Source: an uncultured bacterium
GTDB lineage: Bacteria > Verrucomicrobiota > Kiritimatiellia > PWTM01
Assembly: GCA_938010045.1 (NCBI GenBank)
Contig: CALLFZ010000002.1
Span: 1 to 64,000 of the forward strand
Direction: 5' to 3'
Length of the DNA: 64,000 nucleotides
Part shown: positions 1 to 64,000 of the stretch, one piece after another
Numbering within the stretch: position 1 is the first letter of the stretch
How the letters are laid out: every line of letters begins with the position of its first letter
Program-made: the position numbers and the translations under genes
Notes under the pieces: model-generated
What the model was told of the DNA's origin: nothing
Database searches by the model: none
The model's input: the letters and a program-made list of their open reading frames with translations, nothing else

Positions 1-3000
1 GCAGGGGGCGACGAAACTGACCATCACGTTTGGGCGACCGTTCGTTGCGCGCATGATCGAGCTGGCGATGGAGACGGGGCGAAGCGCGGAGCGCCTCGAG
101 GTTCTGGCGGGTGATGCCACGAACGCGTTGCGGCGCGTCGCTGACGTGCAAGTTCCTTCGCAGCTACACTCGACCATGCCCCACGCGGTCGTGGTTTCGC
201 CCTTTACCGCGCGAGTGGTGCAGTTGCGGTTTCTCACGCCTATCGGTGAACGGATTCCGCGCACGATTCATCTGGCCGATGTGCGGTTGTCTGGCGGCCG
301 CCGCATCGAGCAGTGGGCGCAGAAGGCTGCGTTTGTGCGGGGGGGCGCGTCGTCGCCCACCGTGGAACTGGTTGAGCCGACGGTCGTGATCCCGCGCGAA
401 CGGATCGTGGATCTCACCGACCGGCTCCAGCCTGATGGACGTCTCGAATGGACCGCGCCCGCCGGGGACGACTGGATCATTGCGCGGTACGGCTTCACGC
501 CCACCGGGAAGAATAACCATCCGGCGCCGCCCGAGGGCACTGGGCCGGAGGTGGACAAGATGAGCCGCGAGGCGGCCGATGCGTTCTGGGCAGGCGGTGT
601 TCAGCCATTGCTCCAGGCGGCGGGGGAACTGACCGGCCGTTCATGGAAACATCTTCTCATCGACAGCTACGAGGTCGGCTCTCAGAACTGGACCCCGCGG
701 TTTCGCGAGGAGTTTCACGCGCGCCGGGGCTACGACTTGCTTCCGTGGCTGCCCGTGATGACGGGGCGCATCGTGGATGATCTGGCCACCTCCGAACGGT
801 TTCTCTGGGATCTGCGGCGCACGATCGCCGACCTGTTTCACGAGAACTATTTCGGATACTTCGCGGAGCTCTGCCACCGGCACGGCCTTCAGCTTTCGAT
901 CGAACCTTACGGCAACGGCATGTTCGACGAAGTGGCGGCGGGTGCCTTCGCCGATCTTCCGATGGGGGAATTCTGGGTGCATGGCGGCGCGACGACCTCG
1001 ACCAAACTTGCGGCGTCGGTGGCGCACGTGTACGGCCGCCGATTCGTCGGCGCCGAGTCGTTCACTGCCCGTTGGGAGGATGGCCGCTGGCAGAATCATC
1101 CCGCGAAGCTCAAAGCCTTGGGCGACCTGATTTGGTGCCAGGGTGTCAACCGCTTCATCTTCCATCGCTACGCGCACCAGCCTTGGCTCGATGCCGCGCC
1201 GGGCATGACGATGGGGCCGTGGGGATTTCACTTCGAGCGGACGGTGACATGGTGGGAGCAGGGCCGCGAATGGCTCCGGTACATTGCGCGCAGTCAGTGG
1301 CTGCTGCAGGAGGGACTGCACGTAGCCGACGTGCTGGCGTGGAGCGGCGAAACGGCCCCGGCGAGCGCTAGGGCGCCGCGCGATCTGCCCGCCGGATATG
1401 ATTGGGACGCCGCCGACACCCCGACCGTTCTGCAGCGGCTGCGCGTGGAACATGGCGATCTTGTGGCGCCGCACGGCAGCCGGTGGCGCGTGCTCGTTCT
1501 CCCGCCCTCCCCGGTCATGACGCTGGCCGCTGCGCGAGGGCTGGTGAAGCTCGCCGAGGCGGGCGCGCGGATTTGCGGCTCCGCGCCCGAGCGCACGCCG
1601 TCGCTGGCCGAAGGCCCGCAGGCCGATGCCGAGCTTCGTCGGCTCGTGGCCGAGCACTGGAGCGGCGAGGTGCCCGATCCGGCGCGGCGCAAGATTTGGA
1701 CTCGTTCATTGCCGGAGGTGCTTCAGGCCTACGGCATTGAACCCGACGTGACCTTCCCGCGCGAACCGCCCGGCGCGCCTGCTCGGATCGTCTGGATTCA
1801 TCGCCGCACCGAAGGGGCCGACTGGTACCTCGTGTCGAATCAGCGCCAACGGCGGACGGTCGTCGAAGTGTCGTTTCGGGTGAGCGGCCGACAGCCCGAG
1901 CTATGGTGCGCTGAGAGCGGGCGGATCGCGCCGGCTGCGATCTGGCGGGAGGAGAGGGGGCGGACACATGTCACGCTCGATCTGGACCGTGACGATGCGG
2001 TCTTTGTGGTCTTTCGCGAGCCAGCACATCGTCCGCCGGCGGTGCGTGAACTACGCGTGGACGGGCGTGCATGGGAAGGTGCCGTGGATGCCGGCGCAGC
2101 TCCGTTTCGGATTTTGCGCGCGCTGTACACGGATCCGAAGGATCATCGGCGAAGCTGCGATTTGGCGGATCGCTTGAATGCAAGAATTGAACGCAACCGG
2201 TTGCGCGTGCAAGTCAGCAACTCCATCGGCGGTGATCCGGCGCCGCTGACGCCTAAGGTTCTCATCGTGGACTACGTGGTGGGCAACACGACCGGTTCGG
2301 TCACGGTGGCCGAACATCAGTTTCTCGACTTGCCGCCGGTGAGCATAGCGCCCGTGCCGGCCGTGCCGCGGCCGCAATTCGAGGGTGTGCATGAAGGAGG
2401 CCTGCGCCTCACGGCATGGACGACCACGCGCGTGGATGTGGTGTTCGCGGACGGTCGTACGCAGACCGTGGAGGCCACCCCCGGGGCACCGGTTGTGATC
2501 GAAGGGCCCTGGAGGTTGAGCTTCCCCCCTGGCCGTGGGGCACCGGATCAAATCGAGTTGGCGAGATTAATCTCCTGGACCGAGCACCCCGAGGCCGGTG
2601 TACGGTTCTTCTCTGGCACCGCGACCTATTCGGCTGAGTTTCGTTGGCCAGAGGAACCGCGGCGTGCAGGAGAGCGGTGGTTGCTGGATCTGGGCGACGT
2701 GTGGGTGATCGCCGAACCGAGCTTGAACGGCCGGCCGTTTGGCGTGCTCTGGCGGGCACCCTACACGGTGGATGTGACCGATGCGGTGCGACGGGGGGCC
2801 AACCGGCTCGAGGTCCGTGTGACCAACCTCTGGCCCAACCGACTGATCGGCGATGAGCATCTGCCTGATGATTGCGACTGGCCGGTGCTTGGAGCGCTCC
2901 GTTCGCTGCCCGAATGGTTCGTCAAAGGGCAGTCGCGTCCAAGCGGTCGCGTCGCCTTCACCACGTGGCGCCACTGGACCAAGGGGGATCCTCTGCTTTC

Positions 3001-3064
3001 ATCGGGTTTGCTCGGACCTGTGCGAATATGGCGTGGCGTCGTGTGCGAGGTTCCTGCCCGCTGA
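1..3064 (+). CDS. GH106-type alpha-L-rhamnosidase-like glycoside hydrolase, 5' end cut by window
   Basis: A large secreted-type glycoside hydrolase resembling family GH106, which removes alpha-L-rhamnose from pectin-like and other complex glycans. The frame is open from base 2, and the residues before the first internal ATG (base 53) read like domain sequence (LTITFGRPFVAR). The true start and signal peptide therefore lie upstream of the window. About 1020 residues are visible. The catalytic-barrel region is around residues 190-430 (HLLIDSYEVGSQNW, LSIEPYGNG, FIFHRYAHQPW). The C-terminus is a galactose-binding-like beta-sandwich (LDLGDVWVIAEPSLNGRPFG, EVRVTNLWPNR), as in other GH106 proteins. 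A second GH106-like gene lies at 23138-25885 and shares the C-terminal TNL..NR motif. The family call rests on recognised motifs, and the exact substrate is unknown. Confidence 0.85.
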   Translation, partial: QGATKLTITFGRPFVARMIELAMETGRSAERLEVLAGDATNALRRVADVQVPSQLHSTMPHAVVVSPFTARVVQLRFLTPIGERIPRTIHLADVRLSGGRRIEQWAQKAAFVRGGASSPTVELVEPTVVIPRERIVDLTDRLQPDGRLEWTAPAGDDWIIARYGFTPTGKNNHPAPPEGTGPEVDKMSREAADAFWAGGVQPLLQAAGELTGRSWKHLLIDSYEVGSQNWTPRFREEFHARRGYDLLPWLPVMTGRIVDDLATSERFLWDLRRTIADLFHENYFGYFAELCHRHGLQLSIEPYGNGMFDEVAAGAFADLPMGEFWVHGGATTSTKLAASVAHVYGRRFVGAESFTARWEDGRWQNHPAKLKALGDLIWCQGVNRFIFHRYAHQPWLDAAPGMTMGPWGFHFERTVTWWEQGREWLRYIARSQWLLQEGLHVADVLAWSGETAPASARAPRDLPAGYDWDAADTPTVLQRLRVEHGDLVAPHGSRWRVLVLPPSPVMTLAAARGLVKLAEAGARICGSAPERTPSLAEGPQADAELRRLVAEHWSGEVPDPARRKIWTRSLPEVLQAYGIEPDVTFPREPPGAPARIVWIHRRTEGADWYLVSNQRQRRTVVEVSFRVSGRQPELWCAESGRIAPAAIWREERGRTHVTLDLDRDDAVFVVFREPAHRPPAVRELRVDGRAWEGAVDAGAAPFRILRALYTDPKDHRRSCDLADRLNARIERNRLRVQVSNSIGGDPAPLTPKVLIVDYVVGNTTGSVTVAEHQFLDLPPVSIAPVPAVPRPQFEGVHEGGLRLTAWTTTRVDVVFADGRTQTVEATPGAPVVIEGPWRLSFPPGRGAPDQIELARLISWTEHPEAGVRFFSGTATYSAEFRWPEEPRRAGERWLLDLGDVWVIAEPSLNGRPFGVLWRAPYTVDVTDAVRRGANRLEVRVTNLWPNRLIGDEHLPDDCDWPVLGALRSLPEWFVKGQSRPSGRVAFTTWRHWTKGDPLLSSGLLGPVRIWRGVVCEVPAR

Positions 3065-3248
3065 CCGTGAGCGCCGTCGCGCGATGCGGTGCGGTGAATG
3101 GTCGAATCGCGGCCGAATACGCAGGGAGGTGATGCGGGCCGGAAGCGGCGAGCTCAACCGGGGGACGCACAATGGAACACAATGGAACATGCGCGTGGTC
3201 AAGGTGGACGGGTCGCCGTCTCCGGTCTTCCGCGGCACAGGGATGGGA

Positions 3249-3367
3249 GGTTGGGCGGAAACTACGCCCCGGGGTCGCAAGAGCCGCCGTTCGTCAATGA
3301 GGGGTTTGTGCGGGCGGCGCTGGAGTGGTACGGCGAGCGGAAACTGAAACTGCCCAACTGGCCATAG
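3249..3367 (+). pseudogene. possible C-terminal remnant of an unidentified protein
   Basis: After the GH106 gene, bases 3065-4127 hold no intact gene. A short open stretch ends in GNYAPGSQEPPFVNEGF followed by LEWYGERKLKLPNWP and a stop. It reads like the natural C-terminus of a globular protein, while the sequence before it in the same frame looks random. I cannot assign a family. It may be a leftover of a deleted gene, or chance. Confidence 0.25.
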
Positions 3368-3483
3368 GACGTCCGTGCGGTCCACGGGGGGCCGGGCTGA
3401 GTCGGTGGCGCCCGAGCAGGTTCTTCGTGCGACCGCCGCACCCTCGCGGTTCAGTCTGTCAGGTTTTCAGGCTCGCGGCCCAA

Positions 3484-3825
3484 TGGGGACAGGCACTCGA
3501 CAACATGACAAGAAGTTAGAGTAGATTGAAAACGAGATTGTTGCGTCGTCTGCGAATGTGCCTGTCCCCAATTCCGGACGATGGCAGCGGAGTGGGGACA
3601 GGCAGCTGGCAGCCCGCCGGGCAACCCGGCCTACCCGGACACAATTGGGACAGGCACCTGGAACGGCACGTCGCAAAAACCGTGTCGGGTTTCTGTGCCG
3701 ACTCCGTGCAACGAGGTGCCTGTCCCCAGTGCAACGAGGTGCCTGTCCCCAGTGGCCGCGCAAGGACCGTCCCAGGTCGCGCGACGTGCCTGTCCCCCAT
3801 GGCGGTTCCAGGTGCCTGTCCGCAG
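3484..3825. repeat. cluster of eight GGGGACAGGCAC-type short repeats
   Basis: Eight copies of a 12-13 bp word (TGGGGACAGGCAC or its complement GTGCCTGTCCCCA) occur in about 340 bp. Plus-orientation copies are near 3484, 3593 and 3645. Complement copies are near 3558, 3716, 3739, 3786 and 3812. Some extend to AGGTGCCTGTCCCCAG, and two lie in a perfect tandem duplication of about 23 bp (3707-3752). Mixed orientation and uneven spacing exclude a CRISPR array. Inverted pairs could form hairpins, as in REP-type elements. The translated frames (VPVP, GTGT patterns) are by-products of the repeat and not genes. The rest of 3368-4127 shows nothing else recognisable. Confidence 0.8.
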
Positions 3826-4127
3826 GGAGGCCCCGGCGAATGGGGCGGGGTCGTTGGGGCAAACGATGTTCGCCTCCCTTCGCCGGCGCCGGGATTGGCC
3901 GCTCATTCCTCAACCGCGCAATTGGCTCGGTTCGAAGGCGGGTCGGTTGCCTACGCAGTCGTGCAGTGGAATAGTTCCTTGATTGGAAAGACCGAGTGAA
4001 TGCAAGCGGCCGTATGGTGGACCCGTAAGCGAGGTGGGGCCGAAGCCGGGGCACCGCTCGCGCGAGAGGTACTGGGGACCTGTGTGGCCGAACCGAGCCA
4101 GGTTCAGGCTCAGCGAACCTCCGACGC

Positions 4128-7100
4128 ATGAGGTTGTGCCCGACTCTCCGTTGTCACCTTGCCGCGGCTGGGCTTCTCCTCGGCCAAACGGCGAGTGGGA
4201 GCGCACCGGCCCCTAGCGGTCCCGACAGCATTTCCCTAACGGGCCGATGGCGGTTCCGCTTGGACCCTGATCGAACCGGAGTTGAAGAGCGGTGGTTTGA
4301 ACAAACGCTTGATGACTCGATCGAACTCCCCGGCACGACCGACACGAACCAAAAGGGGATGTTCCGGGACGAGCGAGCCGTGGATCGTCTCTCGCGGCCA
4401 TGGTACTGGGTCGGCCCAGCGTGGTATCAGCGCGACATCGAGATCCCCGTCGCCTGGCGGCACAAGCGCATCACGTTGGTCCTCGAGCGGACCAAATACT
4501 CTCGGGTCTGGGTGAACTCGACGCCGGTGGGTTCGCAGGATTCGCTGAGTGCGCCGCATGTCTTTGACCTGACCCGCGTGCTCACGCCCGGACGACACAC
4601 CCTCACGATCCTGGTGGACAATTCCAAGCTTCCGCCCGTCGGCCCCTCCCACGCGGTGGATGAGCGCACCCAATCCAATTGGAACGGCATCGTGGGCCGA
4701 TTGGAGCTGCGCGCCACCGACGGGGTCTGGATTGAGGATGTGCAAGTATATCCTGAGGTTCAGTCTCGACGGGCGCGTGTACGTGCGACGATCGGTAACC
4801 TCACCGGAGAGCCGGTCACCGCGTCTCTGGCCGTCGTCTGTTCCAGCTACAATGTGGTGGACCCGGTCGAGTTCGGGGGCGCCACGATTGCGGTGCCGGT
4901 CACGAACCGGCGCCACATCGCGGAATTCACGTACGACCTTGGCGAGGAGGCGCCACTCTGGGACGAGTTTCAGCCGGCCCTGCTGCGCATGACATTGAGG
5001 CTCACCGCGGCCGGTGGTTCGGACCAGCGCACGGTGAGCTTCGGCCTGCGCGAGTTCAAACGCGAAGGCCGGCGACTCACCATCAATGGCCGCCCCGTGT
5101 TTCTGCGCGGACGCGTTGACTGTGCCAACTATCCGTTGACCGGGCATGCGCCGATGGACATCGCCGAATGGCGGCGCATTCTCGGGATCGTCCGCGCCTG
5201 GGGGCTCAACCACGTCCGATTTCACTCGTGGTGTCCTCCCGAGGCCGCGTTTGCGGCGGCCGATGAACTGGGCATATATCTCCAGGTCGAGTTTCCGAAC
5301 AAGCGCAGCGCGTTCCAGGCACCGGATTCCGCCGACGCGGCGGTATGGAATCCCGACCATCTCGATGCTCCGCCCCACCATGAGAACGTGTCGCTCTATG
5401 AGTACGCGCTGAGGGAATCGGAGCTGATCTTCCGCCACTTTGGTCAGCACCCTTCGTTCGTGATGTACACGCTGGGCAACGAACTGGGCCGCACGCCGGC
5501 GATGGCGGAACTGGTCGCTCAATTTCGCGCGCGCGACCCGCGCCGTCTCTACGCCCAGGGCTCCAACAACCAGCACTGGTCACCCGAGCCTGCGGAGGGC
5601 GACGATTTCTGGGTCACGGCCAAGACCGCGCGCGACCGGCCCGTCCGGGGAGCGTATTTCATTGGCGATTTTGGCGGCGGGCACATCGAGGCCGTCCCGC
5701 CCTCCACGCGGCTGGATTACCGCGATTCGCTGGTGGGCGTGACGTTGCCCGTGATCAGTCACGAGATCGCGGAATTCCAGATGGCGCCGGATTTCCGGGA
5801 GATCTCAAAGTACACCGGCCCCTTGAAGGCGCGGAATCTCGAGATCTTCCGCGAGCGTCTGCGCGACGCGCACATGCTGGATCTCGCCCACGACTTTCTG
5901 CGGGCCTCTGGCGCTCTCGCCGCGATCTGCCAGCGTGCGGACATCGAAGCCGCTCTGCGCACGCCGGAGCTCGCGGGGTTTCACTGGCTGGACCTGCAAG
6001 ACTTTCCCGGTCAGGGGACGGCGCTGGTGGGTATGCTCAACGTGTTCTTAGAGTCCAAGGGCATCGCCACGCCGGAAACCTGGCGGCAGTTCTGCAACGA
6101 AACCGTCCCGTTGTGCCTCTTCGACCGTTACACATGGATGACCCACGAGACGTTCACCGGCGAGATCAGGATTGCGCACTATGGTGCGGCCGACCTGCCC
6201 CGAGCGCGCGTGCAATGGACGCTGGAGGACCCGGGCGGACTGATCGCCGCGTCCGGAGGGTTCGGGCCGCTGACGATTCGGCAGGGGAACGTTGTTCCCG
6301 TCGGCGAAATTCGAGCGCCCCTGGCCCGTGTGACCGCGCCACGCAAAATTCGACTCACGATCGCCATCGAGCATACACCTTTTTGGAACACCTACGACCT
6401 GTGGGTTTATCCGCCCACCGTCGACACCTCCCCGCCAGCCGGTGTGCGGGTTTCCCGTCGGCTCGACGAGGCCACGTTCGCCCACCTGCGTGAGGGCGGC
6501 CGCGCGGTGCTTTTTCCGTTCCTCGATCAACTCACCAACTCGGTGGCAGGCGCGTTTGCGACCGACTTCTGGTGCTGGCCGATGTTCGCGCGCGTGGCGG
6601 CTCAACGACACCTGCCACCGCCACCGGGTACGCAGGGATTTCTCTGCGACCCCGCTCACCCCGTGTTCGCCGATTTCCCGACCGAGTTTCACAGTAACTG
6701 GCAATGGTGGCAGATTGTGAAGAACTCGCGGCCAGTCATCCTCGATGCCGCACCGACGGAGTATCGTCCTCTCATCCATGTGATTGACAACTTTGCGCGG
6801 AATCACCGGCTTGGCTTGTTGTTCGAGGCCAGGGTCGGCGCGGGACGATTACTTGTCTGCGCGAGCGATCTGCCGGGGCTGCAGCACCATCCGGAGGCTC
6901 GGCAGTTGCTCCACAGCCTTCTGCGGTACGCGGGGTCCGACCGGTTCCAGCCGGCCCACTCGCTGGACGAAACGATGGTTCGTGGACTCCTCGGTGGAAC
7001 CGCAGACTCTGTGACGGCCAACCCCGGCAACTCGTCACGTTCGGATCCGCTGGAGGCATGGCCGGTCATCGCGATCCGGCCGCAGAGGGAGCCGCGGTAA
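4128..7100 (+). CDS. secreted glycoside hydrolase family 2 protein
   Basis: A 990-residue GH2 enzyme of the beta-galactosidase/beta-glucuronidase group, predicted to be exported by a short signal peptide (residues 1-24, hydrophobic core AAAGLLLGQ). Residues about 35-200 form the N-terminal sugar-binding jelly roll (LTGRWRFRLDPD, WYQRDIEIP). Residues 210-315 are an immunoglobulin-like domain, and 318-600 the TIM barrel. The acid/base is E452 in LGNELG. The likely nucleophile is E545 in PVISHEIAEF. A long C-terminal part (650-990) is not assigned. The start was chosen because it precedes the signal peptide directly. The substrate cannot be fixed, since GH2 covers beta-galactosides, mannosides and glucuronides. 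Confidence 0.88.
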   Translation: MRLCPTLRCHLAAAGLLLGQTASGSAPAPSGPDSISLTGRWRFRLDPDRTGVEERWFEQTLDDSIELPGTTDTNQKGMFRDERAVDRLSRPWYWVGPAWYQRDIEIPVAWRHKRITLVLERTKYSRVWVNSTPVGSQDSLSAPHVFDLTRVLTPGRHTLTILVDNSKLPPVGPSHAVDERTQSNWNGIVGRLELRATDGVWIEDVQVYPEVQSRRARVRATIGNLTGEPVTASLAVVCSSYNVVDPVEFGGATIAVPVTNRRHIAEFTYDLGEEAPLWDEFQPALLRMTLRLTAAGGSDQRTVSFGLREFKREGRRLTINGRPVFLRGRVDCANYPLTGHAPMDIAEWRRILGIVRAWGLNHVRFHSWCPPEAAFAAADELGIYLQVEFPNKRSAFQAPDSADAAVWNPDHLDAPPHHENVSLYEYALRESELIFRHFGQHPSFVMYTLGNELGRTPAMAELVAQFRARDPRRLYAQGSNNQHWSPEPAEGDDFWVTAKTARDRPVRGAYFIGDFGGGHIEAVPPSTRLDYRDSLVGVTLPVISHEIAEFQMAPDFREISKYTGPLKARNLEIFRERLRDAHMLDLAHDFLRASGALAAICQRADIEAALRTPELAGFHWLDLQDFPGQGTALVGMLNVFLESKGIATPETWRQFCNETVPLCLFDRYTWMTHETFTGEIRIAHYGAADLPRARVQWTLEDPGGLIAASGGFGPLTIRQGNVVPVGEIRAPLARVTAPRKIRLTIAIEHTPFWNTYDLWVYPPTVDTSPPAGVRVSRRLDEATFAHLREGGRAVLFPFLDQLTNSVAGAFATDFWCWPMFARVAAQRHLPPPPGTQGFLCDPAHPVFADFPTEFHSNWQWWQIVKNSRPVILDAAPTEYRPLIHVIDNFARNHRLGLLFEARVGAGRLLVCASDLPGLQHHPEARQLLHSLLRYAGSDRFQPAHSLDETMVRGLLGGTADSVTANPGNSSRSDPLEAWPVIAIRPQREPR

Positions 7101-7124
7101 GCAGGACCTGATCGTGAGATTACG

Positions 7125-8100
7125 ATGTCATGCGTGGTGAGCCTCGCTGGCGGCGGGTCTGACGGCGCCCACGACGGTGGCGGGTGAACTCAGGCCCATG
7201 CCCAAGTCGGACGTGGTGGAGGTGCCCGCCATCGGGCCGGTGCTCTGTGTCGCGAATATCTTTCCATCGAACATGGTCCTCCCGCGCGACCGACCGCTGC
7301 GCATATGGGGCTGGGCGGAGCCCGCGGAGGAGATCCGCGTGGCGTTCGCCGGCGATGAGGCGCGGGCCACTGCGACGGTGGATCGCGTTGGGGAGGTTGT
7401 TCTGCGGCCGGTGGCGGCGAATCCGTATCCGCAAGTTCTGACCGTCCGAGGAGCAACGACGACACTTCGGCTCGAGGACGTACTTGTGGGCGATGTCTGG
7501 ATTCTGGGCGGCCAGGGCAACATGGAGTTTCCGCTCCGCAGTGTGGGTCACGGCGAACTCGAGGCGGTCTCAGCCAACTTCCCGCAGATCCGCCGACTGA
7601 CGATGCCGCAGGGCAAGGGAATGGCGTCGGTCCGCGTTTCCAGCGGGTGTACGAATGGAGCGGCGGGCCCCAGCGGCATATTCGCAAGGGGGACTGGAAC
7701 GTCTGCTCGCCCGAATGTGCGCGGGAGTTTCAGCCATCGGTTACATTTTTAGGCGGCGGTTTCACATGGCCACCAGTATGCCCATCGGCCTGATCGATAC
7801 ATCGATCGGCGGAACCACCGTGGAAGCGCGGACGCCGGAAGAGGTGCGGCGAACCATCGAAGGAGCCGAAACCAAGGCCATGTTGCAAGACTGGGATGAC
7901 CGCATCAGCCAGTACGATCCGCAGGCCGACCTGAAGGCGCGAATCGCCACCTATGAACACCGGATCAACAACCTGCGGATGGCGGGTCAGCCCATTCCGC
8001 CGGGCCGCCAACCTCCACGCGATCTGCGCCCGGGGCCGGTGGCGGACCGCAGTTTCTGCCCTGCCGACTGCAACTGGCTTTCCCGCGGGGCAAATGATGG
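7125..8100 (+). pseudogene. broken sialate O-acetylesterase-like gene (SGNH hydrolase)
   Basis: A decayed gene of the sialate O-acetylesterase family, which de-acetylates sugars outside the cytoplasm. Homologous segments appear in successive frames. A signal-peptide-like start is followed by the N-terminal domain (PSNMVLPRDRPLRIWGWAEP, about 7177-7620). The next segment, in another frame, contains KGDWNVCSPECAREF (about 7640-7730). A third frame contains GLIDTSIGGTTVEA (7730-8060). The last shift fits a lost T at GAGTTTCAGCC near 7730. The nucleophile motif, normally GQSNM, reads GQGNM, so the catalytic serine codon is gone as well. Homology fades after about 8060. At least two frameshifts plus the active-site change make a functional product unlikely. 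Confidence 0.8.
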
Positions 8101-8198
8101 ATCCCACCGCAAGGCGAACAAGCGCACGGTCATCCGTTCTGGAACGCCGCTCTGTGCCCGCACCCGTACACTACCGCTAGGCGTGGGTTCGAAACCCG

Positions 8199-8525
8199 AT
8201 GGGGACCGTCGTCAGCCGGTACGGTGTGTCTCTTGCCTCGCAACGCAGCGACGAGTGGCCGATGGAGGACATCGCATCCCTGCCGCCGTTGCCAGCCGGC
8301 ATGACGGCTGAGGCTGGCCGACGCTTTGCGGTGAACCTGAACCACCGGCAGCTTGAGCTGGCCGACTTGGAGCGCCGGTTGCGGAACGCCGAGTCCTGGA
8401 TCGAAGAGCTCACGCTGCGTCTCGAGTCGCGAGGTTCGCCGGAGAAACAATCGGCGCATGCTCCCACTGGGGGCGCCGGGCACGGAGACCGTCGGTCGCT
8501 TGCAATGAGGCGCGAAGCGCGGTAG
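8199..8525 (+). CDS. hypothetical small coiled-coil ORF, possibly a remnant
   Basis: A 108-residue open frame between the broken esterase and the next oxidoreductase. The middle (LELADLERRLRNAESWIEEL) has heptad-like spacing and could form a short coiled coil. The last 30 residues look like random translation. No family is recognised and no convincing ribosome binding site precedes the ATG. It may be the tail of a decayed gene and not an expressed one. Confidence 0.25.
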   Translation: MGTVVSRYGVSLASQRSDEWPMEDIASLPPLPAGMTAEAGRRFAVNLNHRQLELADLERRLRNAESWIEELTLRLESRGSPEKQSAHAPTGGAGHGDRRSLAMRREAR

Positions 8526-8586
8526 AGGAGCATCCATAGACACACCCATGGATACCACATCGTCCAATCCAGGAGGGCGCGGACAA

Positions 8587-9933
8587 ATGAACCGTCGGAT
8601 ATTTCTCAAATCGGCGGCGGCGGGCGTGGCGGCCGCGGGGCTTCCGCAGATCGTGCGCGCGGAAGTGTTGAGGTCACCGGGGCCGAATTCGCGGGTGACG
8701 CTCGGTGTGATCGGATGCGGCAACCAGGCGCCGGTGGATCTGGCCGAGTTTCTTCGGATCGAGCAAGTGCAGGTGGTGGTGGTGTGCGATGTGAACCGCG
8801 CGAGCCACGGCTACAAGACGCCGGAGCAGTATCTCGGCCGCGAGCCGGTGCGCGACCTCGTCACCGCGCACTATGCGAAGATGACGCGCTCGGGCACGTA
8901 CCGCGGCTGCGACATGACCGCGGACTTCCGCGAGGTGCTCGCGCGCAAGGACGTGGACGCGGTCGCGATCATTACGCCGGATCACTGGCACGCGATCATG
9001 ACGATTTGGGCAGCGGCCGCCGGCAAGGACATCTACTGTCAGAAGCCGTTGGGGCTGACGATTCGCGACGGGCAGGAGATGATCCGTGCGGTGCGCCGGC
9101 ATCGGCGGATTCTGCAGACCGGCAGCCAGTGGCGGTCCACGCCGGTGATTCGGCGATTCTGCGAGGCGGTGCGCAACGGCGCGGTGGGGCGTCCGCTCAA
9201 GGTGCGCACCCTTGTGGCGCCGAACAACTTCAAGGGGCCGGGACCGGGCTGGCAACCCGCGCCGGTGCCCGAGGGGTTCGACTACGACATGTGGCTGGGG
9301 CCGGCCCCGCTGGCGCCCTACCACCCGGATCGGTGCCTCTACCGCTTTCGTTTCATCAGTGACTATTCGGGCGGCCAGACGACGAACTTCGGTCACCACT
9401 CGAACGGTGTTGCGTTCTGGGCGCTGGGCTTGGACGACACCGGGCCGTTGGAAGTGTGGAATCTCGGCGCGGAGTGGCCGCCGAAGGGGGACCTGTTCGA
9501 TACCGCCACGAAGGTGCATTTCGGTGCGCGTTTTGAGAACGGCGTCGAGCTCGAGTGCGTGACCGACAAGCGCCAGTTCGGCGTGCGGATCGAGGGTACG
9601 GATGGCTGGATCGAGACAGACGGACGGACGATCACCGCCTCCTCGCCGGCGATCGAGACATGGGAACCCGGGCCGGATGCGGTGCGGCTGTATGACAGTC
9701 CCAACCACTATCGGAACTTCATCGAGTGCGTGCTCTCTAGAAAAGAGCCGGCGGAGCCGGTGGAGGTTGGGCATCGTGTGACGAGCGTCTGCCATCTTGG
9801 CAACATCGCGATGAAGCTGGACCGTCGGCTGAGGTGGGATCCCAAAGCTGAACGGTTCGTGGACGACGAAACGGCGAACGCGATGCTGAGCCGCCCGCAC
9901 CGGGCGCCGTGGAGCTACGAGGTGCCGGCATGA
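8587..9933 (+). CDS. Tat-exported Gfo/Idh/MocA family oxidoreductase
   Basis: A 448-residue NAD(P)-dependent sugar oxidoreductase. An upstream in-frame ATG exists at 8548. I chose 8587 because AGGAGGG sits about 10 bases before it and the protein then begins with a twin-arginine signal (NRRIFLKSAAAGVAAAG). The Rossmann fold starts at VTLGVIGCGNQ. The conserved EKP motif appears as QKP (YCQKPLGL), keeping the catalytic-region lysine. The C-terminal domain follows with the substrate-side FGHHSNG. The stop overlaps the start of the next gene (ATGA), so the two are translationally coupled and probably act on the same sugar or sugar acid. PVC genomes carry many paralogues, and the substrate is unknown. 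Confidence 0.88.
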   Translation: MNRRIFLKSAAAGVAAAGLPQIVRAEVLRSPGPNSRVTLGVIGCGNQAPVDLAEFLRIEQVQVVVVCDVNRASHGYKTPEQYLGREPVRDLVTAHYAKMTRSGTYRGCDMTADFREVLARKDVDAVAIITPDHWHAIMTIWAAAAGKDIYCQKPLGLTIRDGQEMIRAVRRHRRILQTGSQWRSTPVIRRFCEAVRNGAVGRPLKVRTLVAPNNFKGPGPGWQPAPVPEGFDYDMWLGPAPLAPYHPDRCLYRFRFISDYSGGQTTNFGHHSNGVAFWALGLDDTGPLEVWNLGAEWPPKGDLFDTATKVHFGARFENGVELECVTDKRQFGVRIEGTDGWIETDGRTITASSPAIETWEPGPDAVRLYDSPNHYRNFIECVLSRKEPAEPVEVGHRVTSVCHLGNIAMKLDRRLRWDPKAERFVDDETANAMLSRPHRAPWSYEVPA

Positions 9934-11336
9934 ACCGCCGTGAGTTCCTTGGATCGGCGGCGGCAGTGGCCGGTGGGATGGCCGTTGGCGGCGGAGGCGG
10001 TGCGGTTGCGGCGGCCGGGGCGCACTGGACGGCGTTGAAACCGATCCGGATTCGCGCGGTGCGGTCGAACTTCGAGCGCAACCCCCTGATCCGGCCATTC
10101 GGGTTCAAGGGCGGCTACATGAGCGAAATCTGGCAGGTGGCCGTCCGGCTGGAGAGCGACTCCGGCGCGGCCGCGACGGGACTGGGAACTCAGAGCGTGC
10201 TGTGGAGCGACGCGGCCGTGTTCGAGGCGAACTCCGAAGCGGCGGGGAATGCCCTGATGTACGCGATGACCGAACACGCGCTGCGGCAGGCGCGCGGTCG
10301 GGAATTCCGCCGGCCGGGGGAGCTCTTGGATCAACTGTTCCCCGAAGTGCTCGAGTATGGTCGTCGCATCACCGGCCGTCCGGACCTCCGGCCAACGTTT
10401 GCGTTGAACGCGCTGGTACCGGTCGACCACGCGGCCTGGCTGCTCTTTGCGAAAGAGAACGGCCTGCGGTCATTCGACGATTTCATCGCCCCTGAACACC
10501 GAGCGGCGCTCTCATGCCGCCACGATCGTGTGGCCGCCATTCCGCTCATGGCGTATGCGATTCCGGTCGAGGAGATCCGCGCGGCGGTGGAGCAGGGCTA
10601 TTTCTTCATGAAGATCAAGATCGGTCAGCCCGGCTCGCCGGCCGAGATGCTAGAGAAGGACAAGGCGCGAATCTCTGCGATTCATGCCGCGATCGGCGGC
10701 CTGCGCACGCCGCACACGAAAGACGGACGGCTACCGTATTACTTCGACGCGAACGGCCGGTATGAGTCGAAAGACACGTTTCTGCGGCTGCTCGATCACC
10801 TGCGCGCGATCGGCGCGTTCGATCAGGTGGCGGTGATTGAGGAGCCGTTTGCGGAGCATGCGGACATCGACGTGCGAGACATCCCGCTGCGTCTGGCGGC
10901 GGACGAGACCGCCCATACGGACCGGCATGTGATCGAACGGATCGAGATGGGCTATCGTGCGATCGCGGTGAAGACGATCGCCAAAACGCTCAGCATGACG
11001 TTTCGGATCGCATCGGCCGCTCATGAGCGCGGAGTGCCCTGTTTTTGCGCGGATCTAACGGTGCATCCGATCCTAGTGGACTGGCACAAGAACTTTGCCG
11101 CGCGGCTGGCGCCGTTCCCGGGGCTGGGCCTGGGACTGCTCGAAAGCAACGGACATCAGAACTACCGGGACTGGGCGGAGATGGTGCGGCATCATCCGCG
11201 CGGCGATGCGCCGTGGACGCGCGTGCGGAACGGCGTGTACGAGTTGGGCCCCGAGTTTTACGAAGAGAGTGGCGGCATCTTCGAGCCCTCGCCCCACTTT
11301 GACGCTCTCGTATCGCCACCGCTCAGCGCCCACTGA
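9930..11336 (+). CDS. mandelate racemase/muconate lactonizing-type enolase superfamily protein with Tat signal
   Basis: A 468-residue enolase-superfamily enzyme, probably a sugar-acid dehydratase or racemase. The ATG at 9930 overlaps the previous stop and directly precedes a twin-arginine signal (NRREFLGSAAAVAGG). Catalytic features visible are the K-x-K base at K228/K230 (FMKIKIG), metal ligands D273 (YFDANG), E304/E305 (VIEEP) and D325 (AADET), and a second-side lysine (IAVKTI). The partner dehydrogenase upstream suggests a two-step oxidative route for a sugar acid. Export of both members is unusual for this superfamily but common among PVC Tat-tagged enzymes. The exact reaction is not predictable from sequence. 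Confidence 0.82.
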   Translation: MNRREFLGSAAAVAGGMAVGGGGGAVAAAGAHWTALKPIRIRAVRSNFERNPLIRPFGFKGGYMSEIWQVAVRLESDSGAAATGLGTQSVLWSDAAVFEANSEAAGNALMYAMTEHALRQARGREFRRPGELLDQLFPEVLEYGRRITGRPDLRPTFALNALVPVDHAAWLLFAKENGLRSFDDFIAPEHRAALSCRHDRVAAIPLMAYAIPVEEIRAAVEQGYFFMKIKIGQPGSPAEMLEKDKARISAIHAAIGGLRTPHTKDGRLPYYFDANGRYESKDTFLRLLDHLRAIGAFDQVAVIEEPFAEHADIDVRDIPLRLAADETAHTDRHVIERIEMGYRAIAVKTIAKTLSMTFRIASAAHERGVPCFCADLTVHPILVDWHKNFAARLAPFPGLGLGLLESNGHQNYRDWAEMVRHHPRGDAPWTRVRNGVYELGPEFYEESGGIFEPSPHFDALVSPPLSAH

Positions 11337-11542
11337 GACGGGCCGGCGGACGGAGCGCCACGACCGCTCAAGGAGGCGACCGATCGGGGGCACGAACGCT
11401 GGGCCGCGGCGGCGGCGCACGAACCCACGCACATGCAGAGCGATCCAGGACGGCTCGACGAGTCGCAGGGAGGCCCGCCGTGTCGCGGCCGACGACCGAT
11501 CCGGTGGGCCTGCGGTGTTCGCGCGGGGACAGGGTCCGGTCG

Positions 11543-11570
11543 TTGAATCGGGGCAGGACCGCGGTATTGT
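11543..11570 (+). promoter_or_regulatory. candidate sigma70-type promoter of the suf operon
   Basis: TTGAAT at 11543 and TATTGT at 11565 are separated by 16 bases and lie 33 bases before the sufT start. The rest of the 266-base gap (11337-11602) shows nothing recognisable. This is a pattern match only. Confidence 0.35.
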
Positions 11571-11602
11571 AGAGCCTGGCCGATGAGTTCGAGCGACGAC
11601 AC

Positions 11603-11947
11603 ATGAACGACACAACGCCCACGCCCGCGGTGTCGGAGCAGGACGCGGCGACGACGCAGCGCATTTGGGAGGCGCTCACGCGCGTGATGGATCCGGAGCT
11701 GCACGCCGACGTTGTGAATCTCGGCCTTGTGTATGGCGTCGAGGTGAAGGATGGCGCCGCTCGCGTCCGGCTGACGTTCACCTCGCCGGGCTGCCCCTAC
11801 GGACCCTATCTGGCGCACCTCGTGCGCGAGGCGGTACGCGCGGTGCCGGGCGTGCGCGACGAGCATCTCGAATTGGTCTTTGATCCGCCGTGGAGCCCGG
11901 CAAAGATGAGCGAGGACCTGCGGCTCGAGCTCGGATTTGATGTATGA
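11603..11947 (+). CDS. sufT: MIP18/DUF59 family Fe-S assembly protein (SufT-like)
   Basis: A 114-residue single-domain protein of the MIP18/PaaD (DUF59) family. These proteins help mature or deliver Fe-S clusters. Typical signatures are DPEL, VNLGLVYGV, and the conserved cysteine in TSPGCPYG. It ends by overlapping the next frame and heads a sufT-C-B-D operon, which supports the SufT role over a phenylacetate-oxygenase role. Cytoplasmic. Confidence 0.87.
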   Translation: MNDTTPTPAVSEQDAATTQRIWEALTRVMDPELHADVVNLGLVYGVEVKDGAARVRLTFTSPGCPYGPYLAHLVREAVRAVPGVRDEHLELVFDPPWSPAKMSEDLRLELGFDV

Positions 11948-11958
11948 GGGATCCCCCG

Positions 11959-12738
11959 ATGACCGATGCGCGGCCACTGCTCGAAGTGGAGAATCTCGAG
12001 GCCTCCGTCGCTGGGAAGCCGATTCTGAAGGGCGTCTCGCTCTCGATCCGGGGCGGCGAGGTGCACGCGCTGATGGGGCCGAACGGCTCGGGCAAGAGCA
12101 CGCTGTCCAACGTGCTGATGGGGCACCCCGATTATGAAGTCACGGGTGGCGCGGTGCGGCTGCTTGGCGAGGATCTGCTGCCGCTGGCGCCGGAGGAGCG
12201 CGCACGTCGTGGGTTGTTCCTCGCCGTCCAGTATCCGGTCGCGATCCCTGGCGTGACGACGGTGCAGTTCCTCAAGGCCTGCGTCGAGGCGGTGCGCGGC
12301 CGGGAGGCGACGAAGGCAGCGGTGTTTCTACGTGAGCTGCGCGAGAATGCCCGGCTTCTCGATCTGGGCGAGCCCTTCCTAAACCGACCGATCAACGAGG
12401 GATTTTCGGGCGGCGAAAAAAAGCGGATGGAAATCCTTCAGATGCTGATGCTGAAGCCCCGCATGGTGGTGCTCGACGAGACCGACTCGGGCCTCGACAT
12501 TGACGCGCTGAAGATTGTCGCGCGCGGCGTGCAGCGTCTGATCGGTCCGGAGATCGGCGTGCTGATCATCACGCACTACGAGCGAATTCTGACCCATCTG
12601 CCGCCAGACCACGTGCACATTCTCGTGGACGGCCGCATTGCGCGCAGTGGAGGGCCAGAACTGGTCCGCGAGCTCGAGGAGCGCGGCTACGACTGGGTGC
12701 GCGAACCGGCCACCGCGGCCGCGTCGGAGCCCGACTAA
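11959..12738 (+). CDS. sufC: SufC, ABC-type ATPase of the Suf Fe-S scaffold
   Basis: A 259-residue ATPase that powers the SufBCD scaffold. Walker A is GPNGSGKST (residues 40-48). The signature is FSGGEKKR, close to the SufC-specific form, and Walker B is [11 protein letters not shown], followed by ITHYERIL. An ATG at 11944 overlaps the sufT stop. I prefer 11959 because GAGGG precedes it at good spacing and [13 protein letters not shown] matches usual SufC N-termini. The gene lies 2 bases before sufB. Confidence 0.95.
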
Positions 12739-12740
12739 CC

Positions 12741-14171
12741 ATGCCCTCGCTGCCCAACGATAACCGGCTGCTGCGCGACTACGAGCACGGCTTCGTCTCG
12801 GCGGTCGAGGAGGAACTCGTGCCGCCGGGGCTCAACGAGGAGATCGTGCGGCTGATTTCGCGCAAGAAGAACGAACCCGACTGGCTGCTCGAGTTTCGAC
12901 TCGGCGCGTTGCGGGCATGGCAGCGCAAGACGGAGCCACGCTGGGCGCTGGTGCGTTATCCGCCGATTGACTATCAGAGCATTCGATACTATGCCGCCCC
13001 GAAACGCTGGACGGCGGGCGAGGGGCTCGATCCCGAAATCGTGAACACCTTCGAGCGGCTCGGCATTCCGCTCGACGAGCGCCGCCAGCTCGCCGGCGTC
13101 GCCGTCGACGCAGTGTTCGACAGCGTCTCCGTGGCCACGACTCATCAGAAATTGCTCGAGGAACACGGCATCGTGTTCTGCTCGTTCTCCGAAGCGGTGC
13201 AGCGCGTGCCGGAGCTGGTGCGCCGCCACCTCGGCAGTGTCGTGCCGCCGGCCGACAACTTCTTCGCCGCGCTCAACTCGGCGGTGTTCAGCGATGGCTC
13301 GTTCTGCTACATCCCGCCCGGTGTGAAGTGTCCGGTGGATCTCTCGACCTATTTCCGGATCAACGCGGCCGGCACCGGCCAATTCGAGCGCACGCTCATC
13401 ATCGCGGACCGCGGCAGCGAGGTCTCCTATCTCGAGGGGTGCACCGCGCCGATGCGCGACGAGAACCAGCTCCACGCCGCGGTGGTCGAACTGGTCGCCT
13501 ACGAGGAGGCGACGATCCGGTACTCGACGGTGCAAAACTGGTATCCGGGCGATGACGAGGGGCGCGGCGGCATCTACAACTTCGTTACGAAGCGCGGCGA
13601 GTGCCGCGGCCCCCGCTCGCGCATTTCGTGGACGCAGGTCGAGGTCGGGTCCGCGATCACATGGAAGTATCCCTCCTGCATCTTGCGCGGAGACGACAGC
13701 GTGGGCGAGTTCTACTCGGTCGCGTTCACGAACCGGCGCATGCAAGCCGACACCGGCACAAAGATGATCCACATCGGCCGCCGCACGCGCAGCACGATTG
13801 TCTCGAAGGGCATTTCGGCCGGCGAATCGGTGAACACCTACCGCGGCCTCGTGCAGGTGCTACCCGGCGCGGAGCAAGCACGCAATCATTCCCAGTGCGA
13901 CAGTCTGCTGATCGGCAACCGGTGCAGCGCGAACACGTTTCCGGTTGTCGAATCTGAGAACCGCACCGCGATCATCGAGCACGAGGCCACCACGTCGCGG
14001 ATCAGCGAAGACCAGCTTTTCTATTTGCAGAGCCGGGGCGTGGACCCGGAGACGGCGCGTTCGCTGATCGTGAACGGGTTTTGCCGGGAGGTCTTCAAGC
14101 AATTGCCGCTCGAGTTCGCGGTGGAAGCCGTCAAGCTGCTCGAGATCAAGATGGAGGGCAGCATTGGGTGA
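12741..14171 (+). CDS. sufB: SufB, Fe-S cluster scaffold subunit
   Basis: A 476-residue scaffold core subunit on which Fe-S clusters are built. Family signatures are clear: the N-terminal [12 protein letters not shown], the central EGCTAPM and QNWYPGD, the SKGISAG segment, and the C-terminal [13 protein letters not shown]. Length fits the family (about 470-490). It sits directly between sufC and sufD and is coupled to sufD by a GTGA overlap. Cytoplasmic. Confidence 0.96.
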
Positions 14172-15493
14172 ACGGCGAAGCGCTGATCGCTGTGGCGCCG
14201 CCCGGTATGGCCGCCGCGGTGGAGGATCGGGGTGCGGGCGAACCCGTCGCGCTGCGCGAGCGGCGCCGGGCCGCGCTCGAGGAGGCGCTGGCGCGGCCGC
14301 CGCCGTCGCCGACCGATGAGGCGTGGCGCCGCACCGATCCCCGACGGTTCGACCCGGAGCGATGGCCGATCGCGCCCGCGGGTCCGCTTCATGCCGCGCC
14401 CGACTCGCCTCCGAATGGAGCGCTGGTCGAACCGTTTGATGCCGTTTTGACGGTGTGGGCCGGCGGCTGGTCGCTGGCCGACCGCAGCGGCGTGGTACGG
14501 AGCAGGGCGCTGCGCGTCCGTCCCCTCGGCGAGGTGGTTACGTCCGATCCAGCCGCAGCCAGTGCGTTGTGGGAGATGGCACCGTCACTCGGGCCGCGCG
14601 ACCGCCATGAGTTGTGGGCGTTGGCGCTGGCCTCGCCGGCGCTTGTGATCGAGGCGGCCGACGGCGTGCGGCTTGAGCGCGGCGTGTTGGTACGGAGCCT
14701 GGCGCCGCCCGACATGTTGTGGTGTCCGTGGCTCGGCGTGCGGGTGGGAGCGGGTGCGGCGCTGCACGTGGCCGAGCGGCTCGAGGTCGGGGCGGGCGGG
14801 GCGGAGAGTGCGGCATTCGTCATCGCGGCGATTCGATTCGCGGTCGCCGCGGAGGGCCGGCTGCGGTGGGGACGTCTTCAGACGCTGGGCCGCGGCGCGC
14901 TCGAAATGGACTATGTGTTCGGCCGATTGGAGCGCAACGCGCAGGCCGACCTCGTGAGCCTTCAAGTCGGGAGTCGCGCGGTGCGCAGCCGAATCGGTGC
15001 GGAGGCGGCCGCGACGGGCGCCACTGTGCGGCTTGGCGGGCTGGCGGTGGGCGTGGCGCGGCAACATCTGGACCAGCAGACGGTCCAGATCCACGCCGCA
15101 CCCGACACGTCGAGCGATCTGCTGTTCAAGGTGGCCGTCCGGGACCGCGCCCACTCGGTGTACCGCGGTCTGATCGGAGCGCGTCGCGGGTCGGTGCGGA
15201 TCACGGCGCTGCAGCGGAACCACAACCTTGTGCTGAACGACGGCGCGCGCGCGGATTCGCTGCCCGGTTTGTTGATTGACGCGGACGACCTCACCTGCAC
15301 CCATGGCGCGACGATCGGCAGCCTCGATCTCGAGCAGATCCATTACCTCCGCTCGCGCGGTCTTCCCGAACCGGTCGCGCGCCGGCTTCTGCTCGAGGGA
15401 TTTTTCGAAGACATTCTCGGCCGGCTGGCGCTGCCTGCGCTGCGGACGGCCGCGCGCGCCGCGGTTCGAGATCACCTGGCCGCGATGGTCTGA
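14168..15493 (+). CDS. sufD: SufD-like Fe-S scaffold subunit
   Basis: A 441-residue partner of SufB, from a GTG start whose GTGA overlaps the sufB stop. The N-terminal 200 residues are poorly conserved and rich in alanine. The C-terminal half carries the beta-helix and typical ending ([28 protein letters not shown]). Open frame extends further upstream inside sufB, but only the GTG gives a sensible start. The operon ends here, with the convergent hisS stop 10 bases away. No SufS or SufU follows, so the cysteine desulfurase must be elsewhere. Confidence 0.9.
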
Positions 15494-15502
15494 GGCGGGG
15501 CG

Positions 15503-16753
15503 CTACGCCGGACCGGACACGACCGCGGCCAGTTCGTCCACGGCCACGGTCCGCTCCTCTCCGCTGGCCATGTGTTTAAGCCGGCAGGTGCCGGCGGCCA
15601 GCTCCTCGTCTCCGCGGACCGCCGCCCAGACGGCGCCGGCCTTGTGCGCGGCCCGCATTTGCGCCTTCACGCTGCGGCCGCTCCAGTCGGCGCCGCACGG
15701 CACGCCGGCCGAGCGAAGGCGCTCCGCAAGCACAAGGTTCTCCGCCGTCGCACGGTCGCCCACCGACACGAGCCACACGGCGGGCGCAGGATCGGGCGGC
15801 GGCGCAACGCCGCGTGCCTGTAGCGCCATCATCACCCGTTCCAGGCCGATGGCGAATCCAACCCCTTCCACCACGCGCCCCTCGGCCTCGATCCGATACC
15901 GTCCTCCCCCCGCGATGGCATCCTGAGCGCCGAGCGCAGGATGCGTCGCCTCCCAGATCGTGTGTTCGTAGTAATCGAGACCGCGAACGAGGCGTCCATC
16001 CACCATCGCCTCAATCTGCAGCGAAGAAAGCAGCGTCGCGACACGGTCGAGGTAGCGCCGCGAGTCTTCAGCCAAAAACGTGGTCAGCGCGGGCAGGCCG
16101 GCCATGAGCTGCTGGCAGCCAGCTTGCTTGCAGTCCAGCACCCGGAGCGGCTGCCGGTCGAGACGGCGTTGGCAGTCCTCGCAGAGCGCGTCGCGGACCT
16201 CAGCCAGGCGAGCCCGCAGACCTTCTCGCACGGCCGGCTGATCCGCCACGGTGCCCCGGGTGTGGAGGCGCAACCGCGCATCGGCCAGCCCCCACTCGCT
16301 CAGAATGCGCCACATCAAGGCGATACACTCCGCATCGGCTTCGGGCGCGGGCGGTCCGAGCAGTTCCACTCCGAGTTGGTGAAACTGGCGTCGCCGGCCA
16401 GCCTGCGGGCGCTCGGCTCGGAACATCGGCCCGAGATAGAAAACGCGCGAGCCGGCCTCCGCGCCCACGTCGCACAGCGCCCGAATCGCCCCGGCCGTTC
16501 CCTCGGGGCGTAACGTGAGGGAGCGGCCACCCCGATCCTCAAATGTGAACATTTCTTTTTGAACGACGTCCGTCTCTTCTCCAATGGCACGTTGGAACAG
16601 AGACGTCCGCTCGAGGATCGGGGTGCGCAGTTCTTCGACTCGATAGAGCGCCAAAATGCGGCGGGCATCGGCCTCCACTCTTTGCCAGAGCCGAATCTCG
16701 GGCGGGCCGAGATCGGCCATGCCCGGCAGGGGTGACCAACACCCAGAACTCAT
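15503..16753 (-). CDS. hisS: histidyl-tRNA synthetase
   Basis: A 416-residue class II synthetase that charges tRNA-His. Motif 2 region is intact (GSRVFYLGPMFRAERPQAGR, FHQLGVELLG), as are TLRPEGT and the histidine-binding VRGLDYYEHTIWE. The C-terminal anticodon-binding domain ends the protein. The annotated start at 16753 gives the N-terminus MSSGCWSPLPGMADLGPPE, which keeps the conserved PGMxDLxPPE segment. A start at the internal ATG (16720) would cut this segment off. It lies 7 bases after the HU gene and is probably cotranscribed with it. Confidence 0.94.
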   Translation of the reverse strand: MSSGCWSPLPGMADLGPPEIRLWQRVEADARRILALYRVEELRTPILERTSLFQRAIGEETDVVQKEMFTFEDRGGRSLTLRPEGTAGAIRALCDVGAEAGSRVFYLGPMFRAERPQAGRRRQFHQLGVELLGPPAPEADAECIALMWRILSEWGLADARLRLHTRGTVADQPAVREGLRARLAEVRDALCEDCQRRLDRQPLRVLDCKQAGCQQLMAGLPALTTFLAEDSRRYLDRVATLLSSLQIEAMVDGRLVRGLDYYEHTIWEATHPALGAQDAIAGGGRYRIEAEGRVVEGVGFAIGLERVMMALQARGVAPPPDPAPAVWLVSVGDRATAENLVLAERLRSAGVPCGADWSGRSVKAQMRAAHKAGAVWAAVRGDEELAAGTCRLKHMASGEERTVAVDELAAVVSGPA

Positions 16754-16760
16754 CCGAGGC

Positions 16761-17042
16761 TTACCGCCCCATAATGGTCTTCCGCATGATGCGGCCGGGC
16801 TTGAACTTGACGACCTTGCGGCGCGGAATCTGCACGATTTGCTCGGGCCGCTTCGGATTGCGTCCAATGCGAGGCTTGTGCTCCTTCACGCAGAAGACCC
16901 CAAAGTTGCGGAACTCGATCGTGTCGCCCTGCTGGAGCGCCTCGATGATATGGTCGAGCGTCTTTTGCAGTACCTTGGCCACGTCCAACTGCGGCAGGCT
17001 CGTTTCCTGCGCAATACGAATAACGAGATCTCGTTTTGTCAT
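16761..17042 (-). CDS. HU/IHF-family DNA-binding protein
   Basis: A 93-residue nucleoid protein that bends DNA as a dimer. MTKRDLVIRIAQ begins the helical body. The beta-arm shows GRNPKRPEQ, with the usual proline at the intercalating tip, and the family signature FGVFCVKEHKPRIGRNP is present. A GAGG ribosome site lies 7 bases before the chosen ATG, and two upstream ATGs are less likely. It is followed closely by hisS. Confidence 0.93.
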   Translation of the reverse strand: MTKRDLVIRIAQETSLPQLDVAKVLQKTLDHIIEALQQGDTIEFRNFGVFCVKEHKPRIGRNPKRPEQIVQIPRRKVVKFKPGRIMRKTIMGR

Positions 17043-17580
17043 GACTTGCCTCATTCCGGGTTCGCCCACCTTGAACCTTGAACCGGTGGCTCCTTGAACC
17101 CGTTACTATTAGAACATGATTTGTGGAATCTGGCGAGCCAAAACTTCGCTGAGTGGGTTCCGAGGTCCATTGGTCCACGCTTGTAGGCCTGAACTTGCGA
17201 GCGAAGACGCACGCAGGGACACGAGATGACGCTCCCTCGCCGGCGTGTTTTCAGTTTCTGTTTTCGTTTTTGAGAAAGTGACGCCTGTACAAGGCGGCCG
17301 ACCATCAGGGCGAGAGGCTCGCGGTGGGGCTGATGGATCAATCCGGTGGCGGCGTCATACCGACGAGAAAGGGGCCGAAGGAGGGTGCATCGTGGGGTCT
17401 GGCCGCTCCTTCGAAGATACGGGAGCGCCGCGTGGTCGTGAACCATGCGGAGTGTTCGGACGCCGGGCCCGTTCGGGCGGCGGGGAAGTCCTCGATGAGC
17501 GGCTGGAGCTTGCGAGTTCCCGTGCGAGTGGAATAGTTTTTGCTTGTGGTTTCTCAACAGACCGTAAGGGTACCATCCTC
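17043..17580. other. divergent intergenic region without a gene
   Basis: This 540-base gap separates the minus-strand HU gene from the plus-strand secreted protein, so promoters for both should lie here. Near 17070-17100 a CCTTGAAC word is repeated three times. No RNA gene, intact ORF with a recognisable start, or strong promoter match was found. Confidence 0.5.
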
Positions 17581-19173
17581 ATGACAGCGAACCTTTGGGC
17601 GCATGGTTGGGCCGCCGGTGGAGCGGCGGCGGCCGCCCTGTGGGCGGTGGTGGCCCAGGCGGCGATCGTGGCCGCCCCGTACGCGAATGATTTCAGCGGC
17701 GGCGCGGACGAGCTCGAGCGACAGCCGCCGACGCGATGGACGATTTCGATCGGCCGGCTGCGGTACCAGGACACCACTGCGGACACCACGAATGTCGTGG
17801 ACTTCGCGACCGTGACAGTGACGAACCTCGGAGGCGCCACGCCGACCAACTTCGCGGTCTCGGTGAAGTTTGAGATTTCGAGCGCGTCCGAGTCTCCGGC
17901 GGGCAGTGGCGAACGTCTCAGCATCGGTTTGGTCGCGTTGGCCGATCCGGCGCTTACATCCGGTTACTTTGCCGTAGTGGGCGCGGGGGAAGATATTCCC
18001 GGATTCGAGGAAGGTATGGCGTTTTACAAGGACGCGCTCTTTACGAATCAGACCGCGAACTTCTTCATCTCGGGACCCGCCACGGATGGCAGCGAGCGCT
18101 GGAAGCTCACGCTGCTGGGCGAGTACCTAGCCGGTGACCAACTGCGTTTGCGGCTCATCGCGCAGAATCTGACGGCCGCCACATCGGTCACCAACGAATG
18201 GACGGATGACTCGGGACCGCTGCGCAATGGCCAGACGTTCGGCATCGTCGTTGCGCATACGCGGTACGTGAGCACGATCTTCTTTGACGACTTTCTGGTC
18301 TCGCCGGGCCAGGGGGACGATTCGCTGTTTCTGCCCGCCGGCGTTTTATTCCGAGATGACTTTGATCTGCCGCTCGGCGTGAACGGCTGGATGATCTCCG
18401 GGCTCCTTTTTCCGATCTGGTACGGCGTGACCAACGGGATGTGCTTCCTGTACGCGCAGGCGGGCGACATGGCGGGCCCCTGGAACAATCACTACCACCT
18501 CGTGCGGCGCGATCTGGCTTCGGTCTCGACCGGCGACGTGTGCTGGACGCTCGCGGTCGCTACCTTCCTGCCCACCAACGATCACGCGCAGGTTGCGTTG
18601 CTCGTGGGCGACGACGCGGACAACTTCATCCGCCTCTCCTACGGCCATGTGGATGGCGCGCGGAGGATCCGTCTTACCGAAGAGACGGCGGCGACGCCGG
18701 ACACGCGCGCAGACGAGGTTCGCAACTTCGGCTCCGCGCCGTTCTGGCTGCGGCTGACCCGCCAGGGCGGAGTGTATCGAGCCTACTGGAGCACGAACGG
18801 GCTCTGGTATCACCGCGTGGCGGGTGCGGCGACGCGCGACCCAGCGACGCCCTCGTGGTTCGGTTTCTGGGCGGGCGGGGATCTCACGTTTGTCGGCATG
18901 CCGCCCAATGTGGCGTGGATCGACTTGATCGAGGTGCGCGAGTTTCCCGATGTGCCGCAGATGACAGGGGTTGCCGTGTCCGGAGCGGTCGCCCTCGCCA
19001 TTCGCAACCTGTACGGAGCAACGACCGCGACGGTCGAGCGATGCGCGCATCTACCGGGCGGCGTCTGGACAAATGTGGCGCAGTGGGTGGTGGGGGAGGA
19101 TTCCACGAACTGGCTCGATGCGACACCCCCCACCGGAGATGGCCGCTTCTACCGCGTGCGCGTCCAGCCCTAA
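17581..19173 (+). CDS. secreted beta-sandwich protein of unknown function
   Basis: A 530-residue exported protein. The open frame extends back to 17245, but the ATG at 17581 starts a good signal peptide (hydrophobic AAAAALWAVVAQAAIVAA). The rest is rich in beta-strand patterns and aromatic residues. Two similar halves begin YANDFSGGADELERQ and FRDDFDLPLGVNGWM, which suggests duplicated concanavalin/LamG-like domains. The C-terminal 60 residues (VERCAHLPGGVWTNV, DGRFYRVRV) resemble the short Fn3-like or sorting-type domain often found at the end of PVC secreted proteins. I do not recognise an enzymatic site. It may bind glycans or the cell surface. Confidence 0.7.
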   Translation: MTANLWAHGWAAGGAAAAALWAVVAQAAIVAAPYANDFSGGADELERQPPTRWTISIGRLRYQDTTADTTNVVDFATVTVTNLGGATPTNFAVSVKFEISSASESPAGSGERLSIGLVALADPALTSGYFAVVGAGEDIPGFEEGMAFYKDALFTNQTANFFISGPATDGSERWKLTLLGEYLAGDQLRLRLIAQNLTAATSVTNEWTDDSGPLRNGQTFGIVVAHTRYVSTIFFDDFLVSPGQGDDSLFLPAGVLFRDDFDLPLGVNGWMISGLLFPIWYGVTNGMCFLYAQAGDMAGPWNNHYHLVRRDLASVSTGDVCWTLAVATFLPTNDHAQVALLVGDDADNFIRLSYGHVDGARRIRLTEETAATPDTRADEVRNFGSAPFWLRLTRQGGVYRAYWSTNGLWYHRVAGAATRDPATPSWFGFWAGGDLTFVGMPPNVAWIDLIEVREFPDVPQMTGVAVSGAVALAIRNLYGATTATVERCAHLPGGVWTNVAQWVVGEDSTNWLDATPPTGDGRFYRVRVQP

Positions 19174-19242
19174 ACCGGTGTTCAACGGCAGACCGCGACG
19201 TCATGACGCCCCCGCGGGGTTGGGCGCCGCCGGGCGCGGCGG

Positions 19243-20024
19243 TCAAAACACGAAGCCGAGACCGACGGCAAACCGTCCATCGTCGCCGCCATCCCGCACG
19301 CGCAGATATCCGCCGACGCGAACGGTGAGTTTCCATAAGCTCATTTCCCCTTCTCGTCCGAGAAAGGTCTTTATCCCAAATTGATGAGATCGAGCCACGG
19401 CGACATTCGCGCCATGGGCCGCCGGGGTTCTGGCGGCCACCATCCCCGCGAGGATGTTCATGAGACGTGCTCTGTGTGTCCTTTTCCGAACATGACACAA
19501 GCCCACCGCTAGAGACTGTAAGTCCACCGCGTCCAGAACGTTCGCGAGACGGGCGTTCGCCGCGCGGGGGCCGAGACGGTCCAAACTGAAATCTCATACG
19601 CCTTCGGAGATGCCGGCCGGCGGCAGAGCACCGGTAGTTCGACGATCTCGACCACAGGCGGGGCGGAGGAGGGGCCCGAGGATGGGCGACCGAACCCGAA
19701 CTCGATGGGCGGCGTATCCCTTCGCGGCCAAACGACCTTGGCCTCCACCATCCGGTACCGGCTCACCTGGGTCTGCCGCGTACATGGTTCGGCCTCGTGG
19801 CTGACGATCTCGCGGAGCTGGACCACGTCCTTGGCGATCGGAGGCCGATCTCGCGCACCGGCGCGGCGTTCGTCAACGTGCCACATCGTCAAGACGGGGC
19901 CCGTGCCACCTGGCCGCGCACGATGCTCGGCGGCGGCGATGGCCAGAGCCATGAGGGGCAGATCGTCCACCTCCGCCCCGTCATCCACGCTGGGTGCGGT
20001 CTGCAGCCCCCGTCGAATGGCCAT
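19243..20024 (-). other. two overlapping minus-strand ORFs, perhaps one decayed gene
   Basis: Between 19174 and 20136 there is no clear gene. Two minus-strand ORFs overlap in different frames. One (20024-19509, 171 codons) contains plausible beta-rich sequence (VSRYRMVEAKVVWPRRD, EISVWTV). The other (19584-19243) ends GRFAVGLGFVF, an alternating pattern with a C-terminal phenylalanine like an outer-membrane barrel signal. They could be pieces of one protein split by a frameshift, downstream of the protease pair, or chance. No family is recognised. Confidence 0.25.
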
Positions 20025-20136
20025 GAGAAATTTTTTGTTTGGGAGCCTCGATCCGGGTCATCCTCGTTTTTCCTGCCGATCCAGCGGCGCAGAGGATCGG
20101 CGGCGTCGAAGCGGGAGGGCGAGCGACGTTCGGAAC

Positions 20137-20955
20137 TTATGGGGACGCGGGGCGCTCCGATTTGGGCTTCGCCACCGCCTCCTGCGCGCGGCGGGCAAGA
20201 TCGGCGACGTCCGCGGCCGGGACGATGACCGCAGCCTGATTCATCGCAAAAGCGCGGGCGCCCCCGACCCGCTGTCGTCGCATCACGACCAGCCCGAGGG
20301 CGCGGCCATCGGCGGTGAACACCGGCGTACCGACCCCACCGACGAAACCGGCGCCGAACAGGTACAGCCTCCTCGGCTTTTCAACGCGCGCGATGATGCG
20401 GGTCGCCCCCACGGCGGGCGCCCAGTTGAAGAGCTTGCCTGCGCGACCGAGGCCGATCACCTCATCCATGACCTCGGCGGTGGAGTTACGGCCGAAGTCC
20501 ACACCGCGGGGAAACGAGGGCACGGCGACTCCCTCGCCGGGATCCGGCGCGAGGAAGGCGAGGTCGAGGTCCTCGTCGGTCAGCACCTGGCGCATCGGCA
20601 CCTCGTCGCCATCGGGCAGGCGCACCCGGATTTGTGCCACGGTTCCGCGCGGAGTCACGCTCTGCATGCGGCCGCCGATCGGCACCTCCATCGCGCCGAT
20701 CCCGCCGATCGGATTCAGCGACGCCGCCGAGACCACGGTGAGGCCGTGGGTGGAGAGCACCGTGCCGTAGGTGTCGATGGTTTGTTCTTGGGGCGGCGAC
20801 TCGTCGCCCGGCACCTCGATCTTCAGAACGGCGATGACGGGCACGATCGCGGCCGCGTGCTCCTCCATGATCCGGCGAGCGGTGTCTTCGAGCGGACCGG
20901 CGAAACTTTGGGTGGCGACGGCCAGTGCAGCCAAGGCGGGCAACAGTCGGTTCAT
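20137..20955 (-). CDS. catalytically dead trypsin-fold protein coupled to a Do-type protease
   Basis: A 272-residue exported protein (signal peptide MNRLLPALAALAVATQSFAG) with a chymotrypsin/HtrA-like fold but without the triad. The histidine region reads VVSAASLNP where NHxV is expected. The aspartate remains (D131 in LDLAFL). The nucleophile loop reads GGVGTPVF, putting V208 where serine should be. There is no PDZ domain. Its ATG overlaps the stop of the upstream protease (ATGA), so the two are made together. It is probably a regulatory or substrate-binding partner of that protease in the periplasm. The function is inferred from fold and context only. Confidence 0.7.
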   Translation of the reverse strand: MNRLLPALAALAVATQSFAGPLEDTARRIMEEHAAAIVPVIAVLKIEVPGDESPPQEQTIDTYGTVLSTHGLTVVSAASLNPIGGIGAMEVPIGGRMQSVTPRGTVAQIRVRLPDGDEVPMRQVLTDEDLDLAFLAPDPGEGVAVPSFPRGVDFGRNSTAEVMDEVIGLGRAGKLFNWAPAVGATRIIARVEKPRRLYLFGAGFVGGVGTPVFTADGRALGLVVMRRQRVGGARAFAMNQAAVIVPAADVADLARRAQEAVAKPKSERPASP

Positions 20956-22994
20956 CGGGGGGTCTCCTGGTTGGGAGCGGAGGCGTCGCGCGAGGGCGGC
21001 AGGTCGCTCCAGTCGGGTTCGAGCTCAATGAAACGCGTATGCACGCCGCGGCGGATCAGCAGCAGTGCGAAGCGCGACCGCGCGGCGCTGAGCGCCTGAA
21101 ACGCTCGGCGTGCGGCGGACACATCGGGCGTAGGCGAGCCGTCGACCGAAAGGATCAGATCGCCCGGTCGCAGCTCTGCGAGCGCGGCCACACTGGCCGG
21201 CGCGACGCGATCCACGAGCACGCCCACGACGTTCTCCGGAATCTTCATCATGGCGCGGTCAGTCATCGTGAGCGCGCGAACGGTGAAGTCGAGGAACGGA
21301 TCCTCGTAGCGCTCGGGCTCATCCGCAGTGTCGGCGGCTTCCTCGAGCGTCATCGTGAGTTCGACACGCGCGCGGTCGCGCCACACCTCGAGGGGCACTG
21401 CGCGACCGATCGGATACTGCCGCACCATCTGGACAAACTCGTTCACGTCCTCCGGCCGCGGGGCGCGCACGCGCTCGCCGTCGAACCGCAGCAGGATGTC
21501 ACCTGCGCGCAGCCCGGCGCGCTCCGCCGCGCGGCCGGGAACCACGTAGGCGATCCGGATGCCGTTGGTGCCGCGCAGCCCAAGCGCGTCGGCCAGCTCG
21601 TGCGAAACCGGTTGCAACAGGGCGGGGAAATCGGGCTTCCGCGAACGTACCGGCGGATCTGGCGGTTTGGGAAGGCCGACGCGCACGACCGTGAGGTAGC
21701 GGCCGCGGCCGCGCTCGAAGGCCGCGACGACCGGTACCGGCTCAGTGCGGCCGGTGGTCCGTTCCCGCGTGAGCGCGCGCAAGTCGGCGACGTTGCGGAC
21801 CGGCCGGCCGTCGGCCTCGACGATCACATCGCCCGGTCGCAGCGCCGGCTCCGCGCGGTCCGCCGGCCCGCCCGGCCGGACCGTCGTCACCCATACGCCG
21901 GCGCAGTTGTCTCGCAGCGCCTCGATCGCGGCGAACAAGGTGATGTTGCGCGCGGTGAGTCCCCAATCGCGGAACTCCTCGTCGCGCACGGCGGCGGGTT
22001 CGCGGGGCCGGGTGACCAGCGACAGCCGCTGGGGCCGGCCGTTCCGGAGTACGGTCAACTCCACGGACTTGCCCAATGGGGTGGCCATCACGAGCGCGTT
22101 GAAGACCGGTATGTCCTCTGGCATACGTCCCTCGACCGGCGCACCGTCGAATTCGACGAGCAGATCGCCGGGCCGCAGCCCCGCCGCCGCGGCTGGCGAC
22201 TCGGGCAGCACCGAGGCGACGAGCGCGCCGCGGTCCACCTCGAAGCTTTTCGGGCGCGGTTGTAGCGTCACGCCAATCCAACTGCGCTGCACCGTTCCGT
22301 TGCGGATGATTTGGTCGGCCACCGAGCGCGCGAGGTTGCCCGGGATCGCACCGCCGAGACCCGCGAAGCCGACCTCATTGATGCCGACGATGCGGCCGTC
22401 GAGCGAGACGAGCGGGCCACCGCTGTTGCCGGGATAGATGCGCGCGTCGTGCGCGATCCAGCGCACCAGCGCGCCCACGTCCTCGCCGTCGAGCTGCAGA
22501 CCGCCCGGCAGCAGCAGCGCAGGATTGCTTACGATGCCCCTCGTGACCGACTGCGCAACGCCTCCCGGGCTGCCCATGGCCAGCACGGGCGTGCCGACAC
22601 GCAGCGCGTCCGAATTACCGAACTCCGCGACCGAGAGCGGCGTGGTGGCGCGGCGCTGCTCGAGCCGCAGCCGGATCACCGCGATGTCCGAGAGCGGGTC
22701 GCTGCCCACCAGGTCCGCCTCGATCTCCTCGCCGTCCGCGAGACGGCACATGAGACGGCGGGCGCGGCCCGCCACATGATGGTTGCTGATGAGATACCCG
22801 TCGCGGCGGATGATCACGCCGCTGCCGGAGGCGCGGAATTTATTGAGCCGACCGCCCTCGGACTCCTCGCGAACGACGTGGATCCGCACCAGCGCGGGGT
22901 AGACCCGGCGGATCGCCGTGTCCATGTCTGACTCGGCGCGGCCCCCGCCGGCCACCAGCAACGCCGCACCGAGCAAGAAACAACGAAACGACAT
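20952..22994 (-). CDS. Do/DegP-type serine protease with multiple PDZ domains
   Basis: A 680-residue periplasmic quality-control protease. The frame extends to 23321, but the ATG at 22994 begins a signal peptide (FLLGAALLVAGGG). The trypsin-like domain has all three catalytic residues: H73 (SNHHVA), D103 (SDIAV) and S191 (GNSGGP). At least three PDZ-like modules follow, marked by LRPGDLLVEFDG, LRPGDVIVEADG, LRAGDILLRFDG and LRPGDLILSVDG. DegP normally has two, and the protein is about 200 residues longer than that family. It is coupled to the dead trypsin-fold gene downstream. Confidence 0.88.
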   Translation of the reverse strand: MSFRCFLLGAALLVAGGGRAESDMDTAIRRVYPALVRIHVVREESEGGRLNKFRASGSGVIIRRDGYLISNHHVAGRARRLMCRLADGEEIEADLVGSDPLSDIAVIRLRLEQRRATTPLSVAEFGNSDALRVGTPVLAMGSPGGVAQSVTRGIVSNPALLLPGGLQLDGEDVGALVRWIAHDARIYPGNSGGPLVSLDGRIVGINEVGFAGLGGAIPGNLARSVADQIIRNGTVQRSWIGVTLQPRPKSFEVDRGALVASVLPESPAAAAGLRPGDLLVEFDGAPVEGRMPEDIPVFNALVMATPLGKSVELTVLRNGRPQRLSLVTRPREPAAVRDEEFRDWGLTARNITLFAAIEALRDNCAGVWVTTVRPGGPADRAEPALRPGDVIVEADGRPVRNVADLRALTRERTTGRTEPVPVVAAFERGRGRYLTVVRVGLPKPPDPPVRSRKPDFPALLQPVSHELADALGLRGTNGIRIAYVVPGRAAERAGLRAGDILLRFDGERVRAPRPEDVNEFVQMVRQYPIGRAVPLEVWRDRARVELTMTLEEAADTADEPERYEDPFLDFTVRALTMTDRAMMKIPENVVGVLVDRVAPASVAALAELRPGDLILSVDGSPTPDVSAARRAFQALSAARSRFALLLIRRGVHTRFIELEPDWSDLPPSRDASAPNQETPR

Positions 22995-23137
22995 TCTGCG
23001 AACAGTGTGGACTCGTCGCAGGTCCAAGTCCAGCTGGGGCGATGGCAGGACGAACACGGCCGCCCAGGAGAGAGCGGTGATCGGGACGCCCGTGGAGCCG
23101 CCGGCCCGAGCTGGGCGTTGCGGAATCGGCCGTGCAG

Positions 23138-25885
23138 TTAGAAGCCGACTGCCGCCGCGGATGGATCCCCACCGGTGCGCATCGCTGATTCGCCGTCGGG
23201 ACCGGCAGGACGACACAGGCGAACCGGACCACCGAGACCGGAGGGTTGCACCGGCCACTCGGCGGCGTCGAAGGGACGGTAGCGAATGTTCACGAAATTG
23301 ATGTCGTAGAAAATGCGCCACGGCACCTTGCGCCGATCCAAGTCACGAATGCGGTTGGCGGCGAGGTTTGTGACCTCGATGTCCAACCGGTTACCGGCAG
23401 GCTGAACCATGCCGAGGGGAATCGCCCACCGGTAAGGACGCTGAAACCGTGCACCGAGGTCATTGCCGTTGAGGCGCGCGCGGGCAACGTGGCGCACCTC
23501 GCCCAGATCGAGCCACACGATGCGGGGAACCTCGTTGGTCCAAGGATTGGACGAAGCGCCGGCCCAAGCTTCCCATGGTTGGACATCGAACGTTGTCCGG
23601 TACACGGCTGTGCCCGCAAAGGCATCGGCCGCCTCGTCGCCGCGGCCGGTCCAGAACGCGGGCGAATCGGTGTCGAATGGCGCGGGCAGTGAAGGGCCGC
23701 CCTCGAGAAATTCGACGCGCCATCTCTTCAACTCCGCCAGTGTCCGACCGGGCGCCCACGCGCGCCACGGCGGATCGTTGGCGGGCGCGGCGTCGGCGTG
23801 ATCCCACGTCCGCACGATGATCGAATGGCCGGGCTCGAGGCGGATCCGAACGAACAGGCGGCCGGCGTCATCTCGGCGCAGCGCGACGGCGCCGTGGTCG
23901 CCGGTGAGCGGGTCGAGGAGACGAACCGCGGCAGCGGGCGGGGGAAGTTCGAGCTCGCGATCCAGGACGTCGCGGCCGTGCCATGCCAACCAGAGCCAGC
24001 GGCCGTCGGGCAACCGGCGGCGGATCGTGAGCAGGCCGTCTGCTGCGCCGAGTGATGGGCGCACGATGCCGGCCGCGGTGAGGAGGTCGTCGAGGCGGCC
24101 GAGCAGCAGCCGACCGCGGCCGACCGCGCGGGCGGTCACCTGCGGCACGGGGCAGGGCAGGTCCGGGGCCGTTTCGATGCGACGGCGCAACGCCGAGAGC
24201 TCAGCGCGGCGCTCGTCAAGCCGGCCGAGGCCGGGCACATCCTCCGGCAACGGAGCTTCCCAGAGGAGGGTGGCGCCATTCTCGGCTAGATCCAGACACC
24301 GCGCGGCGGCGCGAGGGGGCAGATAGCGGCACCGGGGCACGTACAGTGCGCGCCATCGCGCCCCGCCGGCGGTGGCGATCGCGCCGTCCGGTGTTGCGCG
24401 CACCTGCGTTAGCAGCCGCTCAGAGACGAAGTCGAACGCGATGCCGCGGCCCCACAGCTCGCGTGCCGTCTCGCCGACCGGTTGGTCGTGAAGCCACTCG
24501 CGCTGGTGCACGCCCATCCAGATCGGTTCGACGGGCCGACCGGCGGCGGGCGGCGTCATGAAGAGATCGTCCACCGGCCAGTAGAGCAGCAGATCGGCCT
24601 CGGGGTGTCCCTGCTGCAATACGCTCTGCGAGCGCGCCAGGCCGTCGTGCAGCGCGCGTGCCTCGCGCCAAAGCGGATTGCGTGGGTTCATCTGGGTGGA
24701 GGCATAGAACAACCAACCGGGCCAGGCGGCGTCGTCGGGCGAATAGACGCAGCCGTGCCAGATCACATGATTGACCCCTGCCGCGAAGAGCAGGTCGGCC
24801 AGGCCGCGCAGTTCTTCGAAGGTTTCGCAGAAGTGTTCGGCGATCCAGGTGCCCGTCTCCGCCGAGACGAGCGGGCGATCCATGAGATGCGCCGCGGAGG
24901 AGGCGAACTTCGAGACGAGCGGATCGCGGTCGCCCTCGCCGAAGCGTTCGTCGAATCCCGACCGCAGCGGATCGCGATCGCCACGGCCGAACATCTCGGT
25001 TTCGGGGATGTCGGCGAGCGCGTAGAGATCGAGCAGGTTCGCGGCTGCGCCATGGGCTTGCAGTCGCGTGCGGAGACCGCGCGCGCGGGCTTCGGCAGTC
25101 CAGTGCGCGATCACCGCCTCGATCGCAAGGTCGGAGAGCGTGGAGCGGTAGTCCGCAGCGACGCGCGCGATCCGATCGGCCGACCCGCGACCGGCGAGCT
25201 CATCGAGGACCTCTTCGGGCCCGTAGCCGTGTTGCCGGCGCCACGCGTTGGGCAGCTCGGGCGCCCACGTGCAGCCGAAATACTCGTACGAATCATGGTA
25301 CAGCGCGCGCGGCCGGCCGCCACCGGGCGGCGCGAACCGCCCGAACCAGTCGCGCACATACTCGCGCATCGCCGCCGGCGAGAACGGGTTGATCATGAGT
25401 CCCTCACCGCCGGGTGCCGCGCGTTTGACCTTGAGGCCCGTGGGCGTGGCCTCGAGGCGACCGTCCTTCACGGACCACATGAGGCCGCCGTGCTCGAGGC
25501 GAACGGTCGGCCCGCCGAAGCACCAGCCGGTGCCCATCGTGAGGTCCACGCCGAGATCGAGCCGCTCGGCCTCGCGCGCGGTGAACGCGAACAGGTCGAG
25601 CCACCGCTCGGAGAGATACGGCACGAAGCGGTGTTCGGCGCCGCGCGCGCCGTAGATCGGGATGACGTGCACGCCGCCCAGCCCGGCGGCGTGGTGACGT
25701 TCGAGCTCGCGCCGAATGTTGGCCTCGTCCACCGCGCTGCCGGGCCACCAGTGGTAGGCCCAGGGCCGCTGCTCGCGCCCGATCGGCGGCCATGGATCGC
25801 CGCCGCCTGCGCGGAGCGTGAGGAGACCGGCGCCCGCGGCAAGAACCGCCGCCCGCCACGTGAGGCCGCGCCGCCCCGCGCTCAT
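23138..25885 (-). CDS. GH106-like alpha-L-rhamnosidase family glycoside hydrolase
   Basis: A 915-residue secreted hydrolase with a signal-like N-terminus (AAVLAAGAGLLTL). Typical GH106 features are PWAYHWWPGSAVDEANIRRE, DLTMGTGWCFGGP near residue 120, LYHDSYEYFGCTW near 200, and HVIWHGCVYSPDDAAWPG in the barrel. The C-terminal galactose-binding-like domain reads DIEVTNLAANRIRDLD. It resembles the gene at 1-3064, although the N-terminal parts differ. Its ATG overlaps the smpB stop (ATGA), an odd pairing of a housekeeping gene with a glycosidase. The substrate is inferred from the family, not proven. Confidence 0.83.
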   Translation of the reverse strand: MSAGRRGLTWRAAVLAAGAGLLTLRAGGGDPWPPIGREQRPWAYHWWPGSAVDEANIRRELERHHAAGLGGVHVIPIYGARGAEHRFVPYLSERWLDLFAFTAREAERLDLGVDLTMGTGWCFGGPTVRLEHGGLMWSVKDGRLEATPTGLKVKRAAPGGEGLMINPFSPAAMREYVRDWFGRFAPPGGGRPRALYHDSYEYFGCTWAPELPNAWRRQHGYGPEEVLDELAGRGSADRIARVAADYRSTLSDLAIEAVIAHWTAEARARGLRTRLQAHGAAANLLDLYALADIPETEMFGRGDRDPLRSGFDERFGEGDRDPLVSKFASSAAHLMDRPLVSAETGTWIAEHFCETFEELRGLADLLFAAGVNHVIWHGCVYSPDDAAWPGWLFYASTQMNPRNPLWREARALHDGLARSQSVLQQGHPEADLLLYWPVDDLFMTPPAAGRPVEPIWMGVHQREWLHDQPVGETARELWGRGIAFDFVSERLLTQVRATPDGAIATAGGARWRALYVPRCRYLPPRAAARCLDLAENGATLLWEAPLPEDVPGLGRLDERRAELSALRRRIETAPDLPCPVPQVTARAVGRGRLLLGRLDDLLTAAGIVRPSLGAADGLLTIRRRLPDGRWLWLAWHGRDVLDRELELPPPAAAVRLLDPLTGDHGAVALRRDDAGRLFVRIRLEPGHSIIVRTWDHADAAPANDPPWRAWAPGRTLAELKRWRVEFLEGGPSLPAPFDTDSPAFWTGRGDEAADAFAGTAVYRTTFDVQPWEAWAGASSNPWTNEVPRIVWLDLGEVRHVARARLNGNDLGARFQRPYRWAIPLGMVQPAGNRLDIEVTNLAANRIRDLDRRKVPWRIFYDINFVNIRYRPFDAAEWPVQPSGLGGPVRLCRPAGPDGESAMRTGGDPSAAAVGF

Positions 25886-26379
25886 CGTCGGCGCGCCTCC
25901 CGCATCGCACGAACCGCGTCGCGGTCGGCCTCGCGCCGCCGCAGCGTCTCGCGCCGGTCCCCGTGGGTCTTGCCGCGCGCGACCGCCAATTCGACCTTCG
26001 CGACGCCGCGCTTGAAGTAGAGCTTCAGCGGAATGACGGTGAACCCACGCTGCTGAATGCGCCCCGCGAGGCGGTCAATCTCGCGACGGTGCAGCAGCAG
26101 CCGGCGCGGACGCCGCGGCTCGTGGTTGTGGATGTTGCCCGCCGCGTACGGCGCGATGTGGCAGTCCACCAGCCACGCCTCGCGATTCTCGACCTCGGCG
26201 TAGCTGCCCGCTAGGCTCGCCTGCCGCGCGCGAAGCGATTTGACCTCCGTACCGCGCAGCTCCAGACCCGCCTCGAGCGTGTCGAGGATCTCGTAGTCAT
26301 GCCGTGCGCGTCGGTTCTCGGCGACCACAAGAATGCCGCCGGACCGCGCGCTGCGTTCAGATGGGGAACGACCGCTCAC
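25882..26379 (-). CDS. smpB: SsrA-binding protein SmpB
   Basis: A 165-residue partner of tmRNA in rescue of stalled ribosomes. Signatures are ENRRARHDYEIL, GLELRGTEVKSLR, GSYAEV and the C-terminal basic tail after KLYFKRGVAKVELAVARGK. No suitable ATG lies near the conserved N-terminus. The farthest ATG in frame is inside the rpoZ terminator, so I chose the GTG at 26379. The exact start is uncertain by some codons. No tmRNA gene was seen in the window. Confidence 0.92.
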   Translation of the reverse strand: MSGRSPSERSARSGGILVVAENRRARHDYEILDTLEAGLELRGTEVKSLRARQASLAGSYAEVENREAWLVDCHIAPYAAGNIHNHEPRRPRRLLLHRREIDRLAGRIQQRGFTVIPLKLYFKRGVAKVELAVARGKTHGDRRETLRRREADRDAVRAMREARRR

Positions 26380-26431
26380 ACGGGCAGTATCCCGGCCGAG
26401 GACGGCCACTGACAAGCCACCGCTACCCCCC

Positions 26432-26470
26432 AAAAAACGCGGGCGCCCGGCGAATTCGCCGGGCGCCGCG
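26432..26470 (-). terminator. intrinsic terminator of rpoZ
   Basis: On the minus strand a perfect GC-rich stem (GGCGCCCGGCG paired with CGCCGGGCGCC around AATT) is followed by six Ts. It lies 18-56 bases after the rpoZ stop, so smpB should have its own promoter between it and 26379. Confidence 0.85.
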
Positions 26471-26487
26471 TCGCTGATCCGGAGAAA

Positions 26488-26745
26488 TCAGAGTGAAATC
26501 GTCGAGTCCCACGTCGTCTGCTCGCGGTGCCGCAGGTCCTCGGCCGTGAAGAGCATCTCGACGGTGAGCTTGCCCATCGCGATCTCCTTCAGCGCAATAT
26601 CCATTTTTTCCATGTTCAGGTTGTCGGGCTTCACGAGCGGGCGCTGGCCGCTGATGAGCTGGCGCACCCGCCGCGACACCATGTTCACGAGCACCTGAAC
26701 GTTGGGCACCCGCGTTTTCGCCTGTTCGAGATAGGTGACGTTCAT
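26488..26745 (-). CDS. rpoZ: RNA polymerase omega subunit
   Basis: An 85-residue small subunit that helps assemble RNA polymerase. The chosen ATG gives MNVTYLEQAKTRVPNVQVLV, and the RVRQL and ALKEIAMGKL segments match the omega family. The open frame extends further upstream without support. It is followed by a strong terminator and shares a 194-base divergent spacer with the TonB receptor gene. Confidence 0.88.
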   Translation of the reverse strand: MNVTYLEQAKTRVPNVQVLVNMVSRRVRQLISGQRPLVKPDNLNMEKMDIALKEIAMGKLTVEMLFTAEDLRHREQTTWDSTISL

Positions 26746-26939
26746 CCGTCGTCTCCGAAGAATCCAAACCGACGAGTATAGCGGGGAGGGGCGCCGAGTC
26801 AATTCGTTCCGCCGCTTGAGCGGCCGCGGGGAGTGGGGTGGATGGGAGGCGATTCGTTGGCGGAATGTCCAACCGCCGGCCTTTGTCGGAAAAAGAAGTA
26901 GATCGCGCACGAATCGCGCGACGAGGAGGAGTGTCCTGC

Positions 26940-29057
26940 ATGAATAGGCATGGCGATGGGGTCGCAAGGTGGATGGTGGCCGGATGGCTCGCGGGCGTTG
27001 TTGTCGGGCGCGCGCAGGCGCTGGCGGAGCGGCGGGTGCCGGAGATCGAGGTCACGGCCGTCCGTGTTCCGATGGAGCTGGCTTCGACGCCCGCCAGTGT
27101 GGTGACGATCGCGGGCGACGTGCTGACGGTGGAACGGAGCGCCGCCACGTTCCCGGAGGCGATGGCCTCGGTGCCCTCCGTGTTGCCGCAGCGGACCGCG
27201 AACGGGCAAGGCTCGCCGTTTCTACGCGGATTCACCGGCTTCCGCACGCTGCTGCTTGTGGACGGAATCCGGCTCAATCACGCCGCCATGCGCGAGGGAC
27301 CCAATCAGTACTGGGCGACGGTGGACCTTCTCTCGCTGCGCGCAGTGGAAACCGTCCTCGGTCCGGGCTCGGTGCTCTACGGCAGCGATGCGATCGGCGG
27401 CACCGTACAGGCGCTCACCGCCGATCCGCCCAACGCGCCCGGTGCCGTCGGCGGCCGCCTCTACGGCCGCGCCGCGTCTGCGCAGCGCTCCCAGATCGTA
27501 CGCGCTGAGGCGGCCGCCCGCCCGGAGGAATCGGTCGGCGTCCATGTCGGGTTCACACTTAAGGACATCGGCGACATCGAGGGCGGCCGTTCGGTCGGCC
27601 GACAGTTGCACACCGGCTATGACGAGTGGGCGGCGGACGGCAAAGTCGCGTTGCGCCTCGGCGAGGACGCCGACCTCACCATCGGGCACCAGAGCGTGCG
27701 GCAGGATGATGTCTGGCGCACTCACCGCACGATCTACGGCATCACGTGGAAGGGCCTCCAGCAGGGGACGGATTCGTATCTGTTCTACGACCAAGCCCGC
27801 GACCTGACCTGGGCGCGTCTCTCCCTGCGCGAGGCGGCACCCACCCTCTCGCGGCTCACCGCCACCGTGTACCGCCACTGGCAGGGCGAGGACGAGTACC
27901 GGATGAAGGAGGACGGCGCGCGCTCGCGCCAAGGGTTCGACCTGGTCACCTGGGGCGCCGGCCTGCAGTTCGAGTCCGAGGCGCTGGGAGGACGCTGGGT
28001 GTACGGGTTGGACGCTTCGCGCGATTCGGTGGACTCCTATAGCCACAAGCTGACGGCGGACGGATCCGTGACGTCTCGCGCGCTCCAGGGGCCGGTGGCG
28101 GACGATGCGACCTACGACCTGATCGGCGTCTATGTGCAGCCCGTCTGGGGCGGCGAGCGAGAGGCCTGGCAGCTTGTGCCCGGCGTGCGCTACACGCACG
28201 TGCGGCTCGATGCGGAACGTGTGCAGCATCCGGTGACGGGCGAGCGCATGTCGCTGGAACATGACTGGGACGCCGTCGTCGGCTCGTTGCACGGCTCCCT
28301 GTCGCTCGATCCGAACCGCCGCGCGTGGATCTTTGGGGGCGTTTCGCAGGGTTTTCGAGCGCCGAATCTTTCCGACATGACTCGCTTCGACATCGCGCGC
28401 AGCGGCGAGCAGGAGGTGCCGGTGGACGAGCTCGATCCCGAGCGCTACGTCTCGGCCGAGGTCGGCCTGCGCTGGCGCGCCGACCGGCTTCGCGGCCAGC
28501 TCGCCGCCTACCGCACGTGGATCAACGGCATGATCGTGCGTGCGCCGACCGGCCGCGTGGTGGAGCAGGGACTCATTGAGGTGACGAAGAACAACGCCGG
28601 CGACGGGTGGATTCACGGCGTCGAAGCCCTCGGCGAATGGGATGTGATCGAGCACTGGATGCTACGGGCGATGGGCGCATGGATGGATGGCGAAGTGGAG
28701 GGGTATCCAACCTCCCAGTCGACGCGCGTCCGCGAGCCGGTCAGTCGCCTGCTGCCGCCGACCGGTGAACTCGCGCTGCGCGTCCAGCTCGGTCGTTGGT
28801 GGGCCGAGGCCGCGGTGCGCGGCGCGGCGAAGGCGGACAACCTGGCCGCCTCCGATCGCCGCGATACGCAACGCATTCCGCCCGGCGGCACGCCGGGGTG
28901 GGTCATCGGTACGGTCCGGGCCGGTGCGCGCATCTGGCGCGAGATCGAGGCGGCGGTCGCCGTCGAGAACATCACCGACGAGGACTATCGAATTCACGGC
29001 TCCGGCATCAACGAGCCCGGCCGCAATGTCGTGCTGACGTTCAACGCCCGCTTCTGA
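26940..29057 (+). CDS. TonB-dependent outer-membrane receptor
   Basis: A 705-residue ligand-gated porin. The ATG at 26940 is preceded by GGAGGAG and starts a signal peptide. An upstream in-frame ATG is rejected. The plug domain (residues about 40-170) has EIEVTAVRVP at its start, FLRGFTGFRTLLLVDGIRLN, and GPGSVLYGSDAIGG. The 22-strand barrel follows and ends NVVLTFNARF with a terminal phenylalanine for Bam recognition. It resembles siderophore, heme or cobalamin receptors more than SusC-type proteins, and no SusD, TonB or ABC genes are beside it. The ligand is unknown. Iron is plausible given feoB elsewhere. Confidence 0.9.
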   Translation: MNRHGDGVARWMVAGWLAGVVVGRAQALAERRVPEIEVTAVRVPMELASTPASVVTIAGDVLTVERSAATFPEAMASVPSVLPQRTANGQGSPFLRGFTGFRTLLLVDGIRLNHAAMREGPNQYWATVDLLSLRAVETVLGPGSVLYGSDAIGGTVQALTADPPNAPGAVGGRLYGRAASAQRSQIVRAEAAARPEESVGVHVGFTLKDIGDIEGGRSVGRQLHTGYDEWAADGKVALRLGEDADLTIGHQSVRQDDVWRTHRTIYGITWKGLQQGTDSYLFYDQARDLTWARLSLREAAPTLSRLTATVYRHWQGEDEYRMKEDGARSRQGFDLVTWGAGLQFESEALGGRWVYGLDASRDSVDSYSHKLTADGSVTSRALQGPVADDATYDLIGVYVQPVWGGEREAWQLVPGVRYTHVRLDAERVQHPVTGERMSLEHDWDAVVGSLHGSLSLDPNRRAWIFGGVSQGFRAPNLSDMTRFDIARSGEQEVPVDELDPERYVSAEVGLRWRADRLRGQLAAYRTWINGMIVRAPTGRVVEQGLIEVTKNNAGDGWIHGVEALGEWDVIEHWMLRAMGAWMDGEVEGYPTSQSTRVREPVSRLLPPTGELALRVQLGRWWAEAAVRGAAKADNLAASDRRDTQRIPPGGTPGWVIGTVRAGARIWREIEAAVAVENITDEDYRIHGSGINEPGRNVVLTFNARF

Positions 29058-29387
29058 CCGGCGGCCCCCGCGCCCCTAGCCTTCAATCGATGAACGCGCC
29101 CGGTTTCGTACCCGAGGTCCGTCCCCGCGAACCGCGCATGCCACCTCGGGTGCCCGCCAAGCAAACGCCATGAAGAAGAGAAGTCGCAAGTGCGCATCCC
29201 CAACACCTGCTCTGTCTCGACACAGAGCCTCCCATGACTCGCGGCCTTCCCCAGGTCGCAGTGGACCCCGGATTGTGCGGCAGGCGCGAAGTGATGATCG
29301 GCGGTCTCTCGCGGGTACGGGAGGTGCGCCAGCCATGAGGATATGGATCGGCGGGACTCTGCGGGCGCCCGGACGACCGGCGTTGGG

Positions 29388-29486
29388 GCGTACCTTCTCC
29401 GGTACAACGATGAACGGCCGCAGCAGGCGCTTGGCGGAATTACGCCGCCCATGGCGTACGAAGGAAAACTGGCGAAACTCGGATAG
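29388..29486 (+). pseudogene. C-terminal fragment of an IS3-type transposase
   Basis: A 32-residue stretch, AYLLRYNDERPQQALGGITP and then PMAYEGKLAKLG plus stop, matches the C-terminal end of integrase-core transposases (YNxxRPHxALGxxTP). Nothing upstream in any frame continues the homology, so only the tail of an old insertion remains. The surrounding 29058-29590 holds no gene. A short hairpin (GCTCTGT/ACAGAGC) lies at 29209-29228. Confidence 0.7.
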
Positions 29487-29590
29487 GAGCGCTGGGGAAG
29501 GAACACACAACACCAAGCCAGCCCAGCCGACGACTGACACTATGTTTTGCTTATCCGTGGTTCCGAAACCGTGTCCACTGCGGTTCGAGT

Positions 29591-29890
29591 TTGCGCTCGC
29601 GTGAGCTGGCTTCCATCGTTGCGTTGGTGGTCTTGGGCAGAAAAGGTTGGCTGACGAATTTGAGTGGTTTGGCGTTCGGAATCGGATCGCTCGCCTACCC
29701 GATCTTCTGGTGGCTGGCCGCGGATTTGGCGCCGCGTCTGGGGAGCACCTCGGCGGCCAAGAACGCGTTGGAATGGATTGCCGTACCCGGCGCGGGTTTG
29801 ACCATCGCCGGGCTGCTCGGAACCATCTTGGTGCTATGCCTCTCGCTGTTCAGACGCACGTCGGAGGCGGAGGTCTCGACGCGCCCGTGA
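29591..29890 (+). CDS. small predicted membrane protein, unknown
   Basis: A 99-residue frame beginning at TTG, with two likely membrane segments (LAFGIGSLAYPIFWWLAADL and IAVPGAGLTIAGLLGTILVL) and a polar C-terminus. The hydrophobic pattern looks protein-like, but no ribosome site or family is recognised. It could be a remnant of a larger membrane protein. The following 29939-30318 shows no gene. Confidence 0.35.
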   Translation: MRSRELASIVALVVLGRKGWLTNLSGLAFGIGSLAYPIFWWLAADLAPRLGSTSAAKNALEWIAVPGAGLTIAGLLGTILVLCLSLFRRTSEAEVSTRP

Positions 29891-29900
29891 GGCCGTGAAT

Positions 29901-29938
29901 CGACATGGACGGCGGGACCTTGAACCCGGTCCATGTCG
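29901..29938. repeat. 10-bp perfect inverted repeat
   Basis: CGACATGGAC and GTCCATGTCG flank an 18-base loop just after the small membrane ORF. No T-run follows, so it is not a typical intrinsic terminator. It could be an operator or an IS end. Confidence 0.45.
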
Positions 29939-30318
29939 GACACTTGAACTTGGTGCCGGCCGCCCTGGAACACCTGTTGGACCACGGTGTGGAGGGGGGA
30001 GGCGGGTCCGTGTCGGCGTGAAGAGCCGGATCGCCTGCGCGAGGGCGTGCGAGCGACAACCACCAATGTGGGTGCGCCTGGTCGGCGGGGATCAGCCCGC
30101 ACAACGTGTGGGCAAAGCAACTCGCCCGGTCCCGCGGCCGTCGCGATGGGCGGCGTATGCCGGCATCCGATCCGGTGTCCGTCGTCGCCCGAATCTTCAA
30201 ATTTTTCGAGGCGGCCCTGCCCTTCGATCCGGAGCGGATGCCCACGGAACCTCGCCTAAGGAGAACTGTGGGGGGCTGGTTGCGGAGGCGGCGGGGAGCG
30301 AATAGGCTCGGAGTCATC

Positions 30319-31389
30319 ATGAAAGATGTATCCCGCAGGTTTCTGGAATCGCTGATCCATGCGATCAGCCCCTCCGGCTACGAGGAAGAGGCCGCGCGCG
30401 TGTGGCAGGCCGAGGCGCGCGGGTTCGCCGCCGCGGTCCGTCATGACGTCCACGGCAACAGCCACGCGGTGATCAACCCCGGCGGCGCGCCGCGCGTGCT
30501 GCTCGCTGGCCACTGCGATGAAATTGGATTTGTGGTCTCGCATATTGACGACCATGGCTTTCTCTGGATTCAGCCGATCGGCGGTTGGGACCCGCAGATC
30601 CCGCAGGGTCACCGCGTCCTCATTCGCGGCCGCAAGGGACGCGTGCCTGGCGTAATCGGCAAAATGCCCATCCATCTGCTCAAGGCCGAGGAGCGCGAGA
30701 AGGTTACCAAGCTTGACCGATTGTGGGTGGACATCGGCGCCGGCAGCCGGAAGGAGGCCGAGAAGCGCGTCGCGGTCGGCGATCCGCTTGTCCTTGACCA
30801 CGACCTTGCGGAACTGAACGGCCGGATCCTCGCGGGCCGCGGGTTCGATAACCGCATCGGCGCCTTCATCGTCCTCGAGGTGCTGCGACACCTCGCGAAG
30901 TCGAAGCTGAAGGCCGAGGTCCACGCCGTCGCCACCGTCCAGGAGGAAATCGGCATCCGCGGCGCCCGCACTGCGGCGTTCGGCATCGACCCACAGATCG
31001 GCATCGCCACGGATGTGACGTTTGCCACCGATCATCCGACGATGGAGGAGGCGGTGCGCCGTTTCGGCAACATCAAGCTCGGCGGCGGCCCAGTGCTCTC
31101 GCGCGGCCCGAACGTCCATCCGCGTCTCTTTGAGCGCTTCGTCGAGACCGCCGAAAAGCGGAAGATTCGCCACCAGATCGAGGCTCACGGCGGCGCAACG
31201 CCGACCGATGCGAACCTGATCCAGGTCAGCCGCGCGGGAGTGATCACCGCGCTGGTCAGTACGCCGTGCCGGTATCTGCACAGCTCGTGCGAACTGATCC
31301 ACCTAGATGACGTCGAGGCGGAGATCGAGCTGATTGCCGAAACCGTGGCGGGGCTGAAGCCGGACACGGACTTCTCGCTGCTTCGCTGA
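30319..31389 (+). CDS. M42-family metallo-aminopeptidase
   Basis: A 356-residue cytoplasmic zinc peptidase of the M42 group (glutamyl aminopeptidase/deblocking aminopeptidase). Metal and catalytic residues are seen in AGHCDEIGF (H65, D67), GRGFDNRIGA, VQEEIGIRGA, ATDVTFATDHP and the C-terminal YLHSSCE. The frame extends back to 30106, but the ATG at 30319 has GGAG at proper spacing and starts at the family N-terminus (FLESLIHAISPSGYE). The sulfatase follows after 56 bases. Older annotations sometimes call this family endoglucanase, which the motifs do not support. Confidence 0.92.
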   Translation: MKDVSRRFLESLIHAISPSGYEEEAARVWQAEARGFAAAVRHDVHGNSHAVINPGGAPRVLLAGHCDEIGFVVSHIDDHGFLWIQPIGGWDPQIPQGHRVLIRGRKGRVPGVIGKMPIHLLKAEEREKVTKLDRLWVDIGAGSRKEAEKRVAVGDPLVLDHDLAELNGRILAGRGFDNRIGAFIVLEVLRHLAKSKLKAEVHAVATVQEEIGIRGARTAAFGIDPQIGIATDVTFATDHPTMEEAVRRFGNIKLGGGPVLSRGPNVHPRLFERFVETAEKRKIRHQIEAHGGATPTDANLIQVSRAGVITALVSTPCRYLHSSCELIHLDDVEAEIELIAETVAGLKPDTDFSLLR

Positions 31390-31445
31390 TGACCCGCGGC
31401 GCGCGCGCCGCCGCGCGCACGGCTCGGGCGAACGGAGGAGGCGGT

Positions 31446-32975
31446 ATGCGCTGGACGATGCGGGGATGGGTGCTCGCCACGGCGGGAGCCGCGGCGCTCG
31501 CGATGGCGGCCGAGCGGCCGCCGAATATTGTCATTGTGCTCGCTGATGACCTTGGATGGGGCGAGCTCGGCAGCTACGGCCAAACGAAGATCCGCACACC
31601 GCACGCCGACCGGCTTGCGCGGGAAGGGTTGCGCTTCACGCGTCATTACAGCGGCAGTCCCGTCTGCGCTCCATCGCGCTGCGTATTACTCACCGGCCAT
31701 CACCCTGGACACGCCGCGGTGCGCGACAACCGGCCGTCCGGCACGGGCGAGGGGCAGTGGGACCTGCCGGCCGGCATCCCGACCCTCGCGGAGGTCCTGC
31801 GCAGGCGCGGTTATGCCACCGGCCTTTTTGGCAAATGGGGGCTGGGCACGCTCGAGGGGCCGGGCCATCCCTCGAAGCGCGGCTTTGACCGATGGTTTGG
31901 CTACCTCTGCCAGTCGCAAGCGCACTCGCTGTACCCCAGCTTCCTCCGCGACGACGGCCGCGTGTTCCCTTTGAACAACGATCCGCCGGTCCCCGGACAT
32001 GCCCGCTTCCCGGACGGCGTTGACCCGTTCGATCCATCCGCATACGCTCCGTACAAAGGCCGCGATTACGCGCCGGCCCGCATTCGGGAGGCCGCACTCG
32101 AGTTCATCCGGCGCCATCGCGACCGCCCCTTCTTCCTCTACTACGCGAACGTGCTTCCCCATCTCGCGTTGATGGTGCCCGACGAGGACCTGCGGCCCTA
32201 CCTCGAGCTTGGCTGGGACGATCCGCCCTATCTTGGCACCCATGGCTATACGCCGCACCGACACCCGCGCGCCGCGTATGCGGCGATGATCAGCCGCCTC
32301 GACGCCGATCTCGGCGCCGTGTTGGAAGAACTCGGTCGGGCCGGGCTGGAGCGCGACACGATCGTGATCTTTTCGTCCGACAACGGCCCGACGCATGACG
32401 TTGGCGGTGTCGACACGGCCTTTTTCAATTCCGCGGGCGGTCTCAAGGGGCGTAAAGGATCGCTGGACGAGGGTGGCATCCGCGTGCCGTGCATCGTCCG
32501 CTGGCCGGGCCACACGCCCGCCGGCTCAGTCACCGACGCGCTCACCGGCTTCGAGGATTGGATGCCGACGCTGCTGGAGATTGCGGGTGCCGAGCGGCCG
32601 GCCGGGCTCGACGGGGTGAGTTTGCGGGGGCTGCTCGAGGGTGGCGCGGCGCCGGAGCGCGAATTTCTGTATCGCGAGTTTCCCGGTTACCGCGGCTGGC
32701 AGGCCGTCTGGCAGGGCCCGTGGAAGGCCGTGCGTCGCGATGTGCTGCCGCGCGCGCGCCGCGGCGAGCCAGCGCTCACCGAGCTGTACAACCTCGCCGA
32801 GGATCCCGCCGAAACCCGGAATCTCGCGGCGGAACATCCGGAGCTCGTGGTACGGTTCGATCAGATTATGGCCCGAGAACACACACCCTCGCCCGACTTC
32901 CCGCTGCTGCTGATGGACGGTCTCCCGTCAAGCGACAGAAAGCAACGAGAGCCGAAACCGCGCGAGTCGCGGTGA
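31446..32975 (+). CDS. secreted Cys-type sulfatase (arylsulfatase A-like, S1 family)
   Basis: A 509-residue exported sulfatase. An ATG at 31389 overlaps the previous stop. I chose 31446 because GGAGGAGG precedes it and the signal peptide (TMRGWVLATAGAAALAMAA) begins there. The formylglycine motif is C74-A-P-S-R, and metal ligands appear in VLADDLGWGE and SSDNGPTHD. KGRKGSLDEGGIRVP is the usual substrate-side loop. Cys-type sites need oxidation to formylglycine, and the maturase at 59419-60714 could do this. It probably removes sulfate esters from marine or host glycans. The substrate is unknown. Confidence 0.93.
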   Translation: MRWTMRGWVLATAGAAALAMAAERPPNIVIVLADDLGWGELGSYGQTKIRTPHADRLAREGLRFTRHYSGSPVCAPSRCVLLTGHHPGHAAVRDNRPSGTGEGQWDLPAGIPTLAEVLRRRGYATGLFGKWGLGTLEGPGHPSKRGFDRWFGYLCQSQAHSLYPSFLRDDGRVFPLNNDPPVPGHARFPDGVDPFDPSAYAPYKGRDYAPARIREAALEFIRRHRDRPFFLYYANVLPHLALMVPDEDLRPYLELGWDDPPYLGTHGYTPHRHPRAAYAAMISRLDADLGAVLEELGRAGLERDTIVIFSSDNGPTHDVGGVDTAFFNSAGGLKGRKGSLDEGGIRVPCIVRWPGHTPAGSVTDALTGFEDWMPTLLEIAGAERPAGLDGVSLRGLLEGGAAPEREFLYREFPGYRGWQAVWQGPWKAVRRDVLPRARRGEPALTELYNLAEDPAETRNLAAEHPELVVRFDQIMAREHTPSPDFPLLLMDGLPSSDRKQREPKPRESR

Positions 32976-33113
32976 ACGAGTCGGCTCTCCGCGTCTCGCC
33001 GTCTCGACAATTCGGGCGCAGGCCGGCCGAGAACGCGCGCGGCCGCGCATTTGAACGGACGCTGTCTCGGGGCGAGAATGCGTACGCCCGGGGCGGGCGT
33101 CCAGCGGCGGCAC

Positions 33114-34547
33114 ATGAACGAGGTGATGAACAACGACGGTGGCGCGGTCGTGCGGATCGCCATCGCGCGTGTCCGCGGCGAAGCGGCGGCCGGGGATATC
33201 GAGGACGTCCGAGGCGGCGAGGGGGGCGGTTGGCGGTGCGGTGCGCCGCGCGGGGAGATCGCGCCGCGGTTTTTCGATTCGCCGGGTGGTGGCCCGTCCA
33301 ATGGCGCCATCTGGCGCATCGCCGGCGCGGGGCGGCCTGGCGTGAACGGCTCGTGGAGCCGCACCCTGCCCGTCGAGGGCGGCCGATGGTATCGGTGGCA
33401 AGCGCGGTTCACAGCCCAGGGAGTACCTCATCTCGACCGCAGCGTAGGGCCTCGAATCATGTGGCCGGATGAACGTGGAAGCCCCGTTCCGCTGGATCTG
33501 CATCCGCGGGTGCGCATGCTCACCCACCGCGCCGCGCAAGCCGAGCCGGAGTCTCCAGGACCCGCCCCTCCCGCATCACCTGCGGACGGATGGTGGCAGG
33601 TGGACGGTCGATATCCGGCGCCGTCGAACGCGCGGCGCGCAACGATCCAACTGCAGCTTGGTTGGACCCATCACGGCGACGTGCGGTGGTCAGACATCTC
33701 ATTGGCGCCCTGCGAACCGCCGCCGCCGCGGCCGGTCCGGATCGCCGCGGTACATCGGCGACCGCGCGCCGGTTGCGCGCCGGCGGAGAAGCCTCCGCAG
33801 TTCGCGCCGCTCATCGAGGACGCTGCGCGGCGGGGTGCGCATCGCGTCGTACCACCCGAGACGCTGACCGACGACGGTACCGGCCGCTCCATTGCCGTTG
33901 CCGACTGCGCCGAGCCGGTGCCTGGACCCTCGACCGACCATTTCGGCGCACTTGCGATTCGATACAACCTCGACATCGTTGCCGGCCTCGTCGAGCACGA
34001 CGGCCCCCTCGTCTTCAACGTCGCGGTGCTGGTCGGGCCGGACAGAACGCTGATCGGCAAATACCGCAAGCTCATGCTCCCCCGCACTGAAGTCGAGGCC
34101 GGCGTCGAGCCGGGAGGCGACTACCCGGTGTTTGAAACGCGGTTTAGGCGGCTTGGAATCATGGTTTGCGACGACGGCGTCTTTTCCGAGGTCGCGCGCG
34201 CGCTGGCCTTGAATGGCGCCGAGATCATCGCCTGGCCGGTCTGGGGTTGCGATCCGGTGCTTACGGCGGCGCGCGCCGGCGAACACCGCGTGTGGTTGAT
34301 CCGCAGCGCCTACACGCCGGCCGACTGGGGCTGGATGCCCACCGCGATCCACGACCCCACCGGCCGGATGGTCGCGCAGGCGAAGGCACGGGGGACCCTC
34401 GCCTTCGCCGAGATTGACCTCGAATGGCGGTTTCTGGTGTACAGCCTCGGAGATTTCCGCGCAGAATGGCCGCGCCATCGGCCGCCGGTGAACTTGGAAT
34501 GGCCCGACGAACGGACCGCCATGCAACCCAAGGAGCCCACACGATGA
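33114..34547 (+). CDS. nitrilase-superfamily carbon-nitrogen hydrolase with N-terminal beta-sandwich
   Basis: A 477-residue protein. The C-terminal 270 residues are a nitrilase-superfamily amidase fold with the Glu-Lys-Cys triad in VVPPETLTDD, IGKYRKLMLPR and LGIMVCDDGVF. The N-terminal 200 residues look like a carbohydrate-binding beta-sandwich (GGRWYRWQARFTAQG, IQLQLGWTHHGDVRWSDI). No signal peptide is seen from this ATG. Starts at 33051, 33078 or 33126 are also possible, so the N-terminus is uncertain. The stop overlaps the next ATG (ATGA). Its place after a sulfatase suggests action on an N-acyl or amide group of a sugar derivative, which is an inference. Confidence 0.75.
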   Translation: MNEVMNNDGGAVVRIAIARVRGEAAAGDIEDVRGGEGGGWRCGAPRGEIAPRFFDSPGGGPSNGAIWRIAGAGRPGVNGSWSRTLPVEGGRWYRWQARFTAQGVPHLDRSVGPRIMWPDERGSPVPLDLHPRVRMLTHRAAQAEPESPGPAPPASPADGWWQVDGRYPAPSNARRATIQLQLGWTHHGDVRWSDISLAPCEPPPPRPVRIAAVHRRPRAGCAPAEKPPQFAPLIEDAARRGAHRVVPPETLTDDGTGRSIAVADCAEPVPGPSTDHFGALAIRYNLDIVAGLVEHDGPLVFNVAVLVGPDRTLIGKYRKLMLPRTEVEAGVEPGGDYPVFETRFRRLGIMVCDDGVFSEVARALALNGAEIIAWPVWGCDPVLTAARAGEHRVWLIRSAYTPADWGWMPTAIHDPTGRMVAQAKARGTLAFAEIDLEWRFLVYSLGDFRAEWPRHRPPVNLEWPDERTAMQPKEPTR

Positions 34548-35536
34548 ACTACCGACCACTCGGCTACACGAATCTACAGGTATCCACGATCGCGCTCGGC
34601 ACATGGTCGACCGGCGGTGGACCGTGGTGGGGTGACACCGACGAGGCTGAGGCCGTTCGGGCGATCCAGGCCTCGCTCGACGCGGGCGTGAACCTCATCG
34701 ACACCGCTCCCATGTACGGCTTCGGCCGCGCCGAGGAGCTGATCGGCCGCGCGATTCGAGGCCGCCGTGACCAAGTCGTGATCGCGACCAAGTGCGGGCT
34801 CTGGTGGACGGACGCGCGAGGCAGCCGCTGGTTCGAGCACCAGGGCCGCGCAATTTACCGCTCGCTGCGGCCGGATACGATCCGCATCGAGCTTGAGGAG
34901 AGTCTGCGCCGGCTCGGCGTGGACTGCATTGACCTCTACCAAACCCACTGGCCAGCGATGCCGCCGGATCCGACGCCGATCGCCGAAACGATGGCCTGCC
35001 TTCTCGAGCTGCGCGATCAGGGAAAGATCCGCGCGATCGGTGTTTCGAACGTGACACCGGCTCAGATCGAGGAATATCTCGCCGTCGGACCCGTCGCCGC
35101 CTGTCAGCCCCGCTACAGCATGCTCGACCGCCGCATCGAACGCGATCTGCTGCCATTCTGCTTGCAACGCAATATCGCGACGCTGGTCTATTCGCCGTTG
35201 GAGCAGGGGTTGCTCACGGGGCGCATCGGCATGGACCGCACGTTCTCACCGGGCGAATACCGAAACATGATTCCGTGGTTTCGCCCCGCCAACCGCCGGC
35301 GCGTGCTCGAGCTGCTCGACGGTTGGCGCGACCTCTGTGAGGCGCACCGGTGCACGATGGGTCAACTGGTGCTGGCCTGGACCGTGGCGCAGCCCGGTGT
35401 GACCTGCGCGCTGGTCGGTGCGCGCAAGGTGGCGCATGCCGAGGAGAACGCGGCGGCCGGCGACGTGACGCTTTCGGCGGACGAGCTCGCCCGCATGCGC
35501 CGCGATCTCGAACTGCTCGGCGCCCCGGCCGACTGA
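34544..35536 (+). CDS. aldo/keto reductase
   Basis: A 330-residue NAD(P)H-dependent TIM-barrel oxidoreductase. The catalytic tetrad is D53 and Y58 (LIDTAPMYGFG), K83 (IATKCG) and H135 (YQTHWP). The cofactor-binding part is near GVSNVTPAQIEEY and CALVGARK. The start is fixed by AAGGAG and the ATGA overlap with the preceding nitrilase-type gene. It is the last gene of the plus-strand cluster and probably handles a sugar aldehyde or ketone. Confidence 0.92.
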   Translation: MNYRPLGYTNLQVSTIALGTWSTGGGPWWGDTDEAEAVRAIQASLDAGVNLIDTAPMYGFGRAEELIGRAIRGRRDQVVIATKCGLWWTDARGSRWFEHQGRAIYRSLRPDTIRIELEESLRRLGVDCIDLYQTHWPAMPPDPTPIAETMACLLELRDQGKIRAIGVSNVTPAQIEEYLAVGPVAACQPRYSMLDRRIERDLLPFCLQRNIATLVYSPLEQGLLTGRIGMDRTFSPGEYRNMIPWFRPANRRRVLELLDGWRDLCEAHRCTMGQLVLAWTVAQPGVTCALVGARKVAHAEENAAAGDVTLSADELARMRRDLELLGAPAD

Positions 35537-35979
35537 ACCCTGGCCTCGGCACGCGATCTCACCACCGCGAAACCTTGAAAACTAGCAAGCCAGGGAGAGG
35601 GCGAGCGGATCGGGTGCGACAAATTTCGATCGCGTCTACCCCCCAAAGTTCACGGCATGGGGCGAAACGTGTCAGGTGGTCGCGCCACTAGACGGAGCCT
35701 ATGGACCCAGCCGCCGTGACGTTGACGGCCTGTACCTCTTCGGAGAGGTTGCGGTGATTGCCGCGGATGCCAACGCCGATGTGATCATGTTTGACTCCGG
35801 CGGCCACAGTCTCGCCGTTCTCAAAGGTAAAGGCGTCGGACGTGTCCTCGGTGTTGTCCTAAGCGCAGACATTGATCTGGGACTTTGCCGTGCGATGGCA
35901 GGATGTATCTCTGTACCATGGCCGCATCTCGCCGGGGGAGCGGATGGGATGGTCGCGGTCGAAGACCGGCTCGTGTCAT

Positions 35980-36262
35980 TCGTTGTTTTGCGTTTGGTCT
36001 GGACAAAGGCCGTCTGGTTGGCGCGGGAGAGGACGCCCTCGTCCAGCACGATGCCGTAGCAGCCGGCGGGCTTGAGTCTGTCTATCCGATGCTGTTAAAA
36101 AAGCACTTGCGTTGTGATCGTCTTCTAAGCAAAGCACGTCGGGGCATCCTGGCCGTCTTGGCCGCCGAAGGGCGCGCAGTTCGACCGGCGCATGATGTCG
36201 CAGATGTTTTTGATCGCCCCGTTGAGGAATTGGGGGGTGGTGTGGCGTTTGGTGTTTTTCAT
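35980..36262 (-). pseudogene. remnant of a type I restriction-modification HsdM gene
   Basis: The 35537-36633 gap has no intact gene, but the minus strand carries two pieces of a type I DNA methyltransferase in one frame. The first starts at 36262 (QFLNGAIKNICDIMRRSNCA) and is the family N-terminus. It stops at 36125. After two in-frame stops comes RLKPAGCYGIVLDEGVLSRA followed by NQTAFVQTKRK (about 36078-35988). This matches the segment that follows the SAM-binding and NPPF region in HsdM. The whole central catalytic part is deleted. No hsdS or hsdR is seen. The remainder of the gap (35537-35979 and 36263-36633) has only unassignable frames. Confidence 0.7.
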
Positions 36263-36633
36263 GGTTTCATCAGGTTGTCCGGCCTGATGGAACCTGTCGG
36301 AGATGTCAAAGCCTCCTTTCGAATGCTTTTTTCAAGATGGCGGCTGGGACATCGTGGGGGTTCAATGGAGTTCCGCGCAGCTCACACGCCCCCAGCCTGA
36401 CCCATCTCCAGCCGTCGGTCAGGGGGGGCAGTCTCGGCGTGTTCGTTGCTTTCACTCATGCTGCGAACATCCTTTCGTGTATTTCACGTCAGACGGGCGC
36501 CGCATCGCCCACTCCGTTGAGCGCGGCCAAACCATTGGCGCGGACCAGGGTGGTGCCGCGCTCTACCGGGCAGCGCACTGTCCGAGTCGCGCGCATGGTG
36601 CGCCGCGACACGGCGACGAGTGGTCGGGCCCCC

Positions 36634-37965
36634 TCAAGGGCGCTGGTCCATCGGGACGAATGGGCGGGCCGGCTCGCCGATGTAGAGCTGGCGCGGCCGG
36701 CCGATCTTTTGGGCGGGGTCGCGGCGGTTTTCCATCCAGTGCGCGATCCAGCCCGGCAGCCGCCCGATCGCGAACATCACGGTGAACATGTTGGTTGGGA
36801 TGCCCATCGCGCGGTAAGCGATGCCGGTGTAGAAATCCACGTTCGGATAGAGGTGCCGCTCTTGGAAGTACGGGTCGTTCAGCGCCTTCTCCTCGAGCTC
36901 CATCGCGATTTCCAGCACCGGATCGTTGTGCATGCCGAGCCGCGCCAGCAGCTTTCGGCACGCGTCCTTCGCAATCCTCGCGCGCGGGTCGTAGGTCTTG
37001 TAGATGCGGTGACCAAACCCCATGAGACGAGACTTCGGATCACCCTTCTTTGCGCGTTCGATCATCTTGTCGACCCGGCCGCGGTCCTCTCGGAGGATGC
37101 GCTCGAGCATCTCGATCACCGCCTGGTTCGCTCCGCCGTGGAGGGGCCCCCACAGCGCGCAGATGCCCGCGGCAATGGAGGCGTAGAGGCTACTGCCGGC
37201 ACTGCCGACGATCCGCACAACCGACGTGGAGCAGTTCTGCTCGTGGTCCGCATGCAGGATCAAAAACAGGTTGAGCGCGCGCACGACCACAGGGTCGGGC
37301 CAGTAATCGTTCACGGGCGATGAGAACATCATGTTCAGGAAGTTCTCGCAGTAGCTCATCCGGTGGCTCGGATACACGAACGGCTCACCGATGGACTTCT
37401 TGTACGAGAAGGCCGCGATCGTGCGCAGCTTCGACAGCAGCCGCGTCGCCGTGATATCGAGGGGCTCGTTCGGATCATCCTGCCCGATTTCGGGGTAGAA
37501 CGAGGAGAGCGACACCACCATGGCCGAGAGCACCGCCATTGGATGCGCGTGCTCGGGATAGTTCAGGAAGAAGTCGCGCATGTCCTCGTGGATCATCGAG
37601 TGGCGGTTCATCAGGTCCGAGAAATGCTGCCACTCGGTGCGGTTCGGCAGTTTGCCGAGGATCAGCAGGTACGCGACCTCCAGAAACACGCAGTGCTCGG
37701 CGAGGTCCTCAATCGCGTAGCCACGGTGCCGGAGGATGCCGCGCTCGCCGTCGATAAAGGTAATGTCGCTGGTGCAGGCGCCGGTGTTGACGAACCCCGG
37801 ATCGAGGGTGATCAGACCCGTGTCGCGCCGGAGCGTCGAGATGTCCACGGCCACCTCGCCTTCCGTGCCGAGGCGGATCGGGTACGTCCAGCTCCGGCCG
37901 CGCCAGCTCAGGCGGACGCGGTCCTCGGTCGAGGGCGGCGCTGTGGACGGCCGTTTTTTGCTCAT
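36634..37965 (-). CDS. gltA: citrate synthase
   Basis: A 443-residue enzyme condensing oxaloacetate and acetyl-CoA. The catalytic residues are seen in LWGPLHGGANQAV, GFGHRIYKTYDPRA and NVDFYTG. The N-terminal part (SWRGRSWTYPIRLGTEGEVA) is typical of the long type I/II bacterial form. Its ATG overlaps the stop of the ribosomal protein L28 gene (ATGA), so its translation is coupled to rpmB. Confidence 0.96.
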   Translation of the reverse strand: MSKKRPSTAPPSTEDRVRLSWRGRSWTYPIRLGTEGEVAVDISTLRRDTGLITLDPGFVNTGACTSDITFIDGERGILRHRGYAIEDLAEHCVFLEVAYLLILGKLPNRTEWQHFSDLMNRHSMIHEDMRDFFLNYPEHAHPMAVLSAMVVSLSSFYPEIGQDDPNEPLDITATRLLSKLRTIAAFSYKKSIGEPFVYPSHRMSYCENFLNMMFSSPVNDYWPDPVVVRALNLFLILHADHEQNCSTSVVRIVGSAGSSLYASIAAGICALWGPLHGGANQAVIEMLERILREDRGRVDKMIERAKKGDPKSRLMGFGHRIYKTYDPRARIAKDACRKLLARLGMHNDPVLEIAMELEEKALNDPYFQERHLYPNVDFYTGIAYRAMGIPTNMFTVMFAIGRLPGWIAHWMENRRDPAQKIGRPRQLYIGEPARPFVPMDQRP

Positions 37966-38213
37966 CCTGATGTTGCGGTCCGGGATCCTGCGCCGGAGGC
38001 GCCGAGGCGACGGAAACAGCTCATGCACACGCGGCGAGTCACCCATGAAGCGCCCTCGCGCACCCGAACCTTGCGGAGATTCGGGAGAAAGCGGCGACGC
38101 GTGACCGCCGTTGTGTGCATGCCGATGCCGCCCTTTTTCTTTGCGAGCCCGTGCCGGACAATGCGGTTGCCGGTCACCGGTTTTTTGCCACAGATATCAC
38201 AGACTCGTGCCAT
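37962..38213 (-). CDS. rpmB: 50S ribosomal protein L28
   Basis: An 83-residue ribosomal protein. MARVCDICGKKPVTGN and HTTAVTRRRFLPNLRKVRV are family signatures. Two Cys pairs (C5/C8 and C63/C66) indicate the zinc-binding form. It overlaps citrate synthase by four bases, and an ABC ATPase gene ends 106 bases upstream. Confidence 0.95.
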   Translation of the reverse strand: MARVCDICGKKPVTGNRIVRHGLAKKKGGIGMHTTAVTRRRFLPNLRKVRVREGASWVTRRVCMSCFRRLGASGAGSRTATSG

Positions 38214-38319
38214 GGCTTGCGCGCTCCTGCGTGTTGTCGAATGAGTCGAGCACTATACCCACCCACGGGCCGGGTTGGCAACCCTCTCAGCGAGGCGGCC
38301 GGCCGGCCGGGCGTCGGTC

Positions 38320-39411
38320 TCACTCCGGAAGCACGAACACGTCCGCCGGCGCCACGACCAGGTGTACTCGCACCGGCGACCCTTCGCGCGCCCGCACGGT
38401 CGGACGCAACTCGGCCACTTCAAACGGCACTGGCGCCTCTGTCTCCCCCACCAGTACGTCGTGCCGGACCATCTCGCCCAGCCAGGTCGAGCGGACCACA
38501 AGCGCGGGCATCAGGTTCTCCGCACTGGTCGGCGCGGCGGCGGTGAGGATCCGGCAGACTTCGGGTCGGATGCAGAGTGTTACGTGTGTCCCCGGTGGGA
38601 CGCCGTCCAACCTGGTCGTCGAGACCACGGGGCCGACGGGCGTTTCGACCCGCACGGACGACTCCGCGCGTTCCGCGACGTGGCCTTCGAGGAAATTGGC
38701 CGCGCCGAGAAATCGAGCCACAAACCGGTTGGCCGGCCGCGCGTACACCTCCTCAGGGGTGCCGCACTGTTCGATTCGGCCGTCGCGCAGCACCGCGAGC
38801 CGGTCGGCGATCGCCATCGCCTCTTTTTGATCGTGCGTGACGTAGAGGGTGGTGAGGCCGGCTTCCCGGCACAGGCGGCGGATTTCGCCGCGCAGTTCGG
38901 TGCGGAGCTGCGCATCGAGGTTCGAGAGTGGTTCGTCGAGCAACAGGCACCTCGGATCGGCCGCGAGCGCGCGCGCCAAGGCCACGCGCTGCTGCTGGCC
39001 ACCGGAGAGCTCGGCCGGCCGGGCGTCGGCGCGGTCGGCGAGCCGGACTCTTTCGAGCATCTCCATTGCTCGCCGACGGATCTCCCCGGCGGGGCGGTGC
39101 CGCGCGCGCAACGCCAACGCGACATTCTCGAAGACGGTCATGTGCGGCCAAAGCGCATAGGACTGAAAGACCATTGCGGTGCGCCTCCGATGCGTCGGCT
39201 GATTGGTGATGTCCGTCCCATCGAGGCGAATGCGCCCCGCATCGGGTCGGCAGAGACCCGCCACGCAGCGCAAGAGCGTTGTCTTGCCACAGCCGCTGGG
39301 GCCGAGCAGGAAGAACAGTTCACCCGGTTCGACCGTTAGCGAGATCGCATCCAGGGCGATCCGATGGGCGAATCGCTTACCGACTCCCTCTATGGTTAGT
39401 GAGGAGGCCAT
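38320..39411 (-). CDS. ABC transporter ATP-binding protein with TOBE domain (PotA/FbpC type)
   Basis: A 363-residue ATPase of the group that drives polyamine, iron(III), sulfate or sugar importers. Walker A GPSGCGKTT is at residues 37-45, the Q-loop is VFQSYALWP, the signature LSGGQQQR and Walker B LLLDEPLSNLD. THDQKEAMAIADR and a C-terminal TOBE regulatory domain (residues about 235-363) complete it. No permease or binding protein is beside it, so the transported substrate is open. The frame runs into tRNA-Leu upstream, and the ATG at 39411 fits the family N-terminus. Confidence 0.88.
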   Translation of the reverse strand: MASSLTIEGVGKRFAHRIALDAISLTVEPGELFFLLGPSGCGKTTLLRCVAGLCRPDAGRIRLDGTDITNQPTHRRRTAMVFQSYALWPHMTVFENVALALRARHRPAGEIRRRAMEMLERVRLADRADARPAELSGGQQQRVALARALAADPRCLLLDEPLSNLDAQLRTELRGEIRRLCREAGLTTLYVTHDQKEAMAIADRLAVLRDGRIEQCGTPEEVYARPANRFVARFLGAANFLEGHVAERAESSVRVETPVGPVVSTTRLDGVPPGTHVTLCIRPEVCRILTAAAPTSAENLMPALVVRSTWLGEMVRHDVLVGETEAPVPFEVAELRPTVRAREGSPVRVHLVVAPADVFVLPE

Positions 39412-39464
39412 GCCGAACCGCATTGGGGGCGAAGGCGCCCGGGGCCGCGTACGGAGCGGCTCCA

Positions 39465-39549
39465 TGGTGCTCGGGGGGGGATTCGAACCCCCACGCCTTG
39501 CGGCACATGCCCCTCAAACATGCGTGTCTGCCAATTCCACCACCCGAGC
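39465..39549 (-). tRNA. tRNA-Leu (anticodon GAG)
   Basis: The minus strand folds as a class II tRNA. The acceptor GCTCGGG pairs with CCCGAGC, and the anticodon stem CATGT/GCATG encloses the loop TTGAGGG. A variable arm and T-loop GGTTCGAATC are present, and an encoded ACCA lies at the 3' end. It reads CUC codons. Confidence 0.95.
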
Positions 39550-39621
39550 ACACCGGAACGATGGCGGCCAATACCAAGCCTAGCCCACGGGGCGAAGGGG
39601 CGCAAGATGCGGCGGCGTGCC

Positions 39622-40716
39622 TCAGCGGGGCGAGGCGCCGTCACGGGCCAATTGCGCAAGTGCGGCGTCCGCCAGCACCAGCGCCGCCATCGCCTCGACA
39701 ATCGGCACGGCCCGCGGCACGACGCAGGGATCGTGGCGGCCGCCTGCCTCGATGACCGTCGGTTCGCCATCGAACCGGGCGGTGGTCTGGGGTTGGCCGA
39801 TGGTGGCGGGCGGCTTGAAGGCCACGCGGAGCACGATCGGTTCCCCGTTCGAGATGCCGCCCTGTACACCGCCGCTGCGGTTCGTTGCGGTGCCGAGCCG
39901 TCCGTTCTTCCACACGAACATGTCGTTGTGTTGAGATCCGCGCCGCCGCGTGCCCTCAAAGCCCGAGCCGATCTCGAAACCTTTGGTCGCCGGGATGGAG
40001 AGCATCGCCTGGGCGAGTCGGGCCTCGAGTTTTTCGAATACCGGTTCGCCCCAGCCAGCGGGCACACCGCGGCACACGCACGCGACCACGCCGCCAATGG
40101 AATCTCGCGCGTCGCGCGCGGCGCGCACCGCGGCGGCCATCGCCTCCGCCGCGGCCGCATCGGGGCAGCGCGTCGGATGCGCATCCACCTGCGCGCGCGT
40201 GAGCGTTTCCACCTCGGGTTCCGGCGCCGCGACCTCGCCGATCGCGGCGACCCACGCGACGATCTCGACGCCGAACCGGCGGCGCAGCCACAGCTCTGCG
40301 ATCGCACCGGCGGCGACACGGCCGACCGTCTCCCGCGCGCTCGACCGCCCGCCGCCGCTCGAGGCATGAATCCCGTACTTCGCCAGATAGGTGAAGTCGG
40401 CGTGGGACGGCCGCGGCGCGGCGCGCATGGCGCCGTAGTCGGCCGGCCGCGTGTCGCGGTTGGCCACCAGCAGGCCGATGGGCGTGCCGAGCGTAAGACC
40501 GTGTTCCACGCCAGATAGGATCGTGACCCGGTCGGCTTCGTTGCGAGGCGTCGCGAGGTCGCTCTGGCCCGGTCGGCGGCGGTCGAGCTGAGGCTGGATG
40601 TCCGCCTCGGAGAGCGGCAGGCGTGGTGGGCAGCCGTCCACCACGCACCCGACACCACCGCCGTGCGACTCGCCGAACGTCGTGACGCGAAACCAGGTGC
40701 CGAAGGTGCTGGACAT
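39622..40716 (-). CDS. aroC: chorismate synthase
   Basis: A 364-residue FMN-dependent enzyme making chorismate from EPSP, the last shikimate step. Family signatures are [14 protein letters not shown], the [15 protein letters not shown] loop, [11 protein letters not shown] and [13 protein letters not shown], together with the C-terminal part. The ATG overlaps the stop of the thioredoxin-like gene by one base (TGATG). An upstream in-frame extension is not supported. Confidence 0.96.
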
Positions 40717-41837
40717 CACGGGCCGCCGGTGGATGACGCCGGCGCCTCCGCGGCGGGCGGGGCGTTCGTGGCGGAGGGGGCATGAGTGGCGGACGTCCAC
40801 TCGAGCGCGGCCCCCTTCGCGGCCTCCGCGAGGGGCCGCGCGTCGCGGAGACGACGCAGAAACTCGAGATTCTTCCGCACCTCGGCCTTGGTCTCGTCAT
40901 CCGACGCTACCTCGAGCGCCCGCTGCTCAACCTCGAGCGCCGCGTCGGTGAGGCCGGTGAACTGCAGGACGATGGCCAGCGTGTCGAGGATCGACGCGTC
41001 GCGGCCGCCCGTGAGCTCGACGGCGCGGCGCGCGGCGCGGATCGCGACTTCCGGGTCGCGCATCTCCAGCGGCAGTGGCGAGGGCGCGGCGAGGGTCCAG
41101 GCCAAATCGTTCAGCTCGCGCGGCGAGTCGGCCATGATCTCGACGACCTTCCGCTGATGCTCGCGAACCGCGTCCATGTTGCCAGTCTGCGCGAGCAGGC
41201 CCATGCGGAGGTGGTGCAGTTCCATGCGCCGGGGCTCGTCGACGAGCATGCGGTCCACGAGGCTGAGCGCCTTGGTGAAATCCTGGTTTTGCAGTGCAGC
41301 GGCCAGCAGCTCTTGCTGCTGTTCGCGTTGCTGGCGTTTGCCGGGATCGTACGCGCCCTGCACGAGGTCCGTGAGCACGCCGCGGAGACCCTCCATCGGG
41401 TGCCCCGCCCAGACGATCACACCGTTGGTGTCCACCACAAACGCATGTGGAATACCTTCGACGTCCTTGTACCACGCCTCGGTGGTGGAGCGTTTCGGGT
41501 CAATCGCGATGCGGTAGGTGAGTTTCAGCGACTCGACGAAGGGCCGCACCTTCGACTCGTCCTCGTCGGTCAAACCCACGATCACCACATGGCGATCCTT
41601 GAACTCTGCCTGCAGTTCGTTCAGATGAGGGGCGGTGGCGCGGCAGGGACCGCACCAGGTGGCCCACAGCTCGACAACGTAGCGGGTTTGGCCGTCGGGT
41701 TTGGAGGGGGAGACGGCGTCGCCGTTCAGCCAGACAGCGACGCCCTCCAGCGATGGCGCGCGGTCGCCAATGTCGAGTGCCCCCGCGGCGGACACCGCCA
41801 CCGCGAGGATTCCGATCGGGCGGAGAGCTGTGTGCAT
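40716..41837 (-). CDS. exported TlpA/ResA-like thiol-disulfide oxidoreductase with TPR-like tail
   Basis: A 373-residue protein with a signal peptide ([15 protein letters not shown]). The thioredoxin domain (residues about 22-160) has the redox site W61-C62-G-P-C65 and the cis-proline segment [10 protein letters not shown]. The C-terminal 200 residues are helical with tetratricopeptide-like spacing ([22 protein letters not shown]). It is probably periplasmic, acting in cytochrome maturation or disulfide reduction. It is coupled to aroC by TGATG, though the functions look unrelated. Confidence 0.88.
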
Positions 41838-41916
41838 GCCTCCACTATCCCAGAACCGGCCACCGACGCAAGGCGGATCGTCGTGGCCGCAGAGGGAAGA
41901 GAGTTTTCCGAGCCGC

Positions 41917-41945
41917 TTGCGTTCGTACCGCGCCCTCCGTACCGT
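41917..41945 (+). promoter_or_regulatory. candidate promoter of tRNA-Ser
   Basis: TTGCGT and TACCGT are spaced 17 bases apart and end 22 bases before the tRNA. It is a pattern match with moderate similarity to the consensus. Confidence 0.3.
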
Positions 41946-41967
41946 AGCGGCGTCCGCACAGTTTGCC

Positions 41968-42062
41968 GGAGAGGTGGCTGAGTGGCTGAAAGCGGCGGTT
42001 TGCTAAACCGTTATACTGGCCGAACGCCGGTATCGGGGGTTCGAATCCCCCCCTCTCCGCCA
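41968..42062 (+). tRNA. tRNA-Ser (anticodon GCT)
   Basis: A class II tRNA of 95 bases including encoded CCA. The acceptor GGAGAGG pairs with CCTCTCC. The anticodon arm GCGGTTTGCTAAACCGT presents GCT, which reads AGC/AGU. A long variable arm and T-loop GGTTCGAATC follow. Confidence 0.96.
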
Positions 42063-42120
42063 GCGGCGCCGCGGCTCATGGCGTGGGGCGGCCGGATCGC
42101 CAGCCATGAGGTGGGCTCGT

Positions 42121-42151
42121 TTGACACCGACCGGGGCCGGTGATCGAATAC
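42121..42151 (+). promoter_or_regulatory. candidate promoter of tRNA-Val
   Basis: A perfect TTGACA lies at 42121 and a GAATAC box at 42146. The tRNA begins 10 bases further on. The spacing is slightly long, so the exact -10 is uncertain. Confidence 0.4.
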
Positions 42152-42160
42152 AACTTCGCC

Positions 42161-42237
42161 GGGCGCTTAGCTCAGTTGGCTAGAGCACTACCTTGACATG
42201 GTAGGGGTCACAGGTTCAAGTCCTGTAGCGCCCACCA
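42161..42237 (+). tRNA. tRNA-Val (anticodon GAC)
   Basis: A standard 77-base tRNA including CCA. The acceptor GGGCGCT pairs with AGCGCCC. The D-arm is GCTCAGTTGGCTAGAGC, and the anticodon stem CTACC/GGTAG encloses TTGACAT. The T-arm is CAGGTTCAAGTCCTG. It reads GUC. Confidence 0.97.
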
Positions 42238-42362
42238 CCTCGTCTTTGTCCGACAGGTCCGACAGGTCGGACGGGTCTCTTGCGGTCGGTGCGGCGCGGG
42301 TGATAGGTTGCGGCGCCGTGGAGACGAATCCGTCATCCGATCTCCATCGTTCCCGGCGCTGC

Positions 42363-44372
42363 ATGGTGTGGCCGCTGGGCGCGGGCGTCGAAGGATCTCC
42401 GGAGGCCGTGTGGCCGACCGCGCGGCTCGGCGAGGCGGGTGCCTCGCTGATGCGGCTGAGTGCGGCCCGGTTTCCGGTGCCGCCCGGCTTTGTGATCTCG
42501 GCCGAGGTGGGCGCCTTCTATGCGCGCAGCGGCGGGCGGTTTCCACCGGGTGTTTGGGATCAGATCCGCCAGCAACTGGCGCGGATCGAACGGACGGTGG
42601 TGAGCGAGCGGGACCGCGCGCCTCGACCGCTGCTGCTGCGGGTGCGGATGGAGGCGCCCGTGGACGAAGCCGTCGCATCGCCGACCGTGATGGTCCTCGG
42701 CGTTAGCGAAGCTGCGGCCGAGCGGCTGGCCGACGCCACCGGCCACACCGCCCCTGGGTGGCGCGCCTGGGCGCGCCTGTTGCGCGCGTACGGCTCAACG
42801 GTGCTGCACGCCGCGCCAGATGTGCTCGACGAGACGCGCACTCGCCTGCTGCGGCGGCATCGAGTGGCATCGGAAACCGCGCTGACCGCGGAGGGCGCCC
42901 GCGAGCTGTGCGCGGAACTGCGCCGCGTCCTCTGGGACCAGGCCCGACAACCCGTTCCCATCGAGCTCGAGGACCAATTGCGGGGCCTGCTCGTATGGGC
43001 CTACGAACGTTGGTCGCATGTGAATTGTCCGGACGAATCTACCGGCGGCCTTCGCTTCGGGGTTCCGGTCGTCGCCACGATGGCGGTGTTGAGTGACCTC
43101 GATGAGAGTTCCGTCGCCTGCGCCGCGTGGTCCCGCGACCCGATCACCGGCGCGCCGGGCGTCTCCGGCCGACTGCTGGCGGACGACACTCAGCCTCCCG
43201 ACCCCTCGGCGGGTCTGCCGTTGGCGACGCTCGCCTCGGCGCGCGATCCACAGTTGCGCGTCGCCCACGGACAGATTCAACGCTACACGCAACGCGCCGA
43301 GCAGATCGCGGGCTGGCCGCAAATGATCGAATACGTCGTCGAGAGCGGCCGCCTCTGGGTGGTCGGCGCGCTACCCGCGAGGGCCGCGCCGTGGGCCACG
43401 CTGCGGTGGGCGGTGGACCTCGTCGGTGCCGATGGGAGCGATCGTGGCGGGCCGGTGCGCGACGTACTGCTGCGGTTGACGCCTCGCGATCTCGGGCGTC
43501 AGGTCCGCCTCCCGACCGCCACGCGGCACGTCCGCGAGACGGTGCTCGAGTGGTGCCGCGCTCACCGTCGAATTCAAGTGCTCGGTTTGCAGATCGGTGA
43601 GCATCCGCCGGGCGCGCCGGACGCCAGCGCCGCCGATGGCGTGATGTGGTGGCTCGAAGCGTCGCCGGGATCTGACCGGCCGCGCGAGGCAATGTGGGCT
43701 GTCCTCAACCGGCTCTTTGCGCGTCACCGCGGGCGGCCCGTCGCGCTGGTGGTGCCGGCGGACTGGTTTGCGCCTCGCGCGACGGCGCCGGCGGCCGGCG
43801 TCGCGAGCACGCCGCTGGCTCACCTGCCGCCGGTGTTGCGGCGTGCGGTGAGAGCCCGGATTCGTCCGCGGCTGGCCATCGCGGTTCCGGCGGGTGATCT
43901 CGGGCGGGGCGCGCTGGCTGCGATCGAGGCGTTGCGACGCGAGGTGCAGGGGGTTGAGGGTGCGCTCGAACGCCGTCTGCGCATCGAAACGGGCGTGGCG
44001 GTGGACTGTCCGCGCGCGGTGCTGGTGCTGGACTCGGTCAGTGAGATGGCGGCCTTCGCGGTGCTCGACCTCGACCGGCTCGACGCCGCGCTCCGGGGTC
44101 GCAGGTTCCGCGCGGATGAGGCGAACCACCGGCCATTTGATGCGGATGGACTTGGCGTGTTGATCGAGACCGGCGTGCGTCGCGTGCGCGAGGCTCAACC
44201 GCGGTTCCGGTTGGTGGCGGCGCTCCGTGGCATGCCGTCGCCCGCGCTGCTGCGGCTGTGCCTGCGCCTGGAGCTGGATGCGATCGCCGTGCCGGATCCA
44301 CTCGCGGCGCCCGCCAGCCTGGCCGCCGCGCAAGTGTCGCTCCGGGTCGAGGTCAGCGAGTCGGCGATGTAA
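42363..44372 (+). CDS. pyruvate phosphate dikinase-like protein lacking catalytic residues
   Basis: A 669-residue protein aligning with PPDK from end to end by motif order. The N-terminal segment has FPVPPGFVISAEVGAFY, then MAVLSDLDESS and SRDPITG from the ATP-grasp part, and ESGRLWVVGALPARAAPWA. The C-terminal segment has VDCPRAVLVLDSVSEMA and ANHRPFDADGLGVLIETGVR, ending LDAIAVPDPLAAPASLAAAQ. The swivelling domain with the phospho-histidine (TSHAAVVA) is missing. The catalytic cysteine region (normally ICGEHGGDP) reads VAALRGMPSP, and the FGTNDLTQ motif is lost. It is about 200 residues shorter than PPDK. It is probably a pseudoenzyme. The start could also be a GTG at 42318. It precedes fixC by 113 bases. 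Confidence 0.72.
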   Translation: MVWPLGAGVEGSPEAVWPTARLGEAGASLMRLSAARFPVPPGFVISAEVGAFYARSGGRFPPGVWDQIRQQLARIERTVVSERDRAPRPLLLRVRMEAPVDEAVASPTVMVLGVSEAAAERLADATGHTAPGWRAWARLLRAYGSTVLHAAPDVLDETRTRLLRRHRVASETALTAEGARELCAELRRVLWDQARQPVPIELEDQLRGLLVWAYERWSHVNCPDESTGGLRFGVPVVATMAVLSDLDESSVACAAWSRDPITGAPGVSGRLLADDTQPPDPSAGLPLATLASARDPQLRVAHGQIQRYTQRAEQIAGWPQMIEYVVESGRLWVVGALPARAAPWATLRWAVDLVGADGSDRGGPVRDVLLRLTPRDLGRQVRLPTATRHVRETVLEWCRAHRRIQVLGLQIGEHPPGAPDASAADGVMWWLEASPGSDRPREAMWAVLNRLFARHRGRPVALVVPADWFAPRATAPAAGVASTPLAHLPPVLRRAVRARIRPRLAIAVPAGDLGRGALAAIEALRREVQGVEGALERRLRIETGVAVDCPRAVLVLDSVSEMAAFAVLDLDRLDAALRGRRFRADEANHRPFDADGLGVLIETGVRRVREAQPRFRLVAALRGMPSPALLRLCLRLELDAIAVPDPLAAPASLAAAQVSLRVEVSESAM

Positions 44373-44485
44373 CGCGCCGCGTTTCGCTTGACTTGGATGC
44401 GCGGGAACGCGATCAATGCGCGCTTGCGCCGTGCCGGCGCGGCCGAGCGGGCCCAGAGCCTATGCCGCGGCGGGGATGGAGTTGG

Positions 44486-45814
44486 ATGAGCTCAGACGAC
44501 ACGGTTCCGATGGACGCCATCGTCGTCGGCGGTGGCCCGGCGGGGCTGACCGCCGCGCTGGTGCTCGCGCGCGCGGGCCGGCAGGTGATGGTGGTCGAGC
44601 GCGGCGAGTACTGCGGCGCGAAGAACGTGGGCGGATTGCTCTACGGCAGCGTGCTCGCGCGCTTGATGCCGGAGTACGTCCGCGAGGCCCCGCTCGAACG
44701 TCCCGTTTCCCGCCGGCGGCTCACCTTCCTGGCCGACACGGAGGAGATCGCGCTCGAGTTCGGTGCGGCGGCCTGGTCCGAGCCTCCCTTCAACCACACG
44801 CACGTTGTACATCGCTCACAGTTCGACCGTTGGTACGCGAAGCAGGCCGAGGACGCCGGTGCGAACCTGATCGAGGGCATGGTGGTGGACGCGCTGCTCT
44901 ACGAGGGCGACCGCGCCTCGAAGCGCGCGGTCGGCGTGCGGTTGCGCGGCGACGAGGAATTCCGCGCGCCGATCGTGATCCTCGCCGACGGCGCCAACTG
45001 CCTCGTGAGCGAGAGCGCGCGCCTCGCGCTCGGGTTGCGGCCCGGCCGCGTGCGGCAGGAGTACGCGATTGGCGTGAAGGAGATCCTCGGCCTGCCGCGC
45101 GGCACGATCGAAGACCGGTTCCAACTCGAGCCGCATCAGGGGATGGCGCTCGACTTTTTCGGCGTCCCCTTTCGCGGGCTGATCGGCGCGGGGTTCATCT
45201 ACACCGCGCGGGAGTCGCTGCACCTCGGGTTCGCCGCGCGGATCGAGTCGCTTGCGCGCTCGGGCCTGACGCCCAACGAGGTCATCGAGGGCTTCAAAGC
45301 CCACCCCGCGGTGCGCCGCCTCATCCGCGGGGCGGAACTGCTCGAATATTCGGCCCACATGATCCCCGAGGGCGGTTACGATGCCATCGGCGACCTGCAC
45401 GGACCCGGCGTGATGATCGCGGGCGATGCGGCGGGGCTGGTGAATTTTTCGCTCTACAAGGAGGGCACAAATCTCGCGATGGAGTCCGGCGCGATGGCCG
45501 CCGAGACCGCGCTCGAGGCGCTCAAGGCGGGCGATACGTCCGCCGCGCGGCTGGCCGCCTACCGTCGGCGGCTCGAGGACAGCTGGGTGATGTCCGACCT
45601 GCGCCGCTACCGCCACGTCGGTGAGGTGCTCGCCGGCTCGCCCGACCTGCTCGACCTTTACCCCCGCAAGGCCGCGAAGTTGCTCACCGACTATTTCGCG
45701 GTAAGCTGCCGCAGCAAGTCCGAGGTTCAACGCGAGGCCTGGCGCGCGTTCTGGCGCGGCCTGCCGAAACTGCGCGCCGCGCGGGACCTCTGGCGCGCGC
45801 GCCGGCTCGTGTGA
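44486..45814 (+). CDS. fixC: FixC, ETF-quinone oxidoreductase-type flavoprotein
   Basis: A 442-residue FAD enzyme that passes electrons from the electron transfer flavoprotein towards quinone. The FAD site is AIVVGGGPAGLTAALVLARA, followed by CGAKNVGGLLYG and the second FAD segment GVMIAGDAAGLVNFSLYKEG. The amphipathic membrane-contact part is FFGVPFRGLIGAGFIY. GGAG lies 6 bases before the ATG, and the long upstream frame is rejected. It is the first gene of a fixC-X-etfB-etfA operon. Confidence 0.93.
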   Translation: MSSDDTVPMDAIVVGGGPAGLTAALVLARAGRQVMVVERGEYCGAKNVGGLLYGSVLARLMPEYVREAPLERPVSRRRLTFLADTEEIALEFGAAAWSEPPFNHTHVVHRSQFDRWYAKQAEDAGANLIEGMVVDALLYEGDRASKRAVGVRLRGDEEFRAPIVILADGANCLVSESARLALGLRPGRVRQEYAIGVKEILGLPRGTIEDRFQLEPHQGMALDFFGVPFRGLIGAGFIYTARESLHLGFAARIESLARSGLTPNEVIEGFKAHPAVRRLIRGAELLEYSAHMIPEGGYDAIGDLHGPGVMIAGDAAGLVNFSLYKEGTNLAMESGAMAAETALEALKAGDTSAARLAAYRRRLEDSWVMSDLRRYRHVGEVLAGSPDLLDLYPRKAAKLLTDYFAVSCRSKSEVQREAWRAFWRGLPKLRAARDLWRARRLV

Positions 45815-45836
45815 CCCGGCGCGACGGAGACCATCC

Positions 45837-46136
45837 ATGAGCAATGACGAGTCGATGCCGTTGACCGACAAGCTCTACCGCACCCGCTACGAGCCCGACG
45901 CCGCGCACCCGCATGTGCGCGTGGACGCGGAAGCGTACCGGCGGGCCGGCACAAAAAAGCTGTTGAAGATCTGCCCCGCCGAGGTGTACAAACCGGCACC
46001 GAACGATCCGGAGGCAGTTCAAACATCGCATGAGAACTGCCTTGAGTGCGGCACGTGCCGCCAGGCCGCGCCGGAGGAGGGCGTTGAGTGGACGATGCCG
46101 GACGGCGGCAAGGGCGTGAAATACCGGTATGGGTGA
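45837..46136 (+). CDS. fixX: FixX, ferredoxin-like electron carrier
   Basis: A 99-residue Fe-S protein that works with FixC. Four cysteines suited to one [4Fe-4S] cluster are seen in KICPAEVY and ENCLECGTC. The C-terminus VEWTMPDGGKGVKYRYG is typical of FixX. It lies 22 bases after fixC. Confidence 0.92.
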   Translation: MSNDESMPLTDKLYRTRYEPDAAHPHVRVDAEAYRRAGTKKLLKICPAEVYKPAPNDPEAVQTSHENCLECGTCRQAAPEEGVEWTMPDGGKGVKYRYG

Positions 46137-46157
46137 GTCCGCGGGAGGACGATTCGC

Positions 46158-46955
46158 ATGGCGCTGACAATCGCAGTCGTGGCGCGCGAGGTCTGGGACA
46201 CGCGCGACCTGAGCGGCACAGTGCTCGACGAGAACGGCCGGCTTCGGCCCGGCGCGCTGCCGACGCGGTACGAACCGGAAGACCTCAACGCGCTCGAGGC
46301 CGCCTTGCGGCTCAAGGATGCGCAGGGTGCGACGGTCACGGTGCTCAGCCCCGGTGAGGTGCGGCAGGTGGACGTCGCGCGCGAGGCGCTCTACCGCGGC
46401 GCAGACGGCGCGGTGCGGATCGCCGCCGATCCGGATGAGCTCGACGACGCTGCGCTCGGCGCGCTGCTCGCCGCGGCCATTCGGAAGCTCGGCTCGGTGA
46501 ACCTGGTGCTGGTGGGCACCGCGGTGCCCGACACTGCCGGCTCGCTGCTCGCGCGCCATCTGGCGCAGGCGCTGGGATGGCCGGCGATCTTGTGGGTGGA
46601 CGCGATTGAGGAGACCGCCGCGGACCGCGTCATCGCACGGCGCGCGATCGAAATGGGCTATGAGTCGGTGGAAGCCCCCCTCCCCGCGCTGCTCGCGATC
46701 GGCGTCGCGCTGCTCGAGGACGACCCCCGCGCGCCGCGGCCCGCGAAGGCCATGTTGAAGCTGAAGCTCAAGAAGGCCGAGGTGCCAGTCTGGACACCCG
46801 CTGAGCTGGGCATTCCCGATCCCGCGGCGCGTTGCGTCACCCGGCGGCGGCGCCGCGAACCGGTGCCACCGCGCGTGATCGAAACGCGCACCGTGGACCC
46901 CGAGAACGAGGCCGAGCTGCGCGCGATGCTGGACAGTGTCCGGAAAGGAGCCTGA
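46158..46955 (+). CDS. etfB: electron transfer flavoprotein beta subunit (FixA)
   Basis: A 265-residue small ETF subunit. The N-terminal nucleotide-binding fold begins at LTIAVVAREVWDT. EPEDLNALEAALRLKDAQGA, VLVGTAVPDTAGSLLARHLA and the AMLKLKLKKAEVPVW segment are family features. In the FixABCX type this subunit takes part in NADH-dependent electron bifurcation. That activity is inferred from the four-gene context. It is followed by etfA after 3 bases. Confidence 0.9.
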   Translation: MALTIAVVAREVWDTRDLSGTVLDENGRLRPGALPTRYEPEDLNALEAALRLKDAQGATVTVLSPGEVRQVDVAREALYRGADGAVRIAADPDELDDAALGALLAAAIRKLGSVNLVLVGTAVPDTAGSLLARHLAQALGWPAILWVDAIEETAADRVIARRAIEMGYESVEAPLPALLAIGVALLEDDPRAPRPAKAMLKLKLKKAEVPVWTPAELGIPDPAARCVTRRRRREPVPPRVIETRTVDPENEAELRAMLDSVRKGA

Positions 46956-46958
46956 CCC

Positions 46959-47930
46959 ATGTCCCGAGTTCTGGTGATCGCCGAAGTGGCGGATGGCGTG
47001 TTCAACGACATTTCGCTGCAGTGTCTCGCCGCCGCGCGCGCGCTGGCCGGCCCTGAGGGTGAGGTCGAGGCGATGCTCGTCGGCGCGAGCGTCCGCCCCC
47101 ATGCGGCGCGGCTAGCCGCCGGCGGCGCCGACTACGTGACGGTGGTCGACGACGCGCGTCTGGCCACCTACACCACCGAGCCTTGGCTTGCTGCCGCGCG
47201 CGCTCAGCTCGCCGCCGCCCCTGCCGCCGCAGTGCTGCTGCCCGCCACGACGATCGGCAACGACCTCGGGCCCGCCCTGGCCGCCAGCCTCGGTGCGGCA
47301 TCGGTCGTTGATGCCGACGGCGTGGCGATCGAAGACGGCCGGCCAGTCGCGTGGCGCGTCGGGTTCGATCGCAAGGTCCGAACCACGTGGGCGCCGGAGG
47401 GCGATCGGCCGCTCGTGGCGACGCTGCGCGACGGCGCCGCGCCCATGCCTGGCCCCGACGCGGCGCGCGCAGGCACCATCCGCACCCTCGCGCTCGACGA
47501 GGTTCTCGCGGGCGGGGGCTTCCTCACCAAGGTGGTGCGACGCGACGTCGCCGCGCGCACGGTCAATCTGCGCGACGCAGACGTCATTGTCGCCGCCGGT
47601 GCCGGCGTGGGCAGTCCCGAGGGGGTGGACCTGGTCCGTCGGCTCGCCGCGGCGCTGGGCGGCGAGGTCGGCGCCACTCGCGCAGTGGTTGACGCCGGCT
47701 GGCTTTCGGCCGATCGGCAGATCGGCCAGACCGGCGCGACCGTGCGGCCGGACCTTTACATCGCGTGTGGCATCAGCGGCGCGATTCAACACCGAGTTGG
47801 CATGCTCGACTCTCGGACGGTGATCGCGATCAACACCGACCCCAATGCGCCGATATTTCGGTCCGCGCACTATCGGATTGTTGGCGACCTGAAGGCTGTG
47901 ATTCCGAAACTGCTGAAGCTGCTCAGCTGA
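46959..47930 (+). CDS. etfA: electron transfer flavoprotein alpha subunit (FixB)
   Basis: A 323-residue large ETF subunit. The C-terminal FAD domain is clear: GAGVGSPEGVDLVRRLAAAL, DAGWLSADRQIGQTGATVRP, YIACGISGAIQHRVGM and INTDPNAPIFRSAHYRIVGD. The N-terminal half is the Rossmann-like part shared with the beta subunit. A perfect 18-base palindrome (47918-47935) covers the stop codon and may aid transcript ending. It is the last gene of the operon. Confidence 0.93.
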   Translation: MSRVLVIAEVADGVFNDISLQCLAAARALAGPEGEVEAMLVGASVRPHAARLAAGGADYVTVVDDARLATYTTEPWLAAARAQLAAAPAAAVLLPATTIGNDLGPALAASLGAASVVDADGVAIEDGRPVAWRVGFDRKVRTTWAPEGDRPLVATLRDGAAPMPGPDAARAGTIRTLALDEVLAGGGFLTKVVRRDVAARTVNLRDADVIVAAGAGVGSPEGVDLVRRLAAALGGEVGATRAVVDAGWLSADRQIGQTGATVRPDLYIACGISGAIQHRVGMLDSRTVIAINTDPNAPIFRSAHYRIVGDLKAVIPKLLKLLS

Positions 47931-48160
47931 GCAGCCGCCGGGCCGAAGGTTGTCTCTGTGGCCGTCCGTCGGTGTCACCCGGCGGTGGCGGCCCATCCAT
48001 CGCTGATTTCGGAGCTGCCGTCCTAGGGTTGGAAGCCACAGGGGCCGCTTCGTCCAAACCTTGGAATTCGTGCTCCGTCGCGATCTGGGTAGGGTGGCAT
48101 GGTACCCGCTCTCGGTGGCCGCGGATGAACCTGGAAGAGCCGGGCCCAACGATTGCGGCC

Positions 48161-48792
48161 TCAACCACTCTTCTGGTGCCGCGCGCTGAGCGGGGTGGCA
48201 GCCAGGGCGGTCGTGAGTTCATGCAAGGGGGGCCATTCTTTTCGGGTGAGGGCATTGAGGCGGTGGATGGGCTCGGGCTTGATCGCCGCCCGCGCGCCCT
48301 GGCCCAGCTCGCCCGCCGGTGCAAGCCGCACGAACGGCTCTCTCGGCTGGGGATCGTGGCATATCGCCGCGCGTCCGAACATGGACAAGAATTGGCCGCG
48401 CCGATGCGCGCCCCCATCGGTCCTCTGCCGGCTTCGGAACCAATCACGGCCCTGGTGGTACGGCGCCAACGCCACCGCCTTCGTCAACGCACCCCGGCGG
48501 TGGGGCTGCCTAGCGCGTTCGCCACCAAATGCCGGTGAATCCTATGGCCATTCGCCGCGGCCACGTCCAGCGGCTTCTTTCTGATCTCCGCGGCGGGCTC
48601 GGCGATCGTGTCCGCGATGGTGGTGCTCGCTTTGGGCAGGCGAGCTGGTGTGAATTCATGGGGCGCTGCGCTGGGAACGGTTCGAGTCCTCACCCAGGAA
48701 TGGCGCCAGCGAATCCAGGGGGGGCGGAGGGCGGCGGATCGGGGCGCACTCGAACGCAGCGCCGCTTCATGTCCGATGAGGGCCGCGGCCAA
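48161..48792 (-). pseudogene. possible decayed ankyrin-repeat gene
   Basis: The 930-base gap 47931-48862 has no intact gene. On the minus strand one ORF (48792-48484) contains IRKKPLDVAAANGHRIH, like the second half of an ankyrin repeat. A second one (48487-48161) contains ALTRKEWPPLHELTTALA, like a repeat start (normally TPLHxA). The spacing does not form regular 33-residue repeats, so this is at best a worn remnant. The rest of the gap shows nothing. Confidence 0.25.
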
Positions 48793-48862
48793 GGTGTCCG
48801 AGCTGAATCTCGCTGCGGGACGACGAGCGCAACCGCGGAGGCGAGGCGGCCAGAGGGTGAAG

Positions 48863-51079
48863 CTAGCGGGCGAGGAGGCGGGCGGCCATCGCGACCGCTC
48901 CGCACAGCACCACGCCGATCGCGATCGGCAGCAGAGTGGCCACGGCGGTCCATTTCGCGCTACGCGTCTCTCGCCAGATGGTGAAGATCGTCGTCGAACA
49001 GGGATTATGGCAGAGGCTGAACAGCATCAGACACACGCCGGTGAGTGGGGTCCAACCGTGGCGGCGCAGAAACTGGCCGAGCGTCACGATGTCCTCGAAT
49101 TCAAAGAGTCGCCCTGCCGCGCCGGCCTCAGCCGCGGCGGGTGCGAGCAGCGTTGTGAGCACGAGGATCGTCGGCAGGACGATCTCGTTGGCTGGGATCG
49201 CCACGATGTAGGCGGCTAGGATGATGCCGCTCAGCCCGATCGCGCGGCCGGGCGGATCGAGCCAGCGCACGAGGTATGCGGCCAGGGGCGCGTCGCCCGC
49301 TCGCACATTGCACAGCAGCCACAGCACGATGCCCGCCGGCAACGCAAAGACCACTGCGCGCCAGAGCACGATCAGCGTGCGGTCGATCAACGACGTGTAG
49401 AGGGTACGGAGAATGTCCGGCGGCCGGTACGGCGGCAGCTCGAGGCTGAAGGCGGAGGGTTCACCCTTCAGCATGGTCCGCGAGAGCCCCCATGACGTCG
49501 CCAGCATCAGCGCCACGCCGAGGAGCGCCACCGCGAGCACCGCGGCGGCGGCCGCCAGTCCTGCGAGGGCCGGCGGCGCAAGCGCCCCAAGAAACATCGT
49601 CGCCATCACGAATTGAGTGGGCCAGCGGCCATTGCAGAGCGAGAAATTGTTCGTGAGGATCGCGATCAGGCGTTCGCGCGGCGAATCAATGATGCGCGTC
49701 GCGATCACGCCGGCCGCGTTGCATCCCCACCCCATGCTCATGGTGAGCGCTTGCCGGCCGTGCGCGCCGGCGCGGCGAAAAAGGGAATCGAGGTTGAAGG
49801 CGACGCGCGGCAGGTACCCGAAGTCTTCGAGAATTGTGAACAGCGGGAAGAAAATGGCCATGGGCGGCAGCATGACGCTGACCACCCACGCCGTGGTGCG
49901 CCAGGCGCCGTCCACGAGCAGCCCTTGGAGCCACGGCGTGAGGCCGGCGGCCGTGGCGAGCCGCCCCAGCGCGGCGTGCCCGCGATCCACCAGCAGCGAA
50001 AACAGCCACCGCGAGGGCACGTTCGCGCCTTCGATCGTGATCCAGAGCACCAGTCCCAGGAGCACGATCATCGCCGGGTAGCCGGTGCGGCGGCTGGTGA
50101 GGAAGTGGTCAAGTTTCGATTCCCAGCTCCGGCGGCCGGTCGAGGGATCGGTGTGGACGCAACGGGAGGCGATGCTCGCGGCCTCCGCATAGACGCGTTC
50201 GACCCAGCGGTCATGGAAGCCGGGCGGAAGCGTCCAGCGGAGCGCTTCGACCTCGCGCAACAGTTCCTCCGCGGCGGCGCGAAGGGCGTTCATCTGGGTC
50301 GGGTCCGGCGCGCCTCCCGAGGACTCGCCGGCGAGCCGGCCCTCACGGAGCGCCGCGATCAGACCGGCATCTCCTTCGAGGAGTCGCAGCGCAATCCATT
50401 CGACGTAATTCAACTTCGGGTACAGCTCGCGGAGACGCCGCGAGAGCCGCGCCACCGCCTCACCCAGTCCCGGCAGGTCCTGCGGGAGCCGGCGCGGGCG
50501 ACAGGTGACGCGGCCGTTCGCGACCTCCTCCAGGGTACGCAGCAGCTCCTGGATGCCCTGCTTGCGGCGCGCCGCAGTGAGCACCACCGGCGCGCCCAGC
50601 TCGCGTGCGAGCGCGCGGCCGTCCACCTCGATTCCGTGTGCACGGGCCTCGTCCACCAGGTTGACGCAGACCACCGCTCGGTCGGTGAGCTGGAGCACCT
50701 GCACCACGAGGTTCAGGTTCCGCTCGAGGCGCGAGGCGTCCACGACGATCACCGTCACAGACGGGCGCTCGAAGAGCAGAAAGTTGCGAGCGATCTCTTC
50801 CTCGGGCGAGGCAGAGACGAGCGAGTAGGTGCCGGGCAGATCCACGATGCGATACGTTTGGCCGTTGTAGCGGAACGATCCCTCGGCGCGGCCGACGGTC
50901 TTGCCGGTCCAGTTGCCCGTGTGCTGCCGGAGGCCGGTCAGCATGTTGAAGACGGTTGTCTTGCCGGTGTTCGGGTTACCCGCGAGTGCGACGAGGTGGT
51001 CGGCGGCGCCGGCCGGCGGTGCCGAGGTCGCCGCGCGGTTGAGCGGGCAATTTCCGCAGGCGGCGGAGGCCGTGGTCAT
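48863..51079 (-). CDS. feoB: FeoB ferrous iron transporter
   Basis: A 738-residue inner-membrane Fe(II) transporter. The cytoplasmic G domain has GNPNTGKTT (34-42), DLPGTYSL and the NLVD guanine motif. The membrane part has the paired gate regions and conserved cysteines in SMGWGCNAAGVIATRI and NNFSLCNGRWPTQF. About 10 membrane helices are seen. A short Cys motif (CGNCPLNRA) precedes the G domain. The ATG overlaps the stop of the upstream regulator-FeoA fusion (ATGA), so the start is firm. No separate feoA or feoC is present. Confidence 0.95.
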   Translation of the reverse strand: MTTASAACGNCPLNRAATSAPPAGAADHLVALAGNPNTGKTTVFNMLTGLRQHTGNWTGKTVGRAEGSFRYNGQTYRIVDLPGTYSLVSASPEEEIARNFLLFERPSVTVIVVDASRLERNLNLVVQVLQLTDRAVVCVNLVDEARAHGIEVDGRALARELGAPVVLTAARRKQGIQELLRTLEEVANGRVTCRPRRLPQDLPGLGEAVARLSRRLRELYPKLNYVEWIALRLLEGDAGLIAALREGRLAGESSGGAPDPTQMNALRAAAEELLREVEALRWTLPPGFHDRWVERVYAEAASIASRCVHTDPSTGRRSWESKLDHFLTSRRTGYPAMIVLLGLVLWITIEGANVPSRWLFSLLVDRGHAALGRLATAAGLTPWLQGLLVDGAWRTTAWVVSVMLPPMAIFFPLFTILEDFGYLPRVAFNLDSLFRRAGAHGRQALTMSMGWGCNAAGVIATRIIDSPRERLIAILTNNFSLCNGRWPTQFVMATMFLGALAPPALAGLAAAAAVLAVALLGVALMLATSWGLSRTMLKGEPSAFSLELPPYRPPDILRTLYTSLIDRTLIVLWRAVVFALPAGIVLWLLCNVRAGDAPLAAYLVRWLDPPGRAIGLSGIILAAYIVAIPANEIVLPTILVLTTLLAPAAAEAGAAGRLFEFEDIVTLGQFLRRHGWTPLTGVCLMLFSLCHNPCSTTIFTIWRETRSAKWTAVATLLPIAIGVVLCGAVAMAARLLAR

Positions 51080-52023
51080 GATCGCTGCGCCGCGGCGGGT
51101 GCGGGCGCCGGCTCGAGGTGGACGAGGATCCACTCGGCCTGTTCGCGCCGCAGGGCGAGGGTGGAGCCGCGTACGCGGTAGGCGGTGGGGTCGCCCGAGG
51201 GCGCGCGCAAGGCGATTTCGACGACGGTGCCCGGCACGAAGCCGAGGTCGAGCAAGCGGTCGCGCGCGAGGCCGCGCACCTGGGGGGAGAGGCCGACGAC
51301 CGTGGCGCGGCCGCCAGGTTCGAGGTCGCTTAACCGCCGCACGCGCTCGTCGTAGCTGGCGCCCTTCGGCAGATCGTCGGCCGTGAGCAGGGCAGCTTCC
51401 GCGCGCGACAGTTCGAGGTTGCGTCCCTCGAGCTGCACCAATATGCCGCCGGAGACGGTCGGGCCGAGCACGCGCACGCGGGCGTCGGGGGCGAATCCCT
51501 CGCGCGCGAGGCGCTGGTAGAGCTCCGCAGGTTCATCTTCGACGTGGACGATGCGGCCTTGCCATCCGGCGGGGCACTGCCCCAAGGGGCGGCCGTGAGG
51601 TGGGGGAAGGCGTCCATCGCGCGACGGGATCGGATCTCCATGGGGGTCGTAGGCGGGTTCACCGAGGCGCGCGGCGAGCTCATCGGTCTCCTGCAGGGTG
51701 AGGTGGTGTTCCTCGGCGTGGGCGCGGCGATGCCATTCCGTCGACGGCAGTCCGCTCGTCCGGGCGAGGTGGGTCTCGTAGAGACGGTGGGCGCGGGCGA
51801 CCTGGGCCGCATATTCGCGGCCGGTGGGGGTGAGGGACGGAGGATCGCCTTCGATCCAGCCGCCCGACCGCAACTCATCGCACAGCCGGCGGGTCTGCTG
51901 CGGTGTGCAGCGGAGCGCCTCGCCCAGCGCCGTGGTGGAGGGGGGCGTCTCATCCGCGGCGCGGTCGAGCAAAAATTTGAGCGCGTCCTCAATCAACGCG
52001 CGACGTCGGCCGCCCCGGTTCAT
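51076..52023 (-). CDS. DtxR-family metal-dependent regulator fused to two FeoA domains
   Basis: A 315-residue protein. Residues 1-65 form a winged-helix DNA-binding domain (TTALGEALRCTPQQTRRLCDE, PPSLTPTGREYA). Residues 65-140 are the DtxR dimer/metal domain, with HAEEHHLTLQETDELAARLG and the diagnostic DPHGDPIP. Two SH3-like FeoA modules follow, about 155-225 and 235-305 (GFVPGTVVEIALRAPSGDP). A single polypeptide would thus sense iron, repress the operon and supply FeoA function to FeoB. It is first in the feo operon and is presumably autoregulated by Fe(II). Confidence 0.87.
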   Translation of the reverse strand: MNRGGRRRALIEDALKFLLDRAADETPPSTTALGEALRCTPQQTRRLCDELRSGGWIEGDPPSLTPTGREYAAQVARAHRLYETHLARTSGLPSTEWHRRAHAEEHHLTLQETDELAARLGEPAYDPHGDPIPSRDGRLPPPHGRPLGQCPAGWQGRIVHVEDEPAELYQRLAREGFAPDARVRVLGPTVSGGILVQLEGRNLELSRAEAALLTADDLPKGASYDERVRRLSDLEPGGRATVVGLSPQVRGLARDRLLDLGFVPGTVVEIALRAPSGDPTAYRVRGSTLALRREQAEWILVHLEPAPAPAAAQRS

Positions 52024-52289
52024 ACCCTCAATCTAGGCCATCCCCGTGGCGCGTCAATGCCCGCCGTTGGGGAGGAGCGGATGGCGTCGTGTCGAACGAG
52101 CGATCGGGGCGCGCCGTGCGGGAGCGGCGGGCCGGCGTGGTCCGCAGCAGCGCGGCGCTGGGCCGGGGGCCGCCAGCCTGTTGTTCGATGTGTCGTGCGT
52201 CGTGCTCATCGGGTCTCGGGTGTAACCTTGGAGGGGCGGCCGACGTCAAACAAGAACGAACCGGCATGAAGTCGGGGAAAGGGTATGGC

Positions 52290-53225
52290 ATGAGAACATG
52301 GTGGGTATGGTTGGCGGTGGGCGGGATGGCCGCGGGCGCGCCGGCGGGGCCCGTGCGGCCGAGCGATATTCCGGCGGAGGCGAAGTGGTGGGCCCATTGC
52401 GATGTCGAGCAATTCAAACAGACCGCGGTGGGACGGACGTTCCTGGAGATGCTCGGAGAACCGGACGTCGCCCGGAAGCTGGACGCGCTGAAGGCGGTGT
52501 TCAATTTCGATCTCCGGACCGATCTCGACGGCATCACGGCCTGCGGCGCGGGCCGGCGGAGTGCGGTGATCGCGCGCGGACGGTTCGACGAGTCGCGGCT
52601 GCTTACGCTCCTCAAGGCCGGCGATGGCTATCAAGAACTCGTCGTGGACGGCCGGACGATTCACTCGTGGTTAGACGAGGGCAAGGTCCAGAAACAGGGA
52701 CGGGAGAAAGCCCGGATGTACGGGGCGATCCATCGCAGCGGCGCTGCGGTACTTTCGGAACAGGCCGAGACGGCTGCGCACGTACTGAAGGTGCTCGATG
52801 GCGAAGCGGCGGGCCTGCCCGACGCCGCAGTACCCTCCCACGACACCGCGGCGGTCCTGATCGCCCGAATGAGTGCGGATGCGGTGCCCGCCGAGCAGGC
52901 GGAACATCCCGTGCCGCGAGGGGTGAAGGCCGCGGCGCTTGCGATCGCCGAACGCGGCACAAACGTTGAGGCGCGGCTGAACATGACGTTGAGGGACGCG
53001 GCGACGGTGACGCAGATCCGGCAGATCGTGGACGGTCTGCGCGCCGCCGCCCTGCTGAACTCTGAGAAGGATCCCCGCGCGGCGCGTCTCGCGGAGCAGG
53101 TCTCGGTGCGCGCGGAGGAGGACCGGCTGGAGATGTCGCTCAGTCTGCCCGTCGCGGAGATCACAGCGGCGATGCGGGCGGAACTCGAAAAGAAGCGAGC
53201 GACGGCGCCCGCTCCATCGCCGTGA
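52290..53225 (+). CDS. secreted protein of unknown function upstream of an ECF sigma factor
   Basis: A 311-residue exported protein (signal MRTWWVWLAVGGMAAGAPAG). ATGs at 52089 and 52266 are also in frame. I chose 52290 because GGGGAAAGGG precedes it. The mature part (IPAEAKWWAHCDVEQFKQT, FNFDLRTDLDGITACG) resembles a widespread PVC family of alpha/beta secreted proteins with no known activity. Its stop overlaps the sigma factor start (GTGA), so the sigma factor and this protein are coupled. Confidence 0.7.
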   Translation: MRTWWVWLAVGGMAAGAPAGPVRPSDIPAEAKWWAHCDVEQFKQTAVGRTFLEMLGEPDVARKLDALKAVFNFDLRTDLDGITACGAGRRSAVIARGRFDESRLLTLLKAGDGYQELVVDGRTIHSWLDEGKVQKQGREKARMYGAIHRSGAAVLSEQAETAAHVLKVLDGEAAGLPDAAVPSHDTAAVLIARMSADAVPAEQAEHPVPRGVKAAALAIAERGTNVEARLNMTLRDAATVTQIRQIVDGLRAAALLNSEKDPRAARLAEQVSVRAEEDRLEMSLSLPVAEITAAMRAELEKKRATAPAPSP

Positions 53226-53845
53226 GCGAGGCGACCTCCACCGATGACGAGGTGCTTGCGCGGCGGGCCGCCGCGGGTGACGACGCGGCGGGAGTGGAGC
53301 TGATCCGGCGCTGGGCCGTGCCGCTGCGCGCGTACTGTGCGCGGCGCGCACCGCCGCCGCTCGAGGCGGAAGATCTGATGCAGGACATCTTCGTGGCGGT
53401 GGTGCAGCGCATCGGCCGCAAACGCACACAGTCCCCGTTTGCGGCGTGGCTGTTCTCGGTGGCGCGATCGGTGGTCGTGGACGCGCATCGCGCGCTGCGA
53501 CGGCGGCCGTCCACTGTGCCGTACGAGGCGAGGGACCGCGAGCCGGCCACCGAACGGACGCCCGCTCATGCGGCGGCCGAGGCCGATGAGGAAGTCCAGA
53601 TGTGGCGCATGGCTCGGCAGACGCTGCCGGCGCGTCAGTTTGAAGCCCTCGAGCTTCGCGCGCGGTATGGGCTGGATTTGGCGGCGATCGCGGCCGCGAT
53701 GGGGCTGACCACGAATCACGTTAAGGTGCTGCTGTTTCGCGCAAGGCAACGGTTGATGGCGGCCGGGGCCGTGACGGCGGATGTGCCGGCGCCGGCGCGT
53801 GCGAAGTCGGTGGCGCCCGTTGGCGCCGCCGCGCGGGAGGGCTGA
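53222..53845 (+). CDS. ECF-type RNA polymerase sigma factor
   Basis: A 207-residue sigma factor of the extracytoplasmic function type. Region 2 is LEAEDLMQDIFVAVVQRIGR with FAAWLFSVARSVVVDAHRA. Region 4 is ARQFEALELRARYGLDLAAI followed by the HTH GLTTNHVKVLLFRARQRLM. The start is GTG, overlapping the preceding stop. The anti-sigma-like gene follows after 3 bases. Confidence 0.9.
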   Translation: MSEATSTDDEVLARRAAAGDDAAGVELIRRWAVPLRAYCARRAPPPLEAEDLMQDIFVAVVQRIGRKRTQSPFAAWLFSVARSVVVDAHRALRRRPSTVPYEARDREPATERTPAHAAAEADEEVQMWRMARQTLPARQFEALELRARYGLDLAAIAAAMGLTTNHVKVLLFRARQRLMAAGAVTADVPAPARAKSVAPVGAAAREG

Positions 53846-53848
53846 ACC

Positions 53849-54394
53849 GTGATGCGGTGTCAATGGTATCGCTGGCGTTGGAGCGCGGCGCGAGATGGGG
53901 GACGGAGCGCGCCGACGGGCGCGCGTCACCTGGAGCGCTGCGCCGCGTGCCGGCAGTGGATCGCCGGCGTAGAACGCGCGGAGCGGGCCCTCGCGAACGA
54001 GGAGGTGGCGGCCCCGATCGCGGTGGAGGACGCCGCCCGTCTCTGGCGGCAGGTGGCGGCAAGACGGTCAGCGGATGGCATCTCGCGCCACGTCCAACTC
54101 CCTTCCTCGCCGCGATGGTGGGTCGGGCTGGCGGCAGGGGCGACCGCGGCGGCACTGGTGCTGGCCATGCGGGTGGGGCGGCCTGGGCGGATCGAACCGG
54201 CGCCGGAGCTAGCCCGGATGGGATTGGCCGTCGCCAGCGAGGTGGCGGGATGGGCAAGCCGCCTGGCGGAATGGAATGAGCAGCCCGCCGCCGAGGCTGG
54301 ACGGCTCCTCGCGGGCGCCATCCGGCCGCTGGTGGAGGATGTCCGTGAGACGCTCGGTGAGTGGTCGGTGCTCGTCCACGGAGACGTTCTATAG
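53849..54394 (+). CDS. putative membrane-bound anti-sigma factor
   Basis: A 181-residue protein starting at GTG (ATG follows at once). The N-terminus has a zinc-binding anti-sigma motif RHLERCAACRQW (His-x3-Cys-x2-Cys). One membrane helix (WWVGLAAGATAAALVLAM, about residues 90-108) follows, and the C-terminal part should face the periplasm. Position right after the ECF sigma gene supports the role. Its 3' end overlaps the convergent hydrolase gene by six bases. Confidence 0.78.
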   Translation: MMRCQWYRWRWSAARDGGRSAPTGARHLERCAACRQWIAGVERAERALANEEVAAPIAVEDAARLWRQVAARRSADGISRHVQLPSSPRWWVGLAAGATAAALVLAMRVGRPGRIEPAPELARMGLAVASEVAGWASRLAEWNEQPAAEAGRLLAGAIRPLVEDVRETLGEWSVLVHGDVL

Positions 54395-56221
54395 TTGGAG
54401 CGCCGCCCCGGCGCACCGCGCTGATGTCGGCGGCGCGCGGTCGGCCGGCGGCACCTCCGAGGCGTTGGGCACGACCGCCGCGCGCAACGCGATCTCGCGC
54501 GTGAACGGGGGAACGGCCAGCCGCAATGTCGGCCCTGGATCGGTCAAGGTTTCGCGCGCGCGGAGATCGCCGCTCTCGGGGTCCACCCATTCGATGTTCC
54601 AGGTGCCGACGCGGCCCGCCGCCAACTCAATGCGCACCCCTTCGAGGTGGCGCGGCGCGTGGTGCTCCGCGACCTCGCGGTGCCACGTTGCCTCGCGCTC
54701 GCGAATCCACATCCGCACATCATCGCGAACCCGGAGGCCGGCCCAGAGCAACGAACTGGGCACGTTCACGCGGAGCGGCTCCACGCCGCCGGTCCAATCG
54801 AAGCCGTCCAGAAATCTCGCGAGCGGCGCGTAACAACGCTCCGCGCCCATGTCCTCGAGCGTTTCCCACCACCAGAACATCGCGGTGCCGGCCAGGCCCG
54901 AGAGCGCCGAGGCCCACAGCGCATCGTGAACATGGCGGAGCGCTGTGTCCTGCCGCATCCAGGGGCTGTGCCGCCACTGATCATCGGCGAGGCCGAATTC
55001 GCTCAGGATCGCGGGCCGATCCGGTGCGTGGTGTCGCAGGAACGCGGCCCGCTCGAGCACAGCGGCGGCTGCATCGGTCCAGAGTTGGCCCCATGCTGGA
55101 CGCAGGTACCAGTGAAGATCCGCCAGCTGGATCGCCGGATCGCGCCAGAGGGCGGGCGCCGGGGCCCAGGCGCTCGCGGTGCGAGGGCGACGCCACGGAT
55201 CGGTCTCGTCGAGGAACGCGGCCAGTTCGCGATAGAAACGGCCGGCCGGCAGGCTCGGGTCGATTTCGTTCCAGTATTCCCAGACCGCGACGGCCGGCGA
55301 GGCGCCCCAGCGGGCGACCGCGTAGCGGAAGAGCCGACGGGCGTCGCGAATCGCGGCCGCGTAGTCCGGCGAGGCCGGATCGCGAAGGCGGCGCATGTAG
55401 CGGTCGCGGGTCAGCAGGCAGATGTGCAGGCGAACGCGCGCCGCCTCCGCGGCCTCAACGACGAGATCCAGCATGGCGGCGTCGGGCTGATTGACCTCGC
55501 CCATGCCGCGATGGGTTACGCCGCGCTCGTGCACCGGCCAGCGTTCTGGCGAGGGGCCCGGGCCACCGCGGCCGGGTTCGAGCGAAATTGCCCAGTCATC
55601 GCAGCCCGTCCAGATGCGGAGGTAATTGACGCCGTGCGCCGCGAGGCGGCCGATCACCGTCGCCACGCGGCTGGGCGTAACCTTCTGCATCGGGCCGATG
55701 AAACACAGATTCTGGCCGATCGCGAACCATGGACGGCCGTCGTCGAGTTCGAAAAACCGCGGATCCCGCCGACTCACGCGTAGGCGCGGCGGCACCGTTC
55801 CCGGCGCCACCACCACGCCGAGCGGCGAGGACGTGACCACGCACGCGTTGTTCACCCTTGCGACCACCGCGACGGTGTGCGGGCCGGGACGTTGAAACCG
55901 CCAGGTCAGCCGCCAATGCGGCTCGCCCTCGGGCTCCATCCACTCGCGGCGGAACCGGGGCGGCTGCGGCGGGCGGGCGCGATACGGCTCCACCCAAGCG
56001 AGGGGCACACGGAAGGTGTCGTGCTCAGGTCCTTGAATCTCGGCGTCCAGGGCCACCTCGTCGGGGTCGAACGGATGGCTGGCCCGCGGCGTGAGTTCGA
56101 GGGCAGCGGTCCATGCCCGTCCGACCACAGCGGTGGGCGGCGCCTCGATCCAACGAAGTGCGGTCGGCGGGGCGGCCGGCGTCTCCGACGGAACCGTCAG
56201 CGCCACGGCGGCTGCACGCAT
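54389..56221 (-). CDS. cellulase-fold glycoside hydrolase with DUF5060-like N-terminal domain
   Basis: A 610-residue hydrolase. Residues about 20-140 form a beta-sandwich like DUF5060 (HWRLTWRFQRPGPHTVAVVA). Residues 160-470 form a clan-A TIM barrel. The acid/base is E319 in EYWNEIDPS and the nucleophile E408 in ILSEFGLAD. A short C-terminal beta domain ends it. The frame runs far upstream through the GspK gene, but the ATG at 56221 shares a base with that gene's stop (TGATG) and starts a weak signal-like segment. The substrate is unknown. Confidence 0.82.
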   Translation of the reverse strand: MRAAAVALTVPSETPAAPPTALRWIEAPPTAVVGRAWTAALELTPRASHPFDPDEVALDAEIQGPEHDTFRVPLAWVEPYRARPPQPPRFRREWMEPEGEPHWRLTWRFQRPGPHTVAVVARVNNACVVTSSPLGVVVAPGTVPPRLRVSRRDPRFFELDDGRPWFAIGQNLCFIGPMQKVTPSRVATVIGRLAAHGVNYLRIWTGCDDWAISLEPGRGGPGPSPERWPVHERGVTHRGMGEVNQPDAAMLDLVVEAAEAARVRLHICLLTRDRYMRRLRDPASPDYAAAIRDARRLFRYAVARWGASPAVAVWEYWNEIDPSLPAGRFYRELAAFLDETDPWRRPRTASAWAPAPALWRDPAIQLADLHWYLRPAWGQLWTDAAAAVLERAAFLRHHAPDRPAILSEFGLADDQWRHSPWMRQDTALRHVHDALWASALSGLAGTAMFWWWETLEDMGAERCYAPLARFLDGFDWTGGVEPLRVNVPSSLLWAGLRVRDDVRMWIREREATWHREVAEHHAPRHLEGVRIELAAGRVGTWNIEWVDPESGDLRARETLTDPGPTLRLAVPPFTREIALRAAVVPNASEVPPADRAPPTSARCAGAALQL

Positions 56222-57213
56222 CAATCGGCTCGCCACTGCACCACCCGCACGGTGCCGTCGGTGTTGCGACGCACGAGCGCCTCGGCGGCGACACGTTGTC
56301 GGGGCCCGTGCACGCGGACCCGGATACGGAACCATTCGCTCTTCACATCGAGGTACGGGAGCAGCCGTGTCGCCCGCAGGGGGTCGGCGAGCACCACGAT
56401 GCCGTCGGTCGAGCGCAAGGGCGCGGCCGATCGCAACGTGACCACAGCGTGGGCGAGGTGTTGCTGCCCGCGGCCAAACAGAACCGCGAGCAGTTCGTCC
56501 GGGGCGGTGTTGAGATTGATCGGCGTGACGCGCCGGTGCGGCCCGGGAATCCATGTGAGGAGGCTCCGTAGCGGCACGCGTCGGTCGGGCGGGATGGTGC
56601 CCTGTGAGGGATCGTCGAGCCACCGTGGCGGGAAGCCCGCGATCCACTCGAGCTCCGCCCACGATTCCAGCGGCCGGTTGGGCGGGACGCGCGGAGGCTT
56701 CAATTCGGTATAAAATGGCGCTTCGCGCGGGCCGTCGCGGTCGGTGTCGACCCAGTCGCGCAGGGCGGTGATGCGGTCGCCGGGATCGGGGTCGCCGGTC
56801 AGACGAAACAGATCCGTGGCGATGTCCTCCGGCGGGCGTCGCGGCTGGGCGGAGGGTTCCGCGGCGAGGTTATTGAGGTCCCAGAGACGCTGCTCGTCTT
56901 CGATCATGGTCTCGATCACGTCGCCGTCCGGGGTGCGGCGTCGGTCGGGGCGGGCCCACTCCTCGGTGGGGTGGTCGCAGAGGAGATCGTCGTCATCCGC
57001 GAGCCGCTGCATGGCCCGCTCGAGTTCGCCCGCGGCGATCGCGCGCAGCCGCTCGCGCTCGAGACGTGCCGAGGCGAGCGCGGCGTGGGCGCGGGCCTCG
57101 GCCATGACGGCCCCGAGCACGACGAGCACCGCGCCGAGCACCGCGAGCGACAGCACGAGGGCGCTGCCGCAACGCGGCGCCGGGGACCGGAGCGGACGGA
57201 CGCGACGGCGCAT
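56221..57213 (-). CDS. GspK-like type II secretion minor pseudopilin
   Basis: A 330-residue protein with a prepilin-like N-terminus: a basic stretch, then GSALVLSLAVLGAVLVVLGA. The helical stem continues with ARAHAALASARLERERLRAI. The family signature PINLNTAPDELLAVLF near residue 240 and the SRITALRDWVD-like segment (DRITALRDWVDTDRDG) identify GspK. The start at 57213 is the only sensible ATG; the longer frame enters the glycosyltransferase gene. No other type II secretion genes are beside it. It is coupled to the hydrolase gene downstream. Confidence 0.85.
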   Translation of the reverse strand: MRRRVRPLRSPAPRCGSALVLSLAVLGAVLVVLGAVMAEARAHAALASARLERERLRAIAAGELERAMQRLADDDDLLCDHPTEEWARPDRRRTPDGDVIETMIEDEQRLWDLNNLAAEPSAQPRRPPEDIATDLFRLTGDPDPGDRITALRDWVDTDRDGPREAPFYTELKPPRVPPNRPLESWAELEWIAGFPPRWLDDPSQGTIPPDRRVPLRSLLTWIPGPHRRVTPINLNTAPDELLAVLFGRGQQHLAHAVVTLRSAAPLRSTDGIVVLADPLRATRLLPYLDVKSEWFRIRVRVHGPRQRVAAEALVRRNTDGTVRVVQWRAD

Positions 57214-57245
57214 CGCCAGACTCGGCGCCGGACGCCGGGCCGCCG

Positions 57246-58973
57246 TCAGCGGCCGCCCCACCGGACGCGATCGGTGAGGAAGAGCTGGTCCATATTGTTG
57301 AGCGGAAGGCCGGCGGTGAGCGGAAAATCGTTCGGCAGGCGGCCCTGCAGGATCGGGAACCAGTTTTTGTAGGGGCCGGTGAGCAGCACGCGCGCGAACG
57401 GCAGGTCGCGCGTGAGCGTGGTGAAGTAGAGTCCGCGAATGCGGATGCCGTCCGTCACGCGGTAGTCGTTCAGTTCGTAGAACTCCTCGAGCGAGATCGG
57501 CACGTAGATCGAGACGCGATCGCCGTACCAGGCTGTGGCCCACGGCATGTCGGTGCACATGGTCTCGCGCGGTTCGAGCAGGCCGCTCACGAACTTGACG
57601 AACGCGGGCAGGTAAGGCGGGTACGGGAGACCCTCGGCCGGTGGCAAGAGGCCGGCGATGAAGGGAAGCGCGGACAGCGCGACCACGCCGGCCGTCGCGC
57701 CAATCTGAGCGATCCGTAGCTGCCATTGCAGCCGGTCGAGGAGAACGAAGAAGAAGGCGATCGCATAGGCGGCCATGATCGGCCAGAAGATGTGGAAGAG
57801 CCGTAACGCGGAGTCGAACACCGTCGAAACCAGCAGCAACGAGAGCATGGAAATCGCGGCCGACCAGCGGAACCGACGGGTCTCTCGGCGGACAAAGCGG
57901 AACAGAAACGTCGCGAAGAACAACGGGAACAGCAATCCCTCGCCCTGGCGGCCGAGTTCGAAGCGATAGATTTCGGTGAAGCGACGGACCGCCTTCGCGG
58001 TCACGGCCCGCCGGATGGCGCCAAAGGTCAGCTGCGAATTCATCGTGCGATCGATCGCGTCGCCCTCGGACAGCTGGCTGTTGTGCAGGGCGGTGCGGGG
58101 GGCGTCGCCGAAGAGCGAGCCGGTCACGCGCCAGTTGCGAACCAGCCAGGGCGAGAGGGTGGCGAGCGCGATGGCCAAAAAAGCGGCGGGAGCCAGCACC
58201 CGGCGTCGGAGCGAGAACGCCAGATGCGCGAGCATGCCCGGCCACAACGCCATCGCGGCGTAGCGGGTCAATACTGCCGCGCCCGCAAACAAGGCCGCCA
58301 GAAAGAGGAAGACCGCGCCCCGGCGCGGGGACGCCTCCTCACCCAACGCATCGGTGCACCGGATTAGGAAGTACCAGGCGCCGAGCCCAAAAAACCAGAC
58401 TACCGGCAGCCCTAGGCCCGAGAGACTGTCTTCCCAGATCAGACGGCTGAGCAGGAACACGATCGTGGTCAGCCGCGCAACGCGCGTACTGAACAGGCGC
58501 CGCGCAATGCGGTAGACGAAGACGGCAGACAGCGCCACAAAGAGATGGTTAAGCGGAACGATGCACCACTGCTCGGGCGTGAATAGTTCGCCGGGTTTAG
58601 CCCCGCTGGTCGCGAACGCGCCGCGCACGGGCGCAAACGTCAGCGCCAGCAAGGCGGGGTACAGCGGCGGGTGCCTCGTGTCGGGATAGCGCTCCACTGA
58701 GACCCTCCGGCCGCGCCGTTCCATGAACCGCATCGTGTCGGGGCGGATGCACTGTGTGATCATCGCACGGTGCCGCAGCACGTTGTGGCCGAGCTGAGCC
58801 AGCTCCATGGCCTCGGCGTCCTTCAGGCCGCGGAACCTCACCGCGGTGAACCAGAGCACCACAAACCCCATCGCCAAGAGCGCGAGCACCGCCTGCACGA
58901 TCCGCAAGCCAATGCCCACGTCGATGTTGTAAATAAAGTCCTGGATTTTGACTTCGACCGGTTTCGTGTCCAT
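57246..58973 (-). CDS. GT-C family membrane glycosyltransferase (ArnT/PMT-like)
   Basis: A 575-residue polytopic protein with about 10-12 membrane helices. It probably transfers a sugar from a polyprenyl-phosphate carrier to a surface glycan or protein. The first helix is followed by the GT-C acidic loop FRGLKDAEAMELAQLGHN, then TRHPPLYPALLAL and helices typical of PMT_2/ArnT proteins (ARLTTIVFLLSRLIWEDS). The C-terminal 120 residues are extracytoplasmic. It ends 32 bases before the GspK-like gene. Confidence 0.83.
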   Translation of the reverse strand: MDTKPVEVKIQDFIYNIDVGIGLRIVQAVLALLAMGFVVLWFTAVRFRGLKDAEAMELAQLGHNVLRHRAMITQCIRPDTMRFMERRGRRVSVERYPDTRHPPLYPALLALTFAPVRGAFATSGAKPGELFTPEQWCIVPLNHLFVALSAVFVYRIARRLFSTRVARLTTIVFLLSRLIWEDSLSGLGLPVVWFFGLGAWYFLIRCTDALGEEASPRRGAVFLFLAALFAGAAVLTRYAAMALWPGMLAHLAFSLRRRVLAPAAFLAIALATLSPWLVRNWRVTGSLFGDAPRTALHNSQLSEGDAIDRTMNSQLTFGAIRRAVTAKAVRRFTEIYRFELGRQGEGLLFPLFFATFLFRFVRRETRRFRWSAAISMLSLLLVSTVFDSALRLFHIFWPIMAAYAIAFFFVLLDRLQWQLRIAQIGATAGVVALSALPFIAGLLPPAEGLPYPPYLPAFVKFVSGLLEPRETMCTDMPWATAWYGDRVSIYVPISLEEFYELNDYRVTDGIRIRGLYFTTLTRDLPFARVLLTGPYKNWFPILQGRLPNDFPLTAGLPLNNMDQLFLTDRVRWGGR

Positions 58974-59418
58974 GGCAGTCCAACCCCCCACGCTATCCGC
59001 CGTGATCCCGAAACGCAAGCGCCAAGGAACCAGAATCCCGCTCGTTTCAGCAGAACGGCGCCCCTGAAGCTGAGATGCTGGGCGAGTTCGCGGACGGTTC
59101 GGCTGGCCTCACATCGTCAGCGCAGTGGCCGCGCAGATCGAGCATGGCGTCTTCGCTGCAACGTAAGGCCGAGCGAGGCGGCCCGCAGTTGCTGGGGGGC
59201 GTGCGATTCACTTCGAGCGGGTCATCCGCACGCCGCGGGCGGTGATCGCCGTCCAGGTGGCCGCATTGAGCGGACGCATCCCCACCTCGTACACGCTCGC
59301 GACTGGGATTTCCACGCGAGCGGCTTCGTGGGGTTGGACGGCGGCTCATCCGCCGGTGGCCGCCATCGGAACTTGGGGCGTCCGACCGACGCGGCGCCGA
59401 TCGCACCGCTCCCGGCTG
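58974..59418. other. intergenic region, no gene identified
   Basis: This 445-base gap lies between the maturase stop and the glycosyltransferase start. One minus-strand frame near 59345-59228 reads RVEIPVASVYEVGMRPLNAA and ends shortly after. It looks protein-like but is too short to assign. A promoter for the glycosyltransferase operon should lie near 58974-59050. None is obvious. Confidence 0.4.
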
Positions 59419-60714
59419 TCATCGGGCGCGTCGGCCGCAGCAGTGCTTGTATTTGCGGCTGCTGCCGCACGGACAGGGCGAATTCCGAGCGGCCGGCGGC
59501 GGACCGCGCGAGGGCGCGGGCGCGGCCACGCGCGGCGGTCCCGCACGGATCTCCGCGGCCATGTGCTCGAGCCACGGCCACGCGTGATTGAAAAACCGGC
59601 GATAGGCCTCGCAGAGCACGCTGCGAGGCCGGTCGGGCTCGTCGGGCGCGGCCAGCCAACGGTGCTTCGGACAGTCCCCGCCGCACAGCGCCAGCACTTC
59701 GCACGTCCGGCAGGTCCAGGGCAGCCGCTCCGCCTTCTCCCGCCCGAACCGCATCTGCTCAGGCGAATCCACGATCTCCGCCAGCGGCGTGTCGAGCAGG
59801 TTGCCCCGCCAATACTCCGGCCACACGTAGTGGTCGCATGCGTACACATCGCCGTTCGTTTCCACGATGAGCGAGCGCCCGCACTCAGGGGCAAATTGGC
59901 AGACCGTTGCCCCGGTACCCAGCCGCGCGGCCAACGCGGACTCGACGATCTGGAGCGTTATGCGCTCCGTGTCGCGGCGGAGCCATTCGTCGAACACCTC
60001 GACCAGAAAGTGTCCATAGTCCTTCGGCCGGACGCTCCAGTCGGTGCGTCGGGCGTGTCCGGCCGGCGCCGCTCCCGGACGCCCCATCGCCAGCCCCGCC
60101 GCGCGTTCCGCTTCGTCCGCGACGCGCTCGACGATCGGAATGAACTGAATGTATCGCACGCCGAGCTCGCGGAGATGGCGGTACACCTCAAGCGGCCGGC
60201 GGGCGTTCACGGCGTGCACGGTGGTCAACACGTTGAACTCCACGCCGTGCGCCTGAAGACGCCGCAACGCGCGCACGACCTCTGCGTGGGTCGCTTCGCC
60301 ACTCCGGGTCCGCCGCTTCGCGTCGTGCGCCCACGCGGGACCGTCGAGGCTCAGACCAACGAGGAAGCGGTGCTCTGCAAGGAAACGGCACCATTCATCG
60401 TCCAACAAGACGCCGTTGGTCTGTAGAACCCATTGGATCTCGCGAGCGGGAACCATCTCCTGCGCGATGGCGGCCGCCCGCCGGTAGAATTCGAGGCCGG
60501 CCAACGTCGGCTCTCCGCCCTGAAACGCAAGCACAACGGGGCCATCCGCGGCCGCGGCCACTTGCCGGATGTACGCTCTCAGCACATCCTCCGTCATCCG
60601 CGCGGGCGTTCCCGCTGGCAACTGTGCGGCCTTGTCGAGATAGAAGCAGTAGCGGCAGGCAAGGTTGCACCGGGGACCGACCGGTTTGGCCATCAGATGG
60701 AACGGCGCCGTCAC
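59419..60714 (-). CDS. radical SAM anaerobic sulfatase-maturating enzyme with SEC-C tail
   Basis: A 431-residue cytoplasmic enzyme that oxidises the active-site Cys or Ser of sulfatases to formylglycine. The SAM cluster is C16-x3-C20-x2-C23 (RCNLACRYCFYL). GGEPTLAGLEFY and QTNGVLLDDEW are family motifs. SPASM-type cysteines follow (CQFAPEC, CDHYVWPEYWRGN, CRTCEVLALCGGDCPKHR). The last 20 residues are a SEC-C zinc motif (CPCGSSRKYKHCCG). The likely client in this window is the sulfatase at 31446-32975, 26 kb away. Confidence 0.93.
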   Translation of the reverse strand: MTAPFHLMAKPVGPRCNLACRYCFYLDKAAQLPAGTPARMTEDVLRAYIRQVAAAADGPVVLAFQGGEPTLAGLEFYRRAAAIAQEMVPAREIQWVLQTNGVLLDDEWCRFLAEHRFLVGLSLDGPAWAHDAKRRTRSGEATHAEVVRALRRLQAHGVEFNVLTTVHAVNARRPLEVYRHLRELGVRYIQFIPIVERVADEAERAAGLAMGRPGAAPAGHARRTDWSVRPKDYGHFLVEVFDEWLRRDTERITLQIVESALAARLGTGATVCQFAPECGRSLIVETNGDVYACDHYVWPEYWRGNLLDTPLAEIVDSPEQMRFGREKAERLPWTCRTCEVLALCGGDCPKHRWLAAPDEPDRPRSVLCEAYRRFFNHAWPWLEHMAAEIRAGPPRVAAPAPSRGPPPAARNSPCPCGSSRKYKHCCGRRAR

Positions 60715-60777
60715 ATGGATTCCGTACGACGAAGCGGTGAAGGCGTCAACGGCGACTCAACCCCGCGTGGCGCCCCG

Positions 60778-60815
60778 AAAACGGCGATGGGCGGGACCGT
60801 TCCGCCCCGCCCATC
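60778..60815 (-). terminator. intrinsic terminator of the Gfo/Idh/MocA gene
   Basis: On the minus strand GATGGGCGGG and CCCGCCCATC pair around a 10-base loop and TTTT follows after a short CGCCG spacer. It lies just downstream of the 60836 stop. Confidence 0.65.
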
Positions 60816-60835
60816 CCGATTCACCCGCCGCCGGG

Positions 60836-62203
60836 TCAGATGGTCCGGTATTCCCAGCCGGTTCGGTACTTCTTGTCCACGAACTGCTGAAGCTCAGGGA
60901 TGCCGGTGACCTTCAGGTTGGCCGAGTCCCAACCAAACGTCTTGCCGCGACCCGCGCGCAGCGCGAGGTTGCCCAGCAGCACCAGTTCGGTGAACCGCGC
61001 TGCATACCCGAAGTTCGAGCGCGCATAGTCGCGCGGTTTCTCCCCCCGGCAGGCCATGAAGAACTCTTTAAAGTGACCCGGCGACCGCTCGAGGGTCGGC
61101 TTCGGCTTCCCGACCGCCTGCATATGCGACTCCGGGATCAGACGCGGGCTGTCGCCGTAATCGCCGGCCGAGAGCAATCCGCCCTTCGTGCCGATGAACA
61201 GCGCGCCCGTCTTCGGCAGTTCGCGATCGGCTTCGAGAATCTCGGGCTTCGGCGGTTTCTGGCCGCCGTCGTACCAGTAGAAGTCGAAGGCCGGCTGGTC
61301 GCCCTTCGCGGGGAAGCGAAAGCGCAGCTTCGAGTAGGCCGGGAAATTGCCCTCGGGCATCTCGCCGCACTCGATCACTTCGACCTCGACCGGCGCGAGC
61401 GGATCCATCGCCCAGAACACACAGTCCATCGTGTGGCAGGCCATGTCGGCGAGCGCGCCGCCGCCGAAATCCCACCAACCGCGCCATGAGAACGGGTGAT
61501 AGACGTCCTTGCCGTTCGGCGACTTCGCCTTGTACTTCCGCCACGGTGCGGGTCCGATCCAGCAGTCCCAGTCGAGCTCCGGCGGCACCGGATCCTCGCC
61601 CTCGGGTGTCCTGACGGGCTGCGGCCAGATCGGGCGGTTCGTCCAACAGTGCGCTTCCTTGACCGTGCCGATCGCACCCTGCTGAATCCACTCGACGATG
61701 AGCCGATTCCCCTCGTTCGCATGCCCTTGGTTACCCATCTGCGTGACCTGCTTCGGATACTTTTGATGGGCGAGATACAGCTGCCGGGCCTCCCAGATCG
61801 TGTGGGTGAGCGGCTTCTCGGTGTAGACGTGCTTACCGGCCTGCAGCGCAAGCACGGTCGGCCCGAAGTGCTGGTGGTCGGGCGTGGCGACCATCACGAC
61901 GTCAAAGTTTCCGGCCTCCTTGTCGAACATTTTGCGGTAGTCCTGATAACTGCGTGCGTTCGGCCACCGCTTCGCCGCCTCGCCGAACCGCCGCGTGTCG
62001 ACATCGCAATAGCACGGACACTCGCACCCGTTGTCGAAGGCCTCCTTCACGTGCGCGGCGCCGCGCCCGCCGACGCCCACAAACGCCACGCGGAGCTTCT
62101 GCTCGTTCAGTTGGCCGCGCAGAATCGAGGGGAAGCCCCACGTCACCGCAGAGGCCGCGCCGGCAGTTTTCAGAAACGACCGTCTGGACAGTCTCGAACT
62201 CAT
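60836..62203 (-). CDS. Tat-exported Gfo/Idh/MocA family oxidoreductase
   Basis: A 455-residue NAD(P)-dependent oxidoreductase with a twin-arginine signal (LSRRSFLKTAGAASAV). The Rossmann motif is VAFVGVGGRGAAHV, and the catalytic lysine motif is YTEKPLTHT, the canonical form, unlike QKP in the 8587-9933 paralogue. WWDFGGGALADMACHTMD marks the C-terminal domain. It is probably periplasmic and acts on a glycan-derived sugar. It has its own terminator. Confidence 0.9.
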   Translation of the reverse strand: MSSRLSRRSFLKTAGAASAVTWGFPSILRGQLNEQKLRVAFVGVGGRGAAHVKEAFDNGCECPCYCDVDTRRFGEAAKRWPNARSYQDYRKMFDKEAGNFDVVMVATPDHQHFGPTVLALQAGKHVYTEKPLTHTIWEARQLYLAHQKYPKQVTQMGNQGHANEGNRLIVEWIQQGAIGTVKEAHCWTNRPIWPQPVRTPEGEDPVPPELDWDCWIGPAPWRKYKAKSPNGKDVYHPFSWRGWWDFGGGALADMACHTMDCVFWAMDPLAPVEVEVIECGEMPEGNFPAYSKLRFRFPAKGDQPAFDFYWYDGGQKPPKPEILEADRELPKTGALFIGTKGGLLSAGDYGDSPRLIPESHMQAVGKPKPTLERSPGHFKEFFMACRGEKPRDYARSNFGYAARFTELVLLGNLALRAGRGKTFGWDSANLKVTGIPELQQFVDKKYRTGWEYRTI

Positions 62204-62326
62204 CGCGTTCTCCTTGCCTGTTGAGTTGGGCGGCGGGTACGCCCTTCGGGCCCCGACGCCGATCTTCCACCCCCTATACCGCCGCGGCCGTCACGACGCA
62301 ATCTCTTCGCGGCCGGCCGCCCGGGA

Positions 62327-62806
62327 CTACGACACCGGTGGCGCGGGCTCCTCGAGGCTCTCCGGCAGGCGTTCGACAAACGCGCGGATCTCGTCGCGCA
62401 CCCGCCGATAGTGCGCGAGCGCCTCCTCGACCGTCCGCGCTGCGGCGGCCAGGCGCGGTGGATCGTCGAAACTCCGATGAACCCGCCGCACCGTGCCCGG
62501 AAACACCGGACACGTTTCCCGCGCATGATCGCAGACGGTGACCACGACATCGAAGGGACGGTCGCCAAGTTCGTCCAGCCGCTTCGACTGCTGAGCCGAA
62601 ATGTCCACCCCGGCCTCGGCCATCACCTGCACCGCGAGCGGATCGAGACCGCGCGCCTCGATCCCAGCCGACCACGCCTCGAAGAGATCGGCCTTCAGTG
62701 CACGGGTCCACCCCTCCGCCATCTGGCTGCGACAGGAGTTGCCCGTACACAGGAAAAGAATGCGCTGACGCCGGCCGGGGAAAGGAAACGAATCGCGCAA
62801 CTTCAT
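62327..62806 (-). CDS. arsC: thioredoxin-dependent arsenate reductase (low-MW phosphatase fold)
   Basis: A 159-residue enzyme reducing arsenate to arsenite. The P-loop is C20-TGNSC25-R (LFLCTGNSCRSQMAEG), and the redox pair is C92 and C99 (TVCDHARETCPVFPG). This separates it from plain tyrosine phosphatases. The ATG at 62806 fits the family N-terminus (the longer frame is rejected). No arsB or acr3 and no arsR are seen nearby. Confidence 0.9.
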   Translation of the reverse strand: MKLRDSFPFPGRRQRILFLCTGNSCRSQMAEGWTRALKADLFEAWSAGIEARGLDPLAVQVMAEAGVDISAQQSKRLDELGDRPFDVVVTVCDHARETCPVFPGTVRRVHRSFDDPPRLAAAARTVEEALAHYRRVRDEIRAFVERLPESLEEPAPPVS

Positions 62807-63002
62807 GCCGGAACTATAAGATGCGACTGGTCCTCGGGCAAGGAAGTGGCACGGCTTCGAGAAATCCGTCGCAGCAATATTCGCCCGCCGACCGGATTTT
62901 CCAAACGCCGCGCCCCCTCGCCTGGAGATTGCGCCCGGCATGTGAGGCGATGGCGCTGTGGTGGTTGTTTGGAGGGGTGGAACGAGGGGGGGCTGGAGAC
63001 GG

Positions 63003-64000
63003 TGTCACGTCCTGATTTTCGGTTGTCACTTTTTGGGGTTGGTTCCCTCTTGGTTTAGCTCCCGCCAGGGAGCGCCGTTTGCCCCCCCGCGGGGAGGCAA
63101 ACAATTTTTTCACACCGCCGCCCGATGCACCTCTGCCGGCGTCCGATCGTTCAACGCCGTGTGCGGTCGGCCGGTGGTTATCGAACCACACCGCCTCTTC
63201 AATCGCCTTCAGTGCCGCCGCTTTCCTCCGAACTCTCGCCCCCCGATCATATTCCTGTTTGAACATTCCGTTGACTCATTCCGCCAACGCATTCTCATAG
63301 CAGTACCGGTTCTCCGTTATGCTGATCTCCAGCCCCGCCGCCTACAACGTTTCAATGTAGTCCCGCGAGCAGTACGGTCCCCCCGATCCGAATGGTGGAG
63401 CGGCCGCGCCCCTTCCCGCAGAGCCGCCAACGTCCGCCGCAACGCCGCCAGACACCCTTCCGTCTCCAGCGTATTGGCCGTCGGCCACCCGACCACAAAG
63501 AAAAGATGCCTTTCCTCCGTCCGAAAGTACGTCAAATCCGCCGCATAGGCCTGGTTCGGCCTCGTGATCACCCGATCCTTCAACCGATTCCCTAACACCG
63601 GCAAACTATGCCGGCTGTGGGTCGTGTGCGGCACCCTCGGTAGCCGCTGCACTAAAAGTCCTTTTGCTTTCAATATCTCGAACAACCGCTCCCGCCCCCA
63701 TCCCGACCTACGCTTCCGGCAATGCCGGCGTCCATCGGTGGTGCAACGTCCGGCCTTCAGCCGCGGTTGCATCCGCCGCTGTGCGCGCAGTAGTTCCGCC
63801 ACAACATGCTCATCCACCTGCGCCCGCCGCCGCTGCCGGCGCGCTTTGGAAAGGTTCTGCCAACTCATCCCCACCTCCGCGCACAGCCGCCCCACCGCCA
63901 CCCGCGGTTTCATCCCAGCCCTCGACGCCGCCGCTGATGCGCTGAGGTTGAAGTTCCTTCGAACCATATGGCCGTACCCATCGGCCTACCGTCAGCGAAC
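63003..64000 (-). mobile_element. IS3-family insertion sequence, decayed, running off the window
   Basis: From about 63003, where the sequence begins TGTCACGTCCTGATTTTCGG like an IS3 terminal repeat, to the window end lies one insertion element in minus orientation. The upstream orfA and other terminal repeat are outside the window. The left boundary is inferred from the TG start and is not proven by a matching repeat. Confidence 0.6.
63110..63967 (-). pseudogene. IS3-family transposase OrfB, inactivated
   Basis: The integrase-core DDE transposase is recognisable: RLCAEVGMSWQNLSKARRQR, AYAADLTYFRTEE (first D), PLHHSDRG (second D), ITENRYCYENALAE (E), and the tail RPHTALNDRTPAEVHRAAV ending at 63110. 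It is clearly dead. The segment between LTYFRTEE and TLETEGCL has lost roughly ten residues, and a frameshift lies in the G-tract just after HSDRG. TAG replaces a codon before AAGLEIS, TGA (63278-63276) replaces one after ENALAE, and a further shift lies at NHR/PHTAL. Confidence 0.9.

Follow-up and report, generated by a model that had tools for sequence, protein, structure and literature searches.

A conserved swivel-less pseudoenzyme of the pyruvate phosphate dikinase type in an uncultured Kiritimatiellia lineage and its possible partnership with the active enzyme

The stretch of DNA analysed here (64,000 nucleotides, hereafter the window) contains a gene whose product resembles pyruvate phosphate dikinase (PPDK) but lacks both the phospho-histidine swivel domain and nearly all of the catalytic residues, and which is located just upstream of a fix operon. 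This locus raises the question of whether such a protein is a decaying remnant or is retained for a purpose and, if retained, on what it acts. The features of the locus are as follows.

41968-42062: tRNA-Ser(GCT), upstream of tRNA-Val
42161-42237, forward strand: tRNA-Val(GAC), a neighbour outside the pseudoenzyme gene
42280-42309, forward strand: promoter of the pseudoenzyme gene (TTGCGG, 18-base spacer, and extended -10 element TGATAGGTT at 42301-42309), a motif conserved in orthologues
42363-44372, forward strand: swivel-less PPDK pseudoenzyme, 669 aa (intact frame, PPDK similarity, fold, and orthologues)
42363-43397, forward strand: degenerate ATP-grasp (nucleotide-binding) domain, residues 1-345
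43485-43520, forward strand: junction around residues 375-386, at which the phospho-His swivel and its linkers are missing compared with PPDK (alignment to the 940-aa canonical PPDK)
43515-44369, forward strand: degenerate PEP-binding domain, residues 385-669, a predicted complete TIM barrel (alignment, residues, Pfam, and model)
44388-44417, forward strand: promoter-like site (TTGACT ... GATCAAT) belonging to the fix operon, separate from that of the pseudoenzyme gene
44486 or 44510-45814, forward strand: fixC
45837-46136, forward strand: fixX
46158-46955, forward strand: etfB
46974-47930, forward strand: etfA

The open frame of 669 residues given in the preliminary description was recovered at 42363-44372 on the forward strand, where it is intact and ends with a TAA stop codon. 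A longer alternative frame, specifying 724 aa, begins at 42198, but this start falls within the tRNA-Val gene and 5' of the conserved promoter, and 42363 is therefore the better start. The promoter element TGnTAGnnT was identified 25-62 bases ahead of the ATG in seven of the eight pseudoenzyme orthologues, six of which additionally contain TTGnnn at a distance of 17-18 bases from it; the chance expectation is 0.05-2% per upstream region, figures that serve as a guide and not as a test because the motif was recognised on the same sequences on which it was scored. The two tRNA genes were not found adjoining the pseudoenzyme gene in relatives and may mark a rearrangement point. Elsewhere in the window, two GH106 alpha-L-rhamnosidase-like genes (53-3064 and 23138-25885) and a sulfatase gene (31470-32975) are present, which suggests the degradation of rhamnose-containing and of sulfated polysaccharides, and four long, likely coding frames (10035-11336, 17581-19173, 52317-53225, and 54389-56206) have no Pfam match at the thresholds used.

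The similarity of the protein to PPDK far exceeds chance. It is matched by the NCBIfam model TIGR01828 (E 1.2e-34), with a score of 119 bits compared with the equivalog cut-off of 843 bits, and by PPDKs in the PDB (E 2.1e-26). The order of its motifs is that of PPDK, from the N-terminal PVPPGF segment to the C-terminal LAAAQ segment, as had been described; clear similarity spans residues 22-355, the C-terminal match being weak, and homology to PPDK extends over the ATP-grasp and PEP-binding domains. Pfam matches of this copy are below threshold or lacking (PPDK_N scores 20 bits, the cut-off being 27), whereas PPDK_N is matched in four and PEP-utilizers_C in three of the eight orthologues; the swivel family PEP-utilizers is matched in none of the eight. 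An AlphaFold2 model generated with the eight orthologues as input (pLDDT 84, pTM 0.79) consists of an ATP-grasp domain (residues 1-345) followed directly by a complete PEP-type TIM barrel with eight alternating strands (residues 405-411, 426-430, 459-463, 503-509, 542-547, 565-569, 616-620, and 640-644), the domain limits being our own reading. With this model as query, Foldseek returned PPDKs as the top matches (E 7.5e-32; TM-scores, normalised by query length, reach 0.77), and the pseudoenzyme is thus predicted to retain the PPDK fold.

To judge the catalytic state, about 35 PPDKs of the class, belonging to types I and II, were compared with 10 dead copies. The equivalents of K22, R92, D321, E323, Q335, R337, H455, R561, R617, E745, N768, D769, and C831 are invariant in those active enzymes, where covered, and are gone from the eight swivel-less copies save for scattered survivors, with the reservation that single columns in diverged stretches depend on the alignment. 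In the copy studied here, the ATP site has undergone the changes K22 to A, D321 to M, Q335 to G, and R337 to L, with R92 and E323 kept (the R92 equivalent is variable in relatives), and the PEP/pyruvate site the changes R561 to V, R617 to A, E745 to D, N768 to D, D769 to R, and C831 to A. The swivel with its phospho-acceptor His (H455) is absent from all eight orthologues. The reported absence of the swivel, the catalytic Cys, and FGTNDLTQ was thus borne out, but the Cys region is not wholly missing, its flanks (D593xxGxGxL... and LAAAQ) having persisted. Since the replaced residues include those for both ligands and the ATP loop (residues 99-106) is modelled with some of the lowest confidence in the protein, the binding of ATP or PEP that had been suggested is unlikely. 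The protein is almost certainly a pseudoenzyme and not an active PPDK.

The pseudoenzyme is not confined to this genome. Eight of the nine genomes of the family contain both an intact swivel-less copy and a complete canonical (type I) PPDK, so that an active paralogue, as judged from its residues, accompanies the pseudoenzyme here and in each of the other seven. In this genome, the complete PPDK is a 940-aa open frame on contig C38 with all catalytic residues present, and the type I PPDK of the family is presumably the active enzyme. In the ninth genome (G007, 89% complete), the pseudoenzyme was not found, and only a type II PPDK fragment, with all covered residues intact, was present. Beyond the family, searches of 346 genomes of the class and of 388 of the phylum detected no swivel-less copy; in the search of the class, the next best match drops from 1e-226 to 1e-119. 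The survey of relatives that had been proposed thus revealed conservation of the protein, and the intact PPDKs in these genomes are separate paralogues, the direct orthologues all being dead; the copy is not merely a decaying member of an otherwise active group.

Two genomes of other families, G029 (L044, 9580-12330) and G103 (L102, 455-3238), contain a full-length dead PPDK in which the swivel region is present. Its open frame has 928 codons and lies immediately 3' of an active type I PPDK gene on the same strand. These tandem loci, in which the active gene is followed by the dead one, extend over L044:6577-12330 and L102:455-6170. A strong terminator-like hairpin separates the two genes at both loci; they are neighbours and not plainly one transcript. 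The G103 copy has R22, I337, P455, C561, A617, A745, S768, T769, and F831, and the G029 copy keeps R561 and C831 but has R22, Q337, T455, S617, D745, D768, and E769. By the DNA motif for LGLRGANL, full-length dead copies were found only in these two of the 346 genomes, although divergent ones could escape the motif.

In the tree, the ten dead copies group together as a single clade (support 1.0), placed within the type II side and apart from type I. An independent maximum-likelihood tree without G103, when given a type I root, agrees with this arrangement. Inside the dead clade, the branching order is less secure (0.91), and long branches call for caution. From these sequence relationships, we infer that type I probably took over as the working enzyme, and that the type II copy would have lost catalysis and later the swivel as well. 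The type I and type II lineages, which are about 50% identical, alternate among the families of the class as if by repeated replacement. Separately, L112:1931-4858 and L113:2283-5627 encode chimeric proteins of 976 and 1115 aa, in which a PPDK-type ATP-grasp N-terminus with intact motifs is followed by a long middle and a swivel-like C-terminus (GGVLSHGAI), a domain order resembling that of rifampin phosphotransferase.

As to what the protein does, the explanation that we favour, with somewhat less than even confidence, is that this descendant of the type II lineage would act by protein-protein contact, with the active PPDK as its most likely partner. The pairing would most probably involve its TIM barrel and the type I enzyme and would set the amount, stability, or activity of that enzyme, as prozymes or dominant inhibitors do. 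Known PPDKs require dimerisation via their PEP-binding domains for activity (PMC5556012), and dead paralogues of trypanosomatids activate their partner enzymes (PMC5201418, PMC3663545); because the dimerising domain has been kept and an active PPDK is present in the cell, action on that enzyme would be the simplest course. The coexistence of each of the eight swivel-less copies with a complete type I PPDK and the direct adjacency of the two full-length dead copies to one are in line with this explanation. Against it, the pseudoenzyme gene is not linked to PPDK in the family, a strong terminator lies between the genes in the two tandem genomes, the trees of the active and dead copies match imperfectly, and the pseudoenzyme is missing from many genomes that have type I PPDK. 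The narrower proposal of a dikinase prozyme, in which the dead swivel-less PPDK would associate with the active PPDK and govern its dimer-dependent activity, and in which the tandem full-length dead copy is an intermediate evolutionary stage that other families of the class still display, is a speculative one that we regard as rather unlikely when taken as a whole.

The barrel has diverged faster than the remainder of the protein, with 51% identity to the nearest orthologue compared with 72% in the ATP-grasp part, which is contrary to the expectation for a constrained dimer interface and weakens the partner explanation. Together with the many type I genomes that have no pseudoenzyme, this makes scaffolding unrelated to PPDK nearly as likely. 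The dead protein would then have been repurposed as a scaffold or as a binder of another ligand or protein, with the better-conserved ATP-grasp half as its working part, an alternative to which we give a modest chance. Its lack of linkage to PPDK in the family and several newly fixed positions (e.g. R299, V325, and P286) are consistent with such a change of role; however, 31 of the 42 positions invariant among the pseudoenzymes carry the plain type II PPDK residue and the others are mostly conservative replacements (K to R, M to L), so that no new active site is evident.

A less probable alternative sees the protein as a remnant of the displaced type II PPDK that is slowly being lost, weakly constrained against misfolding alone and with no lasting function. 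Its evolution is much faster than that of the active enzyme (between the two closest genomes, identity is 62% for the pseudoenzyme and 93% for the active PPDK), and one family member, the 89% complete assembly mentioned above, yielded no copy. On the other side, the full open frame has been kept in all eight copies, down to about 26% identity, the promoter is conserved, and the predicted fold is well formed. For the closest pair, NG86 estimates of dN/dS were 0.306/1.017 = 0.30 for the pseudoenzyme and 0.041/0.728 = 0.056 for the active PPDK, ratios that are rough as dS is near saturation, and in 500 neutral simulations to the same divergence a mean of 8.8 stops arose and never zero, compared with none in the real copies. 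These figures indicate that the pseudoenzyme is under purifying selection; the loss of catalytic residues is consistent among orthologues. Simple decay and sequencing artefact are ruled out by the eight intact copies and by the selection, and the view that a PPDK-like pseudoenzyme has been kept as a protein is upheld by orthologues, structure, selection, and promoter alike.

The adjacent operon (44486-47930, in the order fixC, fixX, etfB, and etfA) figured in the proposal that the protein may be an ATP or PEP sensor regulating this electron-transfer flavoprotein operon. In this genome, the pseudoenzyme gene does lie 113-137 bases 5' of fixC on the same strand. In six relatives, however, fixC and the pseudoenzyme are on different contigs; in G001, fixC is located about 2 kb from the active PPDK; and in G007, fixC occurs but the pseudoenzyme was not detected. 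In G003, whose assembly is 68% complete, fixC was not found. The promoter-like site at 44388-44417, read by eye, has similar counterparts ahead of fixC in G001, G002, and G006, so that fixC can be independent of the pseudoenzyme gene, and no neighbour gene of the latter is common to most genomes of the family. The linkage to fix is therefore local to this genome and coincidental. With the nucleotide and PEP residues gone and separate conserved promoters in place, a sensor of this kind is very unlikely; a role as partner or component of the fix operon was likewise ruled out by synteny and the separate promoters. Partial enzymatic activity through migrated residues is still more improbable: some copies retain the R92 and E323 equivalents, but the phospho-carrier His domain, the Mg-binding pair, and the catalytic Cys are missing and the leftover residues are not common to the orthologues.

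PPDK carries out the reversible pyruvate-PEP step and depends on its dimer, and a conserved dead paralogue without the moving carrier domain would constitute a natural test of why PPDK dimerises. The series from active type II through full-length dead to swivel-less dead copies documents a stepwise loss of catalysis, which apparently followed replacement of the enzyme by another lineage. No earlier PPDK pseudoenzyme was found in the literature searched, which omits most subscription papers. Compared with known PPDKs (TIGR01828; PDB 1kbl, 1jde, 1vbg, and 5jvj), with which it shares common ancestry, the ATP-grasp/TIM-barrel order, and the PVPPGF and LAAAQ segments, the protein is about 270 residues shorter, has no swivel, and has nearly all catalytic residues replaced. 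The full-length dead PPDKs of G029 and G103 belong to the same clade and have similarly lost catalytic residues, but they differ in keeping the swivel region (with the His lost) and in adjoining an active PPDK gene. Short PPDKs (NF004531/PRK05878) and rifampin phosphotransferase are, like the pseudoenzyme, members of the PPDK/PEP synthase superfamily that have been shortened or rearranged. The short PPDKs, judged by the length of their model, probably lack the C-terminal end, whereas the pseudoenzyme is devoid of the swivel. Rifampin phosphotransferase, unlike the pseudoenzyme, retains its His swivel domain and activity (PMC4844700). A functional parallel may be the trypanosomatid prozymes, namely the AdoMetDC prozyme (PMC5201418) and the dead paralogue of deoxyhypusine synthase (PMC3663545), in which a dead paralogue likewise exists beside an active enzyme; their enzyme families are unrelated and their activating complexes are proven, whereas the pairing of the PPDK pseudoenzyme is proposed by analogy and, if true, would make it a bacterial counterpart of the trypanosome prozymes.
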